NCBI RefSeq assembly: GCF_030269645.1
Contig: NZ_BSTR01000029.1
Span: 1-64,000 of the forward strand
Direction: 5' to 3'
DNA length: 64,000 bases
Origin: Actinokineospora sp. NBRC 105648
GTDB taxonomy: Bacteria > Actinomycetota > Actinomycetes > Mycobacteriales > Pseudonocardiaceae
The notes beneath the pieces are model-generated. The model saw nothing but the letters and a program-made list of their open reading frames with translations, had not been told where the DNA came from and made no database searches. A program made the position numbers and the translations under genes. Of the stretch, positions 1 to 64,000 are shown one piece after another (within the stretch, counting starts at the first letter, position 1; every line of letters begins with the position of its first letter).

Positions 1-174
1 CACCGCGGTGGAGAGAAAAGGGCAGGGTAAGGGCATCCCCACCCACGGCAAGTTTAGCGGCACTCTCCCCCCACACGAAGCGAGTCCACTAGATCGAGCA
101 TCCGTAGCGGGACTTGCGTTCCAGCGGGGTCGGCCTATCCGCTGCGGTTGGTGGGGGCAGGGACGTGGTGCGGT
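1..174. other. Non-coding edge, 3' of the MFS gene
   Basis: This short stretch lies downstream of the minus-strand exporter gene. I see no gene here that I can support, and no clear stem followed by a T run. The neighbouring gene to the left is outside the window. Confidence 0.4.
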
Positions 175-1755
175 TCAGTGGGTCTGGGCTGCCTGGGCTG
201 CCTGGGTCTGGGGTGTGTTGTTGCTGGTCGCAGTCGTTGCCTGCGGTCCTCCGCGCAGTGGGACCTTCTTGATGAATACCGCCACCACAACTCCAATCGC
301 CGCCACTGCGGCCGCTACCGCGAATAGGGTGCCTACGCCGTCGGTGACCGCGTGTTGGAAGGTCTGGCGTGCGGTTTCCGGGAGGGTCTTGAGTGCTGCC
401 GGGGTCATCTGCGTGCCCTGTCCCGTGCCGAATCCGGACAGGGAGCCGGCCAGGGAGTTCGTGTAGATCGCGCCCAGCAGTGATACGCCGAGTGAGCTGC
501 CCATGTTGCGCAGGAACATCGAAGCGCCCGTTCCCGCGCCGATGTCGCGGGGTTCGAGGCTGTTCTGGGCGATCAGGGTGGAGGTTTGCATGAGGCAGCC
601 CATGCCGATGCCGAGCAGGACCATGTACAGCGCGGTCGCCGTCTTGCTGGTGTCGACGTCGACGGTGGCGAACAGGGCCAGTGCGGCCGCCATCAGGGTG
701 CCGCCGATGATGGGGAACGGCTTGTAGTTGCCGGTTCGGCTGATGAGGGTGCCGCTGGCCAGCGAGACGACCATGGCCGCGATCATCATCGGCATCAGCA
801 GCAGGCCGCTGTTGGTGGCCGAGGAGCCCTGGACGAACTGCTGGTACTGCGGCAGGAACGTCACGGCGCCGAACAGGGCGAAGCCGGAGATGAAGGCCAG
901 GGTGCCCGCGAGGGTGAAGTTCAGGTTGCCGAAGACGCGCAGTGGCATGATCGGTTCGGCTGTCCTGCGCTGGACGGCGACGAAGGCGATGAAGCCGGCG
1001 ACCACCACCGCGGCCAGGCCGAGGATCTGCGGTGAGGCCCAGGCGTACTTGGTGCCGCCCCAGCTGGTGATCAGCACCAGTGCCGTGATCCAGACCGTGA
1101 GCAGTGCTGCGCCGGACCAGTCGATCTTGGCCTTGCCGGTGCCGCGGGGGAGGGCGGCCAGGGTGAACCAGCACAGGACCATGGTGACCACGCCGAGCGG
1201 GAGGTTGACGTAGAAGGCCCACCGCCAGGACAGGTGGTCGGTGATGAAGCCGCCGGCGAGCGGGCCGCCGATCATCGCTACCGGCATGACCGCCATCATC
1301 AGGCCCATGTAGCGGCTGCGTTCCCGGGGCGGGATCATCTCGCCGATGATGGCCAGGACGCCGACCATCAGGCCGCCGGAGCCCAGGCCCTGCACGGCGC
1401 GGAAGGCGATCAGCTCGGTCATGTTCTGCGACAGCCCGGCCAGCACCGAGCCCACCAGGAAGACGCCGACCGAGCTCAGGAACGTGGCCCGCCTGCCGAA
1501 CAGGTCGCCGAGCTTGCCCCAGATCGGCGTGGACACCGTCGAGGCCAGGATGTAGCCGGTGGTCACCCAGGCCAGCATGCTCAGCCCGCCGAGGTCGCCG
1601 ACGATGGTGGGCAGCGCCGGGGCCACGATCATGTTGTCCAGCATGGCCAGCAGCATCGCGATGACCAGGCCGCTCATCGTGACCAGGATCTGCCGGTGGG
1701 TGAACGGCGCGGGCGCGGTCGGTTCCGCGGTGGCGGTCGGGGTCTCTGTTGACAT
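175..1755 (-). CDS. MFS drug exporter, DHA2 (14-TM) family
   Basis: This gene encodes an inner-membrane proton-driven efflux pump of the EmrB/QacA (DHA2) type, about 526 residues, the usual length for 14-helix exporters. The first helix carries the family hallmark LAMLDNMIVAPALPTI, and a GKLGDLFGRR loop (motif A, GxLaDrxGrkxxl) follows the second helix. The open frame extends further upstream, but I start at the ATG of MSTETPT because an AAGGACC ribosome site precedes it and the extension would cross the operator. It is divergent from a TetR gene, with a palindromic operator between them, so it is very probably repressed by that TetR protein and induced by a ligand. At the edge of the NRPS cluster it could export or give resistance to the lipopeptide, but the ABC exporter inside the cluster is the more likely dedicated transporter. 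Confidence 0.9.
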   Translation of the reverse strand: MSTETPTATAEPTAPAPFTHRQILVTMSGLVIAMLLAMLDNMIVAPALPTIVGDLGGLSMLAWVTTGYILASTVSTPIWGKLGDLFGRRATFLSSVGVFLVGSVLAGLSQNMTELIAFRAVQGLGSGGLMVGVLAIIGEMIPPRERSRYMGLMMAVMPVAMIGGPLAGGFITDHLSWRWAFYVNLPLGVVTMVLCWFTLAALPRGTGKAKIDWSGAALLTVWITALVLITSWGGTKYAWASPQILGLAAVVVAGFIAFVAVQRRTAEPIMPLRVFGNLNFTLAGTLAFISGFALFGAVTFLPQYQQFVQGSSATNSGLLLMPMMIAAMVVSLASGTLISRTGNYKPFPIIGGTLMAAALALFATVDVDTSKTATALYMVLLGIGMGCLMQTSTLIAQNSLEPRDIGAGTGASMFLRNMGSSLGVSLLGAIYTNSLAGSLSGFGTGQGTQMTPAALKTLPETARQTFQHAVTDGVGTLFAVAAAVAAIGVVVAVFIKKVPLRGGPQATTATSNNTPQTQAAQAAQTH

Positions 1756-1783
1756 CTCGCGGGTCCTTCGCGGGGAGACACTA

Positions 1784-1830
1784 CTTACTTGCCGGTCGGT
1801 CAGTACGCTACCTACCGTACGGCAGGTAAG
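1784..1830. promoter_or_regulatory. Divergent promoter/operator of the MFS-TetR pair
   Basis: A near-perfect 20-bp palindrome, TACCTACCGTACGGCAGGTA, lies at 1809-1828 with one mismatched pair. A weaker related palindrome sits at 1786-1805, and CTTACTTGCC (1784-1793) pairs with GGCAGGTAAG (1821-1830). A TATGCT -10 candidate for the TetR gene is at 1839-1844, and a CCGGAC/GTCCGG hairpin (1848-1865) lies in its leader. Two adjacent palindromes fit binding of two TetR dimers that block both promoters. The palindromes are seen; the binding is inferred. Confidence 0.7.
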
Positions 1831-1879
1831 CAAGCGGCTATGCTGAACCGGACATTCAGGTCCGGAAGGGAGCCGCGGC

Positions 1880-2539
1880 ATGGCACGGGTGCGCAAGGCC
1901 GCCGACGATCGGCGCGCCGAGATCCAGCGGGTGGCGCTCGGCCTGTTCACCCGGCACGGCTACGAGACGACCTCGCTGCGGGAGATCGCCGAGGAGCTGG
2001 GGATCACCAAGGCGGGGGTGTACTACCACTTCGACAGCAAAGAGGCGATCGTTCGCAGCCTCTTCGAGGAGCGGCTCGCCGCCCTCGACGGCCTGGTCGA
2101 GTGGGCCGAGGGGCAGCCGCGCACGCCCGAGCGCTCGGCGGCGATCGCCGCGGGCTGGTTCCGGCTGCTGGTCGCCGACGGCCTGGAGTTCGCCCGCTTC
2201 GCCATCGCCAACCAGGCCGCGCTGCGCGACCTCGCCCCGCACCGCGGCAACGGCGCGCTGGACCGGGTGCAGAAGATCTCGGCCCTGCTGGCCGACGCCG
2301 GGGCGCCGCCGAGCGAGCAGCTGCGGATCCGGATGGCCATGATCAGCGTCAACCTGGCGGTGATGGCCGCGCACGGCCTCGACCTGACCGACGAGGAGAT
2401 CCTGGCCGCGGCCAGCGAGGTGGCGGGCCTGATCGCGCCCAGTCTGGCCACCTCGCTGCGCGGCTCAGCCGCCGAGGGTGGCGAGGACCTCCCTGATGGT
2501 GGGGTGCCGGTAGAGGTCGCGCAGCCGGATCGGCGGTAG
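1880..2539 (+). CDS. TetR-family transcriptional repressor
   Basis: The protein is 219 residues. The N-terminal helix-turn-helix is typical of TetR: it reads AEIQRVALGLFTRHGYETTS, then LREIAEELGITKAGVYYHF. The C-terminal ligand-binding half is not specific enough to name an inducer. The ATG lies 14 bases after the leader hairpin and has a GGAAGGGAG ribosome site. The gene is divergent from the MFS exporter, which it probably represses together with itself. Its last 75 bases overlap the 3' end of the convergent A-T gene, so the C-terminal tail (from about residue 195) is encoded opposite the carrier domain and may be poorly conserved. Confidence 0.9.
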   Translation: MARVRKAADDRRAEIQRVALGLFTRHGYETTSLREIAEELGITKAGVYYHFDSKEAIVRSLFEERLAALDGLVEWAEGQPRTPERSAAIAAGWFRLLVADGLEFARFAIANQAALRDLAPHRGNGALDRVQKISALLADAGAPPSEQLRIRMAMISVNLAVMAAHGLDLTDEEILAAASEVAGLIAPSLATSLRGSAAEGGEDLPDGGVPVEVAQPDRR

Positions 2540-4840
2540 GCCCCGGGCGCGCAGCGCGGCACCGATGCGCACCGCGAGCAGCGAGTTGCCGCCCAGCTCG
2601 AAGAAGTCGTCGTCGAGGTCGACCGGCGTGCCGAGGACCTCGCTCCAGACGGCGCGCAGCTCGCCCGCCAGGTCGTCGCCGACGGGCTCCTCGGGCGCGG
2701 CCGGGGTGGCCAGCAGCGCGGCAGTGTCTAGCTTCCCGTTGCTGGTCAACGGAAGTGTCGCGACTGCGACGACCCGGGCCGGGACCATGTGCTCCGGCAA
2801 CACGGCCGCCGCGCGGGCGCGGACCTGTGCGGTGTCGGCCGTCGCGGGCACGACGTAGGCCTCGAGCCGAGCCGTCGCGGGGGAGTCGCCTGCCACCACG
2901 ACCGCGGCGGCCCGGACGTCCGGGTCGGCCAGCAGCACCGCGCGGACCTCGCCGGGCTCGATCCGGAAGCCGCGGATCTTGACCTGGTCGTCGATCCGGC
3001 CCAGGTGCTCCAGTTCGCCGTCGGGCCGGAGCCTGCCCAGGTCGCCGCTGTGGTAGACGGTGCCCGGCCCGAACGGGTCCGGCCGGAACCGTTGCGCGGT
3101 CAGCTCTTCACGGCCGAGGTAACCCCGGGCGACGCCGACACCGCCGACCACGATCTCGCCCGCCACCCCCGGCGGCGCGAGCCGCCCGGCCGGGTCGAGC
3201 ACGCGCACGTGCCAGCCCGGCAACGGCCTGCCGACCGAGCGCGACCCGCTGAGCGCGTCGCGCCGGGTGACGGTGCGGGTGGTGACGTGCACCGTGGTCT
3301 CGGTGATGCCGAACATGTTCACCACCCGGCACGCCGACTCCGGGTGCCGGTCGAACCACGGCACCAGCGCCCGCGCGTCGAGCGGTTCGCCGCCGAAGAC
3401 CACCAGCCGGGGCGCGGCGGCGGTGTGGTCGACCTCGAGCAGCTGGGCGAAGGCCGACGGTGTCTGGCTGAGCACCGTGACCCGCTCGGCCACCAGCAGG
3501 TCGCGGAACCGGTCCGGCTCGCGCGCGACGAAGTGCGGCACCACCACGAGCCGCCCGCCGGTGAGCAGGCAGCCCCAGATCTCCCACACCGAGTAGTCGA
3601 AGGCGCTGGAGTGGAACCAGGTCCACACGTCGTCGGCGCCCAGGCCGAAGTCCGCGCGAGTGGCCTCGACCAGCCCGATCACGTTGCGGTGCGGTACGAC
3701 CACCCCCTTGGGGCGACCGGTCGAACCGGAGGTGTAGATGACGTAGGCGGGATCACCTGGTCCGATTAGACTGTCGCTTATGGACCCAACGGCGAGGTTG
3801 TCGGGGTGCAGAACGGTGGGGTACGGGAAGTCCGGCCGATTGGTGAGCACGACGCGCGGCGCGGCGTCCTCGGCGGTGCGGGCCAGTCGTTCACGCGGGT
3901 GGGTCGGGTCGATCGGGACGTAGGCGGCACCGGCCTTGAGCACCGCGAGCAGCGCGACCACGAGCCCCGCCGAGCGGTCCAGGCACACCCCGACGCGGTC
4001 GCCGTCCACCACACCGTTCGCGCGAAGTCCTTGTGCCAGTGCGGTTGCCCGCTCGTCGAGTTCGCGGTAGGTCAGGGTGTCGTCCCCGTCGGTGATCGCG
4101 ACCGCGTGCGGCTGGGCGGTGGCGACCACCCGCACGGCGGCGTGGATGGTGTCCGGCCTCGGCTCCGGGGCGTGGGATCGACCGAGGGCGAGGACCTCGG
4201 CGTCGTCGATCGGTGCACCGGTCCGCCGCGCCCGTACCAGGTGCCGGGTGAGTTGTTCGGCGATGGCGGGGGAGAAGTGCGTGCGCAGGTAGTCGCAGCG
4301 CAGAATCGCGCCTCGTACGTCGCGGAAGACGTGGAATGCCAACGGGAACACCGGCGCGGGAAGGTACTCGCCGGGGAACTCGGCACCGTCGAAGATCAGC
4401 CTGATCCCGGAGTCGGGCGGGTAGCGGTCCAGGGTCGTCGCCAGCGCGGCTTGCCAGTCGGACTCCTCGCCCAGGTCGTCCAGCGCCACCACGTGCGTGC
4501 CCGGCGCGCCGCCGTCGGCGAGCCCCCAGTCCACTATGGACAGGTTGGCCGGGGCCGGAACCACCGGTACCGCGGCGACTCCCGCTCCGGCAGCCAGTTC
4601 TCGCAGGGCCGCGGCGTCGTACCGGTCTCGCGCCGCGACCACGATCAGGTCTTGGGTGCCGTCCGCGTAGCGCAGCAGGACTCTGCGGACGTCGTCGGTC
4701 GGCCTGGCCAATTCCCGGGCGCGCAACCGATCCGCGCGCGGGTCGTCGGCGTTGTACGGCAGATCCTCCACCGACCTCGGCGGTACCGCCACCGGTCCGC
4801 GCACCCGCACCCCGTGGCACCGCGTCTGCTCACCGCGCAC
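2465..4840 (-). CDS. Stand-alone NRPS A-T didomain with truncated C-like N-terminus
   Basis: This 791-residue protein has three parts. Residues 1-230 look like a remnant of a condensation-domain C-terminal half without an HHxxxDG motif. Residues about 235-700 form an adenylation domain with [18 protein letters not shown] and TSNGKLD. The C-terminus is a carrier domain with ELGGNSLLAV. The pocket residues, aligned by eye, are D-Y-W-S-V-G-M-V-H-K, closest to the threonine code (D-F-W-N-V/I-G-M-V-H-K). The NRPS at 13784 has one module without an A domain, so this protein is the natural candidate to load that module in trans. That is how the Thr-activating A-T protein of ramoplanin synthesis works. 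The start is a GTG overlapping the SDR stop by 11 bases, implying translational coupling. It is last in the minus-strand operon. Confidence 0.9.
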   Translation of the reverse strand: MRGEQTRCHGVRVRGPVAVPPRSVEDLPYNADDPRADRLRARELARPTDDVRRVLLRYADGTQDLIVVAARDRYDAAALRELAAGAGVAAVPVVPAPANLSIVDWGLADGGAPGTHVVALDDLGEESDWQAALATTLDRYPPDSGIRLIFDGAEFPGEYLPAPVFPLAFHVFRDVRGAILRCDYLRTHFSPAIAEQLTRHLVRARRTGAPIDDAEVLALGRSHAPEPRPDTIHAAVRVVATAQPHAVAITDGDDTLTYRELDERATALAQGLRANGVVDGDRVGVCLDRSAGLVVALLAVLKAGAAYVPIDPTHPRERLARTAEDAAPRVVLTNRPDFPYPTVLHPDNLAVGSISDSLIGPGDPAYVIYTSGSTGRPKGVVVPHRNVIGLVEATRADFGLGADDVWTWFHSSAFDYSVWEIWGCLLTGGRLVVVPHFVAREPDRFRDLLVAERVTVLSQTPSAFAQLLEVDHTAAAPRLVVFGGEPLDARALVPWFDRHPESACRVVNMFGITETTVHVTTRTVTRRDALSGSRSVGRPLPGWHVRVLDPAGRLAPPGVAGEIVVGGVGVARGYLGREELTAQRFRPDPFGPGTVYHSGDLGRLRPDGELEHLGRIDDQVKIRGFRIEPGEVRAVLLADPDVRAAAVVVAGDSPATARLEAYVVPATADTAQVRARAAAVLPEHMVPARVVAVATLPLTSNGKLDTAALLATPAAPEEPVGDDLAGELRAVWSEVLGTPVDLDDDFFELGGNSLLAVRIGAALRARGLPPIRLRDLYRHPTIREVLATLGG

Positions 4841-5663
4841 TGAAACCCCCGTCGACGGTCACCACGGACCCGGTCACCTGCCGCGACTCGTCCGAGGCCA
4901 GGTACACCACGGCCGCCGCCACGTCGGCGGGCTCCACCAGCGCGTTCATCGGCTGCCCCGCCAGGAAGGCCTGCTCGTGCTCACCCACCGGCACCGCCAA
5001 CGCCCGGGCGATCTCGGCGAGCATCCGGCCCTCGGCGGCCTCGTCGTCGCGCACCGAACCCGGGCACACGGCGTTCACCCGCACCCGCGCGCCCGCGAAG
5101 TCCAGCGCGGCGGCCTTGGTGAGCCCGATGATCCCGTGCTTGGCGGCGACGTACCCGGCGAAGTGCCGGTAGCCGACCAGTCCCGCCGTGGAGGCGATGT
5201 TCACGATGCTGCCCGAGCGCCGCGCGCACATCGCCGCGCCCACCTCGCGGATCACCCGCCACGCGCCGGAGAGGTCGACGTCGATCATCAGCGACCACTC
5301 GTCCTCGTCGATCTCGTGCACCGGTTTCCCGGCGGGCGCGGCGATCCCGGCGTTGTTGACCACGACGTCGAGCTCGCCGAACCGGTCCCGCGCCCGGGCC
5401 AGCGCCGCGCGCACCGAGTCCGCGTCGCGCACGTCCGCGTGGGTGGTGAGCACCGCCGCGCCCGCCTCCCGGCACAGCGCGGCGGTGTGGTCGAGCTGGC
5501 TCGCCGTGCCCAGCGGGTACGGCACCCCGGGCAGGTCCGCGCACACGTCGAGCAGCACCAGGTCGGCGCCCTGCTCGGCGCACGCCGTGGCGCTCGCCCG
5601 GCCCAGCCCCCGGGCCGCGCCGGTGACCAGCACGACCTTCCCGGTCAGCCGCACCCCATCCAC
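4830..5663 (-). CDS. SDR oxidoreductase, mycofactocin-type subfamily
   Basis: This classical NAD(P)-binding Rossmann reductase/dehydrogenase has 277 residues. The dinucleotide loop is [12 protein letters not shown], the central motif is NNAG, and the catalytic Ser-Tyr-Lys is seen as ASTAGLVGY...YVAAKHG. The insertion after the second strand (LLDVCADLPGVPYPLGT) is typical of the carveol-dehydrogenase/mycofactocin-associated SDR group, which often holds its nicotinamide tightly. It sits between the type II TE and the A-T didomain. From memory, the ramoplanin cluster has a similar trio of TE, reductase and A-T. Its substrate is unknown; it could act on the acyl chain or on the A-T-bound amino acid. 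The GTG start is one base after the TE stop. Confidence 0.85.
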   Translation of the reverse strand: MDGVRLTGKVVLVTGAARGLGRASATACAEQGADLVLLDVCADLPGVPYPLGTASQLDHTAALCREAGAAVLTTHADVRDADSVRAALARARDRFGELDVVVNNAGIAAPAGKPVHEIDEDEWSLMIDVDLSGAWRVIREVGAAMCARRSGSIVNIASTAGLVGYRHFAGYVAAKHGIIGLTKAAALDFAGARVRVNAVCPGSVRDDEAAEGRMLAEIARALAVPVGEHEQAFLAGQPMNALVEPADVAAAVVYLASDESRQVTGSVVTVDGGFSAR

Positions 5664-5664
5664 C

Positions 5665-6366
5665 TCAGCGCACGGTCGAGCTGATCAACCGGAGCAGCGC
5701 GGGCGCCGCCTCGGTCAGGTACATGTGGCCGCCAGGTAGCTCGACGTGCTCGAAGTCGACCGCCGCGACCGCCGACCAGGACGCGGACTCGCGGTACCCG
5801 ACCAGCTCGTCGTCCTCGCCGCGCAGCGCGGTGATCGGCACCGCGAGCGGCTGGTCGGTGCTGGGCCGGTAGTTCTCGTGCATCTCGACGTCGGCGCGCA
5901 GCGCGGGTAGGAACATCTCGCGCATCTCCGGGTCGTCCAGCGCGGTGTGGTTGTACCCGGCGAACTCGCTGACCCGGTTCAGGAAGTCCGCGTCGGAGAG
6001 CCCGGTGGCCCGTTCCCGGCGGGGTGCGCGCGGTTCCGGCGACCCGCTGGCGAACAGCCGCACCACCTCGACCGCCTGCCCGTCGACCAGCCGGTGGGCC
6101 AGCTCGTAGGCCAGCACCGCGCCCAGGCTGTGGCCGAACAGCGCCACCGGCGTGCCGGGGTCGAGCGCGGCCACGAGGTCGGCGCGCAGGCCGTCGACGG
6201 CGGCGTGCACGTCGCGGTGCGGCTCCTCGTCCACGCGCCGCTCCCGGCCGGGCAGCTGCAGCGGCAGCACCCGCAGGTCGGTGTAGTCCGACCACGGTCG
6301 GAAGAACGAGGCCCCGGCACCGGCGAACGGCAGGCACACCAGGGTGATCGCGGGGTCGTCATCCAT
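5665..6366 (-). CDS. Type II thioesterase (NRPS editing)
   Basis: This is an alpha/beta hydrolase of 233 residues, the usual length of stand-alone type II thioesterases. It has the early LPFAGAGASFFRPW motif, the nucleophile elbow GHSLGA, an Asp before the last helices (RGEDDEL) and the catalytic His in LPGGHMYL. Such enzymes clear misprimed or stalled acyl and aminoacyl groups from carrier domains. It lies in the cluster's minus-strand operon, 20 bases after the ABC permease gene. A role like SyrC, transferring the amino acid from the A-T protein to the A-less module, is possible, but the Ser nucleophile favours hydrolysis. Confidence 0.9.
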   Translation of the reverse strand: MDDDPAITLVCLPFAGAGASFFRPWSDYTDLRVLPLQLPGRERRVDEEPHRDVHAAVDGLRADLVAALDPGTPVALFGHSLGAVLAYELAHRLVDGQAVEVVRLFASGSPEPRAPRRERATGLSDADFLNRVSEFAGYNHTALDDPEMREMFLPALRADVEMHENYRPSTDQPLAVPITALRGEDDELVGYRESASWSAVAAVDFEHVELPGGHMYLTEAAPALLRLISSTVR

Positions 6367-6385
6367 CCGGGTCTTCCCTCTCTGG

Positions 6386-7246
6386 TCAGCGACTGGTCCG
6401 GACGCGGTAGCGCCAGGTGGACAGCGGGATGAACACGATGACCAGCAGCACCGCGCACCCCACCGCGTAGGGCACCGGGTGCGCGGTCGCCCAGCCGTGC
6501 TGCGGCGGGAAACCCGGTGGGGCGGCGTTGCCGAACAGCGCCCGCAGCGCGTTCGCCAGCGCGGTGATCGGGTTCCAGGCGGCGATCGTGGCCAGCGGTT
6601 CGGGCAGCGAGGCGGTGGCGATGAACCCGGAGGAGACGAAGGTGACCGGGAACAGCCAGATCAGCCCCAGGCTGGCCGCCACCTGCACGTTCGGCGCGAT
6701 GATGCCGATGAACGCGCCGATCCAGGACAGCGCGAAGGCGAACAGCAGCACCACCAGGTAGCCGCCGAGGACCTGCGCCGGGCCGGTGTGCGGGCGCCAG
6801 CCCAGGACCAGGCCGCACCCGGTGGTCACGGTGGTGCTGGCCAGGCAGGTCGCCAGGTCGGCGGTCGTGCGGCCGAGCAGCAGCGAGACCCGCGCGATGG
6901 GCAGCGCGCTGAACCGCTCGACGGTGCCCTCCTGCAGGTCGCGGGCGATCCCGATCGCGGTGAACGACGCGGTGAAGGTGACGGCCTGGCCGAGCAGCCC
7001 GGCCACCAGGTACTCGCGGTAGGCCGGTCCGCCGAGGCTGCCGCCGAAGACGTAGCCGATCAGGCCCGCGAACAGGATCGGTTCCAGCAGGCTGGAGGCG
7101 AGGGTGGTGGGCGTGCGGCGCAGGTGGATCAGGTTGCGCCAGGTGAAGTCGGCGCTCTCCCGCGCGACCCGGACCAGCGCGCCACCCGCGCCCGCGCGGC
7201 GGGGTGGGGCGCCCGCGGTCGGCGCGAGCGGTGCCCGGGTGGTCAT
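6386..7246 (-). CDS. ABC-2 type exporter permease (DrrB-like)
   Basis: The product is a membrane protein of 286 residues with about six predicted helices and the ABC-2 architecture. It has a cytoplasmic N-terminus, a FAGLIGYVFGG segment after the first helix, and the family's AWNPITALANALRALFG motif before the last helices. Its ATG overlaps the ATPase stop by four bases, so the two subunits are co-translated. It probably forms an export complex with the DrrA-like ATPase for the mature lipopeptide, which would also confer self-resistance. Confidence 0.9.
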   Translation of the reverse strand: MTTRAPLAPTAGAPPRRAGAGGALVRVARESADFTWRNLIHLRRTPTTLASSLLEPILFAGLIGYVFGGSLGGPAYREYLVAGLLGQAVTFTASFTAIGIARDLQEGTVERFSALPIARVSLLLGRTTADLATCLASTTVTTGCGLVLGWRPHTGPAQVLGGYLVVLLFAFALSWIGAFIGIIAPNVQVAASLGLIWLFPVTFVSSGFIATASLPEPLATIAAWNPITALANALRALFGNAAPPGFPPQHGWATAHPVPYAVGCAVLLVIVFIPLSTWRYRVRTSR

Positions 7247-8208
7247 CCGGCCACCGCCCGGCGGTCGCCCGCGGTGAGGCCGAGGAAGACGTCGTCGAGG
7301 GTGGGCCGGGTCAGGCCGATCTCCAGCACCCGCACGCCCTCCGCGGCCAGCGCGACCAGCGCGCGGCCGACCGCGTCCTGCCCGTCGGCGACCGCGACCT
7401 CGACGCGGCGGACCCGGCGGTCGACCGTCGGCGTGGCGTCGGCGGCGCGGGCGGCCGCGCGCACGGCCGGGGCGATGTCGGCGTCGGTGGCCACGCACAG
7501 CACCAGCCTGCTGCGGCCCGCGGCGGCCTTGAGCTCGTCGGCCGTGCCCGCCGCGACGACCAGGCCGCCGTCGATCACCGTGATCAGGTCGGCCAGCCGG
7601 TCGGCCTCCTCCAGGTACTGCGTGGTCAGCAGCACGGTGGCCCCGCTCGCGGTGAGCTCGGCGATCGCGTCCCAGGTGTCGAGCCTGCTCTCCGGGTCCA
7701 GCCCGGTGGTCGGCTCGTCGAGGACCACCAGCGGCGGGGCGCCGACCAGGGCGGCGGCCAGGTCGAGCCTGCGCCGCATGCCGCCGGAGTAGGTGCCCAC
7801 CGGACGGTGCGCGGCGTCGGTGAGCCGGAACCGACTCAGCAGCGCCGCCGTGGCCGCGCGGCCCGCGCGGCCGCGGATACCGCGCAGCTTGGCGATGAGG
7901 AGGACATTCTCATGTCCGGTGAGCACGCGGTCCACGGTGGAATACTGGCCGGCGACGCCGACCGAGGCGCGCACTTTCTCCGGTTCGTCACCTACCTCCC
8001 AGCCGTTCACCCAAGCGCGGCCGGAATCGGGTCGCAGCAGCGTGGTCAGGACTCGCACGATGGTTGTTTTCCCGGCGCCATTGGGTCCGAGCAACGCGAA
8101 CACGGAACCGGTCGGGATATCGAGGTCGATACCGCGCAATGCGGGGGTGTTGGCGAACCGCTTCACCAGTCCCCGGGCGACGATCGCTGATCCACTCGCT
8201 GCGCGCAC
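7243..8208 (-). CDS. ABC exporter ATPase (DrrA-like)
   Basis: The ATPase has Walker A GPNGAGKTT, signature YSGGMRRRLDLA, Walker B LVVLDEP and a following TTGLDPESR, plus the DrrA-type C-terminal extension ending LTRPTLDDVFLGLT. I start at the GTG of VRAASGSAIV (321 residues, normal for DrrA). The frame continues upstream to a TTG at 8361, but that extension has no family similarity. It is the first gene of the minus-strand operon and is divergent from the FAAL gene, so both cluster operons may start from one intergenic region. The role is lipopeptide export, by context. Confidence 0.88.
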   Translation of the reverse strand: MRAASGSAIVARGLVKRFANTPALRGIDLDIPTGSVFALLGPNGAGKTTIVRVLTTLLRPDSGRAWVNGWEVGDEPEKVRASVGVAGQYSTVDRVLTGHENVLLIAKLRGIRGRAGRAATAALLSRFRLTDAAHRPVGTYSGGMRRRLDLAAALVGAPPLVVLDEPTTGLDPESRLDTWDAIAELTASGATVLLTTQYLEEADRLADLITVIDGGLVVAAGTADELKAAAGRSRLVLCVATDADIAPAVRAAARAADATPTVDRRVRRVEVAVADGQDAVGRALVALAAEGVRVLEIGLTRPTLDDVFLGLTAGDRRAVAG

Positions 8209-8477
8209 TGGCAGAACCGTAGCAACTTCCCGCTGTGGCACAAGGGGTTGACGAATCGGTCCGATCGGGCTCCCGAGTACCGCCGGGTTGTCGGGCCCGG
8301 CTTGGCTGAGCCGAATGTGGTAACCGGTGCCCGAATGGCCTAAAATATGAAAGATCTTCAAAACTGCGTCTGGCCACGTGGTGTCCGGGTGGTGGCCGAT
8401 TCATGCGCTGTGATCCGCGTTACTCGGCTCGCCCTGAATTCCTCGGGTACGGTCCAGAGGGCGGGAGGTGATTCGTC
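8209..8477. promoter_or_regulatory. Divergent promoter region of the NRPS cluster
   Basis: This 270-bp gap separates the exporter operon from the biosynthetic operon and is the only sizeable gap between them. It has a clearly AT-richer core near 8340-8365, including TAAAATATGAAAGATC and an imperfect TGAA/TTCA dyad at 8348-8360. A strong GGGAGGTGAT ribosome site (about 8463-8472) precedes the FAAL ATG. I cannot assign exact -10/-35 boxes or name a regulator. Confidence 0.5.
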
Positions 8478-10256
8478 ATGGCCGGATCGGGCTCGGCGGA
8501 ACAATTGTTCAGTACTTTCCGAAAGCGCGTGGTCGACAACCCGGATGATCCCGCCGTGACATTCGTGTCCGATCTGGTGGATTCGCCGGACTATTCCGCG
8601 CTGAGCTATTCCGAACTCGACTCCCGCGCGCGCCGGGTCGCCTCCTGGCTGGCCGAGCGGTTCGCCCCCGGCGAGCGGGCGCTGCTGCTCTACCCGCCCG
8701 GCGTGGAGTTCGCCGTCGGCTTCTTCGCCTGCGTCTACGCCGGACTGGTCGCGGTGCCCGCCCCGGTGCCCGGCCGCTACCGGCACGAGCGCCGCAGGCT
8801 CGCCGGGATCGCCGCCGACGCCCGCGTGTGCGTGCTGCTGACCAGCGAAGACGCGGTCGCGGCGGTGTCGGCCTGGGCGGCCGAGGAGGGCGTGAGCGCG
8901 GTGTGCCACCCGTCCGACTCCGCGGCGGGCGACCCGGCGGCCTGGCGCGAACCCGCGGTGACCCCGGAGTCGGTGGCACTGCTGCAGTACACCTCCGGCT
9001 CGACCGGCAGGCCCCGGGGCGTGCGGGTCCGGCACCGCAACCTGCTGTCCAATGTGGACGCCATCTGCGCGGCGTTCGGCTTCGGCCGGGCGCAGCGCTA
9101 CGGCAGCTGGATCCCGCTGCACCACGACATGGGGCTGATCGGCATGCTGCTGCCGGGGGTCCTGCGCGGGCGCGGGTACGTGCAGATGGACCCGGTCGCG
9201 TTCCTGCGCCGCCCGCACCACTGGCCGCTGCTGCTGGACCGCTTCGACGTCAACGCGACCGCCGCGCCGGACTTCGGCTACGACCTGTGCGCCCGTCGGG
9301 TCACCGACGAGCAGGTCGCCGGGCTCGACCTGTCCCGCCTGCACGGCGCGGTCAGCGGCGCCGAACCCGTGCGCGCCGACACCGTCGCCCGGTTCCTCGC
9401 CCGCTTCGCCCCCGCCGGGCTGCGGCCGGAGGTCCTGGTCCCGATGTACGGCCTGGCCGAGGCGACGTTGATGGTCACCGGTACCGCGCGGCGGGCGCCG
9501 GTGCGCACAGCGCTGGACCGGGCCGCGCTCGAACAGCGGGAGCTGCGGCCTGCCGCGAGCGGCGCCGCGCGCGACCTCGTCGGCTGCGGCGCCCCGCGCG
9601 CCGGGGAACTCCTCATCGTCGACCCGGACAACGCGGAACCGTTGCCGCAGGGGCGAATCGGCGAGATCTGGCTGCGGGGGCCCGGCGTCGCGGGCGGGTA
9701 CTGGGACGACCCGGAGGCCACCGCGCGGACCTTCGGCGCCCGGCTGGCCGACGGGCGCGGGCCGTTCCTGCGCACCGGCGACCTCGGCGGGCTGCTCGAC
9801 GGCGACCTGTACGTGACCGGCAGGCGCAAGGACACCCTGGTGCTGCACGGGCGGAACCTGCACCCGCAGGACATCGAGGGCGAGCTGCGCGAGCGGCACA
9901 CCGAGCTCGACGGCCTGCACGGCGCGGTGTTCACCGTCGGCGGCCACGACGGCGCCACCGGCCCGGACACCGGCGAGGTGGTCGTCCTGGTCCACGAGAT
10001 CCGCGGCCACTGGGGCCCGGACCACCTGGCCGCGGTCGCCGCCGCGATGAAGCAGACCGTGGCCAGGGAGTTCGGCGTGCCGGTCGGCGCGGTCGCGCTC
10101 GTGCGACCCGGCGCGGTCCGCCGCACCACGAGCGGGAAGGTCGAGCGCTCGGCGACGCGCCACCTGTACCTGTCCGGGCAGTTGGACGTGCTGCTGCTCA
10201 GCGAGGACCCGCTGGTCGCCGCCGCGCTCGGCCCGCTCCGCGAGGTGTCCGTGTGA
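8478..10256 (+). CDS. Fatty acyl-AMP ligase (FAAL), lipopeptide starter
   Basis: This ANL-superfamily adenylating enzyme has 592 residues. Core motifs are [13 protein letters not shown], the SWIPLHHDMGLIG segment typical of FAALs, MYGLAEAT, and a late TGRRKDTLVLHGRNLHPQDIE. FAALs activate a free fatty acid as acyl-AMP and pass it to an ACP rather than to CoA. The partner ACP is encoded three genes downstream. The protein therefore starts the lipid tail of the NRPS product. It opens the plus-strand operon with a strong ribosome site, and its TGA overlaps the GTG of the next gene. Confidence 0.92.
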   Translation: MAGSGSAEQLFSTFRKRVVDNPDDPAVTFVSDLVDSPDYSALSYSELDSRARRVASWLAERFAPGERALLLYPPGVEFAVGFFACVYAGLVAVPAPVPGRYRHERRRLAGIAADARVCVLLTSEDAVAAVSAWAAEEGVSAVCHPSDSAAGDPAAWREPAVTPESVALLQYTSGSTGRPRGVRVRHRNLLSNVDAICAAFGFGRAQRYGSWIPLHHDMGLIGMLLPGVLRGRGYVQMDPVAFLRRPHHWPLLLDRFDVNATAAPDFGYDLCARRVTDEQVAGLDLSRLHGAVSGAEPVRADTVARFLARFAPAGLRPEVLVPMYGLAEATLMVTGTARRAPVRTALDRAALEQRELRPAASGAARDLVGCGAPRAGELLIVDPDNAEPLPQGRIGEIWLRGPGVAGGYWDDPEATARTFGARLADGRGPFLRTGDLGGLLDGDLYVTGRRKDTLVLHGRNLHPQDIEGELRERHTELDGLHGAVFTVGGHDGATGPDTGEVVVLVHEIRGHWGPDHLAAVAAAMKQTVAREFGVPVGAVALVRPGAVRRTTSGKVERSATRHLYLSGQLDVLLLSEDPLVAAALGPLREVSV

Positions 10257-11848
10257 CCCCTGTGGACGCCGTGGAAGCGCTGATGGTGGGCGACGCCTGG
10301 TCGCCGGCCCTGCTCGCCGACCTCGACGAGCGGGACGCGTTCCCGGCCGGTGCCGTGGACTCCCTCGACGCGGCTGGGCTGCAGGCGCACTACGTGCTGA
10401 CCCCGGACAGTGACTTCCACGAGATGGTGTCGCTGGTGCGCGCGGTCGCCCGTCGCGATCTGACCGTCGCGATCGCGCACGGCAAGACCTTCCTCGGTTC
10501 CGCCGCCGTCTGGGTCGCCGGGACACCCGCCCAGTGCGACCGGCTCGCCGACCGGGTCCGCGCGGGTGAGCCGGTGTGCCTGGCGCTCACCGAGCGAAAC
10601 CATGGCGCAGACCTCTTGGCGGGCGAACTGGCCGCGACCGCGCTCGACACCGGCTGGCGGTTGGACGGCGAGAAGTGGCTGATCAACAACGCGGCACGCG
10701 CCGGGTTGGCCTGCGTGCTGGCTCGCACCGATCCAGCAGGCGGCGGCCGCGGGTTCAGCTTCTTCCTGGTCGACCGGCGACGCCTGCACAGCACCGCGTG
10801 GGAGACGCTCCCCAAGGTCCGCACCCACGGCATCCGGGGCGCGGACATCAGCGGGTTCGTGCTGCACGGCGCGGAGGTGGGGGAGGACGCGCTGGTCGGC
10901 GCGGTCGGCGATGGCTTGACCGTGGCGCTCAAGGCGTTGCAGCTGACCAGGATCGCGTGCGTCGCGCTGTCCCTCGGTGCGGCCGACCACGCGCTGCGGC
11001 TGGCCCGCGACTTCGTCACCACCCGCGAGCTGTACGGCCGGGCGCTCGCCGAGGTGCCGCACGTGCGTCGGATCCTCGGCCGCGCGGCGGCGCGTGCGCT
11101 GGCCGCGGAAGCGGTGAGCACCGTGGCCGCCCGGTCGGTGCGCGCGCTGCCGGGGGAGCTGAGCGTGACGTCCGCGATCGCCAAGGCGTTCGTGCCCGCA
11201 GTGGTGGGGGAGTTGCTCAGTGAACTCGCGGAACTGTTGGGAGCACGTGGTTTCCTCACCTCACCACCGGGCGTGGGCTTCGCCAAGCTGGAGCGCGACC
11301 ACCGGGTCTGCGGGATCTTCGACGGCAGCACCGTGGTCAACCGGGTGGCCCTGGCCGGTCAGCTGCCCAGGCTCGGCCGCCTGCTCGGCAAGGGTCTCAG
11401 CGCCCCCGGACTGGCCGCCGCCGTCGACCTGGGTACCGAAACGCCCCCGTTCGACCGCTCCAGACTCGCGTTGGTGTCGGCGACGGGGAGCAGTCTCGTG
11501 CAAGCACTCCCCGCGGCGGTGAAGCGACTCCCCGCTGCCATAGCCCCGCTCGCGGACGCGCTCACCGCACGACTGGCCGCACTCGAGGCCGAGTTGGCGG
11601 GGTTTGTCCCCGTCGCGGGCGGCCTGCCGAGCAGCGCGTTCGACCTCGCCGAGCGCTACGAACGCACCTACGCGGCGGCGGCCTGCGTCCTGCTGTGGCA
11701 GGCGAACCACCACCGGGACCACACGTGGTTGCGCGCCTGCCTGGCGGTCCTGCTCGACGAGCCGGACGACGCCGCGTTCGAAGCCATGGCCCAGGTCTTG
11801 CTCACCTGGTCCGGGCAGGCGTTCTCTCTTCCGGGGGCAGGCGCATGA
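10253..11848 (+). CDS. Acyl-CoA dehydrogenase family protein 1
   Basis: This 531-residue flavoenzyme of acyl-CoA dehydrogenase fold is longer than the usual 380-400 residues, with an extra C-terminal helical region from about residue 390. Family features are LALTERNHGAD for the flavin/substrate region, LDGEKWLINNA and the helical domain (TTRELYGRAL...LARDFVT). It is paired with a paralogue immediately downstream and flanked by the FAAL and ACP genes. The same cassette installs the double bonds of ramoplanin and enduracidin acyl chains, so I infer desaturation of the ACP-bound starter fatty acid. The start is GTG, overlapping the FAAL stop by four bases. Confidence 0.85.
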   Translation: MTPVDAVEALMVGDAWSPALLADLDERDAFPAGAVDSLDAAGLQAHYVLTPDSDFHEMVSLVRAVARRDLTVAIAHGKTFLGSAAVWVAGTPAQCDRLADRVRAGEPVCLALTERNHGADLLAGELAATALDTGWRLDGEKWLINNAARAGLACVLARTDPAGGGRGFSFFLVDRRRLHSTAWETLPKVRTHGIRGADISGFVLHGAEVGEDALVGAVGDGLTVALKALQLTRIACVALSLGAADHALRLARDFVTTRELYGRALAEVPHVRRILGRAAARALAAEAVSTVAARSVRALPGELSVTSAIAKAFVPAVVGELLSELAELLGARGFLTSPPGVGFAKLERDHRVCGIFDGSTVVNRVALAGQLPRLGRLLGKGLSAPGLAAAVDLGTETPPFDRSRLALVSATGSSLVQALPAAVKRLPAAIAPLADALTARLAALEAELAGFVPVAGGLPSSAFDLAERYERTYAAAACVLLWQANHHRDHTWLRACLAVLLDEPDDAAFEAMAQVLLTWSGQAFSLPGAGA

Positions 11849-13509
11849 GCGCCACACCGAAGCGCGCCGACCACCTCGAGGCCCTCCTCGGCTCGCTGTC
11901 TGATGTGGACAATCCGGTGGGTTCGGCGGCCATCCTCGACGCCGACGAGCGCGCCGAGCCGCTTGTCGCGGGTGAGGCCGTGCTGGCCGCGTTCGACCTC
12001 AACGCCGAACTGGTCCCGCCCGAGCACGGCGGCCGGTTCGACCGGGTGGACCACCTGGTCGAGGTGCTGCGCTCGGTCTACCGACGCGACCCGGCACTCG
12101 GTCTCGGGTACGCCGTCGGGTCGCTCATCGCCGGTGTCGCCGTGTGGACGGCCGCCGACACCGAGCAGGCGGCCCGCGCCGCGCGGCTGCTCCTGGGCGG
12201 TGGCCGGATCGCGGCGGCGTTCCACGAGCTGGCGCACGGCAACGACATCGCGGCGGCGGAGTTCACCGCCACCCCGTCTGATGGGGGTTTCCTGCTCAGC
12301 GGCCGCAAGGAGGTCATCGCCGGTATTGGGCGCGCATCGGCTGCGGTGATCTTCGCGCGCACTGACCCATCCCCGGGACCGCGCAGCCACTCGCTGTTGC
12401 TCGTCGAGCCGGTGCCAGGGGAACCGTTGCCGCGGTTCACCACGGCCGGGGTTCGCGGGGTATGGCTCGGTGGCGTCGCGGTTGACCGACACCCTGTGCC
12501 CGAGTCCGCCGTGCTCGGCCGAGTGGGCGGTGGGCTGGAGACGGTGCTCAAGGCGTTCCAGGTCACCCGGACCGCGTTGCCCGCCATGGCCACCGGTGTG
12601 CTCGACACCGGTCTGCGCATCGCGGTCGACCACCTCTCGACCCGGCGCCTCTACGGCGGCGCGGCCATCGACCTCCCGCACGTCCGCTCGGTGCTGGCCG
12701 CCGCGTTCGCCGACCTGCTGCGCGCCGAGGCGTTCGCCACCGTGGCCGCGCGGGCGCTGCACCTGGTACCCGGCTCGGCGAGCGTGTACTCGGCGGCGGT
12801 GAAGATCGAGGTGTCCCGGCTGCTGCTCGACGCCATGGACCGGCTCGCCGAACTGCTCGGTGCGCACTCCTACCTGCGCGAAGGCCCCAGCGGGCTGTTC
12901 CAGAAGCTGCTGCGCGACCTCGCGCCGGTCGGTTTCGGGCACATCGCCCGCGCGACCGCGCAGCTGAGCCTGCTGCCCCAGCTGCCCACCCTCGCCCGCC
13001 GTTCCTGGGCGGTCCCCGGCCCCGTCCCGGTCGACCTGCTCGACCTGGACGCCGACCTGCCGCCGCTGCGCTACGACCGACTCGCGCTGCACGCCTCCGG
13101 CCGGGACCCGCTCACCGCCGGGCACGGCGCGCTCCTGGACTCGCTGCCGCCCGGACCGGTGCGCGCCGCCGCCGCGGCGGATCGCGCCGAACTGGCCGAA
13201 CTCGCCCGGGTCTGCGCCGGACTCCCGGTCGCCGAGCTGGGCGCGGACGCGCGGCCCGCGCACTACGACCTGGTGACCCGCTACGTCCTACTCCTGGTCC
13301 GCACCGCCTGCCTCGGGGTGTGGCGGCACGCGCCCCCCGGCGACTTCCTGGCCGACCCGGCCTGGCCGCTCGCCGCCCTGCACCGGTGCGCGCCCGGCCG
13401 GACCACGCCGCTGCCGGGCCCGGTCGAGGACGCCCTCGTCACCGAGCTGCTCGACCGCCACGGCGGCAACCGTTCGTTCGGCGGCACCGCCCGCCCACTC
13501 GCGTCGTGA
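11845..13509 (+). CDS. Acyl-CoA dehydrogenase family protein 2
   Basis: This 554-residue paralogue of the preceding enzyme has the same long architecture. Compare [20 protein letters not shown] here with STVAARSVRALPGELSVTS there, and [15 protein letters not shown] with LAELLGARGFLTSPP. The substrate-side segment [12 protein letters not shown] replaces the ERNHGAD motif of its partner, so the two are not redundant. Two such enzymes suggest two successive desaturations (a dienoyl tail), or one acting as a non-catalytic partner. The ATG overlaps the previous stop by four bases. Confidence 0.84.
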
Positions 13510-13526
13510 CCACCGAAGGGACCCCG

Positions 13527-13783
13527 ATGTCCGCGCAGACCCGAGACCTCCGCGACTGGCTGGTGGCACGCGTGGCCACCTACCTGCGGCGCTCGCCGCA
13601 GGACGTCGACCCCGCCGTCCCGTTGGCCGAGTACGGGCTGGACTCGCTGACCGCGCTGGCCATCTCGACCGACATCGAGGACGAGTACGACCTGGTCCTG
13701 GACCCGGCGCTGGCCTGGGACCACCCGACGATCGACGCGCTCACGGCCGTGCTGACCGGCCTCATCGAGGCGAAGGAGCGGGC

Positions 13784-13787
<4 letters not shown>
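13527..13787 (+). CDS. Acyl carrier protein for the lipid starter
   Basis: The protein has 86 residues with the phosphopantetheine attachment motif [11 protein letters not shown] (Ser at about residue 41). It follows the two dehydrogenase genes and overlaps the NRPS start by four bases. It should receive the acyl group from the FAAL, carry it during desaturation, and donate it to the first condensation domain of the NRPS. A GAAGGGA ribosome site precedes the ATG. Confidence 0.92.
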
Positions 13788-35499
<21,712 letters not shown>

Positions 35500-35500
<1 letters not shown>

Positions 35501-35709
35501 TGACCAACCCCTTCGAGGACCCCGACGGCGTGTACCTCGTGCTGGCGAACGCCGAGCGGCAGCACTCGCTGTGGCCCGAGTTCGTCGCCGTCCCCGCCGG
35601 TTGGGACGTGGTGTTCGGCCCGGGTGACCGGGCGGCGTGCCTGGCCTACGTCGAGCGCGAGTGGACGGACCTGCGGCCGAAGAGCCTGATCGAGGCGATG
35701 GGCGAATGA
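35500..35709 (+). CDS. MbtH-like protein
   Basis: This 69-residue protein has the full MbtH signature: [17 protein letters not shown] at the start, then HSLWP and the DLRP segment near the C-terminus. MbtH-like proteins bind A domains and are often needed for their folding and activity. It follows the NRPS with a one-base overlap (TGATG) and overlaps the next gene by four, so stoichiometric coupling is likely. It probably serves both the NRPS and the stand-alone A-T protein. Confidence 0.97.
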
Positions 35710-36668
35710 CGAGACCGGCCACCGAGACACCCGTGCTCACCGGGGACGACCGCACCGGCCTGCGCTGGGTCGCCCGGTCCCTTGTGGACCGGGCGGGTAC
35801 CCGCGTCGACGACCCGGCCTGGGTCGCCGCCGCGCGCCGGTCTTGGGAGGACCTGCCCGGCGGCGTCCGCGCGCTGGTGCGGGAGTTCCGCAGGCACTCC
35901 GGCCCCGACGGCAGGCTGCTGCTCACTGGCCTGCCGGTCGGTGACCCGCCCCCAACCCCGGCGGTCACCGGCTCGGCCCAGCTGACACCCACGCTGCCCG
36001 CCGCCCTCCTGCTCCTCGTCGCCTCCGGGCCAGGCGATCCCGGCGCGTTCGCGGCGGAGAAGTCCGGTGCGCTGGTGCAGGACGTCGTGCCGGTGCCGGG
36101 TGAGGAGGAGGTGCAGGGCAACGTCGGTTCGGTCGAGTTGACCTTCCACACCGAGAACGCCTTCCACCCCCACCGACCCGACCACGTGCTGCTCCTGTGC
36201 CTGCGCGGTGACCGCGATGACGGCGGCGAGCTGCGGACCTGCTGCGCCCGCAAGATCGTGCCGGACCTGACCGAGCGGACGCGGGAAGCGCTGTACCGCA
36301 GGGAGTTCGCCACCGCGGCCCCGCCGTCGTTCACCGAGGGCGGCACCGGCAGCGCGCACGCCGTGTTGACCGGCGATCCCGAGGACCCCGACCTGTGCTT
36401 CGACGAGGCCGCCACCACCGGGCTCACCGACCAGGCGCGCGATGCCCTCGCCGAACTGCGGGTCGTGGCCCACCGCCGCTACGACGCGGTGCGGCTGCGC
36501 CCCGGTGACCTCGCGGTCGTCGACAACCGGGTCACCCTGCACGGCCGGTCCGCGTTCACCCCGCGCTACGACGGCGAAGACCGCTGGCTGCAGCGCACCT
36601 TCGCGTTCACCGACCTGCGCCGCTCGCGCGACCACCGCCCCGGCGACGGGAGTGTGCTGGCCAAGTGA
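35706..36668 (+). CDS. AsnO-like Fe(II)/2-oxoglutarate asparagine 3-hydroxylase
   Basis: This 320-residue enzyme belongs to the clavaminate-synthase-like oxygenases. The iron facial triad is visible as FHTENAF (HxE) and VTLHGR (distal His), and the late Arg of DRWLQRTF can bind 2-oxoglutarate. Long stretches match what I remember of AsnO from CDA synthesis, for example [29 protein letters not shown] and [16 protein letters not shown]. AsnO hydroxylates free L-Asn at C3 before NRPS loading. Modules 4 and 5 are predicted to use Asn, so the match of enzyme and modules is good. Close relatives (VioC, arginine) must be considered. ATGA overlap with the MbtH gene. Confidence 0.9.
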
Positions 36669-37918
36669 GCACCGTGGACATCTTCGAGCGCCTGGAGTCC
36701 GGCGTGCGCAGCTACTGCCGTGGCGTGCCGATCGTCTTCGAGCGCGCCGCGGGCCACCACCTGTGGGACGTCGACGGCCGCCGCTACGTCGACCTGCTCA
36801 GCGGCGCGGGCGCGCTCAACTACGGCCACAACCCGCCCGCGATGGTCGAGCGGGTTGTCGACTACCTGCGCTCCGGTGGGCCGGTCCAGTCTCTCGACCT
36901 GCACACCAGCGCCAAAGCGGCCTTCCTCGCCCGGTTCGCCGAGGTCGTGCTCGGTCCGCGTGGTCTCGACGACCACGTGCTCCAGTTCCCCGGACCGGCG
37001 GGCACGCTGGCCGTGGAGGCCGCGCTCAAGCTCGCCCGGAAGGTGACCGGCCGCACCGAGGTCGTCGCGTTCACGGGTGGGTTCCACGGCGCGTCACTGG
37101 GTTCGCTCGCCGCGACCACCTCGCCGCTGCTCCGCGGTGGCGCCGGGGTTCCGCTGCGAGATGTCACGATCTTGCCCTTCGACGGTGCGCTCGACCTCCT
37201 GGAAGCGGCCCTGCGCAAGGGAGTCGCCGCCGTGCTGCTGGAGACGGTGCAGGGCGAGGGCGGCCTGGCGGTGGCCAGTCGCCGGTGGTTGGCCGAGGTC
37301 CGGCGGCTGGCCGACGCGTTCGGCGCGCTGGTGGTCGTCGACGACATCCAGGCGGGGTGCGGGCGGACCGGCACCTTCCTGAGCTTCGAGGGCTTCCCGG
37401 AACTGCGGCCCGACCTGGTCTGCCTGTCGAAGTCGTTGAGCGGCATGGGGTTGCCGATGGCCGCGCTGCTGATCCGGCGCGAGCACGACCAGTGGGCGCC
37501 CGGTGAGCACAACGGGACCTTCCGCGGCCACAACCTCGCTTTCGTCGCCGCGACCGCGGCCCTGGACCACTGGGCGGACCCGCGGTTCGTCGCGCAGGCC
37601 GCGGCTTTGGCCGAGGCCGTTCCCGCCGCGCTCGCCGACATCGTGGCCGCGCTGCCCGCTGGTCTGTCCGAAGTGGTGGGTCGAGGTGCGATGAGCGGGT
37701 TGCGCTTCGCCACCGCCGACCTCGCCGAACAGGTCCGGCGGGAGCTGCTCACCGCGGGCGTGATCACCGAGACCGCGGGTGCCGGGCGGGTGCTGAAGTT
37801 GTTGCCGCCCTTGACGATGCCGCTCGCCGATTGGACCACCGTGGCGGGCACGATCGGCACCGCGGTTGGCACCGTGGTCGGTCCGGTCGGTTCGGCCGTG
37901 CCGGTCCCGGTGAGCTGA
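36665..37918 (+). CDS. L-2,4-diaminobutyrate:2-oxoglutarate aminotransferase (EctB-like)
   Basis: This is a class III PLP aminotransferase of 417 residues. It begins DIFERLESGVRSYCRGVPIV, the usual opening of EctB/Dat enzymes. It has FTGGFHGASLGSLA, the PLP-binding VVVDDIQAGCGRTG, and the Schiff-base Lys in CLSKSLSGMGLPMA. The family makes L-2,4-diaminobutyrate from aspartate semialdehyde and glutamate. No other ectoine genes are near, so it should supply Dab to the NRPS (most likely module 6) or to the following N-hydroxylase. GTG start, GTGA overlap with the hydroxylase. Confidence 0.9.
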   Translation: MSTVDIFERLESGVRSYCRGVPIVFERAAGHHLWDVDGRRYVDLLSGAGALNYGHNPPAMVERVVDYLRSGGPVQSLDLHTSAKAAFLARFAEVVLGPRGLDDHVLQFPGPAGTLAVEAALKLARKVTGRTEVVAFTGGFHGASLGSLAATTSPLLRGGAGVPLRDVTILPFDGALDLLEAALRKGVAAVLLETVQGEGGLAVASRRWLAEVRRLADAFGALVVVDDIQAGCGRTGTFLSFEGFPELRPDLVCLSKSLSGMGLPMAALLIRREHDQWAPGEHNGTFRGHNLAFVAATAALDHWADPRFVAQAAALAEAVPAALADIVAALPAGLSEVVGRGAMSGLRFATADLAEQVRRELLTAGVITETAGAGRVLKLLPPLTMPLADWTTVAGTIGTAVGTVVGPVGSAVPVPVS

Positions 37919-37938
37919 AGACGATGTCCGGAGACAAG

Positions 37939-39240
37939 ATGGAGGTACCCGCGGTGACCGTGCACGACGTGCTGGGCATCGGTTTCGGCCCGGGTGGCAT
38001 CGCGCTCGCCGCCGCCTGCCACGAGGAAGCCCCCGAGTTGAGCTGCCTGTTCCTGGAGGCGCGCGCCGAGGCGGCCTGGCAACCCGGCATGCTGCTGCGC
38101 GGGGTGGACACCCAGCACCACCCCAGCCGCGACCTGGCGACGCTGCGCGACCCGCGCAGCCGGTTCACCTTCCTCAACTACCTGCACGAGACCGGCAGGC
38201 TGCTGGCGTTCCTCAACGTGCCGACGCACTTCCCGCTGCGCCGCGACTACGCCCGCTACGTGCGCTGGGTCGCCGACGAGCTGGCGCACCTGGTGCGCTA
38301 CGACAGCCAGGTCGTCAAGGTCGAGATCGACGCGGGCGCCGAGCCGCACTACGTCGTGCAGACCGCGCGCGGCGAGCAGCACCGGGGCCGCGTGCTGGTC
38401 GTCGGCACCGGTCGCACGCCGTATGTGCCGGAACAGTTCACCCCCGGCGCGCGGGTGTTCCACAGCAGCGAATACGGGTTCCGGCTGGCCGAACTCCGTT
38501 CCGGCGCAACGGGTCCGCTTACCGTTGCCGTCGTCGGCGCGAGCCAGAGCGCCGCCGAGATCGCGCTCGACCTGCACTCCGCCGGTGATCGAGTGCTCGC
38601 CGTGATGCGCGGGTTCGGCTACCGGCTCAAGGACACCAGCCCGTTCTCCGAGGAGTCCTACTTCCCGGAGTTCACCGACTACTACTTCGACGGTTCGAAG
38701 CAGGCGAAGGCGCGCCTGGACGCGCAGCTGCGCTCGAGCAACTACTCCTCGGTCGACCAGGACGTGCTGGAAAACCTCTACGTCCGCCGCTACGAGGACA
38801 CCATCGACGGCGACGAGCGACTCGTGCTGCACGCAAACCACGAGGTCACCATCGCCACGGCAGGCGACGACCGGGTCGAACTCCTGGTGCGGGAGGTCAA
38901 CACCGGCGTCTCCGCCGAGCTGGCCGCCGACGCCGTCGTGCTGGGCACCGGCTACCGGGACCTCGGCCCCGCGCCCCACAACGAGCGGTTCCCCCGGCTC
39001 CTAGAGTCCATTGTGGACGACCTGGCTCGGGATGACGCCGGCGTCGTGACCGTCGAACGGGACTATTTCGTCCCACCCCGTGCCGAGGGCGCGCCGGTAC
39101 CCGCGCTGTTCCTCAACGGACTCTGCGAGAACACCCACGGCCTCGGCGACGCGGGATCGTTCAGCCTGCTCTCGCTGCGGGCCCGCACCCTGCTGGAAGG
39201 AATCCGCCGCAGGCTCGATGGGGTCAATCCCGGCTCTTGA
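37939..39240 (+). CDS. L-ornithine/L-lysine-type N-monooxygenase (PvdA/KtzI family)
   Basis: This FAD/NADPH N-hydroxylating monooxygenase has about 433 residues. The FAD site is GIGFGPGGIALA, followed by HPSRDLATLRDPRSRFTFLN, the NADPH loop VVGASQSAAEIALDL and the family's late LGTGYR. Such enzymes hydroxylate the terminal amine of Orn or Lys. In kutzneride synthesis the relative KtzI makes N5-hydroxy-Orn on the way to piperazate. Here it follows a diaminobutyrate aminotransferase, so N4-hydroxy-Dab is another possible product. I see neither a KtzT homologue nor an obvious hydroxamate acyltransferase. I start at the second ATG because CCGGAGAC lies before it; an in-frame ATG at 37924 is the alternative. 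Confidence 0.88.
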   Translation: MEVPAVTVHDVLGIGFGPGGIALAAACHEEAPELSCLFLEARAEAAWQPGMLLRGVDTQHHPSRDLATLRDPRSRFTFLNYLHETGRLLAFLNVPTHFPLRRDYARYVRWVADELAHLVRYDSQVVKVEIDAGAEPHYVVQTARGEQHRGRVLVVGTGRTPYVPEQFTPGARVFHSSEYGFRLAELRSGATGPLTVAVVGASQSAAEIALDLHSAGDRVLAVMRGFGYRLKDTSPFSEESYFPEFTDYYFDGSKQAKARLDAQLRSSNYSSVDQDVLENLYVRRYEDTIDGDERLVLHANHEVTIATAGDDRVELLVREVNTGVSAELAADAVVLGTGYRDLGPAPHNERFPRLLESIVDDLARDDAGVVTVERDYFVPPRAEGAPVPALFLNGLCENTHGLGDAGSFSLLSLRARTLLEGIRRRLDGVNPGS

Positions 39241-39303
39241 CCGAGCGCACGACCCGGGGGCGGTGCGAGGATCGCGGCGTTCTGGTCCACGGGGAGGTTG
39301 CGC

Positions 39304-40143
39304 ATGGTCGAGCTCGCGGTGTCCGTCGCGTCGGCGTCCGACGTGCGCCGACTGCGGGACTGGGCGGACGAGGAGGGGTGGAACCCCGGCGACTCCGATC
39401 CGTTGGCGTTCTTCCCGGCGGACCCGGGCGGCTTCTTCTTCGGCAGGCTCAACGGCCAAGCGGTCGCCTCGGTCTCCGCCATCCGCTACGGCACCGACTT
39501 CGGCTTCATCGGCTTCTACATCGCCCGCCCCGCCGTGCGCGGCCAGGGCCACGGGATCGTGCTGTGGCGCAGGGCGATGGCGCACCTGGTCGACCGCAAC
39601 ATCGGCTTGGACGGCGTGGTCGACCAGCAGGACAACTACCGGAGGTCCGGCTTCCGCCGGGCGTGGAACAACGTGCGGTACCAGGGCGTCCCGGCGGGCG
39701 GCACGGTGTCGGTCACCGTCGTCGACGCCCGTGCCGTCCCCTTCGACCAGCTGGTCGCCTACGACCGCCGCTTCTTCCCAGCGCCCCGAGAGTCCTTCCT
39801 CGCCGGGTGGGTGAGTCTGCCCGGCCACACCGCCCTCGCCGCTGTCCAGGGCGGCGCCCTCGTCGGTCTCGGCGTCCTTCGCCTGGCGGGCCAGGTGTCC
39901 CGCGTCGGCCCGCTGTACGCCGCGTCCGAGGAGGTCGCGCAGTCGCTCCTCACCGCGCTTTCGGCCACCAGGCCCGGTTTCCCCATCGCCGTCGACGTGC
40001 CGGACATCAACAGGACGGCGATCACCCTGGTCGAACGACTCGGCCTGACCCCGTCGTTCGAGGCGGCCCGGATGTACACCGGCCCCACCCCCGAGATCGA
40101 CCAAGCGGGCCTCTACGCCGTCACCACCTTGGAACTCGGTTGA
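39304..40143 (+). CDS. GNAT acetyltransferase with C-terminal Acetyltransf_18-like half
   Basis: The product has 279 residues. The N-terminal half is a GNAT fold with the acetyl-CoA loop AVRGQGHGIVLWR near residue 80. The C-terminal half (from about 130) ends in FPIAVDVPDINRTAITLVER and LGLTPSFEAARMYTG, as in YitH-type two-domain GNAT proteins. It has its own GGGGAGG ribosome site and sits 63 bases after the N-hydroxylase gene. It could acylate an N-hydroxy amine, but relatives of this architecture are common in primary genomes, so membership of the cluster is doubtful. Confidence 0.8.
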   Translation: MVELAVSVASASDVRRLRDWADEEGWNPGDSDPLAFFPADPGGFFFGRLNGQAVASVSAIRYGTDFGFIGFYIARPAVRGQGHGIVLWRRAMAHLVDRNIGLDGVVDQQDNYRRSGFRRAWNNVRYQGVPAGGTVSVTVVDARAVPFDQLVAYDRRFFPAPRESFLAGWVSLPGHTALAAVQGGALVGLGVLRLAGQVSRVGPLYAASEEVAQSLLTALSATRPGFPIAVDVPDINRTAITLVERLGLTPSFEAARMYTGPTPEIDQAGLYAVTTLELG

Positions 40144-40451
40144 TCACCAGCCTTACACTGTCCGCGTGGTGGACCACCCCGTGGTGCGAAACGAGGTCAC
40201 CGGCCCGACCACCGGCCCCGCAAGCACAACGCGGGCCTCGAGAACCACCGCACCAACTGCCGCAAGCACGACGAGCATGACGGCCACCACCACCGCGCGC
40301 CGAACGACCAAGCCCTCCACCCCGCACACCACCGCGGCCACCACAACCTCGCCGACGACCTCGCACGCAATGGTTTGGCGGACCCGTCAACCAGTGAACC
40401 CCCGCGCCGCGCCCCTCCGGCAGCCGGACATGATCGGATAGGGTTCGCCCC
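40144..40451. other. Intergenic, Thr/Ser-coding repeat-like composition
   Basis: This 308-bp gap has no gene I can support. The plus strand reads as a Thr/Ser-rich frame and the minus strand as a Val/Ala-rich hydrophobic frame over 40153-40344, mirror effects of the same composition. Neither has a ribosome site. A TAGGGT -10 candidate (40439-40444) lies 7 bases before the next ATG, the layout of a leaderless promoter. Confidence 0.5.
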
Positions 40452-40814
40452 ATGCCCACCCGACGAGCCACCCGCTACGCCGAACGCGGCCAACTCGAAT
40501 GCGGTTTCCGCGTGCTGCAGGGCCACCAGGACGGACTCACCACGGGTTGGCGCCACGGCCTGGCCACCCTGGCGGTAGACCACATCACCTTCGTCGCCAC
40601 CATCGGCGGCGTCCGCTTCCTCAAGCGCCAACCCATCCACCTGACCGTCGAAGGCGTCAACGCGGACACCCCACGGCAGCCGAGCGGCCGCGAGATCATC
40701 TCCGCCAGCCCGGTCACCAGAGTGATCCAACTGCGCACCCCGACGGCCGTGCTCGAGTGGGCCATCCTCGCCGACCAGGTCACCTGGGCCGTACACCAGG
40801 TCAACCCGGAGTAG
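40452..40814 (+). CDS. Small conserved-type hypothetical protein (DUF2550-like?)
   Basis: The protein has 120 residues, no membrane helix and no signal peptide. It contains GLTTGWRHGLATLAVDHITF and ends with VIQLRTPTAVLEWAILADQV. This faintly resembles the soluble part of actinobacterial DUF2550 proteins, but I am not certain. A TAGGGT hexamer sits 7 bases upstream of the ATG and there is no Shine-Dalgarno sequence, so the transcript is probably leaderless. Function unknown. Confidence 0.7.
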   Translation: MPTRRATRYAERGQLECGFRVLQGHQDGLTTGWRHGLATLAVDHITFVATIGGVRFLKRQPIHLTVEGVNADTPRQPSGREIISASPVTRVIQLRTPTAVLEWAILADQVTWAVHQVNPE

Positions 40815-40898
40815 CCCGTCTGCGTGCGATCGTCGCTCCGCTTGGCGAGTGCGCTCCCAACGAGGGCTACACCAGGTTGGCCCGTTCGCCCACGCCCG

Positions 40899-41258
40899 TT
40901 ACGCCTCTGTGCCGCGCAGCCGGTCGATCGTCCGGCGGTCCCGCTTCGTCGGCCTGCCCGTGCCGCGGTCGCGGTGCGCGATCGGGATGACGACCGGCGG
41001 CTTCGGCGTGCGGTCGATGAAGCACATCGCCGCCTCCGGGGCGCCGACGCGCTTCTGGATCACCCGGACCACCTCGACGACCCTGGTCGTGTCGCCGACG
41101 CGGGCGCGGATCTGGTCGCCGGGGACGAGGACGGTGGCGGGCTTGGCGGGTCGGTCGTTCACCCGCACGTGGCCGCCCCGGCAGGCCGCCGCGGCGTCCG
41201 GGCGGGTCTTGGCCAGTCGGACCGCCCACAGCCAGCGGTCTACGCGGTAGGACTCCAC
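40899..41258 (-). CDS. S4-domain RNA-binding protein, Hsp15 (HslR) type
   Basis: The 119-residue protein begins with an S4 fold, YRVDRWLWAVRLAKTRPDAA, then CRGGHVRVNDRPAKP and VLVPGDQIRAR. A basic tail (GRPTKRDRRTIDRLRGTE) follows, as in heat-shock protein 15. Hsp15 binds free 50S subunits carrying stalled peptidyl-tRNA. The start is a GTG. It is divergent from the arsenic regulator and is an ordinary chromosomal gene. Confidence 0.9.
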   Translation of the reverse strand: MESYRVDRWLWAVRLAKTRPDAAAACRGGHVRVNDRPAKPATVLVPGDQIRARVGDTTRVVEVVRVIQKRVGAPEAAMCFIDRTPKPPVVIPIAHRDRGTGRPTKRDRRTIDRLRGTEA

Positions 41259-41299
41259 GGGTTACATGATGCCCCTGAGGGGGGAGACAGGCACAGCCG

Positions 41300-41340
41300 T
41301 TGACGACGGACACTTGCCTCAGTCATCATTGACTCAATGA
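41300..41340 (+). promoter_or_regulatory. Leaderless ArsR promoter with overlapping operator
   Basis: A TTGACG -35 (41300-41305), a 17-base spacer and a TCATCA -10 (41323-41328) place the start of transcription at or next to the ATG at 41337. A perfect inverted repeat, TCATTGA-C-TCAATGA (41326-41340), overlaps the -10 and the start codon. There is no ribosome site. This fits autorepression by the ArsR domain, relieved by arsenite. Confidence 0.6.
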
Positions 41341-42020
41341 GTACTGACTGGTCTGCCGAGCTAGCGGCCCGCGCCCGGGTGCACGCGGCACTCGGCGAGC
41401 CCGCCCGGTTGGCGATCGTCGACCGCCTGCTGCTCGGCGACGCGTCCCCGGGCGAGGTGGGCGCTGAGCTGGGCCTGTCCAGCAACCTGCTGGCCCACCA
41501 CGTCAAGCAGCTCGAACTCGCGGACCTGGTCACGCGGTCGCGCTCGGAGGGCGACCACCGGCGCACCTACCTCCGATTGCGCACGTCCGCACTGTCAGAC
41601 CTGATGCCCACAAGAACCCGAAAAGCCCACCGCGTGGTGTTCGTGTGCAGTCACAACTCGGCCCGATCGCAGCTGGCGGCGGCGCTGTGGGCCAAGCGCA
41701 GCCCCGTCCCGACGACCTCCGCGGGCACCCGTCCCGCCGAGTCGGTGCACCCGCTCGCGGTGATCACCGCGCGGGCCCACGGGCTGACGCTCACGCACCC
41801 CCAGCACGTGGCACGGGTACTGCGTCTGGACGACCTGGTGGTGGCGGTCTGCGACAACGCGCACGAGGAGATGGACCCGACCGACCGCCTGCACTGGTCG
41901 GTGCCAGACCCGGCCGCCACCGGCACCGAGACCGCCTTCAACAATGCCTACCTGGACCTGGCCGACCGAGTCGACCGGCTGGCCCCGGCTGTCCGCACCC
42001 CGCAGGGGGATGGGCCGTGA
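41337..42020 (+). CDS. ArsR-ArsC fusion: arsenic regulator with LMW-phosphatase-type arsenate reductase domain
   Basis: The protein has 227 residues. Residues 10-85 form an ArsR winged helix (LGEPARLAIVDRLLLGDAS, LGLSSNLLAHHVKQLELADL). Residues 95-220 form a low-molecular-weight phosphatase/arsenate reductase domain with the CX5R loop VCSHNSARSQLAAALW and a later DPAATG. Such fusions regulate and contribute to arsenate resistance. It heads a short arsenic island with an aquaporin and a second arsenate reductase. The ArsR part lacks the classical ELCVCDL arsenite site of plasmid ArsR, so its cysteine ligands are not obvious. Confidence 0.88.
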   Translation: MSTDWSAELAARARVHAALGEPARLAIVDRLLLGDASPGEVGAELGLSSNLLAHHVKQLELADLVTRSRSEGDHRRTYLRLRTSALSDLMPTRTRKAHRVVFVCSHNSARSQLAAALWAKRSPVPTTSAGTRPAESVHPLAVITARAHGLTLTHPQHVARVLRLDDLVVAVCDNAHEEMDPTDRLHWSVPDPAATGTETAFNNAYLDLADRVDRLAPAVRTPQGDGP

Positions 42021-42375
42021 CCCGCTGGTTGGAACCTGGAACGGATGGCGGCACATCGCCGCGTTCGACGTCGGCCGGACAGGTCTCGGACCAGCAGCCC
42101 ATGCACCTACCAGGGCGGACCGGGCGCCCGACGGCTCATGGTCCTGGCGCTGATCCCGCTCGCTCAAGCCGCGTAGCCCTGCGGCGAGCCGACGAGCGCG
42201 GCGACCCGTTGGCCCACCTCGCCTCGGCGCACGGCAAGCAGGTCGGCGGTGACCACGCCGCCCAGGTTGTCTTGCCACGTGACAGCCCGATCGGCCACCT
42301 CCCGCCGCGTCGCCGCGCCCGGATTCTGCCTGCGGTTCGGCTCTGCCCGCTCGCCCGCGCTCGCGGTGGTCGGCC
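42021..42375. other. Gap between ArsR-ArsC fusion and aquaporin genes
   Basis: No gene on either strand passes my standard in these 355 bases. One minus-strand frame (about 42164-42330) reads like the end of a real protein (VADRAVTWQDNLGGVVTADL, stop at 42164), but it has no credible start or upstream partner, so it may be a gene remnant. The gap interrupts an otherwise compact arsenic operon. Confidence 0.4.
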
Positions 42376-43059
42376 ATGACCCGCCAACTGTCCCGGGCCC
42401 TGCTCGCCGAGTTCCTCGGCAGCCTCCTGCTCACGGCCCTGGTGATCGGTTCCGGCATCGCCGCCCAACGCCTCTCGCCCGGCGACCGGGGGCTCCAACT
42501 GTTGGAGAACGCCGCCGCCACGGCCGCGGGTCTCTACGCCCTGATCCTGGTCTTCGGCCCCGTCAGCGGCGCGCACTTCAACCCGATCGTGTCCTTTGTA
42601 GACTCCGCACTCGGCGGCCTGCCCCGACGCCGCGCCCTGGCCTATGCCCCCGTTCAAGTAGCCGGCTGCGTAGTCGGGGCGGTCCTCGCCAACGTCCTGT
42701 TCGAAGCCGCCCCGGTCAGCATCAGCACCACCGACCGCGCGAGTTGGGCGCACGGGGTGTCCGAGGTGGTGGCCGCCCTGGGGCTGTTGCTGGTGATCTT
42801 CTCGCTACTCCGCACCGACCGCGCCCAACGGGTGCCCGCCGCCGTGGGTGCCTACATCGGCGCTGCCTACTTCTTCACCAGCTCAACGAGTTTCGCCAAC
42901 CCGGCCATCACCATCGGCCGCGTCTTCAGCGACACCTTCGCCGGGATCGCCCCATCCTCGGTCCCCGCGTTCGTCCTCGCCCAGCTCGCCGCCGGCGCAC
43001 TCTCCGTGCCCCTGCTGCGTTTCCTCTACCCACCTGTCGCAAGCACGGAGGACCCATGA
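42376..43059 (+). CDS. Aquaporin/MIP channel, arsenite-efflux (AqpS) type
   Basis: This 227-residue membrane protein has six helices and the two half-helix NPA signatures: SGAHFNPIVS (NPI variant) and SFANPAITIG. In arsenic islands such channels let arsenite, produced by ArsC, flow out of the cell, replacing an ArsB/Acr3 pump. It lies between the ArsR-ArsC fusion and a separate arsC with a four-base overlap, which supports that role. Confidence 0.9.
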   Translation: MTRQLSRALLAEFLGSLLLTALVIGSGIAAQRLSPGDRGLQLLENAAATAAGLYALILVFGPVSGAHFNPIVSFVDSALGGLPRRRALAYAPVQVAGCVVGAVLANVLFEAAPVSISTTDRASWAHGVSEVVAALGLLLVIFSLLRTDRAQRVPAAVGAYIGAAYFFTSSTSFANPAITIGRVFSDTFAGIAPSSVPAFVLAQLAAGALSVPLLRFLYPPVASTEDP

Positions 43060-43469
43060 CATCGGTGCTGTTCGTGTGCGTGCACAACGCCGGCCGCTCA
43101 CAGATGGCCGCGGGCTGGCTGCGCCACCTGGCAGGCGACCGGGTGGAGGTCCACTCCGCCGGTTCCGCCCCAGCCGACCAGGTGAACCCGGCGGTCATCG
43201 AGGCCATGCGCGAGGTCGGAGTCGACCTCACCACCGAGACCCCGAAGCTCCTCACCCACACCGCGCTCACCGAGTCCGACGTCTGCGTCACCATGGGCTG
43301 CGGTGACGCCTGCCCGGTCTTCCCCGGAAAGCGCTACCTGGACTGGGAGCTGGACGACCCCGCCGGACAGGACCTGGCCGCGGTCCGCCGGATCCGCGAC
43401 CGGATCAGGTCCCTCGTCGAGGCACTGCTGGCCGATCTGGACGCCGGGCCACGCTCGGCGTCGACCTAG
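43056..43469 (+). CDS. arsC: Arsenate reductase, thioredoxin/LMW-phosphatase type
   Basis: This 137-residue enzyme has the active loop FVCVHNAGRSQMAAGW (CX5R) and the later resolving cysteines in VTMGCGDACPVFPGK, followed by WELDDPAGQ. It reduces arsenate to arsenite using thioredoxin or mycothiol/mycoredoxin as electron donor. The ATG overlaps the aquaporin stop by four bases and has a GGAGGA ribosome site. It completes the arsenic island. Confidence 0.93.
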   Translation: MTSVLFVCVHNAGRSQMAAGWLRHLAGDRVEVHSAGSAPADQVNPAVIEAMREVGVDLTTETPKLLTHTALTESDVCVTMGCGDACPVFPGKRYLDWELDDPAGQDLAAVRRIRDRIRSLVEALLADLDAGPRSAST

Positions 43470-43518
43470 ACTGCTCACGTGCCGCCCGGCCCGACAACAC
43501 TCCTGACGACATCGCGTT

Positions 43519-43800
43519 CCCTGCGCTGAAGCCCACCGACTGGGCCGTCGTCCGGCGTGTCTACGCCGAAGGCCTAGCTACCTTCGAGACCGCCGTTCCC
43601 AGCCGTGGACGCTCCAGACGTCGATCTTCGTCGAGAACCGCGCCAGCCTGGCCCTGCACCACACCGCGGGCACCGGACCGTTGGCGTCCTCAAGCACCCT
43701 GTGCACGGGCGGAACCGGCACGCGTCCCCACAAGCGCTGCAGCGCGGTGTACTCGCGGCGCCTGCGCTGGTGCGTCAGGGCCCGCGTAGTCCTTTTCCAC
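43519..43800 (+). pseudogene. Decayed phosphinothricin N-acetyltransferase-like GNAT gene
   Basis: Pieces of a PAT-type GNAT are readable in different frames. The N-terminal part (about 43520-43600) reads LKPTDWAVVRRVYAEGLATF then ETAVPS. After a junction near 43602 the frame WTLQTSIFVENRASLALHHT follows, matching the C-terminal half of PAT proteins. A further frame shift gives RTVGVLKHPVHGR near 43670-43710. The middle, including the acetyl-CoA loop, is missing. So this is a gene with an internal deletion and frameshifts, no longer functional. No intact start remains. Confidence 0.65.
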
Positions 43801-43877
43801 GACCACCCCGTCACCGGTGGTACCCGTGTCGCAGTGGTCGCGTGGGTGGATCTTCGCGTACCGGTCCCGCCGGGCGA

Positions 43878-44246
43878 CTACTTGGTGACGAGCAGGTCCC
43901 AGCCCGCGATGCCCGGGCGGCACTTGTACGAGGTCCAGGCGCCCGCCGCGATGCCTGCGTCGCCCGCGGCCTTGCACTTGGCCAGGGTCGGGAAGGTGGC
44001 GATGTAGGCGTCGGTGAAGGTGCCGTAGGTCGGGTCCGCGCTGAGGCTGTAGCCCGCGATCCCGCTCTGGCACGAGTAGGTCACGAACACCGCCCCGCTG
44101 ACGCCGTTGGTGCCCGCCGAGGTGCACTCGGCGGAGGTGGGCAGGTTGAACAGGTACACCGACGGGATCGCCTGCGCGGGCGTGCCCAGGCCAAGTGCCG
44201 CGACCCCCGCGATGGTGACCGCGGCGATACGGGAAAGGACCGACAT
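43878..44246 (-). CDS. Small secreted protein with two Cys-containing repeats
   Basis: The protein has 122 residues with a Sec signal peptide (SRIAAVTIAGVAALGL, cleavage near AQA-I). The mature part consists of two similar units of about 40 residues. Each has LPTSAEC or FPTLAKC, an SAG/AAG-x2-G stretch, then YSCQSGIAGY or YKCRPGIAGW. The four Cys (two per unit) suggest disulfides after export. An SD (GGAGATA) precedes the ATG. I do not recognise the family and assign no function. Confidence 0.8.
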   Translation of the reverse strand: MSVLSRIAAVTIAGVAALGLGTPAQAIPSVYLFNLPTSAECTSAGTNGVSGAVFVTYSCQSGIAGYSLSADPTYGTFTDAYIATFPTLAKCKAAGDAGIAAGAWTSYKCRPGIAGWDLLVTK

Positions 44247-44856
44247 GATTATCTCCAGTCGTCAATGAGGTCTTCGCTGACGTCATGCTGGAACAACGGG
44301 AGTCATGTTATCCGGGGCGCACAGACCCAAATGGAATCTTTGGTGGTCGGTGCCATTCACGTACAGCGACATTGACCCGAATTGGCTAATGCGACCCGGG
44401 TGATATCGGTGCACCTCATCCGCCGCGGCTCGGTGCGCGGCGCTCGTCGTCCTGGGGTGAATGGCCCATTCCGGTCGGTCACGCTGGGTGACTGAACGTG
44501 GCGCTCACCACTCGATCTAGCGGACTTCGGCCATGGTCGGCCCGAAGTCGCTCCGGCCGGCCGTCGAACGCGGCCCTGACCAGCCGGTCCGGTTCGGCGC
44601 TATTGGTGGCCGAAATCCGCGACAACCATCGTTCGCCTGGGTGATCTCGATCGCCGAAATGGTCGCCTAACAGCCGTCGTCTCTGAATGTGGGAGCTGGT
44701 GGATCGGTTGGGGGATGGGGATCCCTGGGATGGAGTATTGAGCGGGAAGGCGACGGCGTGCTTAGATCGTTTAGTCGACTTCGAGCCTTGCGACCTGGCT
44801 GCCATCCGCCCAAGGACCGGTTTATTCGGGGCGCACTGACAATAACGGGGGAAATT
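44247..44856. other. Long intergenic region, promoter of the second biosynthetic set
   Basis: These 610 bases hold no gene I can support. GC content drops in 44280-44400 and again in 44750-44856, as at promoters. The left part is the leader of the secreted repeat protein, and the right part should contain the promoter for the methyltransferase and following genes. I cannot define boxes with confidence. Confidence 0.45.
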
Positions 44857-45570
44857 GTGGTAACGCCGATGTCGGCACGGGACGAATCCGCTATCCCGCT
44901 CTGGAACGACGCCTACGACACCTCCAGCCTGGCCGGTGGCGCCAACCTCTGGGGCGACCCGCCGGTGCCCTACGCGCAGGTCGCGGCCGAGCTGTTCGCC
45001 GAGCGCGGCGCCGCCGTGGTGCTCGACCTGCCCTGCGGCGACGGCCGCAACCTGCCCCCGCTGGCCGCGGGCGGCTCGGTGCTGCTGGCCGGTGACACCT
45101 CGGTCAACGGCATGGCCATCGCCGAGGCCGTGGTCGACCGGGCGGGCGTGCGCGCGAAGACCGTTTTCCTGCGGCTCAACGCTTTCGACACCGGTCTGCT
45201 GGACAACTCGGTCGACGGCATCTTCTGCTGGGACCTGCTCGGCCACCTCACCGTCCCCGAGGACGCGCTGCGCGAGTTCTGGCGGATCCTGCGCCCGGGC
45301 GGCGCCCTGGTGGCGAACATGTGGACCATGAACGACTGCCAGGTCACCGACCCGAACATCCGCGAGGTCGAGCCGAAGATCTACATCGACCACTTCGACT
45401 TCTACTGCCGCTTCTACGAGCGCCCGGATCTCGACGCGTTGCTGGAATCGGTCGGAATGGTCGCGGAGAATGTGGAGACGCAGCGCTGGTGGGAGCCGCC
45501 GCACTCCGGTTACCGCGATTACGAGCACGAGCACGAGAGCCTCATCTTCACCATTCGCAAGAACGCCTGA
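44857..45570 (+). CDS. Class I SAM-dependent methyltransferase
   Basis: The protein has 237 residues. SAM motif I is VLDLPCGDGRNLPPL, motif II/III region GIFCWDLLGHLTVPED, and FWRILRPGGALVANMW is motif post-III. I use the GTG at 44857 (VTPMSARDES) because ACGGGGGAAA precedes it; ATG 44869 is also possible. The acceptor (N, O or C) cannot be told. It is first in the second biosynthetic set, 59 bases before the kinase gene, so methylation of the amino acid or dipeptide product is plausible. Confidence 0.85.
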   Translation: MVTPMSARDESAIPLWNDAYDTSSLAGGANLWGDPPVPYAQVAAELFAERGAAVVLDLPCGDGRNLPPLAAGGSVLLAGDTSVNGMAIAEAVVDRAGVRAKTVFLRLNAFDTGLLDNSVDGIFCWDLLGHLTVPEDALREFWRILRPGGALVANMWTMNDCQVTDPNIREVEPKIYIDHFDFYCRFYERPDLDALLESVGMVAENVETQRWWEPPHSGYRDYEHEHESLIFTIRKNA

Positions 45571-45629
45571 CCAAGACGCGGCGCGCGGGCAGGCCTGCGG
45601 TGGACCAGCTTGGGGGAGCATTGATCTCG

Positions 45630-46568
45630 ATGACACAGGGGCGCCGGGGTCCCGGCGCGCCGCGGGTCGGCATCGGCACCGCGCACGGCCACCACGGCGA
45701 GCTGGTGCAGGGCGCGTTCAGCAGACCGGGCGGGGCGCTGGTCCGCGCCCTGCTCACCCTGCCGCACCGCGGGATCGGCAGCCGGGTGGTCTTCCACCCC
45801 GAGCCCGGTGCCGCGCTCGTGCTGCCCGGTCCGGGCTACGAGAAGGTCGGCCGGGCGGTCGAGCTGACCCTGCGGGCGCTGTTCGACGAGCCGCCCGGCG
45901 GCCGGGTCGAGGTCACCGGCGACGTCCCGCGCGGGGTCGGCATGGGCTCGTCCACCAGCGACGTCACCGCCGCGATCCGGGCGGTGGCCGACAGCCGCGG
46001 CGCGCCGCTGCCCGACGACGAGGTGGCCCGGCTGGCCGCGCTCGCCGAGGGCGCCTGCGACTCGATCATGGTGGCCGACCGGGTGGTGCTCTTCGCCCAG
46101 CGCGAGGGCGCCGTCGTGGAGACCCTCGCGCCGCGGCTGCCGCCGATGGTCGTGGTCGGCTGCGACACCGACCCCGGTGTCTCGGTCGACACCCTGGCGC
46201 ACGAGCAGCCGCGCTACGGCAGCACCGAGCTGGCCACCTTCGGCGTGCTGCGCAGTGCCCTGCGCCGCTCGCTGACCACCGGTGACGTCGGCCTGCTCGG
46301 CCGCGCCGCCAGCGCCAGCGCCCGGATCAACCAGCGCTTCCTGCCCAAGCAGCCGTTGGACTTCCTGCTCGCGCTGGCCGAGGAGGAGGGGGCCTGCGGG
46401 GTCCAGGTGGCGCACAGCGGCACGGTCGCCGGGGTGATCTTCGACCCGGCCCGGCCGGACACCGCGCACGGGGTCTACCGCGCGGTCGACCGGATCGGCG
46501 CGGCGGGCCTGCCGGTCACCAGCGTGCTGGGCGAGTCGCTGGTGCGCGACGTGCCGGTGGGCGCGTGA
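45630..46568 (+). CDS. GHMP kinase, PduX-like L-threonine kinase
   Basis: The protein has 312 residues. The N-terminus has GTAHGHHGELVQGAF, the mark of PduX-type kinases. The GHMP ATP loop is PRGVGMGSSTSDVTAAIRAV. The family phosphorylates L-Thr (PduX in cobalamin assembly) or related small molecules. There is no cobalamin gene near; instead a PLP synthase and a lyase follow with one-base overlaps. I infer that it makes O-phospho-L-Thr (or O-phospho-Ser) as the activated substrate for the next enzyme. Confidence 0.82.
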   Translation: MTQGRRGPGAPRVGIGTAHGHHGELVQGAFSRPGGALVRALLTLPHRGIGSRVVFHPEPGAALVLPGPGYEKVGRAVELTLRALFDEPPGGRVEVTGDVPRGVGMGSSTSDVTAAIRAVADSRGAPLPDDEVARLAALAEGACDSIMVADRVVLFAQREGAVVETLAPRLPPMVVVGCDTDPGVSVDTLAHEQPRYGSTELATFGVLRSALRRSLTTGDVGLLGRAASASARINQRFLPKQPLDFLLALAEEEGACGVQVAHSGTVAGVIFDPARPDTAHGVYRAVDRIGAAGLPVTSVLGESLVRDVPVGA

Positions 46569-47611
46569 TGCCCGCTCGGCCCTACGGCGAGGCGACCGAG
46601 GCCTACCGGATCCCCAAGCTGATCCGCCTGGCGCCCAACCTCTACGGGGTCTGCTTCACCCTGATGAAGATGATCCCGGCGCGGCACATCCTGCGCCGGG
46701 CCGAGGCCGACGGGCTGCTGGAGCCGGAGACGGTGGTCGTGGAGACCACCTCCGGCACCTTCGGCCTGGCGCTGGCGATGCAGACCGCGCAGGCGGGCAG
46801 GCGGCTCATCCTGGTCAGCGACCCGGCCGTGGACGAGCGGCTGCTGCGCAGGCTCACCGACCTCGGCGCGGTCGTCGAGCGGGTGGCCGCCAAGGCCGCG
46901 GTCGGCGGCTACCAGGCCGCCCGGCTGACCCGGCTGGCCGAGATCCGCCGCGAGCTGCCCTCGACGTTCTGCCCGGAGCAGTACAGCAACCCGGACAACC
47001 CGCGCTCGTACGCGCTGGTGGCCGAGCTGCTGGTGGAGGCGCTGGGCCAGGTCGACTGCGTGGTCGGGCCGGTCGGCTCCGGCGGCTCGCTGTGCGGCAC
47101 CACCCGGTTCCTGCGCTCGGTGCTGCCCGACTGCCACGCGATCGGTGTCGACTCGCACGACAGTGTCCTCTTCGGACACCCGGACGGTCCAAGGGCGCTG
47201 CGCGGCCTGGGGAACAGCCTGATGCCCCCGAACCTCGACCACACCGTCCTGGACAGCGTGCACTGGTGCACCGCCGACGAGGCGTTCCTCGCCACCCGGC
47301 AACTGCACCAGCGGCACGCCCTGTTCATGGGGCCGACCTCGGGCGCGGCGTACCTGTCCGCGCGCTGGTGGGCGCGCGAACACCCCGACGCCCTCACCGT
47401 GGTCCTGCTACCTGACGAGGGATACCGCTACCTAGACACGGTCTACGACGACGCCTGGCTCGCGGCAGAGGGCCACGTCCGCGCCGAGCTGCCGGACGCG
47501 CCGACACCGGTCGCCGACGCGACCGTCCCCGGCACCGTGTGGTCGGCGTTCGACTGGGGCAGGCGCACCTACGCCGACGCCGTGGCCGGCGTCGGCCTGG
47601 CGGTGCGCTGA
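46568..47611 (+). CDS. PLP-dependent beta-replacement enzyme (cysteine synthase/SbnA fold)
   Basis: This 347-residue protein has the fold-type II pattern. The Schiff-base Lys aligns in FTLMKMIPARHILRRAEADG. The substrate loop is ETTSGTFGLAL, and the PLP phosphate loop is VGPVGSGGSLCG. SbnA and related enzymes replace a phosphate or acetate leaving group with an amine nucleophile. With a threonine kinase before and an argininosuccinate-lyase homologue after, the likely reaction is O-phospho-Thr + L-Asp to an N-(aminocarboxypropyl)-aspartate. The asparagine of the usual TSGNTG loop is Thr here, a possible specificity change. ATG at 46568 overlaps the kinase stop by one base (GTG 46565 possible). 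Confidence 0.85.
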   Translation: MPARPYGEATEAYRIPKLIRLAPNLYGVCFTLMKMIPARHILRRAEADGLLEPETVVVETTSGTFGLALAMQTAQAGRRLILVSDPAVDERLLRRLTDLGAVVERVAAKAAVGGYQAARLTRLAEIRRELPSTFCPEQYSNPDNPRSYALVAELLVEALGQVDCVVGPVGSGGSLCGTTRFLRSVLPDCHAIGVDSHDSVLFGHPDGPRALRGLGNSLMPPNLDHTVLDSVHWCTADEAFLATRQLHQRHALFMGPTSGAAYLSARWWAREHPDALTVVLLPDEGYRYLDTVYDDAWLAAEGHVRAELPDAPTPVADATVPGTVWSAFDWGRRTYADAVAGVGLAVR

Positions 47612-49026
47612 TGGCCGCGCTGAGCGGGCTCGGCCCGCGCACCCGGCGGGTCGTCTACGGCGCGCTGCCCCCCGAGGAGGTCGCCGCCGAGCTGGCCTTC
47701 ACCGCCCGCGTCGACCGTGCGCACCTGGTCATGCTCGTCGAGCGCGGCCTGGTCGACCCCGACGCCGCCCGCGCCCTGCTCAAGCTGATCACCGAGCTGA
47801 CCGAGACCGAGTTCGCCGCGCTCGCCGGGCGACCGGCTCCCCGTGGCGTGTACCTGATGTACGAGGGCTACCTCATCGAGCGGCTCGGTGCCGACGTCGG
47901 CGGGGTCCTGCACACCGGCCGCTCCCGCAACGACCTCAAGGCCACCACCACTGCCCTCGACCTGCGCGCCTGGTCGCTCGACTTCGTCGAGCAGGTCGCC
48001 CGGTTGCAGGGGGTGCTGCTCTCCCGGGCCCGCGCCCACCGCGCGGTGGTGATGCCGGTGCACACGCACTTCCAGGCCGCGATGCCGATCACCTACGGCT
48101 ACTACCTGCTGGGCGTCGCGCACGCCGTCGGCCGCGAGCTGCGCTCCTTCCGCGCCGCGGTGTCCGAATTGGACACTTGCCCGCTGGGAGCCGCCGCCGT
48201 GGCCGGAACCGACCTGCCCATCGACCCGGCCCGCACCGCCGCCCTGCTGGGCTTCTCCGGTACCACGTCGCACGCACTGGACTCGTTGGCCAGCCGGGAC
48301 ACCCCGCTGCGCCTGCTGGCCGCGGCCGCGAGCCTGGCGGTGGTGCTCAGCCGCGCGGCAACCGACCTGCAACTGTGGAGCAGCGCGGAGTTCGGGTTCG
48401 TCACCTTCCCCGACCGCTTGGTGGGCGGCAGTTCGGCCATGCCGCAGAAGCGCAACGCGTTCCTGCTCGAGCACGTGCGGGCCAAGGCGGGCCGTGCGAT
48501 CGGGTCGTGGGCGGGTGCCGCCGCCACGGTGAAGTCCGCGCCGTTCACCAACTCCATCGAGGTCGGCACCGAGTCGGTGGCCGAGATCCGGGCGGGCTTG
48601 GCGGCCACGGCCGAGTCCGTCGCGCTCTGCCAGGTGCTGCTCGCCGGCGCTGTCCCGGTCCCCGGTCGGATGGCCGAGCGGGTCGCCACCGGTTTCACCG
48701 CGGCCACCTCGATCGCCAACCGGCTCGTCCGCTCGGGCACGGCTTTCCGCACCGCGCACGAGGTCGTCGGCGACGCCGTCCGCGCGGCGGTCGCCTCGGG
48801 CTCGAGCGAACTGCCCGGTCTCGACGAGGGCCGCACACCCGCCGAACTGGTCGAGGCCCAGCGCTACGGTGGCGGCCCGGGGGCGTTCGACCTCCCGTTC
48901 GACCAAGCTCTCGCCGACTGGTCCGCCCACCGCGAGTGGTGCCGCGCGAAGCACAGTGCCCTCGACGACGCAGCGTCGGCCCTCGACGAGGCCACCCGCA
49001 CCGCTGCCCTGGCGGCCGGGTCGTGA
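47611..49026 (+). CDS. Argininosuccinate lyase homologue (amine-releasing lyase)
   Basis: The protein has 471 residues. It has HTGRSRNDLKATTT, THFQAAMPITYGYYLLG and the superfamily loop GGSSAMPQKRNAFLLE with the catalytic Ser. It is a full-length ASL-type enzyme but no arginine gene is near. In this set it should cleave an aspartate adduct to fumarate and a free amine, giving 2,3-diaminobutyrate (or 2,3-diaminopropionate if Ser is the substrate). One-base overlap with the PLP enzyme gene supports a common pathway. An alternative, nitrosuccinate-type cleavage, is discussed under findings. Confidence 0.85.
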   Translation: MAALSGLGPRTRRVVYGALPPEEVAAELAFTARVDRAHLVMLVERGLVDPDAARALLKLITELTETEFAALAGRPAPRGVYLMYEGYLIERLGADVGGVLHTGRSRNDLKATTTALDLRAWSLDFVEQVARLQGVLLSRARAHRAVVMPVHTHFQAAMPITYGYYLLGVAHAVGRELRSFRAAVSELDTCPLGAAAVAGTDLPIDPARTAALLGFSGTTSHALDSLASRDTPLRLLAAAASLAVVLSRAATDLQLWSSAEFGFVTFPDRLVGGSSAMPQKRNAFLLEHVRAKAGRAIGSWAGAAATVKSAPFTNSIEVGTESVAEIRAGLAATAESVALCQVLLAGAVPVPGRMAERVATGFTAATSIANRLVRSGTAFRTAHEVVGDAVRAAVASGSSELPGLDEGRTPAELVEAQRYGGGPGAFDLPFDQALADWSAHREWCRAKHSALDDAASALDEATRTAALAAGS

Positions 49027-50225
49027 GCACAGAGGTGTTGGTACTGCTGGAAAGCAACACCACCGGTACCGGAAGGCTTTTCTGCGCCTCAGCCCGCGCG
49101 CGCGGTCTTCGGCCGGTTGTGCTGACCCGCGATCCCGCGCGATACCCCTATCTCGCCGAAGACGACATCGACCACGTCGTGGTCGACACCAACGACGCTG
49201 TCGCCGTGCGGGCCGCGCTGCCCGACCACGTCCGGGGTGTCACCAGCAGTTCGGAGCTGTTCATCGGCCCAGCGGCGAGCATCGCGCGGGAACTCGGCCT
49301 GCCCCACCCCGACCCGGAGGCCGTCGCGCTGGCCCGGGACAAGGCGGCGATGCGCGCCGCCCTGCGGTCCGCCGGTTTGCCGGGGCCGGGATTCGCGCAG
49401 GCCGACTCGGTGGACGCGGCCGTGCGGGTGGCGGCGGACATCGGCTTCCCGGTGGTGGTGAAGCCCGTGCACGGAACGGGATCCGCGGGCGTCCGGTTGT
49501 GCACCGACCAGATCGAGGTCAAGGCGGCCGCGGCCGAGCTGGACCCGCGGCCCGTGCTGGTCGAGTCCTACTTGGATGGTCCGGAGTACTCGGTGGAGAC
49601 CTTCGACGGCGCGCCGGTCGTCGTGGTCGCCAAGCACCTCGGACCGCGGCCGCACTTCGTCGAGACCGGCCACGACCTGCCCGCGCCAGTGCCCGCGGCG
49701 ACCCGGTCCGCCCTGGGCCGGGCGGCGGCCGAGGCGCTCTCCGCACTCGGGTTGCGTTGGGGTGCGGCACATGTAGAGCTGCGTGACACCGCGGCCGGCC
49801 CGCGCGTCGTGGAGGTGAACCCCCGGCTGGCGGGCGGGATGATCCCGGCCGCGATCTCCGGTGCGCTGGGCATCGACCTGGTGGACGCCGTCGTGGCGCG
49901 CGCGCTCGGCGAGCCGGTCGACCTCACCCCCCGGCGCGCGCTGTCCGCCGCCATCCGGTTCGTCCTGACCCCCGGACCCGGCACGGTCACCGCCGTCGAC
50001 GGTGTCGAGGAGGCCGAGGGCGTCCCCGGCGTCGAGCGGGTCGGCGTGCTGGCCCAACCGGGCACCGAGGTGCGCGTGCGGAACTCGTTCCAGGACCGGC
50101 TCGGCTATGTCGTGGCCGTCGGCGCCGACCCGACCGAGGCCCGCGCGACCGCCGACGGCGCGGCGGGCCTGCTGCGCTGGCGGCTGACCGGGCCTTGGGG
50201 GTTCGCCGGGAATGGGGCGCAGTAG
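49023..50225 (+). CDS. ATP-grasp carboxylate-amine ligase
   Basis: The protein has 400 residues. ATP-grasp signatures are PVVVKPVHGTGSAGVRLC in the nucleotide loop, VLVESYLDGPEYSVE, and the Mg-binding end VVEVNPRLAGGMIPAAISGA. This arrangement is that of BacD/DabC-like amino-acid ligases. It should activate a carboxylate as acyl-phosphate and join it to an amine, making a dipeptide or amide with the diamino acid of this pathway. GTG start with four-base overlap with the lyase gene. Its partner substrates cannot be told from sequence. Confidence 0.88.
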   Translation: MSTEVLVLLESNTTGTGRLFCASARARGLRPVVLTRDPARYPYLAEDDIDHVVVDTNDAVAVRAALPDHVRGVTSSSELFIGPAASIARELGLPHPDPEAVALARDKAAMRAALRSAGLPGPGFAQADSVDAAVRVAADIGFPVVVKPVHGTGSAGVRLCTDQIEVKAAAAELDPRPVLVESYLDGPEYSVETFDGAPVVVVAKHLGPRPHFVETGHDLPAPVPAATRSALGRAAAEALSALGLRWGAAHVELRDTAAGPRVVEVNPRLAGGMIPAAISGALGIDLVDAVVARALGEPVDLTPRRALSAAIRFVLTPGPGTVTAVDGVEEAEGVPGVERVGVLAQPGTEVRVRNSFQDRLGYVVAVGADPTEARATADGAAGLLRWRLTGPWGFAGNGAQ

Positions 50226-50234
50226 GGTGGGCGA

Positions 50235-50981
50235 ATGGGAATCACACATCACGGTCGCACATATCGCCTCGACTGGGCGGATTCCACCATTCGGGAATGG
50301 GAGTGCACGGTCCTCTGGTCGGACCCGGCGGATCCGGAAGCGGGCGTCGTGCTCGACCGGTCGGCTTTCTACCCCGGTGGCGGCGGCCAGCCGCCCGACC
50401 ACGGCGTGTTGCTGTGGCAGGGAGTCACCACTCGAATTGTGGGCACCCGAAAGGCTGACGACCACTTTCTCCTGCCCGCCCCCGGCGACCCGGTCCCGCC
50501 GGTCGGCACCGTGGTCCAGGGCGCGCTGGACGACGACCGCCGGTCCAGCCTCATGCGCACCCACTCCGGGCTGCACGTGTTGTGCGGCACCGTCTTCCGC
50601 GACTTCGGCGCCTCGGTCACCGGCGGCAACATGGAGCCGGGGGAGGCCCGGATGGACTTCAACCTGCCCACCGTCCCGCCGAACTTCAAGCAGATCCTCG
50701 AGGAGGCGGTGAATGCCGAGATCGAACGCGACCGCGCGATCGACGTCCGTTTCGTGGCGCGGGAGCAGGTGCTCACCGACCCCGAGCTGATTCGCACGCA
50801 GAATGTCGCCCCGCCCGGCGACGACCCCGAATTGCGCGTCGTCGACATCGTCGGCCTCGACGTCCAGGCCGACGGCGGCACGCACGTGGCCTCCACCAAG
50901 CAGATCGGCAGGCTGCAGATCACGAAGGTGGACAACAAGGGCAAGCAGAACCGCAGGGTCCGGGTACGAATCGTGGACTGA
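50235..50981 (+). CDS. AlaX-like alanyl-tRNA editing protein
   Basis: The protein has 248 residues, with YPGGGGQPPD, the zinc site HSGLH (in RTHSGLHVL) and GGTHVASTKQIG, which marks AlaRS-editing-domain proteins. The Cys usually four residues before the second-motif His is Asp here (QADGGTH). Free-standing AlaX proteins hydrolyse Ser- or Gly-tRNA(Ala). Next to genes that may make a non-protein Thr/Ser analogue, it could clear tRNA mischarged with that product. A TAGGGT box 6 bases before the ATG, overlapping the ligase stop, suggests its own leaderless promoter. Confidence 0.88.
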   Translation: MGITHHGRTYRLDWADSTIREWECTVLWSDPADPEAGVVLDRSAFYPGGGGQPPDHGVLLWQGVTTRIVGTRKADDHFLLPAPGDPVPPVGTVVQGALDDDRRSSLMRTHSGLHVLCGTVFRDFGASVTGGNMEPGEARMDFNLPTVPPNFKQILEEAVNAEIERDRAIDVRFVAREQVLTDPELIRTQNVAPPGDDPELRVVDIVGLDVQADGGTHVASTKQIGRLQITKVDNKGKQNRRVRVRIVD

Positions 50982-51002
50982 CACGGCAGGTGTGGGAGCG
51001 GC

Positions 51003-52799
51003 ATGGCGAACGAGCTTTCGGTACTGATCATCGGACTCGGCACGCGCGGGCTGGGCGTCCTGGAACGCCTGCTCGCCATCGCCGCCGCGCACCCCGCCCC
51101 GGTCCGGGTGCAGGTCGTCGACCCGACCTGCGACGGCACCGGCCTGCACACCCCGGCCCAGCCGGACTACCTGCTGCTCAACACCGTCTGCGGCCAGGTC
51201 ACCATGTTCCCCGACCGGGCGATGATCGGCGCGGGCCCGGAGCGTCGGGGCCCGAGCCTCTACGAGTGGGCCACCGGCCGGGACCTGCGCGTTGGCGCCG
51301 ACGGCTGGACCGTCGGCGAGGTCGGCAGGCCGATCCGACCCACCGACTTCCTGCCGCGCCGCGTACTCGGCGAGTACTTGCGCTGGTTCCTCGGCGAACT
51401 GGTCCGGTCCGCGCCCGCCAACGTGCGCGTCACCTTCCACCGCGCGCAGGTCGTGGAGCTGGTCGACCACCTGGGACCCGGCTTGGCCTTCCGGCTCTCC
51501 GATGACACCGTCGCATCGGTCGACTCGGTGTTCCTCACCACCGGGCACACCCCGAACACCCGCCCGGCGGCACCCGGCCGCGTGATCGATGCCCTCTACC
51601 CGCTGCCCGCGACCCTCGACCGCGTCGAGCCCGGCCAATCCGTCGCGATCGGCGGGATGGGCCTCTCGGCGATGGACGCGCTGGCTGCGCTCACCGTCGG
51701 CCGCGGCGGCACGTTCGCGGGCGACCGGCGCTACCGGCCCAGTGGGCGCGAACCGTCCGTGCTGATGTTCTGCACGTCGGGCGTGCCGTTCCGGGCCCGA
51801 CCGTTGGTCAACCGACCACTGCCCGGCTACGTCCCGGTCGCCCTCACCGAACCGACCATCGACCGACTGCGGCACGAACGCGGCCCACTCGACTTCGACA
51901 CCGACCTGCTTCCGTTGGTACTAGCCGAAATGCGCGCCGCCTACCACCGGCGCCGGGCGACGATGGCGGGCGAGCCCGACCCCTTCGCCAACGTGCGCAC
52001 GCCAGGCGAGGTCGAGGTCCTGCTCAACGCACTGGACACCGCACACGGCGGATTCGACGCCTACGCCGCGTGGACCGGCAGCGAGGGCATGGCGTTAACT
52101 TCAGGACAGTCCTATCAGGACTGGGCGGTGGACTTCATCCGAGCGGACCTGGCCGAGGGCGTGCTGGGATTCGAGGGCAGCCCGGTAAAAGCGGGCATCG
52201 ACATCCTGCGCGACCTGCGCGACACGATCCGCTACGCGGTCGACTTCGGCGGCCTGACAGCGGATTCCCTGCGGTCGTTCCTCGCCGTGGCAGTGCCGAG
52301 GATGAACCGCGCGGTCGTGGGGCCGCAGCACGACCGACACCGCGACCTGTTGGCGCTGGTGGAGGCGGGCGTGGTGTCCCTGGCGGCTGGCCCAGCACCC
52401 GAGGTGACGTGGCTGCCGACGGACCGCTGGCGGATCAGCTCGACCCGGTTGGCCGTCCCGTTCGAGCGGGACGTGGACTGGCTCTGCCGCGCCCATGTGC
52501 CGTACCCGGCGGTGGGGTCGTCGGCCAGCCCACTGCTGGTGTCCCTCCGCGAGGCCGGGCTGCTGCGGTCGGTGCCGGGGGCCACCGGGGTCGCGGTCGA
52601 CCGCGACCAGCACCCAATACGAACCGATGGCGCGACAGAACGGCGCATCCGAGTGCTAGGCCCGCTGTGCGAGGGCAGCACGTTCTACAACCACCTGGTC
52701 CCCTCACCGGGCGCCTTCTCCCGTCCACCCGCCGACGCCCAGCGCTGCGTCGCAGCGCTGTTCGGCGCCGACGTCGTCGCCGCCGGACGCGCTTCTTAG
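51003..52799 (+). CDS. Large FAD/NAD(P)-binding oxidoreductase (PF13454-like)
   Basis: The protein has 598 residues. The N-terminal dinucleotide site is VLIIGLGTRGLGVLERLLA, followed by DYLLLNTVCGQVTMFPD, the typical second block of this family. A second Rossmann site is VAIGGMGLSAMDALAAL. The family includes amino-acid N-oxygenases such as CreE, but many members have no known role. Leu365 is encoded by TTA (52095-52097), so translation may depend on the bldA-type tRNA. It has a good GGGAGC ribosome site and ends the second set, 21 bases after the AlaX-like gene. Oxidation of the diamino acid or dipeptide is the most natural guess. Confidence 0.82.
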   Translation: MANELSVLIIGLGTRGLGVLERLLAIAAAHPAPVRVQVVDPTCDGTGLHTPAQPDYLLLNTVCGQVTMFPDRAMIGAGPERRGPSLYEWATGRDLRVGADGWTVGEVGRPIRPTDFLPRRVLGEYLRWFLGELVRSAPANVRVTFHRAQVVELVDHLGPGLAFRLSDDTVASVDSVFLTTGHTPNTRPAAPGRVIDALYPLPATLDRVEPGQSVAIGGMGLSAMDALAALTVGRGGTFAGDRRYRPSGREPSVLMFCTSGVPFRARPLVNRPLPGYVPVALTEPTIDRLRHERGPLDFDTDLLPLVLAEMRAAYHRRRATMAGEPDPFANVRTPGEVEVLLNALDTAHGGFDAYAAWTGSEGMALTSGQSYQDWAVDFIRADLAEGVLGFEGSPVKAGIDILRDLRDTIRYAVDFGGLTADSLRSFLAVAVPRMNRAVVGPQHDRHRDLLALVEAGVVSLAAGPAPEVTWLPTDRWRISSTRLAVPFERDVDWLCRAHVPYPAVGSSASPLLVSLREAGLLRSVPGATGVAVDRDQHPIRTDGATERRIRVLGPLCEGSTFYNHLVPSPGAFSRPPADAQRCVAALFGADVVAAGRAS

Positions 52800-52902
52800 G
52801 CTCCCGCGCAACGAGAACACGTTCGGGTGTCAGGGCGGTGTTGATGTTGCGGCGGGCGCGGGGTTTGGTGAGGCTGGTCCCGCCAATCCCAAGTAGACAG
52901 AT

Positions 52903-52925
52903 CCGCGCGCCGCGCCGGCGCGCGG
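52903..52925 (+). promoter_or_regulatory. Perfect 9-bp hairpin just before a ribosome site
   Basis: CCGCGCGCC (52903-52911) and GGCGCGCGG (52917-52925) form a perfect stem with a five-base loop. It lies immediately before the GGAAGGA ribosome site of the small secreted peptide gene and has no T run after it. It could control translation of the peptide or stabilise its mRNA; it is not a classical terminator. Confidence 0.5.
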
Positions 52926-52939
52926 GCGGAAGGACTCCC

Positions 52940-53122
52940 ATGAACAAGGCTCGTCTGGTCAGGGCGCTCGTGCTGGCCCCGCTGCTCGCCCTGCCGGTCC
53001 TGACCGCGACCGCCGCCACCGGCACCGCGGTTGCCGGTGACGTCCCGGTGTCCGTGGGCACCGGTGACAACGACATCTACCTCGACGTCGACGTCAACCT
53101 CGGTCGCATCGCGATCAACTAG
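52940..53122 (+). CDS. Small secreted peptide (60 residues), unknown family
   Basis: The frame starts with a clear Sec signal (MNKARLVRALVLAPLLALPV, then LTATAATGTAVAG), leaving a mature peptide of about 27 residues ending DIYLDVDVNLGRIAIN. The tail is acidic and strand-like, with no Cys. A strong GGAAGGA site and the hairpin before it support expression. No family is recognised. It is easy to miss because of its size. Confidence 0.6.
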   Translation: MNKARLVRALVLAPLLALPVLTATAATGTAVAGDVPVSVGTGDNDIYLDVDVNLGRIAIN

Positions 53123-53127
53123 GGCCC

Positions 53128-53338
53128 GTGTCGAAGTCGGCCAGAGCCATTCGTCGATCGCGGTGATGTGGACGGTGGTCTCGTGGCGGACGGCGAGCCT
53201 GTCATCTCGCGCAGCCACAGCGCGGTGGCGTTGGAACCGGTTGGCGCCGCACTCCACCGCAGGACGCCGCTTGTAGACCCAGGGGTCGGAGGCCGGTGGC
53301 CGCCCGTCCTTCGACCCCTTTGGCCTTGCGGTGCGCAC
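53128..53338 (-). pseudogene. IS5-family transposase C-terminal remnant
   Basis: The minus strand reads WVYKRRPAVECGANRFQRHR, then AVAARDDRLAVRHETTVHIT and AIDEWL, the C-terminal end of IS5-group (IS112-like) transposases, which normally show YKxRHxVECxINRLKxxR. The N-terminal catalytic part is missing, and I see no terminal inverted repeats. It is a decayed fragment of a mobile element. Confidence 0.6.
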
Positions 53339-53339
53339 C

Positions 53340-53651
53340 CGATCAGGACGAGTGCGCGGCCGTCAGGACCGGAGCGGACCGCGGGCTGTCGCCGCGCCTC
53401 CCGGCGGTCAGCACGAGCGACAACGGCCTCTGCCCCTGCTCACACCCCGGATGCAGCTTGGTCGACGAACCAACCACCGGAGACCTCACCCATCTCAGCC
53501 ACCGACACACCCCACACCGTCACAGCCCAGTCTGCCCGAACCGGCTCCGCAAAGGCCCTGGCGGCGGCCACGACCGGCACCGCGGTCGCCGGTGGCACCT
53601 TCGCCCACCGGTTCGGTGGCGGCATCCGGACCGCGGTCCGCCGGTCCGGGC
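53340..53651. other. Non-coding stretch between IS remnant and azlD
   Basis: No supported gene is present. The sequence is of normal GC and may be more debris of the mobile element; I see no inverted repeats, tRNA or terminator. Confidence 0.45.
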
Positions 53652-53954
53652 TCAGCCCATCATCAGCCGCAGCCCCGCGGTGACGGCGGCAGCCAGTGCC
53701 ACCACCGCCAAGAACGGCAGTCGCAGCAGGATCGCACCCAAGGCCACAGCGAGCCCCACCGTCCGAGTGTCCACCGTCAAACTATCCTTGTCCCCGAAGG
53801 TCTGGATCGCCACCAGCGCCGCGAGCAGCGCCACCGGCAGCAGCGCCGACATCCGCCGCACCTTCGGGTTCTCCAGCCAGGTCTTCGGCACCGACAGCCC
53901 CGCCAGCTTGAGCGCGTAGCAGCCGAGTGAGCCGAGCAGGATCGCGGTCCACAT
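53652..53954 (-). CDS. azlD: AzlD-type branched-chain amino acid exporter subunit
   Basis: This 100-residue protein has about three hydrophobic helices, opening MWTAILLGSLGCYALKLAGL and containing RRMSALLPVALLAALVAIQT, typical of AzlD. It forms an export permease with AzlC for branched-chain amino acids and analogues. It overlaps the azlC stop by one base and is co-translated. Confidence 0.9.
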   Translation of the reverse strand: MWTAILLGSLGCYALKLAGLSVPKTWLENPKVRRMSALLPVALLAALVAIQTFGDKDSLTVDTRTVGLAVALGAILLRLPFLAVVALAAAVTAGLRLMMG

Positions 53955-54739
53955 CAGGCCGACACCTCTTGGCGCTCAACGGGTTCCCGCAGTAACAACC
54001 CCAGCAGCAGCGCGGGGATCGCGGCGACCAGCACCGGCACCCCCGCTGGCAGCAGCGGCACCGCCGCCAGTGCGACGCCCACGGCCGCCAGGGCGGCGAT
54101 CCACGGTTCCCGCGAGTTCATCCGCGGCGCGAGCAGCGCCAGGAACGCCGCGGGCGCGGCCACGTCCAGCCCGAGCACCGCCGGGTCCGGCAGCGACTTC
54201 GTGGCCAGCGCGCCGATCAGCGTCGCGATGTTCCACAGCACGAACACCGAGATCCCGGTCGCGTAGAAGCCCAGCCGCGCCTCGCCGGTCGACTTGCGGC
54301 CCATGGACATCGCGGCGCTCTCGTCGAGCACAAGGTGCGCCGCCAGCAGCTTGCGCAGCCCCTTGACCTCCAGCAACGGCGACAGGTGCAGCCCGTACAA
54401 ACCGTTGCGCGCGCCCAACATCGTCGCCGTGGCCGCGCCCGCCAGCGGCGACGCGCCCGCGCCCGCCACACCGATGATCGCGAACTGCGACGCCCCCGAG
54501 AACATCAGCAGCGACAATGCGCAGGCCTGCGCCACGGAGAAGCCCGCGACCACCGCCAACGCCCCGAAGGAAAGCCCCAGGGCGCCTACCGCCAGCCCAA
54601 CCCCCAGTGAATCTCGAACAATGGTTTTCTTGTCAGTCGGCCGTTCCAAGACGGCACTGTTGTTCCCCGCCACGCAATCCACGGTACCAGTCGGTGAATC
54701 CCGACCGTCCGGAGAATCGATCACTACTGAATCGCACAC
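53954..54739 (-). CDS. azlC: AzlC-type branched-chain amino acid exporter subunit
   Basis: This membrane protein of up to 261 residues contains GALGLSFGALAVVAGFSVAQ, the family motif FSGASQFAI and ARNGLYGLHLSPLL. The first 35-40 residues are not conserved; the start is either the GTG at 54739 or a later GTG such as 54724, and I cannot decide. With AzlD it exports branched-chain amino acids. Its promoter must lie in the 127-bp gap to the divergent lipoprotein gene. Confidence 0.9.
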   Translation of the reverse strand: MCDSVVIDSPDGRDSPTGTVDCVAGNNSAVLERPTDKKTIVRDSLGVGLAVGALGLSFGALAVVAGFSVAQACALSLLMFSGASQFAIIGVAGAGASPLAGAATATMLGARNGLYGLHLSPLLEVKGLRKLLAAHLVLDESAAMSMGRKSTGEARLGFYATGISVFVLWNIATLIGALATKSLPDPAVLGLDVAAPAAFLALLAPRMNSREPWIAALAAVGVALAAVPLLPAGVPVLVAAIPALLLGLLLREPVERQEVSA

Positions 54740-54866
54740 CTATTTTCCCGAGTTTTCGACGCAGAATACTGAATCGCCCACGTCGGCCACGACACCGTGG
54801 TAAACGCCTGCGGAGTAGGTGGAATTACTCATGCGGGACGCACCGGCGGCCGGCTAGGCTGACCGG

Positions 54867-55604
54867 GTGAACCGATCACCGCTGGTGGGGGCCTTGGTGC
54901 TGGCGTTGGCGCTCGCGGGCTGCGCCGAGGGCACCAGCCAGACCGACCGCGAGGCCGACACCATCGCCCTCGCCGTCAGCTACCCGCGCCAGTCCTCGGC
55001 GGCGGGGTTCGCCCGGGCGGTGCTCGGGTCCCCGCCCGCGCCGTCGTCGGAGCGCGCGATCCTGGAGATGCGCGAGCTGGACGCCCGGGCACCGCAGGAC
55101 CCGTTGGCGCACCTGGTGTTCCGGATCCACCACGACGGCGTCGAGTCCGGTTGGAGCAAGACCGACCCGGTCACGGCCTGCTACGCGGCGGACTTCAACT
55201 ACTACGGCGCCATCGGCGAGCCGAAGCGGGTCGACTGCCCGGAGAACGCCGTCCCGATCATCCCGCCGGAGTACCCCGCGTGGTCGAGGCCGGAGGTCTT
55301 CGACCGCGCGCTCGACACCGTGCTGCGCACCCTTCCCGTCCCCGCCGACCAGCGGGCCGTGATCGCGATGCTGAGCCGGGCCGACCTCATCGAACCGCAG
55401 GCCGACACCGACAACCCGGTGCCGCGCGACCCGGCGGTGGACGTCGTAGCTACCCCGGACGAGGTCGGCGTGTCCTTCCACGGCGCGGACGGCACGTGCT
55501 TGCTGGGTTCCCGGCTGCGCACCGACATCCGCACCTGGCGACCCGCCGCCACCGTGCCGTGTACCGCGCAGGCGGCCGCCCAACGCCAGGGCGTCACGCC
55601 CTGA
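54867..55604 (+). CDS. Predicted lipoprotein, unknown function
   Basis: The 245-residue protein begins with a lipoprotein signal, ALVLALALAGC, lipidated at about Cys20. The mature part contains HLVFRIHHDGVESGWSKTD and five more Cys, including DPVTACYAADFNYYG, VDCPENAVP, GTCLLG and VPCTAQ. No family is recognised. The GTG start follows a TAGGCT -10 by six bases with no ribosome site, so the mRNA is probably leaderless. Confidence 0.8.
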   Translation: MNRSPLVGALVLALALAGCAEGTSQTDREADTIALAVSYPRQSSAAGFARAVLGSPPAPSSERAILEMRELDARAPQDPLAHLVFRIHHDGVESGWSKTDPVTACYAADFNYYGAIGEPKRVDCPENAVPIIPPEYPAWSRPEVFDRALDTVLRTLPVPADQRAVIAMLSRADLIEPQADTDNPVPRDPAVDVVATPDEVGVSFHGADGTCLLGSRLRTDIRTWRPAATVPCTAQAAAQRQGVTP

Positions 55605-55714
55605 TTCGACCCCTTTGTCGGGTATTCCCGCAGGTCAGGCCCGGGTCAACGGGTTGTCAGCCCGCCCGCTCACGCTTGCGCCACCAGTGTGTCGGCAGGT
55701 GGCGGGAGTATGAA

Positions 55715-57148
55715 ATGGACAGTGCCCAAGTCGGGTTGCGCAAGACCCTGACCACTCCGAGGATCGTGTTCCTGGTGATCGCGGCCGCCGCGCCGCTGGG
55801 GGCGATGGTCGGCACCGTGCCGCTCGCGTTCGCCATCGGCGACGGCGCCGGGTTCCCGGCCATGTTCGTCCTCGCCGGCCTGACGCTGGGCTGCTTCTCG
55901 GTCGGCTACGCCGCGATGAGCAGGCGCATCGTCAACGCGGGCGGCTTCTACGCCTACCTCTCCGCCGGGCTCGGCAAGCCGGTCGCGGTCGCGGGCGGCC
56001 TGGTGGCGACGGTGGCCTACAGCGCGGTGGCGGTCGGCATGGCGGGTGCCTTCGGGTACTTCGCCGGTCTGGTCGGCCAGGGTCTCGGGCTCGACCTGCC
56101 GTGGCCGGTGTGGTCGGCGATCGGCATCGGCGGTGTCGCGCTGCTGGGCTACCGGCAGGTCGACCTCAGCGCCAAGGTGCTCTCGGTGCTGATGATCGGC
56201 GAGATCGGCGTGCTGCTGGTGCTCGACATCGGCATCCTCGCCGACCGCGGCGCCGACGCTCTGCCCGCGGCCTCGTTCGACCCGGGCGTGGTGTTCGGCA
56301 GCGGTGTCGGGGTGTCGCTGATGTTCGCCTTCATCTCCTACATCGGTTTCGAGTCCGCCGCCCTCTACGGCGAGGAGACCCGCGACCCGCGCCGCAGCGT
56401 CCCGCTGGCGACCTACCTGTCGGTCGCGGTGATCACCGTGTTCTACGCCTTCACCGCGTGGACCGCGGTCGGCGCGGTCGGCCCGGACCAGGTCCGCGAC
56501 GTCGCGGGCAAGGAGCTGGGCAACCTGTTCTTCGGCCTGAGCACCGCCCACGTCGGCGAGGCGCTGACCGTCACCATGCAGGTCATGTTGTGCACCAGCA
56601 TGTTCGCCGCGATGGTCGCCCTGCACAACGCCGCCAACCGCTACGTCTTCGCCCTCGGCCGCGAACGCGTCCTGCCGCACGGGCTCGGCCGGGTGCACCC
56701 GCGCCACGGGTCCCCGAGCCGCGCGAGCCTGGTGCAGACGGTGATCGCGGTGGTCGTGGTGGGCGCGTTCGCGGTGGCGGGACTGGACCCGTACCTGAAC
56801 CTGGCCACCAGCATGCTCGCCCTGGGCACCCTCGGGATCATCGTCCTGCAGGCGGGCACGGCGGTCGCCACCATCGCGTTCTTCCGCGGCAGGCCCGACC
56901 GGCACTGGTGGCGCACCGGGGTGGCGCCGCTGCTCGGCGCCGTGGGGCTGGGCGCGGCCACCGTCCTGCTGGTCGACAACTTCGCCATCCTGACCGGCAC
57001 CGACGCCGTGGCCGTGACCGCACTCCCGTGGCTGCTGGTCCTCACCGCGGCGTTCGGCCTCGTCTTCGCGCTGTGGGTGCGCCGCTCGCGCCCCGACCGC
57101 TACCAGGAGGTGGCAGCGGTCGAGGTGCGCGAACTGACCTCGGTCTAG
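55715..57148 (+). CDS. APC-family amino acid permease
   Basis: The protein has 477 residues and about 12 helices. It opens LRKTLTTPRIVFLVIAAAAP, has GGFYAYLSAGLGKPVAVAGG in the first repeat and FISYIGFESAALYGEETRDP in the sixth-helix region, all typical of APC transporters. The substrate is unknown. Just upstream, CGCCACC/GGTGGCG (55679-55704) can pair and overlaps the GGGAG ribosome site, a possible translational control. Confidence 0.9.
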   Translation: MDSAQVGLRKTLTTPRIVFLVIAAAAPLGAMVGTVPLAFAIGDGAGFPAMFVLAGLTLGCFSVGYAAMSRRIVNAGGFYAYLSAGLGKPVAVAGGLVATVAYSAVAVGMAGAFGYFAGLVGQGLGLDLPWPVWSAIGIGGVALLGYRQVDLSAKVLSVLMIGEIGVLLVLDIGILADRGADALPAASFDPGVVFGSGVGVSLMFAFISYIGFESAALYGEETRDPRRSVPLATYLSVAVITVFYAFTAWTAVGAVGPDQVRDVAGKELGNLFFGLSTAHVGEALTVTMQVMLCTSMFAAMVALHNAANRYVFALGRERVLPHGLGRVHPRHGSPSRASLVQTVIAVVVVGAFAVAGLDPYLNLATSMLALGTLGIIVLQAGTAVATIAFFRGRPDRHWWRTGVAPLLGAVGLGAATVLLVDNFAILTGTDAVAVTALPWLLVLTAAFGLVFALWVRRSRPDRYQEVAAVEVRELTSV

Positions 57149-57167
57149 ACGGGCCTCCGCTGCCCCC

Positions 57168-57935
57168 TTAGGGAGTCTGCTCGCCCGCCTCGACGGCGAA
57201 GGGCAGGTGGTTTCCCTCGGGGGGCAGCGGGCACGTCGCGTAAACCGTGAACGCGCACGGCAAGTTGGTCGCCCGGTTGAAGTCCAGGACAACGCTGCCG
57301 TCGGCGTCGGGTTCACCGACGGCCAGCGACCGGTTCGCCGCGTACGTCGTCACACCGCTGGTCTCGTCGGTGAACAGGACGCTGAACCCGGACTTCTTCC
57401 CGTTGAAGGCGGTCAGCGTGTGCTCGACCCCGCCGTGGTTGAACCGCACCCGACCCGGAGCGGTGTACACGTGCGTCAACCCGGCCACGACCGCCCCGAC
57501 CGTGGTCGGCCGAGGCTCGTCGAAGGCTTCGTACGTGCCACGCAGGACCCAGTCGGGGTTCGGGTCGTAGGACGGCACCCCGCTGAACGCCCGCACCGCC
57601 TCGGCCTTGGGGTCGTGCACCCGGATCAGGTACCCGCTACGGCGCGCCACCTCGATCTCCAGGTCACCCGCGGAAACCCGCGTCCCGGGACCGCTGTTCA
57701 CCAACTCGAACCGCCGCACCCCGGTGAGCACCTCGCCCTCGTGCGACAGCTCGGCACCCTCCGGGTCGAGGTAGGCGGCGTCCGCGTCCTGCCACCACCG
57801 ACCCGGCAGCCCCGGGTAGGCCTTGGGCTCCTCGCCCAGCCAGTCGAGCGAGACCAACGCCAGCCATCCGTGCGGGTCGGCCAACTGCAGCTCCCGCTCG
57901 GCCTTCCACTCCTGCCACTCGGTCGTGAACCCCAT
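57168..57935 (-). CDS. DUF1684 family protein
   Basis: This 255-residue soluble protein contains LADPHGWLALVSLDWLGEE near the start, LDFNRATNLPCAFTVYATCP and the closing PLPPEGNHLPFAVEAGE, all characteristic of DUF1684. No catalytic role is established to my knowledge. It is convergent with the APC permease gene, with only 19 bases between the stops and no terminator that I can see. Confidence 0.92.
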   Translation of the reverse strand: MGFTTEWQEWKAERELQLADPHGWLALVSLDWLGEEPKAYPGLPGRWWQDADAAYLDPEGAELSHEGEVLTGVRRFELVNSGPGTRVSAGDLEIEVARRSGYLIRVHDPKAEAVRAFSGVPSYDPNPDWVLRGTYEAFDEPRPTTVGAVVAGLTHVYTAPGRVRFNHGGVEHTLTAFNGKKSGFSVLFTDETSGVTTYAANRSLAVGEPDADGSVVLDFNRATNLPCAFTVYATCPLPPEGNHLPFAVEAGEQTP

Positions 57936-58299
57936 CGCCCTGCCCCTTCGCCGAAGCTCCTACCAGCACCAACGTCCCCGCGTGCGGGCTATTCCGGTTC
58001 CCACATACCGGACTCCGCACCGCCGAGGGGCCTGGCACGTGCGGCCGGTGCCTGCCGGTACTCCAGGAGCAGTCGAAGCGCGCCGCGAAGCTCGGCGGGT
58101 GTGACGAATACGCGTGCGTCGATGACAAGTGGACATTTCTTGGCCAACCGAGAATATTCCTTCGGCTGGGTGGCAGAAATCCGCCGAATGTGTTCCAAAT
58201 AATTGATGAAACCGCAGTGGAATGTGTCTCGGCATGGCGAGTGCGGCATGCTTGTCCGCAGTCGTAAGATCCGGCCTGGGGGTGCCTTGATGTTGGGAG
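57936..58299. other. Gap upstream of the TAC operon; may hold a small gene
   Basis: The region is lower in GC than its surroundings, especially 58100-58230. It should contain the promoter of the toxin-antitoxin-chaperone operon (right side) and of the DUF1684 gene (left side). It also contains a possible small minus-strand gene, listed separately. Confidence 0.4.
57989..58249 (-). CDS. Possible small hypothetical protein (86 residues)
   Basis: A minus-strand frame starts at ATG 58249 and reads protein-like text (FINYLEHIRRISATQPKEYS, ARVFVTPAELRGALRLLLEY). Its base composition is AT-richer than the neighbours, as often seen for small accessory genes. There is no clear ribosome site and no recognised family, so it may be a remnant or spurious. 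Confidence 0.35.
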   Translation of the reverse strand: MPHSPCRDTFHCGFINYLEHIRRISATQPKEYSRLAKKCPLVIDARVFVTPAELRGALRLLLEYRQAPAARARPLGGAESGMWEPE

Positions 58300-58305
58300 A
58301 TGCGC

Positions 58306-58656
58306 GTGCGACAACCCATCTGGAGGTACTACGAGGCTCCAGGCGGTGGTCAAACCGCGGCCCGGGAGATAGCCAAGGAGCTCGGTGGCGATGTCCGGTT
58401 GGTGGCCAAGCTCGCGGGTCTGCAGGACCGGATCACGTCGGGGGAGACCCTCCCCCGCGATTGCACGCCGCTCGGCGACGGATTGGTGGAAGCCAGGCTG
58501 AGCGTCCAGCGAAACGAGTGGCGGTTGTTCTACGCCGTTCGTGAGGATGGGCTGGTGCTTTTGGCTCTCTGCTTCGCCGCCAAAAAGTCGCAGACCATAC
58601 CGCGGATGATCAAGCAGGCCCGGAAGCGACTCGCCGAGTGGGACCGAAGGGTGTAA
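58306..58656 (+). CDS. TAC toxin, HigB/RelE-superfamily mRNA interferase
   Basis: This basic protein of about 116 residues contains QDRITSGETLPRDCTPLGDG, VEARLSVQRNEWRLFYAVRE and LCFAAKKSQTIPRMIKQARK, the pattern of phage Gp49-like/HigB toxins that cut mRNA on ribosomes. I use the GTG at 58306, six bases after GGGAG; an ATG at 58300 is so close to the site that it seems less likely. It is followed by a helix-turn-helix antitoxin and a SecB-like chaperone gene. Confidence 0.85.
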   Translation: MRQPIWRYYEAPGGGQTAAREIAKELGGDVRLVAKLAGLQDRITSGETLPRDCTPLGDGLVEARLSVQRNEWRLFYAVREDGLVLLALCFAAKKSQTIPRMIKQARKRLAEWDRRV

Positions 58657-58678
58657 CGATCGGCCCGAGGGCTTGCGA

Positions 58679-58696
58679 TATCGGTTCGGACCGATA
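58679..58696. promoter_or_regulatory. Palindrome before the antitoxin gene
   Basis: TATCGGT-TCGG-ACCGATA is a perfect seven-base inverted repeat with a four-base spacer, between the toxin stop and the antitoxin start. It may be the antitoxin operator, or an internal promoter that gives extra antitoxin. Confidence 0.5.
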
Positions 58697-58727
58697 CATC
58701 ATGGTACCCACGCAGACGGAGGAGGGC

Positions 58728-59147
58728 ATGGTGTCCAGCGGCTTGTTCGAGCTGCTCGGCCTCGATCCGGACCACCCCGAGGCCAGGGCGGCCCGCGAGG
58801 ACGACGCGAACCTCGCGGCCCTGATGCGGTCGCTGTACCAGATCCGGCGCGACCTGAAGCTGAGCCAGGCTGAGGTCGCGCGCCGGATGGGGACGACCCA
58901 GTCCGCTGTCTCCGACCTCGAGCGGACCGCGGGCGACCCGCACGTCACCACCTTGCAGCGGTACGCCCGGGCGGTCGGCGCGATGCTCAAGGTCGTGGCC
59001 GTTCCCGTGCGCGACGGGTGGACCGAGGCCGCGCACGTCCGGGCGAGCAGCAGCGTCACCCCCCGGTCGGCGCGGGTGGGGGCCGTCCCGAACCGCCGGG
59101 TCCGCCTGCAGGTGATCGACAACGACAGCGCCCCCCGAAGTGCCTGA
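58728..59147 (+). CDS. TAC antitoxin, HigA-type HTH protein with C-terminal tail
   Basis: The protein has 139 residues. The Xre helix-turn-helix covers about residues 45-75 (LKLSQAEVARRMGTTQSAVS). After about residue 100 it has an extra tail (ASSSVTPRSARVGAVPNRRV) of the kind that in TAC systems makes the antitoxin depend on the chaperone. GGAGGAGGG precedes the ATG at 58728; an in-frame ATG at 58701 lacks such a site. It overlaps the chaperone gene by eight bases. Confidence 0.85.
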   Translation: MVSSGLFELLGLDPDHPEARAAREDDANLAALMRSLYQIRRDLKLSQAEVARRMGTTQSAVSDLERTAGDPHVTTLQRYARAVGAMLKVVAVPVRDGWTEAAHVRASSSVTPRSARVGAVPNRRVRLQVIDNDSAPRSA

Positions 59148-59601
59148 CCAGCGCGCCCAGCTCCAGGAGATGGTCGCCGACCTCGAACTCGTCCAGGTCA
59201 GGTGCTACGAGGTCCGCGCCAGGGCCCGTGACGGGTTCGCCTCGGCGGACGACGTCGAGGTCGCCGAGGGGGATCCGGTGGACATGCGGGTCCTGGTCCG
59301 CCACGCGGACGACAGGTTGGGGGTCCGGGTCCGGACCGACATCCAGTCCAAGGACGTCGAGGTCTACGTGGACATCGCCGTCTACTACGCCGTTCCGCCG
59401 GGCGCTGAGTACCCGAGGGATGTCCAGGCGAGTTTCGTCAGCTCGGTGGCGATCTTCACGGTCTTCCCCTTCCTGCGCGAGACGATCGCCGACGTCACCC
59501 GGCGAGTCGGGGTCGATCCGCACCTGCTGCGGCTCCTGCGGCCCGGGGACATCGACATCAATCCTGAGTTCGCGCCCGATCCGGACCAGATCCCGCAGTA
59601 G
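59140..59601 (+). CDS. TAC chaperone, SecB-like
   Basis: The 153-residue acidic protein ends its fold with VSSVAIFTVFPFLRETIADV, then TRRVGVDP, like SecB (FAVxxLFPYVRExVSxLxxR). Actinobacteria lack classical SecB, but Mycobacterium tuberculosis has Rv1957, a SecB-like chaperone that protects the HigA1 antitoxin. Gene order here is the same (toxin, antitoxin, chaperone). The start is a GTG inside the antitoxin end. Confidence 0.85.
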   Translation: MPDQRAQLQEMVADLELVQVRCYEVRARARDGFASADDVEVAEGDPVDMRVLVRHADDRLGVRVRTDIQSKDVEVYVDIAVYYAVPPGAEYPRDVQASFVSSVAIFTVFPFLRETIADVTRRVGVDPHLLRLLRPGDIDINPEFAPDPDQIPQ

Positions 59602-59610
59602 CGCCCGAGG

Positions 59611-60756
59611 TCACGCCGGGTAGCTGCGCAGGTCGATGTCAGTCGCCAGCTTGTCGGTCATCTTCAGCATCATCCGCAGCATCAGCGACGAGTTGAACAT
59701 CCAGTTCCGCGCCCGCATCCGCATCCGCGTGGGCGGTGCCAAGAACGGACCAGCGTTCCCCTTGTGCGAGATCTTCGCGTAACTCCGGAACTGCGCGTTG
59801 TACTCCCCAAACGCCACCCGGTAGTCGCCATCGGCCGTCATCAGTTCGCCGGCCAAGACGTGCGCGGCCACTACCGCGAGGCCGGTACCGAATCCGCCAA
59901 GAGTGTTTCCGTAGGCCGCGTCGCCCGTCAGGGCTACCCGGCCGCGGGTGAAGCTGGTCATCTCTACCCGGCTGAGGGAATCGAGGTAGAACTCCGCCGC
60001 GTCAGGTACCGCGGCCATCAGTTCCGGGATGCGCCAACCGCCGTTGGCGTAGGCCTCTTGCAGGATTGCCTTCTGCTGCAAGGTGTCCTCGCGGTCGTAA
60101 GAGAGCTGAGGAGACGCGAAGACGAAGAACGCTGGGGACTTGGGGCCGCCCAAAGCTGCCATCCGGCCCGGTTCGTTGTACATGACCGACTCCGCGCCGA
60201 TGTCTCCCAGATCGGCTAGGGCGTAGTAGTGGCCCAGGTGGCGGACGTAGTCGGACTCCGGTCCGAACGCCAGCCGCCGGACGTTGGAGTGGATGCCGTC
60301 GGCGCCGACGACGAGGTCGAACGTGCGTGGGGCGGTACGCGCGAAGGTGACGTGCACGCCCTCTTGGGTGTCGGTTAGTGAAGTGATCGTGTCGCCGAAG
60401 AGGTACTCGCACGACGAGGACGTCCGGGAGTACAGCAGTTCCGCCAGGTCCCCCCGGCGGATCTCGATCTCCCCGCCGGTGAACTCGCGGGGGATCATCG
60501 CCAGCCGCTTGCCGTTCTCGTCGATGATGGTTTGGTCTGTGCCGCCCGTTTGCCGTTCGCGCACCTCGTCCAAGATGCCCATGCGCGTCAAGACAGTGCG
60601 GTGGGTGGCCCCCTTGAAGTCGACAGCCTGCCCACCCGGGCGCAGGGTGGCCGCACGCTCGACGACAGTGACCGTGCAGCCGTAGCGCGCGAGCCAGAAC
60701 GCGAGCGCGGGACCGGCGATGCTCGCGCCGGAGATCAGGACCGTGGTGTTCTTCAT
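59611..60756 (-). CDS. FAD-dependent monooxygenase, PHBH/TetX fold
   Basis: The protein has 381 residues. It has the FAD site VLISGASIAGPALAFWLARY, then RRGDLAELLY, the DG motif DLVVGADGIHSNVRRLAF and the second FAD motif GRVALTGDAAYGNTLGGFG. Such enzymes hydroxylate aromatic or polyketide-like compounds or inactivate antibiotics. It lies 23 bases after the AfsR-type gene on the same strand, so it is probably controlled by it. The substrate is unknown. Confidence 0.9.
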   Translation of the reverse strand: MKNTTVLISGASIAGPALAFWLARYGCTVTVVERAATLRPGGQAVDFKGATHRTVLTRMGILDEVRERQTGGTDQTIIDENGKRLAMIPREFTGGEIEIRRGDLAELLYSRTSSSCEYLFGDTITSLTDTQEGVHVTFARTAPRTFDLVVGADGIHSNVRRLAFGPESDYVRHLGHYYALADLGDIGAESVMYNEPGRMAALGGPKSPAFFVFASPQLSYDREDTLQQKAILQEAYANGGWRIPELMAAVPDAAEFYLDSLSRVEMTSFTRGRVALTGDAAYGNTLGGFGTGLAVVAAHVLAGELMTADGDYRVAFGEYNAQFRSYAKISHKGNAGPFLAPPTRMRMRARNWMFNSSLMLRMMLKMTDKLATDIDLRSYPA

Positions 60757-60779
60757 GCCACCACGCTCGCGCGCCGCGC

Positions 60780-63737
60780 CTACCGTTCGCCTTCAGCAGG
60801 CTTGCAGTACCTGTCGACCACTGTCAGCGCCTCTTCGCGCGTCATCGCTGCCCCGCGCGCGTACTCGGATACCTCTTCGCCGATCCGCTCGTACGCGCGT
60901 GCAACGTTGAGCGCACCGGTGACCGCTATCCCGCGTAGCGCCACCGCTACTCCCAACAACAACGCAACAGCGTCCGTCTCCACCACGCAGGCCAAACCCT
61001 CTACCGCGGCCGCGAGATCCACCATCATCGGTGACTCACGGGCCTCGGCCACCGCCTGGTAGTGATGCCCGAGCGCGGTTAGCACGCGCGATCGCGCGGA
61101 CTCGGTGCCGAAGTCGCCCGACTGCGCCGCCGCCCACGCCCGTTCCAACCGCGCCGTGTCCGGCTCGCCGCGCGCTTGCGCGATCTCCGCCAATCCCACC
61201 TCGACCACGACCACCACGCCGATGTGCCCGGCCGTGGCGCGCAGCTCACCAGCCCGCCGGTAGTCCCTCTCGGCGGCGTCGAGCTCGCCCTGCCGGAGCA
61301 GGCAGTCGGCCCGGTGGCACAGCGTGTCGGCAGAGTCCTCCAGCGCGCCGAGCTCGTCGAGCAGCACCAGCGCCTCGGCCCACAGCGCGTGCGCCCGTGC
61401 CCACTCGCCGCGCCACCCGGCGACCTGGGCGAGCGAGTCCAACGCCTGCACGACACCCCACCGCTCACCGAGCGCGCGGAACCGGGCGAGCACGTCGAGC
61501 AACTCGCGCTCACCCTCGGCGATCCGACCGGTGAGCGTCAGCAGCAGCGCGCCGCCCAGCTGCTCCAGGGCCAGGTTCCACGGGTCGTCGCCCAGCAGCG
61601 GTGAGGTGTCGCGCTCGAGTTGCCCGCTCGGGCCTGCGGCCATCGCCCACAGCGCCGCGCCGAACGGGTGCCGCAGCGGCTTGATCGACACGCGCACCAG
61701 GCGGTCTGCGCGCTCCCAGTGCGCGGGTTCGGCGCGCGGAACGGCGTGCACCACACAGGAGACGTACTCCTCCGTGAAACCGTCAGGCACGTCCACCAGC
61801 AACGAGGTAGCGATTTCGCCCGCGTGGCTGCGCCGACCACTTAGCCACCAGTACGCCGCGAGCGCGGGCACCATCCGCAACGCGGTTTCCCGATCACTGC
61901 TCGACGCCCAACGCAACGCGGCCATCAGGTTGCCGTGCTCGGCGGAGAGCAGCGCGAGCCATTCCAACTGCTCCGCCCGACGCAGATGCACGTCCGCGCG
62001 TTGTGCGAGATCAAGGTGATACCGGGCATGCCCCGCGCGAGTTGACTCCAGTTCGCCCGCAGCGGCCAACTGTTCCAGGCAGAACAACCGGATCGTGTCG
62101 AGCATGCGGTAGCGCGAGCCGTCCGTCTCCACCAGCGACTTGTCCACTAGATCGGCGAGCACCTCTACCGGGACCCCGCAGACCGGTTCAACCGCGCTTA
62201 GCGGCGCACCACCGGTGAACACCGCGAACCGTTGCGCTAAGAGGCGCTCCTCGGCGGTGAGCAGGTCCCAGCTCCACTCGACCACCCCGCGCAAGGTGCG
62301 GTGGCGCGCGGCGGCGGTGCGGTCACCCCGGGAGAGCAACCGGAACCGACCGCCCTCGACGAGCCGCGCAGCGATCTCGTCCAGCGTGAACTGGCGCAAC
62401 CGTGCGGCCGCCAGCTCGATAGCCAACGGTAGCCCGTCCAGCCCCGCGCAGACTCTTGCCACGGTGGGGATGTCTAGTGTCAGCCCTGGCCGCACGGCAG
62501 CAGCCCGATCTAGGAAGAGGCGCACGGTAGAGTAAGAGGCCGCGTTGGGGTCGCCTGGTTCGGGAATGTCCAAGGGCGGCAGGGGAAGCAATACCTCGCC
62601 GGTAAGCCCAAGAGGCTCGCGGCTAGTGCAGACAATGGTCAGATCAGGACACTCGGCCACGAGCACCCGCACGAGAGCGGCGGTGGCGTCGACCACGTGC
62701 TCGCAGTTGTCCAAGATCAGCTGCTCGTCGCCCAGCACGCCGACGAGGTGGCGGACCGGGTCGGCGGCAGGGGAGCGGAAACCCTGTTCCCGCAGGCCTA
62801 GCGCGTCGATCACGGCGTGCGGGACCTGGTCTCCGGTGTCCACTGTGGAGAGGTCGACGAAACAGGCGCCGGGCCGCGCCGACTCGATGGCGAGCCGCGT
62901 CTTCCCCGTGCCACCGGGACCGAGGACGGTGGTCAGCCGATCGGTCGCGCGCAACCGCGCGAGTTCCCGATCACGTCCGATGAAACTGGTCAACTGCGCG
63001 GCGGGACGGCGTTTGGCAGGCTTCTCGGCCCGCAGGATGGCCTGGTTGAGTGCGGACAGCTCGGGGGAGGGGTCCGCGCCGAGCTCTTCGGCGAGCAGAC
63101 GCCGCGCGCTCGCGAACTCTTGCAACGCCTCACCCTGCCGGTTGTCGGCATGCAAGGCCCGCATCAGCTGTGCGCGCAACCGTTCGCGAAGAGGGTGTGC
63201 GTCGACAAGAGTGCGCAGCTCGGCAATCGGAACGGCGTCCGGGTCGGCGTCGACGAGGTCCTCAGTGGCGGTTAGCCGCAGCTCGTCAAGACGTGCTGTC
63301 TGGGCCCGGCCGTGCGGTAGATCGATGAGCGCGGGGCCACGCCACAGGTCCAGAGCTTCTCTTAGCCGGTCGGCTGCTTCAGCGGTATTGCCCTTCGCGA
63401 GGCTCTTACGCCCCTCTTGCGCGAGCCGCTCGAACCGGTGCACGTCCACGTCGTCCGGATCAACCGCGATCCGGTAGCCGCCGCCGTGGAACTCGATCAA
63501 CCCGTCGGGAAGCACCCGCCGCAACCGCGATACCTGCACCTGCACCGCGTTGGCGGCGTTCGCCGGCGGGTCGTCGCCGTACTGACCGTCGACCAACCGC
63601 TCCACCGGGACGACGCGGCCCGCCTCGAGCAGCAGCAGGACCAGCAGCGCCCGCGGTCGGGGCCCGCTGATCTCCACTCCGCTCCCCGCCCCGGCGGCGA
63701 CCCGCACCACCAGGGGCCCGAGCACGCCGAACCACAT
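60780..63737 (-). CDS. AfsR/SARP-type regulator (OmpR wing-BTAD-NB-ARC-TPR)
   Basis: The protein has 985 residues. Domains in order: OmpR-like winged helix (1-90, VQVQVSRLRRVLPDG), BTAD (95-240, VHRFERLAQEG, ELGADPSPELSALNQAIL), NB-ARC ATPase (about 250-560; Walker A VLGPGGTGKTRLAIE, Walker B LILDNCEH), then a TPR-like helical half to the end. Such proteins activate secondary-metabolite or stress genes. The flavin monooxygenase is its immediate neighbour; a role in the distant NRPS or diamino-acid cluster is only a possibility. Confidence 0.93.
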   Translation of the reverse strand: MWFGVLGPLVVRVAAGAGSGVEISGPRPRALLVLLLLEAGRVVPVERLVDGQYGDDPPANAANAVQVQVSRLRRVLPDGLIEFHGGGYRIAVDPDDVDVHRFERLAQEGRKSLAKGNTAEAADRLREALDLWRGPALIDLPHGRAQTARLDELRLTATEDLVDADPDAVPIAELRTLVDAHPLRERLRAQLMRALHADNRQGEALQEFASARRLLAEELGADPSPELSALNQAILRAEKPAKRRPAAQLTSFIGRDRELARLRATDRLTTVLGPGGTGKTRLAIESARPGACFVDLSTVDTGDQVPHAVIDALGLREQGFRSPAADPVRHLVGVLGDEQLILDNCEHVVDATAALVRVLVAECPDLTIVCTSREPLGLTGEVLLPLPPLDIPEPGDPNAASYSTVRLFLDRAAAVRPGLTLDIPTVARVCAGLDGLPLAIELAAARLRQFTLDEIAARLVEGGRFRLLSRGDRTAAARHRTLRGVVEWSWDLLTAEERLLAQRFAVFTGGAPLSAVEPVCGVPVEVLADLVDKSLVETDGSRYRMLDTIRLFCLEQLAAAGELESTRAGHARYHLDLAQRADVHLRRAEQLEWLALLSAEHGNLMAALRWASSSDRETALRMVPALAAYWWLSGRRSHAGEIATSLLVDVPDGFTEEYVSCVVHAVPRAEPAHWERADRLVRVSIKPLRHPFGAALWAMAAGPSGQLERDTSPLLGDDPWNLALEQLGGALLLTLTGRIAEGERELLDVLARFRALGERWGVVQALDSLAQVAGWRGEWARAHALWAEALVLLDELGALEDSADTLCHRADCLLRQGELDAAERDYRRAGELRATAGHIGVVVVVEVGLAEIAQARGEPDTARLERAWAAAQSGDFGTESARSRVLTALGHHYQAVAEARESPMMVDLAAAVEGLACVVETDAVALLLGVAVALRGIAVTGALNVARAYERIGEEVSEYARGAAMTREEALTVVDRYCKPAEGER

Positions 63738-63799
63738 GGTCCCGATTGTCGCCCAGGGGCGGCTGGCCCGGTGACCGCCCTCCCCGGCAGGATGCCCGG

Positions 63800-64000
63800 G
63801 TGGCGAGACGGGTGTGGTCGACGCGGTCCCGGGTGGTCTCCGGCCTCGGATGGGTCCTGCTGGCGATCCCGGTGATCGCGCTGACCTGGTGGTTGCTCGG
63901 CAAGGGCGACAACGGGGCCGGGATCGCCAACGTGCTGGCGCTGCCCGCCAGCATCGTCGGCGGGGTCGCCGGGGTGCTCGCGCTGGTCGGCGGCCAGCGG
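63800..64000 (+). CDS. Membrane protein, 5' part only (cut by window end)
   Basis: From the GTG at 63800 the frame stays open for 67 codons to the window end. It encodes a short basic start, one helix (GLGWVLLAIPVIALTWWLLG), a loop and a second helix (LALPASIVGGVAGVLALVGG). Two-helix starts with ANVLALP are common in actinobacterial NACHT or NB-ARC membrane proteins, but the deciding part lies outside. It is divergent from the AfsR-type gene. Confidence 0.6.
   Translation, partial: MARRVWSTRSRVVSGLGWVLLAIPVIALTWWLLGKGDNGAGIANVLALPASIVGGVAGVLALVGGQR

What the first reader, a model, noticed from the sequence alone, without database searches (positions are those of the whole stretch)
44857..52799. 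Second, compact gene set predicted to make a 2,3-diaminobutyrate-containing small peptide
Seen: PduX-like Thr kinase, SbnA-fold PLP enzyme with its Lys conserved, ASL homologue, ATP-grasp ligase, methyltransferase, AlaX-like editor and FAD enzyme, most with overlapping ends. Logic: Thr to O-phospho-Thr, replacement by Asp, fumarate release to 2,3-diaminobutyrate, then ligation. As far as I recall, a Thr kinase/PLP/ASL route has been reported for this amino acid in cirratiomycin. The combination with an ATP-grasp ligase, tRNA editor and large flavoenzyme is new to me. It may also supply a residue to the lipopeptide.
Basis: partly seen in the sequence, partly recalled or inferred. Interest (0 to 1): 0.85.

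Follow-up and report, generated by a model that had tools for sequence, protein, structure and literature searches.

The report
Cluster for an N-oxidised diaminobutyrate amino acid
A compact set of bacterial genes probably turns threonine into the unusual amino acid 2,3-diaminobutyrate and then oxidises one of its nitrogen atoms, using an apparently unrecognised branch of a known oxygenase family, and it seems to carry its own tRNA editor and amino-acid exporter.

Summary
The seven genes are real and lie where stated. Kinase, PLP enzyme, lyase and ATP-grasp form a widespread four-gene core (all four in 26 of 35 loci with a close PLP homologue; the other three absent from 23 of 23 loci with a distant one). 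ATP-grasp and lyase are fused elsewhere, so the ligase probably belongs to diaminobutyrate formation rather than peptide assembly. The 'large flavoenzyme' is a relative of L-aspartate N-hydroxylase (PDB 8cp2) with an altered substrate site: Asn413 is Asp, Arg577 is Ser. Of loci reached through the FAD protein, 8 of 10 with this altered site have an SbnA-type PLP gene nearby, against 1 of 23 others. The nitrosuccinate lyase of the aspartate enzymes is near 0 of 15 altered-site genes but 14 of 17 canonical ones. I infer a 2,3-diamino-acid N-hydroxylase. With a methyltransferase, an AlaX-type editor and a probable AzlCD exporter, and no peptide synthetase in the operon, a modified free amino acid is likelier than a small peptide. 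The diaminobutyrate route is known; I did not find its coupling to this N-hydroxylase branch in the library searched. Nothing was tested biochemically.

The parts
44857..45570 (+). Class I SAM-dependent methyltransferase (MT), GTG start after GGGGGAA
   Evidence: Pfam Methyltransf_11 55.7 bits; 58-74% identical in the other sets, the 74% over 129 residues only; at E<=1e-20 found in 1 of 396 phylum genomes drawn, its own
45630..46568 (+). GHMP-family small-molecule kinase (KIN), predicted threonine kinase; alternative TTG start 45621
   Evidence: GHMP_kinases_N/C; motif GMGSSTSD; PDB relatives only weak: homoserine, mevalonate and a heptose kinase
46565..47611 (+). SbnA-type PLP beta-replacement enzyme (PLP)
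   Evidence: NCBIfam SbnA 219 bits, below its equivalog cut-off of 350; PDB SbnA 5d87 1.3e-36, K of LMK aligned with K of MK
47611..49026 (+). Argininosuccinate-lyase-family lyase (ASL), predicted to release fumarate and the diamino acid
   Evidence: PRK02186 422 bits, argH 276.4 bits just under its cut-off of 279.5; PDB ArgH 2e9f 2.7e-57
49023..50225 (+). ATP-grasp L-amino-acid-ligase-type enzyme (ATPG), part of the diaminobutyrate core; reaction unresolved
   Evidence: LAL_C2 and ATP-grasp_4; N-terminal half of PRK02186, 352 bits; PDB 3vot 3.1e-20
50235..50981 (+). AlaX-M-type aminoacyl-tRNA editing protein; the Cys of CGGTH is Asp213
   Evidence: NCBIfam AlaXM 200 bits, cut-off 300; Asp in 6 of 6 cluster copies, Cys in PDB 2ztg
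51003..52799 (+). FAD/NADPH N-hydroxylase of the L-Asp N-hydroxylase (FzmM/CreE) family with altered substrate site; predicted 2,3-diamino-acid N-hydroxylase
   Evidence: PF13454; only PDB sequence hit 8cp2/8cp5, 2.8e-59; residue tables and linkage tests
53652..53954 (-). AzlD, small subunit of an amino-acid exporter, probably part of the cluster
   Evidence: PF05437; 64-65% identical to AzlD between KIN and AlaX in L161 and L162
53954..54739 (-). AzlC, large subunit of an amino-acid exporter, probably part of the cluster
   Evidence: PF03591 and TIGR00346, the latter far below its cut-off; 60-65% to L161/L162 against 40% to the genome's other AzlC

Best explanation
The operon makes a modified free amino acid from threonine. 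Inferred steps: (1) KIN phosphorylates L-Thr; (2) PLP replaces the phosphate by the amine of L-Asp; (3) ASL releases fumarate, leaving 2,3-diaminobutyrate, with ATP-grasp needed somewhere in this core; (4) the FAD enzyme N-hydroxylates the diamino acid, perhaps more than once, to a hydroxylamine, oxime or nitro group; (5) MT methylates an N or O; (6) AzlCD exports the product; (7) AlaX strips the product or an intermediate from mischarged tRNA (the compound resembles Thr, Ser and Ala) so the producer is not poisoned. Shown by computation: the protein families, the conserved core, the altered FAD site and its linkage to two different 2,3-diamino-acid routes. Everything about substrates, order and product is inference.
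For: Core: of 35 loci with a PLP homologue at least 45% identical, ASL is in 33, ATP-grasp in 31, kinase in 26, all four in 26; of 23 more distant PLP loci none has any of the three. Proteobacterial plasmids carry the four close together: Azospirillum with a DMT transporter and an Lrp regulator, Sulfuriferula, Mesorhizobium. FAD: the only PDB sequence relative is L-Asp N-hydroxylase. Arg13, Asn62, Arg266, Arg409, Arg412 and Arg416 are kept. I call a protein altered-site if it has Arg13, Asp/Glu413 and Ser/Thr577; all 15 such proteins compared also have Tyr571, whereas the 17 canonical ones have Asn413, Arg577 and Val or Ala571. N413E abolishes Asp hydroxylation in 8cp2 according to the text of PMC10404684 (section 8; its Table 2 heads that row N413A). 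Linkage: SbnA-type PLP gene in the fetched stretch of 8 of 10 altered-site loci reached through FAD alone against 1 of 23 others, Fisher p = 2.7e-5; all eight also match an ornithine-cyclodeaminase/SbnB protein, in L164 in two pieces. Deefgea has sbnA-sbnB-FAD as consecutive genes. CreD-like lyase: 0 of 15 altered-site, 14 of 17 canonical. The ASL route would use Asp and SbnA uses Glu (recalled), so the shared item is the 2,3-diamino acid. Amino acid: in L161 and L162 (two genomes of one genus) FAD, MT, KIN, AzlC, AzlD and AlaX lie in a row on one strand.
Against: No substrate was tested. The groups were drawn after seeing the residues, and related loci are not independent; an earlier split on D/E413 alone gave 5 of 10 against 1 of 16, p = 0.018. 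L161 and L162 have no PLP, ASL or core ATP-grasp in the fetched stretch, and their kinase is only 30% identical; a full core lies about 33 kb away in one (G297), and a kinase, PLP gene and start of an ASL gene about 49 kb away in the other (G226). Six D/E413 proteins that keep Arg577 (3) or lack Arg13 (3) have no diamino-acid gene nearby. The tree does not make D/E413 one clade (2 changes). None of L060, L061, L089, L122 has AzlCD in the stretch held; in the window AzlCD is on the other strand, about 850 bases away. AlaX is not in the 10.8 kb of L089. L165 and L169 have altered-site FAD genes among large NRPS-sized genes, so in those a peptide product is likely. The alanosine cluster holds an Asp N-hydroxylase homologue (AlnM) in a diaminopropionate pathway (PMC7347517, passages), so linkage alone proves no substrate.
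Confidence: 0.55

Rival explanations
1. The ATP-grasp joins diaminobutyrate to a second amino acid and the product is a small modified peptide.
For: The ATP-grasp has the LAL_C2 domain of L-amino-acid ligases, best PDB relative 3vot. Two of the other full sets have a second ATP-grasp close by (L122, L061).
Against: The same ATP-grasp is conserved in the core whatever the surroundings (31 of 35 loci; plasmid sets) and is fused to the lyase in L089 and Mesorhizobium. No other peptide-forming gene is in the window operon.
Confidence: 0.2
2. The FAD enzyme still oxidises L-Asp to nitrosuccinate and the cluster's lyase releases nitrite from it, so the product carries an N-N bond made with nitrite.
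For: Family membership (8cp2), a lyase of the fumarase superfamily in the same operon, and the known pairs FzmM/FzmL and CreE/CreD (PMC7347517, passages).
Against: Asn413 is Asp and Arg577 is Ser, positions that bind Asp in 8cp2. The lyase is of ArgH type, and a CreD-like lyase was found in none of 15 altered-site stretches, the window's included, against 14 of 17 canonical ones. The lyase belongs to a core that mostly occurs without a FAD match: a FAD gene was found in 3 of the 35 close-PLP loci.
Confidence: 0.1
3. The four core enzymes supply 2,3-diaminobutyrate to the large NRPS at 13784-35500, and the other three genes tailor the lipopeptide.
For: On an annotated Streptomyces plasmid the core flanks an adenylation-domain protein, and a large protein of one family recurs beside the core in many loci (family 0). 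Two other cores of this genome lie beside large genes (C6, C13). Gausemycin A contains 2,3-diaminobutyrate, and one producer's cluster has a cysteine-synthase-type and an ASL gene (PMC12471526, passages).
Against: About 9.4 kb separate the NRPS end (35500) from the cluster (44857), the last 4.7 kb of it holding ArsR/LMWP and aquaporin genes. L061 and L122 have the seven genes with no NRPS-sized gene in the stretch held. According to the same paper the other gausemycin producer's cluster lacks those two genes. A-domain specificities were looked at only by eye.
Confidence: 0.12

Closest known systems
Threonine kinase/PLP/lyase route to (2S,3S)-2,3-diaminobutyrate (cirratiomycin; recalled, paper not held)
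   Same: Kinase, SbnA-type PLP enzyme and ASL homologue; I recall a four-enzyme set (CirR, CirS, CirQ, CirB), which would match the four-gene core seen here
   Different: There the amino acid goes into an NRPS heptapeptide (recalled); here it is followed by an N-hydroxylase, methyltransferase, tRNA editor and probable exporter
L-aspartate N-hydroxylase FzmM/CreE family (PDB 8cp2/8cp5)
   Same: Full-length homology, 34% identity, catalytic Asn62 and Arg13/266/409/412/416 kept
   Different: Asn413 to Asp, Arg577 to Ser, Val571 to Tyr, Trp51 to His; no CreD-like lyase found nearby; linked to 2,3-diamino-acid genes
SbnA/SbnB 2,3-diaminopropionate pathway
   Same: SbnA-type PLP enzyme; the same altered-site FAD branch is near SbnA/SbnB-type genes in eight loci
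   Different: Window uses kinase, ASL and ATP-grasp instead of SbnB
L-alanosine biosynthesis
   Same: N-oxidised 2,3-diamino acid as the likely end point
   Different: There N-hydroxylation is ascribed to an acyl-CoA-dehydrogenase-like enzyme on carrier-bound diaminopropionate, and the CreE homologue is proposed as a nitrite source (PMC7347517 and PMC11705231, passages)
PRK02186 (NF002563) ATP-grasp/lyase fusion protein
   Same: Window ATP-grasp and ASL match its two halves with 352 and 422 bits
   Different: Two separate genes here, in the order lyase then ligase, and each alone is under the model's cut-off of 625
AlaX-M alanyl-tRNA editing proteins
   Same: HxxxH motif and the GGTH region
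   Different: Cys before GGTH replaced by Asp in 6 of 6 cluster copies; score under the equivalog cut-off

Membership tests
Thr-derived 2,3-diaminobutyrate cassette | Kinase, SbnA-type PLP enzyme and ASL homologue in one cluster | tested here: met
Thr-derived 2,3-diaminobutyrate cassette | Kinase acts on L-Thr; product is (2S,3S)-diaminobutyrate | not testable with these tools
   Needs assay; kinase only assigned to the GHMP superfamily
L-Asp N-hydroxylase (FzmM/CreE) | Full-length homology and catalytic Asn62 | tested here: met
   alignment of residues 5-582; Asn60 in window
L-Asp N-hydroxylase (FzmM/CreE) | Asp-binding residues Arg276, Asn413, Arg577 | tested here: not met
   Gly, Asp, Ser in the window; N413E inactive on Asp
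L-Asp N-hydroxylase (FzmM/CreE) | Neighbouring nitrosuccinate lyase (CreD/FzmL type) | tested here: not met
   None in window 40000-58000 at E<=1e-10; 14 of 17 canonical loci have one
Argininosuccinate lyase (true ArgH) | Catalytic motifs (recalled) | tested here: met
   GRSRND, THxQ, GGSSxMPQKRN
Argininosuccinate lyase (true ArgH) | Score above the argH equivalog cut-off and arg-gene context | tested here: not met
   276.4 bits against 279.5; another homologue sits behind a gene that looks like argG
SbnA equivalog | Score above TIGR03945 cut-off | tested here: not met
   219 against 350 bits: same family at large, different branch
AlaX-M | Zinc ligands HxxxH and Cys-His (recalled) | tested here: not met
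   HSGLH kept, Cys is Asp213
Hydrazine synthetase (MetRS-like plus cupin) pathway | MetRS-like protein in the cluster | tested here: not met
   The own genome's only hit at E<=1e-20 to the L122 protein is 28% identical, on contig C37; cupins of the window were not searched for. Present in L122, MetRS-like also in L061

The most novel reading that the evidence does not exclude
PF13454 proteins with Arg13, Asp/Glu413 and Ser/Thr577 (8cp2 numbering) are a so far unnamed family of 2,3-diamino-acid N-hydroxylases, recruited by two different pathways (SbnA/SbnB and kinase/PLP/ASL/ATP-grasp). In the window it makes an N-oxidised, methylated 2,3-diaminobutyrate, an amino-acid antimetabolite whose producer protects itself with a dedicated tRNA-editing protein and an AzlCD exporter. 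In some relatives (L122, L061) the N-hydroxylated amino acid is passed to a MetRS-like hydrazine-synthetase part to form an N-N bond.
Probability: 0.42. Interest if true: 0.78.

Novelty: new variant of a known kind. Interest (0 to 1): 0.64.

Why it matters
It turns an unrecognised flavoenzyme into a testable prediction: a residue signature that separates aspartate N-hydroxylases, which feed nitrite into N-N bonds, from putative diamino-acid N-hydroxylases. Genome clusters with such a protein would then not all be read as nitrite makers. It also points to small amino-acid antimetabolites whose clusters carry their own aminoacyl-tRNA editor, a useful marker for genome mining.

Tried and rejected
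Considered and rejected: lyase as housekeeping ArgH (another homologue lies behind a gene that looks like argG); lyase as nitrosuccinate lyase (ArgH-type, no CreD-like match). The neighbouring ArsR/LMWP and aquaporin genes were taken as unrelated: I did not notice them in the gene lists of the other sets, but did not search for them. MT as an arsenic methyltransferase was not pursued: generic methyltransferase matches only. NRPS A-domain codes were read only by eye and are not used. Kinase/PLP pairs at about 40-50% and 30% identity (L034-L054; four opened as L188-L191) lie by what look like ABC-transport genes and were not followed. Paper searches. The 2024 cirratiomycin paper did not turn up (one search found one paper that names the compound, a 2014 review), and the friulimicin and malacidin papers looked up are not held, so what I say of cirratiomycin is recalled. 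Papers seen: PMC10404684 abstract and sections 4, 7, 8, 9; PMC7347517, PMC11705231, PMC12471526, PMC11857848 passages only; the others as search listings only.

Rows left out: the residue table used L110 and L134-L160 beside the earlier rows (L131-L133 repeat L122, L060 and the window); hits without a locus were not examined. All nine D/E413 rows first seen there were opened (L161-L169). Of its fifteen N413 rows, fourteen were opened and G236 (L156) was not; two more N413 regions are this genome's own paralogues. N413 rows at other places (L011, L012, L014-L019, L023) were not opened. Of 56 plasmid records with a FAD match seven were opened, not at random. L110, L021, L022, L024-L028, L153, L158 and L160, which fit neither group, are in no count. 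In some searches, L161 and L162 count as misses for PLP, and the control with a PLP gene is L173.


Full report
WHAT IS THERE. The seven genes are real, co-directional and tightly packed: MT 44857-45570, GHMP kinase 45630-46568, SbnA-type PLP enzyme 46565-47611, ASL homologue 47611-49026, ATP-grasp 49023-50225, AlaX 50235-50981, FAD protein 51003-52799. Families come from NCBIfam and Pfam. Junctions overlap at KIN/PLP, PLP/ASL and ASL/ATP-grasp; the others are 59, 9 and 21 bases apart.

THE CORE. A PLP search of the genome collection gave 58 loci. Of 35 with PLP identity of at least 45%, ASL is in 33, ATP-grasp in 31, the kinase in 26, and all four in 26; of 23 with lower identity none has any of the three (tblastn E<=1e-5). 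The losses include contig ends and two loci with none of the three (L090, and L115, which is a 50-residue match). The kinase is only about 30-34% identical in most of these loci. The four genes also occur on plasmids of Streptomyces, Azospirillum, Mesorhizobium and Sulfuriferula. Window ATP-grasp and ASL match the two halves of one NCBIfam model, PRK02186 (352 and 422 bits), and are one protein in L089 and in Mesorhizobium. So the ATP-grasp most likely belongs to diaminobutyrate formation. What it does there I cannot say. I recall, but could not check, that cirratiomycin's diaminobutyrate needs four enzymes. This genome has two further sets, on contigs C6 and C13, each beside large genes.

THE WHOLE SET. 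The same seven genes in the same order occur in L060 (apparently the same contig as L123), L061 and L122. An alphaproteobacterial MAG, L089, has FAD, MT, PLP, fused ATP-grasp/ASL and a kinase. Two genomes of one genus (L161, L162) have FAD-MT-KIN-AzlC-AzlD-AlaX in a row. In one of these (G297) a full core lies about 33 kb away on the same contig; in the other (G226) a kinase, PLP gene and the start of an ASL gene lie about 49 kb away. The set seems rare: MT at E<=1e-20 was found in 1 of 396 phylum genomes, its own, in a draw that cannot have held G092 and G202, which carry it, and no plasmid record matched at E<=1e-15.

THE FLAVOENZYME. Its only PDB sequence relative is 8cp2/8cp5, the Streptomyces L-aspartate N-hydroxylase (2.8e-59), identified from PMC10404684 (abstract and sections 4, 7, 8, 9 read). 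In that enzyme Asp is held mainly by Arg13, Arg276, Arg416, Arg577 and Asn413, and N413E abolishes hydroxylation of Asp while NADPH oxidation remains (the paper's Table 2 labels that row N413A). The window protein keeps Arg13, Asn62, Arg266, Arg409, Arg412 and Arg416, but has Gly, Asp and Ser at 276, 413 and 577 and Tyr at 571. Fewer positive and more negative charges suit a substrate with an ammonium group where Asp has a carboxylate; this is inference. Many other FAD homologues of the same genus and order have the full Asp site.

TWO TESTS OF LINKAGE. I grouped FAD loci as altered-site (Arg13, D/E413, S/T577) or not. For loci reached through the FAD protein only, an SbnA-type PLP gene lies within the fetched stretch in 8 of 10 altered-site and 1 of 23 other loci (Fisher p = 2.7e-5); the two misses are L161 and L162, and the control hit is L173. 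All eight also match an SbnB-type protein. Deefgea, S. nigrescens and Rhizobium plasmids show PLP, SbnB-type gene and FAD in a row. A CreD-like nitrosuccinate lyase is in 0 of 15 altered-site stretches (here the window, L060, L061, L089 and L122 are included), 0 of 6 other D/E stretches and 14 of 17 canonical ones; the query came from one of those 17 (L205), which is counted. The grouping is post hoc and related loci are not independent. An earlier split on D/E413 alone was weaker: 5 of 10 against 1 of 16, p = 0.018. In the tree, D/E413 needs two changes, not one; the window falls in a set of 12 rows, all D/E413, with support 94/69. Six D/E413 proteins that keep Arg577 or lack Arg13 have no diamino-acid gene nearby.

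HOW IT PROBABLY WORKS. The two routes to which the altered FAD branch is attached use different amine donors as I recall (Asp here, Glu for SbnA), so what they share is the 2,3-diamino acid. Alanosine shows that such chemistry exists, but by a proposed different N-hydroxylase (PMC7347517, PMC11705231, passages).

EDITOR AND EXPORTER. AlaX has Asp in place of the Cys before GGTH in 6 of 6 cluster copies. AzlC/AzlD at 53652-54739 on the other strand are 60-65% identical to those in L161/L162, against 40% to the genome's second AzlC. An amino-acid exporter and a tRNA editor fit a toxic free amino acid better than a peptide. Against this, L060, L061, L089 and L122 lack AzlCD in the stretch held, and two altered-site FAD genes (L165, L169) lie among NRPS-sized genes.

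WHAT IS NEW. The diaminobutyrate core is known. The altered FAD branch and its joining to that core I did not find, all in an open-access library that lacks most subscription journals. Novelty is therefore 'new variant of a known kind'. No biochemical test was possible.

Noticed in passing
L122:11806-15822 and L170:371-1681 (G092), L061:3759-8115: Beside two of the seven-gene sets lie hydrazine-synthetase-type parts: a MetRS-like protein (67% identical between the two), in L122/L170 also a cupin, a Lys/Orn N-oxygenase, a second ATP-grasp and a DDAH-like protein; in L061 a DAO-type oxidase and an ATP-grasp. A further N-N step on the N-hydroxylated amino acid is possible there.
   Followed up: partly
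L124, L163, L164: SbnA/SbnB-type genes, altered-site FAD enzyme and a sulfotransferase close together, with a PAPS-reductase-family protein in L124: perhaps an O-sulfated N-hydroxy-diaminopropionate.
   Followed up: partly
window 41337-43469: ArsR-like/low-molecular-weight-phosphatase protein (41337-42020) and a MIP aquaporin (42376-43059), then a frame that looks by eye like another arsenate reductase: perhaps an arsenic-resistance cassette between the NRPS region and this cluster.
   Followed up: no
own genome C6 (L121) and C13 (L128): Two more kinase/PLP/ASL/ATP-grasp sets, both beside large genes: three such sets in one genome.
   Followed up: partly
L034-L054, four opened as L188-L191: A common kinase (about 40-50%) plus distant PLP (about 30%) pair, near what look like ABC-transport and substrate-binding genes; function unknown.
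   Followed up: no
L120:3620-15519 (Sulfuriferula nivalis plasmid): Core cassette followed by an MFS transporter, PhzF, a second ATP-grasp and an aspartoacylase-family protein, beside an acyl-homoserine-lactone synthase: perhaps a quorum-linked small-molecule cluster.
   Followed up: no
L201, L203, L204, L166-L168: D/E413 FAD proteins that keep Arg577 or lack Arg13 and have no diamino-acid gene nearby: possibly further substrates.
   Followed up: no
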